Source: Oscillospiraceae bacterium (GTDB lineage: Bacteria; Bacillota; Clostridia; Oscillospirales; Acutalibacteraceae). Taken from it: 21,977 nucleotides of DNA. Made by a program: the position numbers and the translations under genes. The stretch's first letter is position 1; each line of letters starts with the position of its first letter. The notes under the pieces were generated by a model that saw only the letters and a list, made by a program, of their open reading frames with translations, was not told where the DNA came from and made no database searches. Shown in pieces: positions 1 to 21,977 of this stretch. Where the stretch lies: the NCBI GenBank assembly GCA_003486665.1, contig DNGF01000143.1:5619-27595 (forward strand). Direction: 5' to 3'.

Positions 1-47
1 CCCGTTGCAGGCATCACTCTTGTAAAATAAGATCAAACAAAAAATCA

Positions 48-74
48 AGGGGCAGTTCATTTTGAACTGCCCCT
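48..74 (-). terminator. Intrinsic terminator after yfcE
   Basis: A perfect 11-bp stem (GGGGCAGTTCA at 49-59 with TGAACTGCCCC at 63-73, extended by an A-T pair) has a 3-nt loop. On the minus strand it is followed by a T-rich stretch (complement of caaacaaaaaatca, 35-48), so it is best read as the terminator of the LysR-yfcE operon. It may also stop a plus-strand gene entering from the left, but the plus-strand T-run is poor. Confidence 0.8.
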
Positions 75-101
75 CTTGCTATTTATCTGTCCGAGCGTGC
101 A

Positions 102-653
102 TCACTTCTGCTTTAAATCGCAGCTATTATAAATTTCACCGTCAAAATCATTCCAGGTGAACAAACCGCCCTCAAGCAGCATATACCCGTGTCGGCTGTT
201 TTCCTTCGGAATTGAAACAGATCCGGGATTCATGTAAATATAGCTTTCATGCTCAACGCATTTCGGCACATGGGTGTGACCGTGCAAAAGAATATCCCCG
301 AATTTCATCGGCGGCAAATGATCCTCATTGTAAACATGACCGTGCGTTAAATAAACCATTGATTTTCCGAGATCGAGCAAGGCATAATCCGCAAGAACTG
401 GGAACTTCAGCACCATCTGATCCACTTCTGCTTCGCAATTTCCTCTTACACAAAGGATTTCATCCTTCATTCCGTTAAGCATCTCAATTACCTTTTTCGG
501 GTTATACTCTTCCGGCAGATCATTTCTCGGCCCGTGATACAGTATGTCGCCGAGAAGGATCAGTCTGTCCGCCTTTTCTTCTTTATATTTTTCAACAAGT
601 CTGCGGCACCAATAAGCACTGCCGTGAATGTCCGATGCAATCATCCATTTCAT
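102..653 (-). CDS. yfcE: YfcE/MJ0936-type metallophosphodiesterase
   Basis: This 183-aa protein is almost exactly the length of E. coli YfcE (184 aa) and is collinear with it. Visible calcineurin-like motifs are D8-x-H10 (SDIHG), G35-D36, G71-N72 (RGNC, followed by EVDQM), H104 (THGH) and G125-H126-T127-H128, which together form the two-metal site. MNPGSVSIPK near 141-150 is a YfcE signature. Family members hydrolyse phosphodiesters such as bis-pNPP in vitro with Mn2+; the physiological substrate is unknown. There is no signal peptide, so it should be cytoplasmic. The ATG lies 3 bp after the stop of the upstream LysR gene and its ribosome site (GGAGAGGAG, about 661-669) lies inside that gene, so the two are co-transcribed. 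Family assignment is secure; substrate is open. Confidence 0.93.
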   Translation of the reverse strand: MKWMIASDIHGSAYWCRRLVEKYKEEKADRLILLGDILYHGPRNDLPEEYNPKKVIEMLNGMKDEILCVRGNCEAEVDQMVLKFPVLADYALLDLGKSMVYLTHGHVYNEDHLPPMKFGDILLHGHTHVPKCVEHESYIYMNPGSVSIPKENSRHGYMLLEGGLFTWNDFDGEIYNSCDLKQK

Positions 654-656
654 GCC

Positions 657-1592
657 TTATATCTCCTCTCCGAATGTTCGTCTTTTTGATTTAACCAATT
701 CCTCGATAAACATATTGTCAATCTCGGAAAGAGTATAGTCCTTGCGATGAATGAGAACATCCTTATAAACTCTCTTGTTATCAATACAATACTTCTGAAC
801 CAGACCGTAACGGTCAAGCAAGGTTTGCGGAATCGGTGATGACCACATAAAGGTTTCGTGATTCTCGGCAAGCAATTCAAATTGACTTGCGCGCTCAAAA
901 ATCAGGATTTTTCTGTCCGAATTATCGGGAAGCTCTTCTTTTTTTACCTCCGAGAACGGAAGCGACGGCACATATGGGTCAGCATGGGCAATCATAACGA
1001 GATTGCGAAGGTCGTCATAAGTAACCTCGTCTTTTTTTGCAAGCGGGCTGTCCTTATGAAAAAGAAGCTTGTAGCGGAACTCGGTTATCAACTCATATTC
1101 CAACCCTTTTTCATCCATCATGTTTTTATAATATTTATCAAAGCTTTCGGCATAGCGGACTATTCCGAGTTTGAACTCATCATTGAGCAAATTTTTTATC
1201 GCGCGCAAAGCATTGGTTTCCTTATAAAACAGCTCCGCTTCGGTACCTTTTTCAATCAGCTTTGAAAACTTCGCAAACGCATCGGCAATGTAGCTTGCCC
1301 TCGGCACCGAAATTGAAAACTGGGTTTTGGCTGTATGATCGCCGCTGAACATATTCTCAATCGCGTCTACCTGCTTCAGCACGGTTTTTGCATATCGTAC
1401 AAAAACCTCCCCGTCCGGAGTTGGGAACATTCCCTTTGCGCTTCTTTCAAACAGCGCAACACCGAGGCTTGCTTCAAGATCCTTTACGGCACGGCTGAGC
1501 GCCGACTGACCTACAAAAAGCTTTTCGGCAGCCTTGTTAATTGACTTTGTTTCCGCTATTTCAACGGCATATTTCATGTGTAAAAGGTTCAT
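657..1592 (-). CDS. LysR-family transcriptional regulator
   Basis: This is a 311-aa protein of normal LysR length. Residues 1-60 form the winged helix-turn-helix, with the typical KSINKAAEKLFVGQSALSRA pattern at about 16-35 followed by LE..LG..LFER. The remainder (about 90-300) fits the periplasmic-binding-protein-like effector domain. The start ATG has GGAGG about 11 nt upstream. It is the first gene of a two-gene minus-strand operon with yfcE and is transcribed divergently from recA. LysR regulators usually control a divergent or downstream gene and themselves in response to a small ligand; here yfcE is the nearest candidate target, since recA has its own LexA control. The ligand cannot be inferred from sequence. 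Confidence 0.93.
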   Translation of the reverse strand: MNLLHMKYAVEIAETKSINKAAEKLFVGQSALSRAVKDLEASLGVALFERSAKGMFPTPDGEVFVRYAKTVLKQVDAIENMFSGDHTAKTQFSISVPRASYIADAFAKFSKLIEKGTEAELFYKETNALRAIKNLLNDEFKLGIVRYAESFDKYYKNMMDEKGLEYELITEFRYKLLFHKDSPLAKKDEVTYDDLRNLVMIAHADPYVPSLPFSEVKKEELPDNSDRKILIFERASQFELLAENHETFMWSSPIPQTLLDRYGLVQKYCIDNKRVYKDVLIHRKDYTLSEIDNMFIEELVKSKRRTFGEEI

Positions 1593-1624
1593 GCTTCAAC
1601 CTCCGTTTTCATTGCATATTTTAT

Positions 1625-1652
1625 AGTATATCATAAAAAGCGCTTTTTTCAA
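1625..1652 (-). promoter_or_regulatory. Sigma-A-type promoter of the LysR-yfcE operon
   Basis: On the minus strand, TTGAAA (1647-1652) and TATACT (1625-1630) are separated by 16 bp and lie about 35-60 bp upstream of the LysR start codon. A tandem 20-bp repeat begins immediately upstream of the -35 element, so autoregulation through it is plausible. Confidence 0.6.
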
Positions 1653-1655
1653 TAG

Positions 1656-1698
1656 AAAGAGCGGGAAAGAAGTAAAAAGAGCGGGAAAGAAGTAAAAA
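1656..1698. repeat. Tandem 20-bp direct repeat upstream of the LysR promoter
   Basis: The unit aaagagcgggaaagaagtaa occurs twice back to back (1656-1675 and 1676-1695) with three further matching bases, giving 2.15 copies of period 20. It sits directly upstream of the -35 of the LysR promoter. A 20-bp period puts equivalent bases on nearly the same helix face, so an operator is possible, but it lacks the T-N11-A dyad typical of LysR boxes. It could also be a slippage duplication. Confidence 0.75.
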
Positions 1699-1834
1699 TC
1701 GCAGCAAAATACTTTCAATAAAGCGGCATCAATGATATATGTGCCACAAAAGCATTATATATAACATCGTCTGGCTTTCCAATATTCAACTTTTTTCGAT
1801 GCAATAAAAATTTTCCGAAATTATTCAAAAGATA

Positions 1835-1863
1835 TTGCATTTTTTGTTATTTTATAGTATAAT
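1835..1863 (+). promoter_or_regulatory. recA promoter
   Basis: TTGCAT (1835-1840) and TATAAT (1858-1863) are separated by exactly 17 bp, a near-consensus housekeeping promoter. The start of transcription should fall near 1870, on the edge of the LexA box. The -35 is the right arm of a perfect 8-bp inverted repeat, ATGCAATA (1799-1806) with TATTGCAT (1833-1840), which may be coincidental in this A/T-rich region. The rest of the 1593-1906 gap shows only the LysR promoter and its tandem repeat. Confidence 0.85.
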
Positions 1864-1872
1864 ATGATTTGT

Positions 1873-1886
1873 CGAACATTTGTACG
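1873..1886 (+). promoter_or_regulatory. LexA (SOS) box of recA
   Basis: CGAACATTTGTACG matches the Gram-positive LexA/DinR operator CGAAC-N4-GTTCG with one mismatch in the right half-site (GTACG). It begins 10 bp after the -10 element, overlapping the start of transcription, where bound LexA would block RNA polymerase. DNA-damage induction of recA and the genes behind it is the expected result. Confidence 0.85.
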
Positions 1887-1906
1887 GATACGGAGTGTGA
1901 TTTTAA

Positions 1907-3028
1907 ATGGCTGATAAACAAAAAGCTCTTGAAACAGCTATCGCTCAGCTTGAAAAACAATACGGAAAAGGAACAGTCATGCGTTTGGGACAGAACGTTG
2001 CCATGAACGTTGAGGCTATCTCAACAGGCTCCATGGCTCTTGACGCCGCAACAGGAATCGGCGGACTTCCCAAGGGCAGAATTGTTGAAATATACGGACC
2101 GGAGTCCTCAGGTAAGACTACGCTTGCCCTGCACGCAGTTGCCGAGGCTCAAAAAGCAGGCGGTGAAGCAGCCTTCATTGACGCCGAACACGCACTTGAC
2201 CCGGTCTATGCCGCAAATCTCGGTGTTGATGTTGATTCGCTCCTTGTTTCCCAGCCGGATAACGGCGAACAGGCTCTTGAAATTGCCGAGGCTCTTGTTC
2301 GTTCGGGCGCAATCGACATTGTTGTTGTGGACTCGGTTGCCGCGCTTGTTCCCCGTTCGGAGATTGAGGGCGAAATGGGTGATTCGCACGTCGGTCAGCA
2401 CGCAAGACTTATGTCGCAGGCTCTCAGAAAGCTTGCAGGCGCAATCAATAAATCAAATACAATTATAATATTTATAAACCAGCTCCGTGAAAAAATCGGA
2501 GTTATGTACGGCAATCCCGAAACAACCACAGGCGGACGTGCGCTCAAGTTCTACGCTTCCATGCGTATGGATGTCAGAAAGGCGGAAACCATTAAAGGAG
2601 CAAACGGCGAATTTGTAGGTTCCAGAACCAGAGTTAAAATTGTTAAAAACAAGGTTGCTCCCCCGTTCAAGGAAGCCGAATTTGACATCATCTACGGCGA
2701 GGGTATATCCAAAGTCGGTGAGCTTCTTGACATTGCTGTTGCGATGGATGTTATTCACAAGAGCGGCGCATGGTTCTCTTACGGCGATTCACGTCTGGGA
2801 CAGGGTCGTGAAAACGTTAAGGAGCTTTTGAAAAACGATCAGGCTCTTTATGAAGAGGTTAAGTCCAAGGTCTATGCAGACAAAGAAAAAATGCTTCAGG
2901 CTTGCAAATCCGGCGTATCCAAAAAAGGCGGAAAAGGAAAGGCTTCCGCTAAAGCCTCCGCAGATGAAGCGCCGGCAGAGAATATGTCTGCCAAGGCTAA
3001 GCTTGACATAGCTGTTGATGACGAATAA
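1907..3028 (+). CDS. recA: Recombinase RecA
   Basis: This 373-aa protein is full length. It polymerises on single-stranded DNA, catalyses strand exchange and stimulates LexA self-cleavage. Walker A GPESSGKT is at 64-71, the Walker B aspartate at 142 (VVVDS), and the DNA-binding loop 2 ([20 protein letters not shown]) at 191-210. The C-terminal tail after about residue 335 is rich in Lys and Ala and ends acidic (VDDE), longer and more Ala/Lys-rich than the E. coli tail. No intein interrupts it. ATG 1907 has GGAG about 11 nt upstream. The gene is preceded by a strong promoter and a LexA box, and its stop overlaps the recX start. Confidence 0.99.
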
Positions 3029-3660
3029 TGAAAATCACAGCTAAGAGCGGACGCAAGGACAAAATTCATATATATATTGACGGAGAGTATCTTCTGACGG
3101 TTGACGAGATTTTCTGGTTTTCCTGCGGATATGTTTCCGGCGATGAAATAAACCGAGAGGAGCTTACCGCCTTTGAGGAGGCGGCAGGCTCTCGACGTGC
3201 TTTTAACAGCGCGCTGAACAGTCTTGACTACCGCGACCATTCGGAAAAGGAAATCAGAGCAAAGCTGTTACGCAAGCACGATGCTGAGTATGTTGACGAA
3301 GCTGTTGAAAAGCTGATTGAGCTTGACCTTGTCAATGACGAACGTTATGCCGAAAACTATGCACGCGAACTTTTTGAACGTAAAAAATTCGGCAAAATGC
3401 GTATCAAGGCGGAGCTTCGCGCAAAAGGAATTTCCGCAGAAACGGCAAATTCTGCCGTTGAAGCTCTTTTTGAGGATGAAGAACCCGATAATATTCAAAG
3501 AATAGTTGATATTATCGGCAAAAGATATTATAATAGGATGAATGATGAAGTCGGACGAAAAAAAGTTTTTTCCGCCCTGCAAAGAATGGGATATTCCTTT
3601 TCGGATATCCGTGAAGCTATGAGCGAATTCTCCGACGATGAATACTATGAGGATTACTAA
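3028..3660 (+). CDS. recX: Regulatory protein RecX
   Basis: This 210-aa protein modulates RecA by binding within the RecA filament and limiting its activity. It consists of repeated three-helix units; the diagnostic stretch SLDYRDHSEKEIRAKLLRK is at about 64-82, followed by a NDERYAENYARE motif near 103-114 and RIKAELRAKGI near 125-135. The start codon shares one base with the recA stop (TAATG), which implies translational coupling and a fixed RecX:RecA supply under the same LexA control. The N-terminal roughly 55 residues form the beta-rich extension common in Firmicute RecX proteins. The C-terminus is strongly acidic (SDDEYYEDY). Confidence 0.95.
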   Translation: MKITAKSGRKDKIHIYIDGEYLLTVDEIFWFSCGYVSGDEINREELTAFEEAAGSRRAFNSALNSLDYRDHSEKEIRAKLLRKHDAEYVDEAVEKLIELDLVNDERYAENYARELFERKKFGKMRIKAELRAKGISAETANSAVEALFEDEEPDNIQRIVDIIGKRYYNRMNDEVGRKKVFSALQRMGYSFSDIREAMSEFSDDEYYEDY

Positions 3661-3671
3661 AAGGTGATTTT

Positions 3672-5006
3672 ATGAACTACAAGGTTGGTATGATTTCTCT
3701 CGGCTGCCCGAAAAATCAGGTTGATGCCGAGCATATGCTTGCTCTCATGGATGCAGAGGGTTGGGAAATTGTTGATTACGTTGACGGATGTGATGTCGTT
3801 ATAGTCAACACCTGCGGCTTCATTGACGATGCAAAAAAAGAAGCTATCGAAAACATTCTTGATATGGTCGAGCTGAAAAAGGAAGGCGTTATCGGTAAAA
3901 TTATCGTTACGGGCTGTCTTGCACAGAGATATAAGGAAGAAATCGTCAAGGAAATTCCCGAAGTTGATGCCGTTATCGGTATCGGTGCCAACGGTGATAT
4001 AATAAAGACCGTTGAGGAGGTCATGTCCGGCGTTGACACAATCGAGAACTATCCGCCGCAGTGTGAGCTTCCTCTTGAGGGTCAGCGAATCCTTACCACT
4101 CCGCAGTATTGGGCATACCTCAAAATCGGAGAAGGATGTTCAAATCGCTGCACCTACTGCACTATTCCCTCAATCAGGGGAAATATGCGCAGCCGCAGTA
4201 TGGAAAATATTATTGACGAAGCAACGCAGCTTGCCGAACTCGGCGTTAAGGAGCTGATACTTATTGCTCAGGATACGACAAGCTACGGACTCGACCTGTA
4301 CGGCGAACTCAAGCTTCCCGAACTTCTCAACGAGCTTTGCAAAATCGAATCTATCGAGTGGATAAGACTTCTTTACTGCTACCCCGACAGAATAACGGAT
4401 GAGCTTATCGAAACCATGAAGAATCAGAACAAGGTGGTTAATTATATTGACCTTCCTCTTCAGCACGCGGACGATAAAATTCTCAAAGCGATGAACCGCA
4501 GGGGCGACCAGGCTCTTATTCGCAGCGTTATCTCAAAGCTCAGAACCAAAATTCCGGATGTGGTTATCAGAACAACATTTATTGTCGGCTTCCCCGGAGA
4601 GGGTGAAAAAGAGTTTGAAACGCTTGCCGAGTTTGTTAACGAAATCGAGTTTGACCGCCTCGGTGTGTTTACTTTTTCACCTCAGGAGGGTACCCCGGCT
4701 TTTGATATGGACAATCAGGTTGACGAGGACGTTAAGACTCGCCGCGGCGAAATCATAATGCAGGATCAGTACAGCATTATGGAAGAGAAGAATAACGAGA
4801 AGATCGGCAAAATCTACAAGGTTGTTGTTGAGGACTATGACGGATATTCCGACAGCTACACGGGCAGAACTTATATGGATGCTCCGGAGATTGACGGACT
4901 CGTTAAGTTCACATCGCAAAAGGATCTTGAAATCGGCGACTTTGTCAATGTCGAAATTTTTGATATAGAGGACTATGACCTCATCGGCGAAGCAACGTTT
5001 CAATAA
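3672..5006 (+). CDS. rimO: Ribosomal protein S12 methylthiotransferase RimO
   Basis: This 444-aa radical-SAM enzyme adds a methylthio group to the conserved aspartate of ribosomal protein S12. The N-terminal UPF0004 domain has its three cluster cysteines at C12 (SLGCPKNQVD), C48 (NTCGF) and C82 (TGCLAQRY). The radical-SAM cluster motif CSNRCTYC gives C156, C160 and C163. The C-terminal TRAM domain covers about 375-444. SLGCPKNQVD and the QYWAYLKI/GEGC context favour RimO over the tRNA enzyme MiaB. The ribosome site AAAGGTG overlaps the recX stop, leaving an 11-bp gap, so the gene belongs to the recA operon. rimO-pgsA pairing is common in Firmicutes. Confidence 0.97.
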   Translation: MNYKVGMISLGCPKNQVDAEHMLALMDAEGWEIVDYVDGCDVVIVNTCGFIDDAKKEAIENILDMVELKKEGVIGKIIVTGCLAQRYKEEIVKEIPEVDAVIGIGANGDIIKTVEEVMSGVDTIENYPPQCELPLEGQRILTTPQYWAYLKIGEGCSNRCTYCTIPSIRGNMRSRSMENIIDEATQLAELGVKELILIAQDTTSYGLDLYGELKLPELLNELCKIESIEWIRLLYCYPDRITDELIETMKNQNKVVNYIDLPLQHADDKILKAMNRRGDQALIRSVISKLRTKIPDVVIRTTFIVGFPGEGEKEFETLAEFVNEIEFDRLGVFTFSPQEGTPAFDMDNQVDEDVKTRRGEIIMQDQYSIMEEKNNEKIGKIYKVVVEDYDGYSDSYTGRTYMDAPEIDGLVKFTSQKDLEIGDFVNVEIFDIEDYDLIGEATFQ

Positions 5007-5039
5007 ACTACTCACAGCAAATTAAGGTACGGTATTAAA

Positions 5040-5597
5040 ATGAATTTACCTAACAAAATCACTCTCGGCAGAATGTTTATCGCTCCGATTTTTCTTGCGA
5101 TATATCTTGCCGGTATTGAACATAAATTTCTTGTTTCCGCAATTATTTTCGCGCTCGGAGCAATAACGGACGCGCTGGACGGCAGAATTGCCAGAAAAAA
5201 TCACATCGTTACCAATTTCGGCAAGCTGCTTGATCCGATCGCCGATAAAATGCTTGTAACGGCAGGTCTTCTTGCATTCATGAAAGACGGTCTTTGCAGC
5301 ATATGGATAGTGATGGTGATTCTCACCCGCGATTTTGCAATTACATCGCTGAGAATGATCGCAGCAGCGCAAAACGTTGTTATTCCGGCAAATATCGGCG
5401 GCAAAATCAAAACCGTTCTGCAAATGGTTTCATTTATTGCCGTCATGCTCATGTGTGAAATTTCCGCGGCATTTTCGCTTGATTTTAATATGAATCTGAT
5501 ATCAAACATCATGCTTGGAATTACCGCGATCGTATCCGTTATATCCGGCATTGTATATATCGCGGACGGCTGGAAAATAATTAACTTTAAAGAGTAA
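5040..5597 (+). CDS. pgsA: CDP-diacylglycerol-glycerol-3-phosphate 3-phosphatidyltransferase
   Basis: This 185-aa integral membrane enzyme transfers a phosphatidyl group from CDP-diacylglycerol to glycerol-3-phosphate, the committed step to phosphatidylglycerol and cardiolipin. The CDP-alcohol phosphotransferase signature D-x2-DG-x2-AR-x8-G-x3-D-x3-D is complete: D44, D47, G48, A51, R52, G61, D65 and D69. Several hydrophobic segments flank it (about 10-25, 30-45, 72-95, 115-140 and 150-180). Length and the N-terminal NLPNKITLGRM match PgsA. The gap after rimO is 33 bp with no promoter or terminator visible. In many Firmicutes pgsA is followed by cinA and then recA; here recA precedes it and cinA is absent. 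Confidence 0.95.
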   Translation: MNLPNKITLGRMFIAPIFLAIYLAGIEHKFLVSAIIFALGAITDALDGRIARKNHIVTNFGKLLDPIADKMLVTAGLLAFMKDGLCSIWIVMVILTRDFAITSLRMIAAAQNVVIPANIGGKIKTVLQMVSFIAVMLMCEISAAFSLDFNMNLISNIMLGITAIVSVISGIVYIADGWKIINFKE

Positions 5598-5636
5598 GCA
5601 ATTTTATAACAAAACTTAAAGAACGAAGGTGTTTTT

Positions 5637-6473
5637 ATGGTTGTTTCTTCTGCAAGGCTCATGAAACGAGCCGAAAAAGAGAATTACGCTATTCCGGCAT
5701 TTAACATTGATAATCTTGAATCGGCAATGGCGGTTTCGGAGATTATGCACGAGATGCGAACTCCGGTAATCGTTCAGATGATTCCGAGAACGCTCAATTA
5801 CGGCGGAGTTGCAATTTATCCCGCCATGATGCGTGAGCTTATGGCTGACTGTCCGGTTGATTATGCTCTGCATCTTGACCACGGCAGCAGTTTAAGTCTT
5901 GCCAAAAAGTGCATAGCCGGAGGCTTTTCATCCGTTATGTTTGACGGAAGCCTCATGCCCTTTGAAGACAACGTGAAGTTCACAAAGGAAGTCACTGATT
6001 TCGCCCTCCCGATGGATGTTTCCGTTGAAGGCGAGCTTGGCACGATCGGCGGCAAGGAAGAGGGCGATACCGATCTTGAAGCAAGCTATACAAAGGTCAG
6101 CGAAGCCGAAGAATTTGTCAGAAGAACGAACGTAAGCACATTGGCAATCGGCGTCGGTACAGCTCACGGCGTATACAAGGGAATGCCGCACATCAACGTT
6201 GAGCGCATTAAGGAAATTCATGCTGCAATCGACACCCCGCTTGTTCTCCACGGCGCGTCAGGACTTTCCGATGAGGTTCTCAAGGACTGCATTGCCGCAG
6301 GTATCACAAAAATTAACTTTGCAACAGAGCTTCGCCAGGCATATACCAACGGAATCAAGGCTGAATTCGCAAAGGATCCCGATGTTTTCGACCCGAAGGT
6401 TTATATGAGAGGCGCAATTGATAATATAAAGGAAGTCCTTAGGCACAAAATTAATATTTGCTATAATATCTGA
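5637..6473 (+). CDS. Class II ketose-bisphosphate aldolase, GatY/KbaY-like
   Basis: This 278-aa zinc-dependent aldolase cleaves ketose 1,6-bisphosphates to DHAP and an aldehyde phosphate. HLDHG (79-83) supplies the catalytic D81 and zinc ligand H82; VEGELG carries E131 and E133; GTAHG gives H177 and LHGASG gives H205. The C-terminal KINFATELR (about 225-233) and the ending MRGAIDNIKEVLRHKIN resemble tagatose-bisphosphate aldolases (GatY/KbaY: KVNVATEL, MRVGMDAMKEVVRNKIN) more than Bacillus FbaA (KINVNTEN). Fructose-bisphosphate, tagatose-bisphosphate or another DHAP-forming substrate remains possible. A GAAGGTG ribosome site precedes the ATG. The gap after pgsA is 39 bp and a PI-PLC-like gene follows after 13 bp. 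No sugar kinase or transporter is nearby. Confidence 0.9.
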   Translation: MVVSSARLMKRAEKENYAIPAFNIDNLESAMAVSEIMHEMRTPVIVQMIPRTLNYGGVAIYPAMMRELMADCPVDYALHLDHGSSLSLAKKCIAGGFSSVMFDGSLMPFEDNVKFTKEVTDFALPMDVSVEGELGTIGGKEEGDTDLEASYTKVSEAEEFVRRTNVSTLAIGVGTAHGVYKGMPHINVERIKEIHAAIDTPLVLHGASGLSDEVLKDCIAAGITKINFATELRQAYTNGIKAEFAKDPDVFDPKVYMRGAIDNIKEVLRHKINICYNI

Positions 6474-6480
6474 GGAAGTG
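6473..6480 (+). promoter_or_regulatory. Ribosome binding site fixing the PI-PLC-like start
   Basis: AGGAAGTG overlaps the aldolase stop codon and lies 6 nt before ATG 6487. An in-frame GTG at 6478 would sit inside this ribosome site, so ATG 6487 is the better start. Confidence 0.7.
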
Positions 6481-6486
6481 AAAGAA

Positions 6487-7389
6487 ATGATTTATTCCGA
6501 ATGGATGTCATATATTAAAGACGATGTTAAGCTTTGCAACGTTGTCATGCCCAGCGCACACAACGCAGGCAGCTTCAAGATGAAGCCTATCGCCTGCTGT
6601 CAGGACGGGGATCTCTCTCAGCAATTTGATTACGGTATCCGTCATTTTTGCGTTCGTATTGATACGGACAAAAACGGACAAATCGTTTTCTGCCACGGCA
6701 TTACAAAGGGCTTGCCTTTTGAACCGGAAATGAAAAAATTCCGCGAGGTAATGGACGCGCATCCGAGCGAGTTCTTTATTCTCGATCTCAGAGAATACCA
6801 GCCTCAGAAGCTCGGACCGTTTAACCTCAGCTTCCATGCCGACCCTAAAAAGGTTGATGAAATTCTTGAAAGGACAATCGAACCGTCAAAATACGCATTT
6901 ACCGATTTTGAAAATATCGGCGATGTTACAATGGGCGATATGAGAAAATCGGGTAAGCGTTACATAATGATAAATTACTGTGAGGAATACAAATACAGTG
7001 TCAACTGTCCTCACATTCTTCCTTGGGAGAAGAAACGTCACGGCAAGCACGCTCATGAATTTGTTACCGAAGCAACCGACTTTTTCGACACGAACGACAC
7101 AAGCGGTTTTTACTGGTTCCAGACTCAGCAGACGCCGAATCTCGGAACAGATATCGGTGTTGTCTTTCCGAGAAAGCTTGATAAAGCCTTACGCTGGCAC
7201 TTCAAGGCGCTTATTAACACAATAGCCAACACGCCGAGATACCTTGCGCGCGCAAACATAATCGCCGGTGATTTTATGACCGAGGATTTCTTTAAAGTCA
7301 GGGAAATTCTTAATCTTAACCTGAACAAAAACAATGTCATTGAAAGTAAGCGTGACGAATACAAGCAAAGGCTGAAAACCTGCACATAA
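6487..7389 (+). CDS. PI-PLC X-domain-like phosphodiesterase, no signal peptide
   Basis: This protein is 300 aa from ATG 6487 (303 aa if GTG 6478 is used). The bacterial phosphatidylinositol-specific phospholipase C fold is indicated by MPSAHNAGS, giving the general-base H25; by GIRHFCVRID (about 51-60), matching the usual G-[IV]-R-x-x-D-[IV]-R segment; by FCHG, giving the second catalytic H70; and by FILDLREYQ about 30 residues later. Family enzymes cleave phosphatidylinositol or GPI to diacylglycerol and a cyclic inositol phosphate. Two points are odd. The Asp of the usual D-x-R is Cys here (C-V-R), and there is no signal peptide although most bacterial PI-PLCs are secreted. It ends the recA-to-aldolase gene run. 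Catalytic activity and substrate are uncertain. Confidence 0.8.
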   Translation: MIYSEWMSYIKDDVKLCNVVMPSAHNAGSFKMKPIACCQDGDLSQQFDYGIRHFCVRIDTDKNGQIVFCHGITKGLPFEPEMKKFREVMDAHPSEFFILDLREYQPQKLGPFNLSFHADPKKVDEILERTIEPSKYAFTDFENIGDVTMGDMRKSGKRYIMINYCEEYKYSVNCPHILPWEKKRHGKHAHEFVTEATDFFDTNDTSGFYWFQTQQTPNLGTDIGVVFPRKLDKALRWHFKALINTIANTPRYLARANIIAGDFMTEDFFKVREILNLNLNKNNVIESKRDEYKQRLKTCT

Positions 7390-7398
7390 AAGCTACAA

Positions 7399-7429
7399 AC
7401 CGGACTGCCGATTAATTCGACAGTCCGGT
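7399..7429. terminator. Bidirectional hairpin between convergent genes
   Basis: ACCGGACTG (7399-7407) pairs with CAGTCCGGT (7421-7429), extended inward by a C-G/G-C pair after one mismatch. It sits in the 44-bp gap between the convergent PI-PLC-like gene and ymxH. T-runs are weak on both sides (tttt of the minus strand; aaaatta on the plus), so efficiency may be moderate. Confidence 0.65.
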
Positions 7430-7433
7430 AAAA

Positions 7434-7694
7434 TTATATTCTGCCCTTTGGGACGGTTAGTTCGCAATTAACAAGTATTGTGTCCTCGCCTATTACATCA
7501 ATATCCTCCCAGGGAATTACAATATCATCGCTTTTCCCGAACACGCCCATTATCTTTCCTTTTCCGTAAATTATAATTGAAACAAGACGTCCTGTATTAA
7601 TATCCAGCTCCACATCGTCAACATTTCCTACCCTTGTTCCATTAAGCTTACATATCACTTCTTTATTCCTAAGCTCGGCTATAGAACAACCCAT
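7434..7694 (-). CDS. YlmC/YmxH family PRC-barrel protein
   Basis: This 86-aa protein is a single PRC-barrel of the YlmC/YmxH family found in spore-forming Firmicutes. Recognisable elements are the N-terminal SIAELRNKEVI, the G-x-R-x-G-x-V-x-D-V-E-L-D turn (about 19-31), a G-rich central loop with FGKSDDIVIPW (about 52-62) and IGEDTILV (68-75). Its function is unknown; it is listed as sporulation-associated mainly by phylogenetic distribution. GGAGAG lies about 11 nt before the start. It is transcribed against its neighbours, convergent with the PI-PLC-like gene and divergent from the ceramidase gene. A possible minus-strand promoter (-10 TACAAT at 7742-7747) would overlap the -35 of the ceramidase promoter, but its -35 is weak. 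Confidence 0.88.
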   Translation of the reverse strand: MGCSIAELRNKEVICKLNGTRVGNVDDVELDINTGRLVSIIIYGKGKIMGVFGKSDDIVIPWEDIDVIGEDTILVNCELTVPKGRI

Positions 7695-7742
7695 ACAAAA
7701 ATCAGCTCTCCTTTTCGGTAATTTTTCACAATGCTGTTTGTA

Positions 7743-7771
7743 TTGTAAAAAAACCTATTTTGTGATAAAAT
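7743..7771 (+). promoter_or_regulatory. Promoter of the ceramidase-alkaline phosphatase unit
   Basis: TTGTAA (7743-7748) and TAAAAT (7766-7771) are spaced by 17 bp and lie 37 bp before the start codon, which has an AAAGGTG ribosome site. This is the only promoter candidate seen before the alkaline phosphatase gene. Confidence 0.6.
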
Positions 7772-7807
7772 TATATCTGTAAATTTTATTCAGAAAGGTG
7801 ATATATT

Positions 7808-9499
7808 ATGAAAAAAGTAATATCATTGCTTCTTTGCATTGTTATGACATTTACCGTTTTCAGCGTTGCCCTTACAAGCAATGCTTTCGCGGCAGACAAT
7901 GCAGCAAATGAATCCGTTGCGGTTGCAAGCATCGATTTCAGCAGCATCAAAATTCCAAAATCATGGGATGAATTGGGCGGCATGATGCTTAAATCGCTCT
8001 ACAACCTCGCAGATCAAATTATTGATGCGCTCGTAAAGGGAATCAATAAAAACATTTCCTCTATTAAATTCGAGAAAAAAGAGAACTTCACAAGCGATAT
8101 GTTCTTTGAGGGCATGGAGGATTACCTCAATGCTCCTGCATCAAACGCAGTCTGGAGCCTCGGCTACGGCAGCGCTTCACTTCAGACCGGAGATGAGCTT
8201 GACGGCAAGCACTATGTCGGCGGCAGCCTTTCTTTCCCGAAGTCAAAGGCAGCAACAGCTATCTACGATGATCAGCGCGTGCGTGTTATCGCAATTAATG
8301 ACGGCAGCGGCAGAGGAACTCTTGTCTTTGCGGTTATTGACGGCTTCGGAATATCAAGCACCGATGTCCGCGGTATCCGCAAGGAACTCGCAGACTTTGC
8401 AAAGGCAAATAACATTGTCGGAATTAATATTTCTGTTCTTCACCAGCACAGCTGTGTTGATACCTTCGGTATGAACGGTGACCTTGTGAAGATGATTTTC
8501 ACAAACCCGGCTCTTAACAGGATCAACAACACCTTCGGCACAAACTATAAGCTTCTCAACGGTCAGAATGCAAGCTTCATGAAGCACCTTTATGCCGTAA
8601 CCGTTGAATCTGTAAAGGAAGCTGTTAACTCAATGACAACCGGCAAGATGTATTATTCTGAAATTGAAGCCGGCGAATATATCCGTGATAAGCGCGAACC
8701 CATGGTCTGCGACACGAAGATTCATCGCTTCCGCTTTGTTCCCGATAACGGCGCAAAAGAAACGTGGCTTTGCAACATGGCTATCCATGCAGTCGGCAAC
8801 GGCGCGGCAGGAACTGAAATTACAGGCGACTATCCGTACTACATTGAGCAGGAAGTCAACAAAGCGGGCGCAAACTTCATTCAGATTCAGGGTGCAGAGC
8901 TTGCAATCTCCTCAAAGCACGACAGTCTTAATCTTCCCGAAGGAACACCCAGACTTGAATCTCTCAAGATTTACGGTACAACACTCGGCAAGCTCATTGT
9001 AGAGTCCAAAGATGCCGAAACAGAGGTTGCTCCCCTCCTCAACTACAGAATGAAGGAATACTACGTTCCGGTAACGAACCAGATTCTTGCATTCGCAGGT
9101 AAGCTTGGCGCACTCACCAATACCGTTGTTGCAACAGACGACGACAACAATGTGCTTGAGGTTGCAACAGAACTCGGTTACCTTGAAATAGGCACAAAGC
9201 TTGCAGTTGCAATTATCCCCGGTGAGCTTGAACCGGCAATCGCTTACGGCGGATATCTTGACGCTGACCACTCATGGACCGGCACCGATTTTGATTATCC
9301 GTCACTTCAGGATATCGTCGGAACAGACAAGGAACTTCTTGTGTTCGGTCTTATGAATGACCAGATCGGTTACATACTTGAAGACAATGACTACAGCAGT
9401 ATCCTTTCGGGTGTAAACGAAGAGATCGTTGCAACAGGTAACGTTGCAGGTTCTACAACGATAAACGCTTTCAAGGAGCTTATGGAGTCAATCCACTGA
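7808..9499 (+). CDS. Secreted neutral/alkaline ceramidase family enzyme
   Basis: This 563-aa protein has a clear Sec signal peptide (MKKVISLLLCIVM..., predicted cleavage after AFA at 28). The neutral ceramidase family is recognised from its dispersed zinc-site motifs in order: LHQHS (H212, H214; family THTHS), NMAIHAVG (H327; family FAVHGTS), QGAELAISS (361-369, at the position of the family GDVSPN serine segment), IIPGELEPA (E473; family PGEFTT) and GLMNDQIGY (514-522). Family enzymes are zinc amidases that split ceramide into fatty acid and sphingosine. It is shorter than characterised members (about 640-700 aa) and the serine segment is divergent, so the acyl-amide substrate may differ. 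An insertion of about 80 residues after the signal peptide has no visible homology. It has its own promoter and precedes an alkaline phosphatase gene. Confidence 0.78.
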   Translation: MKKVISLLLCIVMTFTVFSVALTSNAFAADNAANESVAVASIDFSSIKIPKSWDELGGMMLKSLYNLADQIIDALVKGINKNISSIKFEKKENFTSDMFFEGMEDYLNAPASNAVWSLGYGSASLQTGDELDGKHYVGGSLSFPKSKAATAIYDDQRVRVIAINDGSGRGTLVFAVIDGFGISSTDVRGIRKELADFAKANNIVGINISVLHQHSCVDTFGMNGDLVKMIFTNPALNRINNTFGTNYKLLNGQNASFMKHLYAVTVESVKEAVNSMTTGKMYYSEIEAGEYIRDKREPMVCDTKIHRFRFVPDNGAKETWLCNMAIHAVGNGAAGTEITGDYPYYIEQEVNKAGANFIQIQGAELAISSKHDSLNLPEGTPRLESLKIYGTTLGKLIVESKDAETEVAPLLNYRMKEYYVPVTNQILAFAGKLGALTNTVVATDDDNNVLEVATELGYLEIGTKLAVAIIPGELEPAIAYGGYLDADHSWTGTDFDYPSLQDIVGTDKELLVFGLMNDQIGYILEDNDYSSILSGVNEEIVATGNVAGSTTINAFKELMESIH

Positions 9500-9512
9500 A
9501 CATAACACAGCC

Positions 9513-9547
9513 CAGCCGTTGAATTCATTTTCAACGGCTGTTTGTTT
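9513..9547 (+). terminator. Terminator or attenuator between ceramidase and phosphatase genes
   Basis: CAGCCGTTGAA (9513-9523) pairs perfectly with TTCAACGGCTG (9530-9540) around a 6-nt loop and is followed by tttgttt (9541-9547). The AAGGAGG ribosome site of the next gene begins at the very next base. The remaining space holds no promoter, so the downstream gene probably depends on readthrough. Confidence 0.8.
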
Positions 9548-9554
9548 AAGGAGG
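9548..9554 (+). promoter_or_regulatory. Ribosome binding site fixing the alkaline phosphatase start
   Basis: AAGGAGG is followed 5 nt later by ATG 9560. An in-frame TTG at 9542 lies upstream of this site and inside the terminator T-run, so it is not the start. Confidence 0.85.
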
Positions 9555-9559
9555 ATAAA

Positions 9560-10678
9560 ATGTTAAAAGGAATTAAATCATTTATTTCAATCATAACAGC
9601 CGTCCTGCTTCTGGCAGGCACCATGCTCGGATTTTATGGCACAGACGGAACAAAAAACGAATACAAAACCTATAAAAATGTTATTCTCATGATTGGTGAC
9701 GGAATGGGATTCAATACAGTTGAGGCGGCAAAAAACAGATACGGTATTAACGAGCTGCCGATGGAAACTTTTCCTGTTCACAGCCAATCAAAAACCAGAA
9801 GCGCCTCCAACGAGATAACGGACAGCGCGGCAGGTGCAACCGCTCTTTCCTGCGGAGTCAGAACCTATAATAATGCTGTCGGCGTCTACCCGTTTGCGCC
9901 GTTTGCGAAGAAATTTAACACACCGAAATCTCTTACGGAATTAGCAAAGGAAAACGGCAAGTCGGCAGGTGTTGTTACAACGGACAAAACAAGCGGCGCA
10001 ACTCCTGCGTCATTTTCGGCACATTCATTTATCAGACAGTTCGAGCCTGACATCTCTGTCGATCAGATGCGTTCGGATCTCGATCTTATTTGGGGATCAA
10101 AGAGTACCACGGTCACAAAGCTTGGCTGCAAGCTCGGCGGATTTGAACTCATTACAACCTCTGCGGAAATGAATGCGCTTCAACTCGGAACAAAGTCCTT
10201 TGCACAGTTTGACATTGACGCTTTTGCCAACGTGACAAATGATAACGGCAATCCTTACCTTTCCGACATGACAAAAAAAGCAATTGAGCTTCTCAGCAAC
10301 AACGATAACGGATTTTTCCTCATGGTCGAAGCGGCACACATTGACAAGTTTTCGCACAAGAACATTCTTGAAGGCTCAACAGCGCAGGTTATAGAATTTA
10401 ATAAAGCCATTCAGGTTGCCTATGATTTTGCGAAGCAGGACGGTGACACGCTTGTTCTTGTAACGGCGGATCATGAAACCGGCGGAATCACATATAACGA
10501 ATCAACAGGCGAATATTATTACACAACAACAAGCCATACGGGAGTAAACGTCCCCGTTTATGTTTCCGCAACCGATGCCGGCTTTATCACAGGTGAAGCT
10601 TACGACAATTACTGCATAAGCACTCAGCTGGCACGAGTCATGGGATATGACAAATCGCAATTCCCCAAGACAAAATAA
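9560..10678 (+). CDS. Secreted alkaline phosphatase (PhoA family)
   Basis: This 372-aa protein starts with a hydrophobic signal sequence (about 8-26) without a clear AxA site, so it may be a signal anchor. PhoA-type active-site elements are complete: D47 (MIGDGMG), the phosphorylated serine S89 (TDSAAGAT), T148 (GATPAS), R159 (HSFIRQ), E257-D262-H266 (VEAAHIDKFSH), D304-H305 (ADHETGG) and H326 (SHTG). Spacing of E257, D262 and H266 matches E322, D327 and H331 of E. coli PhoA. The family's D153 position is Gly. It hydrolyses phosphomonoesters outside the membrane. It lies 60 bp after the ceramidase gene, so phosphate release from lipid head groups is a reasonable role. A phosphate-starvation (Pho) role is the alternative; no Pho box was recognised. 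Confidence 0.93.
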   Translation: MLKGIKSFISIITAVLLLAGTMLGFYGTDGTKNEYKTYKNVILMIGDGMGFNTVEAAKNRYGINELPMETFPVHSQSKTRSASNEITDSAAGATALSCGVRTYNNAVGVYPFAPFAKKFNTPKSLTELAKENGKSAGVVTTDKTSGATPASFSAHSFIRQFEPDISVDQMRSDLDLIWGSKSTTVTKLGCKLGGFELITTSAEMNALQLGTKSFAQFDIDAFANVTNDNGNPYLSDMTKKAIELLSNNDNGFFLMVEAAHIDKFSHKNILEGSTAQVIEFNKAIQVAYDFAKQDGDTLVLVTADHETGGITYNESTGEYYYTTTSHTGVNVPVYVSATDAGFITGEAYDNYCISTQLARVMGYDKSQFPKTK

Positions 10679-10694
10679 AATAACCGCACAGCAA

Positions 10695-10730
10695 AAAGGA
10701 CTGTTCTGAAAAAACTCAGAACAGTCCTTT
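10695..10730. terminator. Bidirectional terminator, 15-bp perfect stem
   Basis: AAAGGACTGTTCTGA (10695-10709) pairs perfectly with TCAGAACAGTCCTTT (10716-10730) around a 6-nt A-rich loop. T-runs follow on both strands, and it serves the convergent alkaline phosphatase and DUF4474 genes. Confidence 0.92.
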
Positions 10731-10742
10731 ATTCACTTTAAT

Positions 10743-11951
10743 TTATGCGGTCTGCGCCCAGCACCATGAAACATCCAAGCCATCGCGGCTGGAAACAACG
10801 CCCTTTTTATTTGCCGCTTTAATAAACAATTCGGCAAACTCCTCATTCGGGAACTCTATCGTTCCCTTTGCCGTGAGATATTTTGCGTCATAAACCTTTT
10901 CTTCAATCGAAAAACCGATAACCCACCAATGAAGCTGTGCCTCGCGGACGAAGATTCTTCTGCTGCCCTGGAAAAGCTCAAGGCTCATGACCATCATATC
11001 CTCGTCAGGCGCACACTTGAATACTGTTGTCCAAATCTTCTGCTCCGGGCGGTTGTAAATTCCGATTTCTGCTCCGTTTGAGATCCAATAAATTCCTTTC
11101 CAGATCTGGAAGAGCCAATCCTTGCCGCCGTAAGTAAGATAGATTCGCTTTGTATCATAATCGTAAAACGTGAGGTTTGCAAGAATGTCATATGCTATGC
11201 AGAAACCGAAATATCTCTGCCAAGTATCCTTTATGGCATAGATTACATAATCATCGCCGTCAAGATTGAAGCCGAGAACTCCTCTTTCGTTTTTTCTCTT
11301 AAGTTCATGGGTTTCGGTGTCATATATAAAATCGGATTTAATTTTTTCCGATTTGCCGTTTTTATAATAGATTACAATAAAAACATTGTAAACGGTAGGA
11401 TCCTTTTTATTCTGATCCGCATCGAGCGACATATGGTCGATTCTGAGAAGATACATTCTCGCAAAATCAACAAAAAGTCCTGAAAGATTCTTGCCCTGCT
11501 TATAAAGCTCGTTTGCCTTATCTTTCATTATCGGCTCAAGAGTATCAACGTCAATATTCAAAAGCTCGCATACTTTATCGGACCCCTCTGTAAAATCAGG
11601 AAGCGAATTTGCAATTTTTATAACGTCAAGCGTTCCGCCGCTTTTACGCGTCCACCCGGTGAAAATGTCATTCATCACTCCGTTTACTTCAACCCTGATT
11701 TTATTTTCATTGATAAGGTTAAATCCGAAAACCTTTTTAAAAACAGCATTGATCGTATCGACAAATTCAAAGAACTGCTGCGTTGTCAAATGATCCTTGC
11801 CCTCGTTGTAGCCCGGATCCGACTCATCATAAACGATGTCGCCCGACGGAATATCGGCATCTGTCTTTGCATTTACAAAAGCCGTACCTGTTCCGAGAAC
11901 GATAGTCATTGTTAAAATAACTGCCAACACTCTTTCCGAAATCTTTTTCAT
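10743..11951 (-). CDS. Secreted DUF4474 domain protein
   Basis: This 402-aa protein has a signal peptide (hydrophobic 8-26, likely cleavage after VNA at 28). Residues about 225-345 resemble DUF4474: GFNLDGDDYVIYAIKDTWQR, YFGFCIAYD, then TYGGKDWLFQIWKGIYWISN followed by GAEIGIYNRP, that is, the W-QRxFGY, K-D-W-x-x-Q-x-WKG-x-Y and G-A-E-I-G-I-Y signatures. The function of DUF4474 is not known; the exported form suggests an envelope or extracellular role. Residues 55-180 are helical and rich in charged residues with no family recognised. It has AAAGGGG as ribosome site and a long upstream regulatory region with a LytTR-like direct repeat. It is convergent with the alkaline phosphatase gene and divergent from rny. 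Confidence 0.82.
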   Translation of the reverse strand: MKKISERVLAVILTMTIVLGTGTAFVNAKTDADIPSGDIVYDESDPGYNEGKDHLTTQQFFEFVDTINAVFKKVFGFNLINENKIRVEVNGVMNDIFTGWTRKSGGTLDVIKIANSLPDFTEGSDKVCELLNIDVDTLEPIMKDKANELYKQGKNLSGLFVDFARMYLLRIDHMSLDADQNKKDPTVYNVFIVIYYKNGKSEKIKSDFIYDTETHELKRKNERGVLGFNLDGDDYVIYAIKDTWQRYFGFCIAYDILANLTFYDYDTKRIYLTYGGKDWLFQIWKGIYWISNGAEIGIYNRPEQKIWTTVFKCAPDEDMMVMSLELFQGSRRIFVREAQLHWWVIGFSIEEKVYDAKYLTAKGTIEFPNEEFAELFIKAANKKGVVSSRDGLDVSWCWAQTA

Positions 11952-12041
11952 AAAATACCCCTTTCACTTTCTCCGTTAAAAAATATAAAAGGCAACACCG
12001 CGCAATTGAGGTGTGCGAATTACCATAAATATAATTATGAC

Positions 12042-12071
12042 TTACATCGTATAATATTATAACCTATGTAA
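12042..12071. repeat. Dyad overlapping the DUF4474 promoter -10
   Basis: TTACAT (12042-12047) and ATGTAA (12066-12071) are inverted around the self-complementary TATAATATTATA (12050-12061). The arms are slightly off-centre (2-nt and 4-nt spacers). The dyad covers the minus-strand -10 element, a typical place for a repressor operator. Confidence 0.5.
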
Positions 12072-12082
12072 AAATAATGCAA
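12054..12082 (-). promoter_or_regulatory. Promoter of the DUF4474 gene
   Basis: On the minus strand TTGCAT (12077-12082) and TAATAT (12054-12059) are spaced by 17 bp; an alternative -10, TATAAT (12056-12061), gives 15 bp. It lies about 105-130 bp upstream of the start codon, leaving a leader of about 95 nt in which no clear structure was seen. Confidence 0.6.
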
Positions 12083-12092
12083 CCGTTTTGGC

Positions 12093-12121
12093 ACGAACGG
12101 TCTTTTTTCGGCACAAACGGC
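12093..12121 (-). promoter_or_regulatory. LytTR-like direct repeat upstream of the DUF4474 promoter
   Basis: On the minus strand GCCGTTTGT (12113-12121) and ACCGTTCGT (12093-12101) form a direct repeat of period 20, each followed by GCC. The AgrA/LytTR site consensus is [TA][AC][CA]GTTN[AG][TG], repeated about 21-22 bp apart; the proximal copy matches 9 of 9 and the distal copy 8 of 9. The proximal copy ends 10 bp before the -35, as in LytTR-activated promoters. No LytTR regulator gene is in the window. On the plus strand ACCGTT...AACGGT plus a T-run could be misread as a weak terminator. Confidence 0.5.
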
Positions 12122-12282
12122 TTGGTTTTAAATAAAATATTCAAATAACAAGCCGTCCGGTAAGTGTTCTTTACTATACAATAAAAAAACAGATTTGTCA
12201 AACAAAATTACAGAATTCTGTTCACACATGATAAATAATATAGATAAATTTAGTACAGTTTATTGAAATCGTATAATACATC

Positions 12283-12311
12283 TTGACAGGAGTGCCGAAA
12301 TGTATTAAAAT
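12283..12311 (+). promoter_or_regulatory. Strong rny promoter
   Basis: Consensus TTGACA (12283-12288) and TAAAAT (12306-12311) are spaced by 17 bp. Transcription should start near 12318, giving a leader of about 125 nt before the TTG start. In that leader GGCGG (12362-12366) and CCGCC (12377-12381) could form a small hairpin. The remainder of 12130-12280 is A/T-rich with no feature recognised. Confidence 0.82.
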
Positions 12312-12426
12312 AGTACAGATGATTTATAGTTTGCCGGATTATAATATCATCAACCAGACAAGGCGGAAACGAACAGCCGCCGGTCGAAAATAATTAATGA
12401 TTTTTTACTTTATTAAATTTTAAGAC

Positions 12427-12434
12427 AGGAGGTG
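12427..12434 (+). promoter_or_regulatory. Ribosome binding site supporting a TTG start for rny
   Basis: AGGAGGTG is a near-perfect anti-16S match located 10 nt before TTG 12445. No ATG or GTG lies in frame nearby, and the TTG start reproduces the normal RNase Y N-terminus. Confidence 0.75.
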
Positions 12435-12444
12435 CATTTATACT

Positions 12445-14007
12445 TTGTTATCAATTAAAATATCACTGTTCATAGTGATCATAGTTGCCTGTGTTGTTGC
12501 CGCTGCGGCTGCAGGAGTTGCTATCGGTATTGTATATCGCAAAAAGGTTGCCGAAGCTACTATCGGTTCCGCTCAGCAGGAAGCCGCCAGAATAGTTAAC
12601 GATGCCGTTTCAAAGGCAGAGTCCAAGAAGAAAGAATCTATTCTCGAAGCTAAGGATGAAATCCACCGTCAGCGTAACGAGCTTGAAAAAGAGCTTCGCG
12701 AAAGAAGAAGTGAGGTTCAGCGTCAGGAGCGCAGAATTTCTCAGAAAGAGGAAAGCCTTGACAGAAAGACGGAAAACATCGAGCGCAAGGAAGAACAGCT
12801 CAACAACAAGATCAAGGATGCCGAAAGAAAGGCTGAAGAGGTCGAGTTGGCAAGACGCAGCCAGGTTGAAATTCTTGAAAAAATTTCAGGCTTCAGCAAG
12901 GAACAGGCTAAGGACTATTTGCTCAAAACTCTTGAGGGTGATCTTGTTCACGAGAAAGCTGTCAAGATTATGGAATATGAGCAGAAAACAAAGGATGAAG
13001 CAGACGAAAAAGCTCGCGAGATTATCGCAACGGCAATTCAGCGTTGCGCCGCAGATCACAGTGCGGATGCCACCGTTTCGGTCGTTGCTCTGCCAAACGA
13101 TGAAATGAAAGGCCGCATAATCGGCAGAGAGGGACGTAATATCAGAACTCTCGAAACAATCACCGGAGTTGACCTTATTATTGACGATACACCGGAAGCA
13201 ATCACAGTTTCATGTTTTGATCCCGTTCGCCGTGAAATTGCAAGACTTACTCTTGAGAAGCTCATTGCAGACGGCAGAATCCATCCGACAAGAATCGAAG
13301 AGCTTTATGAAAAATCAAAGCGCGAGGTTGAACATACAATTAAGCAGACGGGTGAAAGAGCCGCTATTGACGCAGGCGTCAACGGAATCCACCCCGAACT
13401 TATCAAACAGCTCGGCAAGCTGAAATACCGTACCAGCTACGGTCAGAATGTTCTCAACCACTCCCTTGAGGTTTCCTACCTCGCCGGTCTTATGGCTGCC
13501 GAACTCGGAGCCGATGTCAAGACGGCAAAGCGTGCAGGTCTTCTCCATGATATCGGAAAAGCACTTGATCACGAAATGGAAGGTTCTCATATTGAACTCG
13601 GCGTTGAATACGCAAGAAAATATAAAGAGAACGAAAACGTTGTTCATGCAATTGAAGCTCATCACGGCGATGTAGAAGCAAGAACAATCGTTGCTTGCCT
13701 CGTTCAGGCGGCTGACGCAATATCCGCTGCAAGACCGGGCGCAAGAAGAGAAAATCTTCAGAACTATATCAAAAGGCTTGAAAAGCTTGAAGAGATCACA
13801 AGCTCATTCCCATGCGTTGAAAAATCATATGCCATTCAGGCAGGCCGTGAGGTTCGTATCATGGTTAAGCCGGAGGCAGTTTCAGATGATATGATGGCTC
13901 TTGTTGCCAGAGATATCGTAAAGAAAATTGAGGATGAACTGGAGTATCCCGGACAGATCAAGGTCAACGTTATCCGCGAAAACCGCGTTGTAGACGTTGC
14001 AAAATAA
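12445..14007 (+). CDS. rny: Ribonuclease Y
   Basis: This 520-aa protein has the same length as B. subtilis RNase Y, the membrane-anchored endoribonuclease that initiates mRNA turnover. Domain order is an N-terminal transmembrane helix (about 7-30), a long Glu/Arg/Lys-rich coiled coil (about 45-185), a KH RNA-binding domain with its GxxG loop IIGREG (225-230) and the HD nuclease domain. H368-D369 (LLHDIGK) fall at the same positions as the catalytic pair in B. subtilis, preceded by H339 (LNHSLEV). The start is TTG, supported by a strong AGGAGGTG site and by alignment of the N-terminus. It has its own consensus promoter and a hairpin terminator. In many Firmicutes rny lies next to recA/cinA; here about 9 kb separates it from recA. 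Confidence 0.97.
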
Positions 14008-14039
14008 TTTTTTGAAATAGAGTAAAACTGAAAGTAATC

Positions 14040-14072
14040 AGGCGTTTCGGAAGTTTTCCGAAACGCCTTTTT
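14040..14072 (+). terminator. rny terminator
   Basis: A perfect 13-bp stem (AGGCGTTTCGGAA at 14040-14052 with TTCCGAAACGCCT at 14056-14068) has a 3-nt loop and is followed by a T-run. It separates rny from the convergent GH29-like gene. Confidence 0.92.
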
Positions 14073-14114
14073 AATGCTTTAATTTTTTCTGCTTTACATC
14101 CGATCCCACCTGAA

Positions 14115-15461
14115 TCAGTAAACCTCAAAGGTGGAAATCGTTGCAAAATCCCTCGTTTTCTCAATGACAAGCTTCAGCCGCCTTGCATCCATCGTCGGCA
14201 AAAGACAAATTTTCTTTCTTCCGATCGTCGTACCCGCGTATATTTTATGCCACTTCTTATCAAAGAAATAATACAGCTTAAATTTTTCGACCTGCTGACC
14301 CGTTTCTATATTCTCACCGAGTACGACCTTGTTAATACTTTTTACCTCGCCCATATCAAGCGTAATAACGCTTTTTTTCGATTTAGGCGCACTCTTAAAA
14401 TACGATTTGCCCGAATTAATAAATCTTGCCGAATGAAGATCATCACTGTGACCCTCGTCCTCAAAAGTTCCGTTTTCCGCGTGATTCTCCTTAAATTCAA
14501 TTCCGAGCTGAACTCCGAGCGTTACGAGATGCTCAACATCAACCTTATCAATTTTTCCTGTGTGTGACGGAGAAATATTGAGTATCAGCGAACCGTTATT
14601 GCCAACGGATTTAAAATAAACCTCAAGCGCCTTTGAAAGCACCTTAACGTCAAAGTTCTCCGTTTCATGGAAAAACCAGCCCGGTCTGAGCGAGATATCG
14701 GTAATTGACGGGAACCATACAAGCTCTTTCGCCCTTTTTATCTTGCTTCTGCTTCCAAGGTCAGGTTCAACAAGCTTCTTTGACGGTGCATTGTTAATCA
14801 GATCCTTGGGAACAACGCTCCATTCACTCGTCCTGCTTACTCCGACATGATTGCCGCACCAGCGTATATCCGGACCGCAGTTGCAAATCATCGCATTCGG
14901 CTGATATTTGCGTACCGTGTCATAATACCTCTGCCAGTCATAGTTCTGGCTGCCGCTGTTGTCGCGTTCAAACCATACGCAGAAAATATCGCCGTAATCG
15001 GTGCAAAGCTCGGTAAGCTGATTTACGAAGAAATCATTATATTTTTCCGTGCCGAATGTCGGCTCGTGCATATCGTAAGGTGAAAGGTAAATTCCGAATT
15101 TTATCCCCTGGGCGGCGCACTCATCCGCAAGCTCTTTTACAATATCTCCCTCTCCGTCTTTCCACGGGGAATTTTTTACGCTATGTTCGGTATACTTGCT
15201 CTGCCAAAGGCAAAATCCGTCAGAAAATTTGCAGGTAAGAACTATTCCTCTCATCTTTGCGGACTTTACCGTGCTTACCCACTGCTTTGCTGAAAAATCG
15301 GCAGGCTTAAAATATTTTTCGGGTTCACGACCCGTTCCCCACTCCGTGTTACAGAAAGTATTCATTCCGAAATGAATAAATGCCATGAATTCGGTATTCA
15401 TAAAATCTATCTGTGCTTTTGACGGCACAACCCTGTTGGCTCTTTCAATATAATCAGGCAT
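14115..15461 (-). CDS. GH29 alpha-L-fucosidase-like protein with altered active site
   Basis: This 448-aa protein has no signal peptide. The GH29 TIM barrel (about 15-310) is recognised from FIHFGMNTF (28-36), DGFCLWQSKYT (81-91), GIYLSPYD (123-130), VWFE (162-165), YDWQRYY (174-180) and CGPDIRWCGN (195-204). The C-terminal 120 residues look like a F5/8-type-C-like beta-sandwich (NSGKSYFKS, VITLDMGEV, ending ATISTFEVY). Key residues are replaced. The nucleophile Asp of the family WFDG is E165. The acid/base Glu of GNE (E217 in Bifidobacterium AfcB) is H205. The fucose-binding HH of HHDGF is F79-S80. The codons were re-read on the DNA and agree. Fucosidase activity is therefore doubtful. It has its own promoter, divergent from the sphingomyelinase-like operon. 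Confidence 0.82.
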   Translation of the reverse strand: MPDYIERANRVVPSKAQIDFMNTEFMAFIHFGMNTFCNTEWGTGREPEKYFKPADFSAKQWVSTVKSAKMRGIVLTCKFSDGFCLWQSKYTEHSVKNSPWKDGEGDIVKELADECAAQGIKFGIYLSPYDMHEPTFGTEKYNDFFVNQLTELCTDYGDIFCVWFERDNSGSQNYDWQRYYDTVRKYQPNAMICNCGPDIRWCGNHVGVSRTSEWSVVPKDLINNAPSKKLVEPDLGSRSKIKRAKELVWFPSITDISLRPGWFFHETENFDVKVLSKALEVYFKSVGNNGSLILNISPSHTGKIDKVDVEHLVTLGVQLGIEFKENHAENGTFEDEGHSDDLHSARFINSGKSYFKSAPKSKKSVITLDMGEVKSINKVVLGENIETGQQVEKFKLYYFFDKKWHKIYAGTTIGRKKICLLPTMDARRLKLVIEKTRDFATISTFEVY

Positions 15462-15495
15462 AACAACACAATTCCTATCTGAATTAATTTATAAC

Positions 15496-15524
15496 ATTGT
15501 ATCATTTTTGCCGATTAAATGCAA
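15496..15524 (-). promoter_or_regulatory. Promoter of the GH29-like gene
   Basis: On the minus strand TTGCAT (15519-15524) and TACAAT (15496-15501) are spaced by 17 bp and lie about 35 bp before the start codon. Only 18 bp separate its -35 from the -35 of the divergent plus-strand promoter, so one regulator could control both. Confidence 0.7.
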
Positions 15525-15542
15525 TTATTTTTATATATTGGA

Positions 15543-15571
15543 TTGACTGTTTTCGTGATAATTAGTATAAT
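15543..15571 (+). promoter_or_regulatory. Promoter of the sphingomyelinase-like operon
   Basis: TTGACT (15543-15548) and TATAAT (15566-15571) are spaced by 17 bp, near consensus. Transcription should start near 15578, leaving a leader of about 25 nt that contains the GGAGG ribosome site (15589-15593). Confidence 0.85.
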
Positions 15572-15602
15572 TATATTATCTTTATAATGGAGGCAGTGTC
15601 TA

Positions 15603-16706
15603 ATGAAAAGGTATATCAAAATGATTATCTCTTCCCTGCTCGCTCTTGTGCTTATGCTCAGCGTAGGTGCAGCTGCGTTTGCGGAAGACGAGGCAGAAAA
15701 CTCAGCAAAACTTACAATTATTTCTTCAAATGTTGCGGGACTTCCCATTCCGTCAAAATTCGACAAAGACGGCAAGGTTGTTCCGAAAACTCAGAAGATC
15801 ATGGGTGAAATGCTCAACAACAGCGGCATCGATATCATCTGCGTTCAGGAGGATTTCCAGTACCACGCAATTCTTGCAAAGCAGATGACAAATTATCCGT
15901 ATCAGACCTATACAAGCGGCGGTGTTCCGGTCGGTGACGGACTTAACGTTTTCTCCAAGTATCCTATCTACAACATTGAGCGTGTCGAATGGGAAACCTA
16001 TAACGGAATACTTGATGCGGCAAATGACGGACTTACCCCGAAGGGCTTCCTCAAATGCACGGTTGATTTTAACGGTGTTCTCGTTGATGTTTATGACACT
16101 CACCTTGACGCCAACGGTTCACTCGCCGACTGTGCTGCAAAGAAGGCTCAGCTTGAGCAGCTCAAGGCTTACATAAATGAGAATTCAAAGGATATGCCGG
16201 TTGTTATCACCGGTGACATGAATATTGCAATGCACTGCGATATCAATGCCGAATTCTATCCCGTTATGATTGAAAACGGCGGATTCAAGGACGCATGGTC
16301 GGAGTATTGCAATGACGGTGTTTACTTCACAGATCGCCTTTCGGCAGAACAAAATGCCGAATATGAGGCAAAGTTCGGCGGCGGTTATTGGGGTCGCTGG
16401 GATTCCGTTGAGCGCGTTGTTTACCGCAGCAGCAGTAACGTTGAGCTTACCCCGACAGACTTCCGCTATGAGGACTACAACAACCGCGACGGTCACGGTG
16501 CAGTTACAGACCATAACGTTATGATCTGCGAATTGACTGTTACGGCAAACGATTATGTTGCTCCGGCAATCGACCTTAACAAGCAGCAGAAAGAACCGTT
16601 TGCGGACAGAATTGTACGCACGGTTAAGCTCACAGCAAGATGTATTTACAGAATTCTTACCGATCTCATCGCAAAGATCAAGTCGGGCGAAATTACAATA
16701 AAGTAA
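15603..16706 (+). CDS. Secreted sphingomyelinase-C-like phosphodiesterase, copy 1
   Basis: This 367-aa protein has a signal peptide (cleavage likely after AFA at 27). The endonuclease/exonuclease/phosphatase fold is complete: N43 (SSNVAGLP), E83 (CVQEDF), H167 (DTHLDA), D205 and N207 (TGDMNI), D267 (RWDS) and D303-H304 (TDHN). The stretch LTPKGFLKCTVDFNG, then VYDTHLDANGS, follows the B. cereus sphingomyelinase pattern LSNKGF...GTHLQAEDS, and NVAGLP is common in neutral sphingomyelinases. Such enzymes hydrolyse sphingomyelin to ceramide and phosphocholine with Mg2+; other phospholipids or nucleic acid remain possible. The last 35 residues form a basic, hydrophobic tail (RTVKLTARCIYR...DLIAKIKSGEI) outside the catalytic fold that could bind membrane. 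It heads a five-gene operon and is followed by a paralogue. Confidence 0.82.
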   Translation: MKRYIKMIISSLLALVLMLSVGAAAFAEDEAENSAKLTIISSNVAGLPIPSKFDKDGKVVPKTQKIMGEMLNNSGIDIICVQEDFQYHAILAKQMTNYPYQTYTSGGVPVGDGLNVFSKYPIYNIERVEWETYNGILDAANDGLTPKGFLKCTVDFNGVLVDVYDTHLDANGSLADCAAKKAQLEQLKAYINENSKDMPVVITGDMNIAMHCDINAEFYPVMIENGGFKDAWSEYCNDGVYFTDRLSAEQNAEYEAKFGGGYWGRWDSVERVVYRSSSNVELTPTDFRYEDYNNRDGHGAVTDHNVMICELTVTANDYVAPAIDLNKQQKEPFADRIVRTVKLTARCIYRILTDLIAKIKSGEITIK

Positions 16707-16710
16707 GGTG
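16705..16710 (+). promoter_or_regulatory. Ribosome binding site fixing the copy-2 start
   Basis: AAGGTG overlaps the stop of copy 1 and lies 9 nt before ATG 16720. The in-frame GTG at 16708 is part of this site, so ATG 16720, which also begins a canonical MKK signal peptide, is preferred. Confidence 0.75.
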
Positions 16711-16719
16711 TTTGTAACA

Positions 16720-17832
16720 ATGAAAAAGACTTTTAAAAGCATACTCTCGGCTTTGCTTGCAATCATGATGCTTATTTCCGTAGGCACGGCTGCCTTTGCC
16801 GAGGATGAAGAGGCTAACATTACCGAGGGTACTCTTTCGGTTATATCTGCAAATGTTGCGGGACTTCCTATTCCGTCAAAGTTTGATAAGGACGGCAAGG
16901 TTGTTCCGAAAACTCAGAAAATTCTCGGACAGCTTCTCAACGAAAGCGGAGTAGACATAGTCTGCGTTCAGGAAGATTTTCAGTATCATGCAATTTTCGC
17001 GGCTCAGATGGATAAATATCCGTACACTACATACACAAGCGGCGGTGTTCCGGTCGGCGACGGCATGAACATTTACTCTAAGTACCCGATCTACAACGTA
17101 GAGCGTGTTGCATGGGAGGCTTTTAACGGCATTCTCGATGCGGCAAATGACGGACTTACGCCCAAGGGCTTCATGAAATGTACCGTTGACTACAACGGAA
17201 TACTCATAGACCTTTACGATGTTCATTCCGATGCCAACGGCTCTCTTGAGGATTCAAAGGCAAGACACGCTCAGAACGAGCAGCTTGCCGCTTACATTGA
17301 CAAGAACTCGGCTGACCGTCCGGTTATAATCACGGGCGACATGAATGTTTACACCCACACTCAGCAGGGTACGGGGCTTTATGAGATCTTTATCGCCGGC
17401 GAGGGCTTTGACGAGGCATGGACAATGTTCTGCCATGACGGAGTTTATTTTGACCATGACGTTACATGGGAAGAACGCCAGGAGCTTGAGAAAATTTACG
17501 GCGGTGCGCCGTGGGGTCGCTGGGATTCCGCAGAGAAGCTTCTCTACCGCGGCAATTCAAGCGTCAGCTTTGAGGTCACGGACTTCAGATACGATGATTA
17601 TAACGAGCTTGCCGGACAGCCCGTTTCAGACCACAATATGATGGTCTGCAAGCTTAAGGTTACCTCAACGGATTATGTCCGTCCTGAGATTGAGCTTAAT
17701 GTTGAAAAAAGAAGACCTCTTATAGAAAGACTTGTTCACGGCACAAAAATGGTATTCAGATGCCTTAAACTCATTTTCACCGATCTTATTGCAAAAATCA
17801 AGTCCGGTGAAATCAAGTTCCCGACTAAATAA
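16720..17832 (+). CDS. Secreted sphingomyelinase-C-like phosphodiesterase, copy 2
   Basis: This protein is 370 aa from ATG 16720, 13 bp after copy 1 and clearly its paralogue along the whole length (shared FDKDGKVVPKTQKI, TSGGVPVGDG, AANDGLTPKGF and C-terminal TDLIAKIKSGEI). It has a signal peptide with cleavage after AFA at 27. Catalytic residues are retained: N45, E85, H169, D207, N209, D269, D304 and H305. The loop after the catalytic His differs, reading DVHSDA instead of THLDA, and the region near 210-260 is the most diverged, which suggests changed substrate preference. The tandem arrangement, high identity and shared tail point to a local duplication followed by divergence. The ribosome site of the next gene overlaps its stop region. 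Confidence 0.82.
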   Translation: MKKTFKSILSALLAIMMLISVGTAAFAEDEEANITEGTLSVISANVAGLPIPSKFDKDGKVVPKTQKILGQLLNESGVDIVCVQEDFQYHAIFAAQMDKYPYTTYTSGGVPVGDGMNIYSKYPIYNVERVAWEAFNGILDAANDGLTPKGFMKCTVDYNGILIDLYDVHSDANGSLEDSKARHAQNEQLAAYIDKNSADRPVIITGDMNVYTHTQQGTGLYEIFIAGEGFDEAWTMFCHDGVYFDHDVTWEERQELEKIYGGAPWGRWDSAEKLLYRGNSSVSFEVTDFRYDDYNELAGQPVSDHNMMVCKLKVTSTDYVRPEIELNVEKRRPLIERLVHGTKMVFRCLKLIFTDLIAKIKSGEIKFPTK

Positions 17833-17843
17833 AGGAGATTGTT

Positions 17844-18995
17844 ATGCGACCGATCACAACATTCGTCAGACATAATTCAATCAAAGCCATGCTTACCGCA
17901 GAGCAGGGACTGAAAAACGCATCTAAAGGCAAAATAGGCAAAAATCTTTTCGGCGTTGAACCTAAATTTATCGGTACGGACGTCAGAATAATCAAAGAAA
18001 CTGACGATTCCACCTTCATAGCAAAGTGTGACACTAACGGAAAGATCGTCAACAAGCCTTTTAAAATTCTCGTAACAACCGATCTTCATCTTTGCGACGA
18101 TTGGGAGCTTATCAACAAGTCGCTCTCAATGCTCGCAAAGCACGTTGAAGCAGAAAAGCCCGATCTTATTCTCTTTACGGGTGATGTTGTTCTTACCGAC
18201 CACCAGCAGGTTGACTGTATTCAGTTCGGTCGTTTTATGGAAAAAATGGGAATTTATTGGGCATATGTTTTCGGCAATCATGAAGCGAGAGCCGAGAAAG
18301 AGTATCACAAATACTTCATGCTCAAGAACCTCACAAGCTTTCCCCACTGTCTTTCTAAATTCGGCGATCCGTCGCTCTTTGGTTACGGCAACTTTTTCAT
18401 AAATATTCTTTCATCACCGACTTCGATTCAGCAAAGCATTGTAATGCTCGATTCGGGCAGAAATACAAGTCCGACCCATAACGTCGAAAACGGCGCGCCG
18501 GCTGAGCTTAAGGGCTATGACTTCCTTAAAAAAGATCAAATCGACTGGTATAAGAAAAACATTCTTGAACTCGAAAAAGAATACGGCAAGTTTAAGTCTA
18601 TAATGGCTATGCACATTGCGCTTTGTGAGTATGAAAAAGTCATGAAGCAGGATGAAGACGGCAATTACGTACCGACAGGCGAAGCTGAAATTCTCTACGG
18701 AGGAATGTATGAGTCGGTCGGCTGTTCCGAATTCAACAGCGGAATGTTTGATGCCATTAAAGAACTCGGCAGCACCCAAGCCGTTATTGTCGGTCACGAC
18801 CATATTAACGATTTCTGCGCCAAATACGACGGTGTTTACCTTGTTTATGCTCAGTGCGACGGATATAATACCTACACCATGGGTTCAAACTTCGGCTGGG
18901 ATGAAAAAGACTGGATGCAGGGTGTCACAATGATCGACATGAACAAGGACGGCGAAATCAGCTTCAGACAGCGCTTTAACAGAGATTATTTATAA
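17844..18995 (+). CDS. Calcineurin-like metallophosphoesterase, no signal peptide
   Basis: This 383-aa protein carries the full two-metal motif set: D80-x-H82 (TTDLHL), G113-D114 (FTGDVV), G144-N145-H146-E147 (FGNHEA), a later His in AMHIALCEY (about 251-259) and GHDH near 315. About 70 residues precede the catalytic domain, a longer lead than usual, with no hydrophobic segment, so it should be cytoplasmic. Family members are phosphatases or phosphodiesterases of very varied substrates. It follows copy 2 by 11 bp with an AAAGGAG site overlapping the preceding stop. Its place behind two secreted phosphodiesterases suggests it processes an imported phosphorylated product, but this is inference. 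The insertion at about 180-235 is not recognised. Confidence 0.88.
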   Translation: MRPITTFVRHNSIKAMLTAEQGLKNASKGKIGKNLFGVEPKFIGTDVRIIKETDDSTFIAKCDTNGKIVNKPFKILVTTDLHLCDDWELINKSLSMLAKHVEAEKPDLILFTGDVVLTDHQQVDCIQFGRFMEKMGIYWAYVFGNHEARAEKEYHKYFMLKNLTSFPHCLSKFGDPSLFGYGNFFINILSSPTSIQQSIVMLDSGRNTSPTHNVENGAPAELKGYDFLKKDQIDWYKKNILELEKEYGKFKSIMAMHIALCEYEKVMKQDEDGNYVPTGEAEILYGGMYESVGCSEFNSGMFDAIKELGSTQAVIVGHDHINDFCAKYDGVYLVYAQCDGYNTYTMGSNFGWDEKDWMQGVTMIDMNKDGEISFRQRFNRDYL

Positions 18996-19006
18996 GGAGA
19001 TTTTTA

Positions 19007-20806
19007 ATGACGCCATACATACTTAAGAAACATTTAACACGAAAAATTACATTTCTTGAAAAGAACGACCCGCAGATTCCCGCCGCCCTTTTCAGCGCAG
19101 TTAGCAAAGCCCCCGATCTCACCGATTTTCCGTACCCGCTGCCCTCGGCAAAAAGCGATTACACCTGCTCGGCACAGGGCAACAACTCAGTAATGTGGTT
19201 TGGCGGTAAAACGGGAATAACCCGTTACGATCCGAACGGGAAAAGCATTGATGATATAATAATGTACTTCAGCGCACATCGTCACCTTCCGCACCATGCG
19301 GTTGATGCAATGCTTGCCGATGGCGACGACCTCTGGGCTCTCTGCCGTGACAAGGTTGCACACATTGAAATGATTATGCTTACGGCAGAGGAAAAGTCGG
19401 AAATTCTTCTTGACGAAACAAACAAATACGTAATGCGCCGCGGAATGGTAAGCCAGCGCGACCTTAAGGAATGCAGAAATTATGAATCGCGTTACCCTTA
19501 TGCCGCCTGCGACAATGACGGACTTTTCACCTCCGGCTATGCGATCGGAGAAATGTACCGTTACGCAACCCTCAAGGAGAAGCTCGGCAAAGATCATCCG
19601 AGAGTAATTGACGCGAGAAGGAACGCAACAAAGGCGTGCGAAGCCTGTCTTCTTTTAATGTATATCCACGGAAGACCTGAGGGCTTCATCGCCCGTTCAT
19701 ATCACGTTACAGGCGAGCCGATTCCGGATGACGGTATTTTCTATAAAAGAGAAGGCAAAACCGCTCACTGCGTTTTCACAAATGAAGCAAAGAATTGCGG
19801 CAGAGTCGGCGAAGAGGTTCCCTGCGACTACCCCGTTCCCGAAAGACTTGCCGCGCTTTACCGCGATATCGGTTATACTGATGATGACATTTGTTATAAG
19901 GCCGACACCTCAAGCGATGAGGTTACCGGACACTTTCTCCAGATGAAAATCGCACACGATTTCCTTGCCGAGGATGATCCTGAGCTTGACGAAATAATTA
20001 AGGACGCCTGCAAGCGAACAACAAAGCATATAATCGACCACGGCTTTGAGTTCTGCGAGTCTTCCGGCAAGCCGACCACCTGGGCAAAGTGGAGCAAACG
20101 CTACTTTGACAACGATCCCATCGGCTATGTTGACGCTCCGCTCAATTCATCCGAAATGCTTGTATATCTCAAAATAACAATGTATATAACAGGCGAAAAA
20201 GGCATTTGGCAGGAAACATACGATAAGCTTATTGCCGACGGTTATGCCGATCTCGGCGCAAAGCATTATGATCGCTTCTATCAGGGCGCAATGAGAGAAA
20301 GGGTCAATCCCGAAGAGGATCTCATGTACGGCGACAATATGCTCGCACTCATGACATACTGGATGCTTTGCACGCTTGAAAAGGACGAGGCTCTTCTCAA
20401 AAAGTACCGCGCCGCTTTTAAATCATGGAGCGGTCTTATACTCAGAGAACATACTCCGGGTTATGATTTTATGTATAAGCTCGGAATTCCCGATGCAGAA
20501 ATTGATCTTGAAAAGGATGCTAACTGGTTCACCCATTTTGAAACCAACCGTTTTATTTCAACAGTCAATTCTCTTCGTCATGACGTTGCCGTTAAAATCG
20601 GCAGAAATTATGATGAGAAGAGAGAGTTTGAAATTTCCGCCTTGCTGACTCCGAATGAAAGGCACGTTTCAAAATACGACAGAAACCCGTATGATCTCTT
20701 TAAGGGAGAAAATAAAGGAACCTGCGTTGAGAGCTGCTATATTTACACATACGCTTATTGGATAGGCAGATATTACGGATTTATTGACGAGGAGGGACAG
20801 GCATGA
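19007..20806 (+). CDS. Unknown 599-aa protein with propeller-like N-terminal motif
   Basis: I do not recognise this protein as a whole. Residues about 58-125 resemble two-component-regulator propeller repeats: VMWFGGKTGITRYDPNG, then YFSAHRHLPHHAVDAMLADG followed by DDLWALCRDKVAHIE, compared with the usual LWFGT..GLSRYD and F...GLP...V..L..D. Only about one and a half repeats are present, far short of a closed propeller. Residues about 160-590 are mostly helical with many aromatic and acidic residues and repeated W/Y-rich turns (for example TTWAKWSKRYF, GDNMLALMTYWM, YIYTYAYWIGRYY), suggesting an (alpha/alpha) barrel of the kind found in several glycoside hydrolase and lyase families. No signal peptide is present. 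AAGGAG overlaps the preceding stop, and its own stop overlaps the next gene by 4 bp (ATGA). Confidence 0.8.
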   Translation: MTPYILKKHLTRKITFLEKNDPQIPAALFSAVSKAPDLTDFPYPLPSAKSDYTCSAQGNNSVMWFGGKTGITRYDPNGKSIDDIIMYFSAHRHLPHHAVDAMLADGDDLWALCRDKVAHIEMIMLTAEEKSEILLDETNKYVMRRGMVSQRDLKECRNYESRYPYAACDNDGLFTSGYAIGEMYRYATLKEKLGKDHPRVIDARRNATKACEACLLLMYIHGRPEGFIARSYHVTGEPIPDDGIFYKREGKTAHCVFTNEAKNCGRVGEEVPCDYPVPERLAALYRDIGYTDDDICYKADTSSDEVTGHFLQMKIAHDFLAEDDPELDEIIKDACKRTTKHIIDHGFEFCESSGKPTTWAKWSKRYFDNDPIGYVDAPLNSSEMLVYLKITMYITGEKGIWQETYDKLIADGYADLGAKHYDRFYQGAMRERVNPEEDLMYGDNMLALMTYWMLCTLEKDEALLKKYRAAFKSWSGLILREHTPGYDFMYKLGIPDAEIDLEKDANWFTHFETNRFISTVNSLRHDVAVKIGRNYDEKREFEISALLTPNERHVSKYDRNPYDLFKGENKGTCVESCYIYTYAYWIGRYYGFIDEEGQA

Positions 20807-21771
20807 GCATTGTTGCAGTATTAAACGAATTCAGCGTTGAAGCTATCAAGGACGCACTTCAAAAGCTTGATTCATTTGAAAATCTTAAGGTCAACGGACT
20901 TAATGCACACCAGCTTACAGAGCTTGATGCAATTGCTCCCGATATCTTCTCTTCCGTGGCGGATCAGATCAAAAACGGCCGTTGGTTCCCCTATGCCGGT
21001 GCATGGACAAGCTCGGAGGAGCTTTCCGAAACCGCGCTGATCAAAAGCTGTCTTTACTCCGTAAGATATTTCCTTGACACTTTCGGCCAAAAGTACCGTG
21101 TTTTCCACGGCAGAAAGATTTACAACAATATGCTTCCGCAGATTGTGTATTCTTCACTTTTTGACGCAGTTGTGCTTGACGAGGAAAAGGAGAGCAAATG
21201 GCTTCACGGTGCGGACGATTTCAGAACTCTTGTTATAACCTCCGACACGGTTGATGTCAACGACATTGACGATGAATTTATCTCATCGAATGAGTTTATT
21301 TCTTATGAGGAGCTTGCCGATAATCTCTTTGATTCACATTTGGAGCTTGAAACCGTATTTCTCCCGTCAGGAAGCATTGAAGCTAAAGGCTTTGAGAAAA
21401 ACCTCATTGATGCCGAGAAAAGCTCTGCGATCAACGGTGAAAACAAAACCGCTGATATTCGTGATGCTTGGATTGCCTACTTTGACGGCAGTAAACAGAG
21501 CGATTTGATTGCGGATATTGCTTCGGCCAAAAATGATTTTGAGCTTCACGGTGACGGCGTTGTTCTTGCAGAAGCTAAGCTTGCCGAGGACGGCAGCGGA
21601 GATACCGTGATCCGTGTTGCCGAAACAAACGGTAAAGAGCAATCGGCTTACATCATGTGCAACCGTTTGAATTCAGGCTTCCGATTTGAAATCATGCCAT
21701 ACGAAATGCCGACATTCCGCATCTCGAACGACGGAAACGGCTATGCAAAGGAAATATATATTTGTGAATAA
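20803..21771 (+). CDS. Short GH38 alpha-mannosidase-like protein, probably non-catalytic
   Basis: This 322-aa protein is coupled to the 599-aa gene by an ATGA overlap. Residues about 45-125 follow the GH38 N-terminal domain: IAPDIFSSVADQIKNGRW, then GAWTSSEELSETALIKSCLY and LPQIVYSSLFDAVV, compared with P-x-L-[FY]...GRWE..GG.WVE.D..L..GES..RQ.L.G and LPQIL..SG. Residues about 258-318 resemble its final beta-domain: GVVLAEAKLAEDGSGDTVIR, then an E-x-NG turn and PYEMPTFRI, compared with [VI]-L-x-A-x-K-x-A-[ED]-D-G, R-[VL]-x-E and PFEI.T. GH38 enzymes are usually 800-1000 aa, so the middle is missing. The catalytic Asp of WVE-x-D is absent (WTSSEE). No stop or frameshift interrupts it, so it looks maintained and repurposed rather than decaying. 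No signal peptide is seen. Confidence 0.72.
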   Translation: MSIVAVLNEFSVEAIKDALQKLDSFENLKVNGLNAHQLTELDAIAPDIFSSVADQIKNGRWFPYAGAWTSSEELSETALIKSCLYSVRYFLDTFGQKYRVFHGRKIYNNMLPQIVYSSLFDAVVLDEEKESKWLHGADDFRTLVITSDTVDVNDIDDEFISSNEFISYEELADNLFDSHLELETVFLPSGSIEAKGFEKNLIDAEKSSAINGENKTADIRDAWIAYFDGSKQSDLIADIASAKNDFELHGDGVVLAEAKLAEDGSGDTVIRVAETNGKEQSAYIMCNRLNSGFRFEIMPYEMPTFRISNDGNGYAKEIYICE

Positions 21772-21775
21772 TCAA

Positions 21776-21793
21776 CGGCAACCTACGTTGCCG
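21776..21793 (+). terminator. Short hairpin after the GH38-like gene
   Basis: CGGCAAC (21776-21782) pairs perfectly with GTTGCCG (21787-21793) around a 4-nt loop 5 bp after the stop codon. There is no T-run, so it may be an mRNA 3' end stabiliser rather than a terminator. Confidence 0.45.
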
Positions 21794-21818
21794 CATATAT
21801 TAAAAACCATATAAAAAC

Positions 21819-21860
21819 AGCTGCAGACCGCATTAAATGTGATCTGCAGCTATATTTTTA
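21819..21860. terminator. Bidirectional terminator between convergent genes
   Basis: AGCTGCAGA (21819-21827) pairs with TCTGCAGCT (21843-21851), and the inner CAT/ATG extends the stem after one mismatch. A T-run (tatattttta) follows on the plus strand, and A-rich sequence (taaaaaccatataaaaac) lies upstream, giving a T-run on the minus strand. Confidence 0.85.
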
Positions 21861-21867
21861 TTTAAGC

Positions 21868-21977
21868 TTACTTAAGCACTGAAATTGCGTCTGTAATAGT
21901 CTTTTCGTACGCTTCCTTGCCGTACTTATCAACCTCAGCCTTGTTTCTTTCACCGTGGGTCAGACAGCCTGCGCCGC
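21868..21977 (-). CDS. Partial CDS, C-terminus of an unrecognised protein
   Basis: On the minus strand one frame is open from the window edge to a TAA at 21868-21870, encoding the last 36 residues: GAGCLTHGERNKAEV at the N-terminal side, then a Lys/Glu-rich helix DKYGKEAYEKTITDAISVLK at the end. The composition looks coding, and the other two frames stop early. The protein family was not identified. It is convergent with the sphingomyelinase-like operon and is served by the bidirectional terminator. Confidence 0.7.
   Translation of the reverse strand, partial: GAGCLTHGERNKAEVDKYGKEAYEKTITDAISVLK

Follow-up and report, generated by a model that had tools for sequence, protein, structure and literature searches.

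Several hydrolases of lipids and phosphoesters lie close together in a metagenome-assembled genome (MAG) of an Oscillospiraceae bacterium, and the question is whether they form one system for the breakdown of sphingolipids or are separate tools that stand side by side. The window, i.e., the whole stretch of 21,977 nucleotides analyzed here, is part of contig C114 of this MAG, and a first-pass annotation had read its positions 5637..18995 as a single sphingolipid breakdown system. The genes lie apart in relatives, and we conclude that each is probably a lipid-cleaving tool of its own and not part of a single dedicated system, with a clustering that is largely local to the species of the window.

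Gene content of the window

Read from 5637, the genes are those of a class II aldolase, a PI-PLC-like protein, ylmC (minus strand), cer, phoA, a DUF4474 protein (minus strand) and rny, followed by a fucosidase-like gene (minus strand), eep1, eep2, MPE, orf19 and gh38 (Table 1). The names ylmC and rny are our assumption, with no family call behind them. The first-pass annotation needs two corrections here: the span opens with an aldolase, and ylmC, the DUF4474 protein, rny and the alpha-L-fucosidase-like protein are interspersed between the lipid-hydrolase candidates. As had been proposed, the genes of the span lie in several units; they are on both strands, and terminator-like hairpins were found 3' of cer, phoA and rny. 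Taken singly, the hairpins are weak evidence, since 25 such sites were counted over the whole region against 17.7 +/- 4.8 in shuffles. No RNA families or tRNAs were found within the window.

Four exported enzymes had been proposed. Signal-like N-terminal segments were recognized by eye in cer and in both EEP proteins and less clearly in PhoA, and N-terminal helices are present in the two structure models. Judging by these segments, the four proteins are apparently exported, PhoA with less clarity than the others. Cer, the DUF4474 protein and both EEP proteins combine a signal-like segment with an amphipathic helix near one end, in a test where each helix was compared with shuffles of the same segment alone and not with exported proteins unrelated to lipids. 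As the DUF4474 protein also has such a helix, the helix may be a means of surface attachment common to the clade.

Table 1. Coordinates of the features in the window
Feature	Position	Strand	Remarks
Class II aldolase	5637-6473		opens the 5637..18995 span
PI-PLC-like protein	6478-7389	+	judged outside the exported set; adjoins class II aldolase
cer	7808..9499	+	neutral-ceramidase-like fold, 563 aa, apparently exported
Terminator-like hairpin between cer and phoA	9513..9540	+	z -3.70; 2/200 shuffles fold equally well
phoA	9557..10678 (from its ATG)	+	alkaline phosphatase; PF00245, 206.5 bits
Terminator-like hairpin 3' of phoA	10695..10730	+	
DUF4474 protein	10743-11951	minus	signal-like segment
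Promoter-like match 5' of eep1	15543..15571	+	11/12; consensus match only
eep1	15603..16706	+	apparently exported EEP phosphodiesterase, neutral-sphingomyelinase-like, C-terminal amphipathic helix
eep2	16708..17832	+	tandem copy, 61% identical to eep1
MPE	17844..18995	+	calcineurin-like metallophosphoesterase, PF00149; no visible signal segment
orf19	19007..20806	+	no Pfam match
gh38	20803..21771	+	weak resemblance to GH38 alpha-mannosidase N-terminal domain

The sphingomyelinase-like pair

The two EEP proteins (15603-17832) had been described as sphingomyelinase-C-like. Both exceed the cut-off of 24.5 bits for the EEP domain (PF03372; 36.8 and 40.3 bits). With the sphingomyelinase model TIGR03395 they reach 30.6 and 21.9 bits, below its cut-off of 248.2, and so the pair is not filed as sphingomyelinase C. 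What stands of the description is a more distant kinship. Human SMPD2 was the top PDB match of the EEP family profile (E 2.3e-20), sphingomyelinase-type chains made up 8 of the 11 matches, including the eight best, and SMPD2 was again the best fold match of the EEP structure model. Alignment A3 comprised 60 of the 120 listed proteins and the two of the window. Positions N43, E83, H167, D205, D303 and H304 were kept in 26/26 and N207 in 25/26, and we presume that these are the catalytic N, E, H, D, N and D-H. By profile and model the pair are distant relatives of neutral sphingomyelinases, with putative substrates of that kind.

In four loci from two genera a PHP-domain phosphoesterase gene adjoins EEP genes, and the genome of the window itself has one, on a further contig, beside a ceramidase-like paralogue (all among loci L098, L130, L114, L136 and L123).

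The ceramidase-like protein

A distant relationship of cer to the ceramidase family was borne out by fold, presumed zinc ligands and relatives, though not by curated models. No curated family model matched cer, and Ceramidase_alk (PF04734) gave nothing even at E 10, whereas 15 of the 34 members of the cer family matched that model with E values of 1 or less, 2.1e-9 being the best. Searches with the single cer sequence found nothing, and relatives were therefore needed; a PDB search with a cer paralogue (L036) gave one match, at chance level, and near-identical proteins made up most of the matches listed in the profile search for distant ones. Neutral ceramidases were the sole strong fold matches of the cer model, in a list where absence excludes no family. 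Alignment A1 comprised 34 of 38 cer frames (the window sequence replaces L004; L011, L013, L017 and the duplicate L070 were left out). In it H212, H327, E473 and Y522, which we take to be zinc ligands (two His, Glu, Tyr), are kept in 34, 32, 34 and 33 of the 34 members, and they align with those of 4wgk. The putative nucleophile position S368, placed by eye, is Ser in 8/34 and Thr in 15/34 (23/34 together).

Reading cer and the EEP pair in terms of sphingolipids is reasonable on the grounds of profile and fold, and not of curated membership. The likeness could instead be one of fold only. The EEP proteins would then act on nucleic acids or as sugar phosphatases, and the ceramidase-like ones would be amidases for other N-acyl compounds. 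We consider this unlikely, although it deserves some weight: the EEP profile ranks sphingomyelinase-type chains first in the PDB, the cer model strongly matches ceramidases alone, and amphipathic helices are found in both families.

Ceramidase-like, GDSL-lipase-like and PTS-EIIC-like membrane protein genes stand together in three genomes (L109, L045, L110), with an MFS-type gene in two of them. The named relatives of cer appear as Ruminococcaceae, Oscillospiraceae, Clostridiaceae and Clostridia bacterium, for which the earlier label of a gut Clostridium is too narrow; one named record comes from goat rumen. SrfJ, we assume, belongs to another family than cer. This 'putative ceramidase', so called in the part of the source at hand (PMC9430895), was set aside as a counterpart.

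PhoA, the PI-PLC-like protein and the MPE operon

By its match to PF00245, which is far above the cut-off of 24.4 bits, PhoA is a plain, ordinary alkaline phosphatase, and its family had been correctly named. The PI-PLC-like and metallophosphoesterase genes of the first-pass annotation are also present, but neither product shows a signal segment and both belong to other gene sets. The PI-PLC-like protein is judged to be part of another set than the exported one. Its residues 6-120 match the PI-PLC of B. cereus (2or2, E 2.1e-8), and with 14.6 bits it is below the curated cut-off of 23.1 for the PI-PLC X domain (PF00388). Its family was aligned from 14 of the 19 loci L079-L097 (alignment A7; L088, with an internal stop, and the weak L094-L097 were left out). 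The pair of aldolase and PI-PLC-like genes (5637-7389) recurs in three relatives (L079, L080, L086).

MPE is the core of a genus-conserved operon, MPE-orf19-gh38 (17844-21771), apart from the lipid set. Of the 17 other genus genomes, 16 encode an MPE that is at least 48% identical, and among 11 other genus contexts read orf19 follows 3' of MPE in 7 and gh38 goes along in 8. The product of orf19 is 59-66% identical in 7 relatives, and in the PDB it found weak matches only, in the sensor-kinase propeller region. The order eep-MPE-orf19-gh38 recurs in G253.

Conservation and linkage in relatives

Seven further loci, belonging to 6 genomes, were read (L225-L228, L103, L039, L040; L040 and L225 are apparently one contig); all seven keep the ylmC-cer pair, and in none of them was phoA found over the 4.5 to 21 kb read. 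The phoA gene is present in 16 of the 18 genomes of the genus, the window's included, and in 15/15 others it and the cer orthologue lie on separate contigs, the contigs being fragmented. EEP genes occur in 14/18, three by weak matches alone; among the other genus genomes just G253 and G409 exceed 50% identity to eep1, and only the gene of G253 precedes MPE.

Of the 66 EEP genes beyond the window pair in the 398 family genomes, 5 lie no more than about 10 kb from a cer gene, against about 3 expected by our own estimate, which assumes a density of six cer genes in 2.3 Mb. These are cer-PHP-eep in G044 and G163 (one genus), cer-oxidoreductase-eep in G013 and two cases about 8 kb apart in G087; the 66 are 74 rows minus 2 of the window and 6 weak ones (E > 1e-20), and contig ends truncate many of the regions. 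Control regions with cer nearby were 0/15 when centered on PI-PLC-like genes (14 plus L125) and 0/7 when centered on phoA (6 plus L124; top matches, without G056 and G087), too few for a test. The EEP figure being near chance and the controls small, linkage is not used here as proof. The cer and phoA genes lie no more than 1 kb apart in at least 2 of the 21 other genomes that carry both (about 0.3 expected, again our own estimate; G122, with a weak phoA match, is omitted). The cer genes concerned, in G056 and G087, are paralogues about 30% identical to that of the window, and we regard their nearness to phoA as a mild point for a link.

Co-occurrence in relatives, which the single-system proposal had named as a test, did hold at the level of whole genomes: all strong EEP-positive genomes were cer-positive, 18/18 within 27 cer-positive among 150 family genomes (Fisher p 5.9e-17; G121, with an EEP match at E 4e-4, was scored EEP-negative). 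However, it follows relatedness and the neighborhood is not kept. Of the 27 cer-positive genomes, 25 are within the 39 nearest by RecA, a cut chosen after viewing the list, and among these 39 EEP was found in 17/25 cer-positive versus 0/14 cer-negative ones (p 2.5e-5, a value that is not independent of shared ancestry). A RecA match was found in 144 genomes, and on a tree of 50 of these EEP changed 15 times and cer 8; the few supported branches force only 1 change for cer and leave 1 independent pair. As co-occurrence tracks relatedness we do not take it as a sign of joint function, and a genome-level link is possible.

In a true breakdown locus the EEP enzymes would give ceramide plus phosphocholine, cer would split the ceramide and PhoA would free phosphate from phosphocholine. 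The family and fold evidence for cer and the EEP pair, their co-occurrence, the cer-PHP-eep rows within one genus and the adjacency of cer and phoA in G056 and G087 all fit with this. Nevertheless, we find such a locus improbable, because gene order is not conserved in the genus, where the orthologues lie at separate places, EEP genes are near cer at about the frequency estimated for chance, the transcription units are separate, and the PI-PLC-like protein and MPE keep other partners. That a chimeric contig created the neighborhood, as the state of the MAG (281 contigs, 61% complete) and the absence of the window gene order from every relative read might suggest, is very improbable, since in G402 (L226) a fucosidase-like orthologue (75% identical) lies 0.5 kb 3' of the cer orthologue, an arrangement that joins the left half of the window to the right, and G253 repeats the order from eep to gh38.

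A reading as independent gene sets

The account that we favor, and consider fairly probable, is that independent gene sets stand side by side, namely cer, phoA, and an operon in which the eep pair precedes the MPE-orf19-gh38 core. Outside the cell, the EEP pair would work on membrane or lipid surfaces and remove the phosphodiester head groups of lipids, with sphingomyelin, ceramide phosphoethanolamine or like lipids as candidate substrates, cer would cut an N-acyl amide, and PhoA would free phosphate from the head-group products. If they act jointly, they would do so as a dispersed set and not as one regulated cluster. This account builds on family, fold, active-site conservation, amphipathic helices and unconserved gene order; from these we infer export, substrates, the order of the steps and joint action.

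A broader possibility, which we put forward tentatively, is that an uncultured gut clade of Ruminococcaceae/Oscillospiraceae type has a dispersed and undescribed sphingolipid-degrading set, with secreted sphingomyelinases more akin to animal SMPD2 than to the sphingomyelinase C of pathogens and an expanded ceramidase-fold family, for use on lipids of the host or on sphingolipids of neighboring Bacteroidetes. In literature titles and the openings of abstracts we found no such locus or enzymes in these bacteria; the papers in full may hold more. Should the enzymes act on sphingolipids, the processing of sphingomyelin and ceramide would extend beyond the known pathogens to uncultured gut Clostridia, which would thereby alter the lipid signals reaching the host or neighboring bacteria. 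The neighborhood itself is ordinary, and its largely local nature guards against inferring a pathway from it. The biochemical question is clear, with concrete proteins named as candidates for assay.

Comparison with known systems

The EEP proteins share about 20% identity with human SMPD2 (8j2f) and with sphingomyelinase C (2ddr, 2uyr, 7cne), and differ from both in their C-terminal amphipathic helix; sphingomyelinase C has a membrane beta-hairpin and SMPD2 a C-terminal transmembrane part. Residues 112-563 of the cer model share the fold of neutral ceramidase (P. aeruginosa 2zws/2zxc, human 4wgk; PF04734) at 12-17% identity. The alignment stops at residue 487 of 2zws, and cer would thus be without the C-terminal domain that neutral ceramidase has; the N-terminal amphipathic helix of cer is an addition. 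In the PI-PLC-like family H28 and H73 are invariant (15/15), as in the B. cereus enzyme (2or2), but the residue after the first active-site-like His is Asn in 15/15 where 2or2 has Asp, and, unlike that enzyme, the window protein has no visible signal segment and is encoded next to an aldolase.

PlcH of P. aeruginosa belongs to another family than the EEP proteins. In the parts of the sources at hand, regulation by sphingosine is reported for the P. aeruginosa system, with the sphingosine-responsive SphR (PMC5150637, PMC12323605), while the window genes are not known to be regulated in this way. The likeness lies in the pairing, since the same parts describe a single bacterium that has both a secreted phospholipase C/sphingomyelinase, PlcH, and a neutral ceramidase (PMC5150637, PMC12323605).
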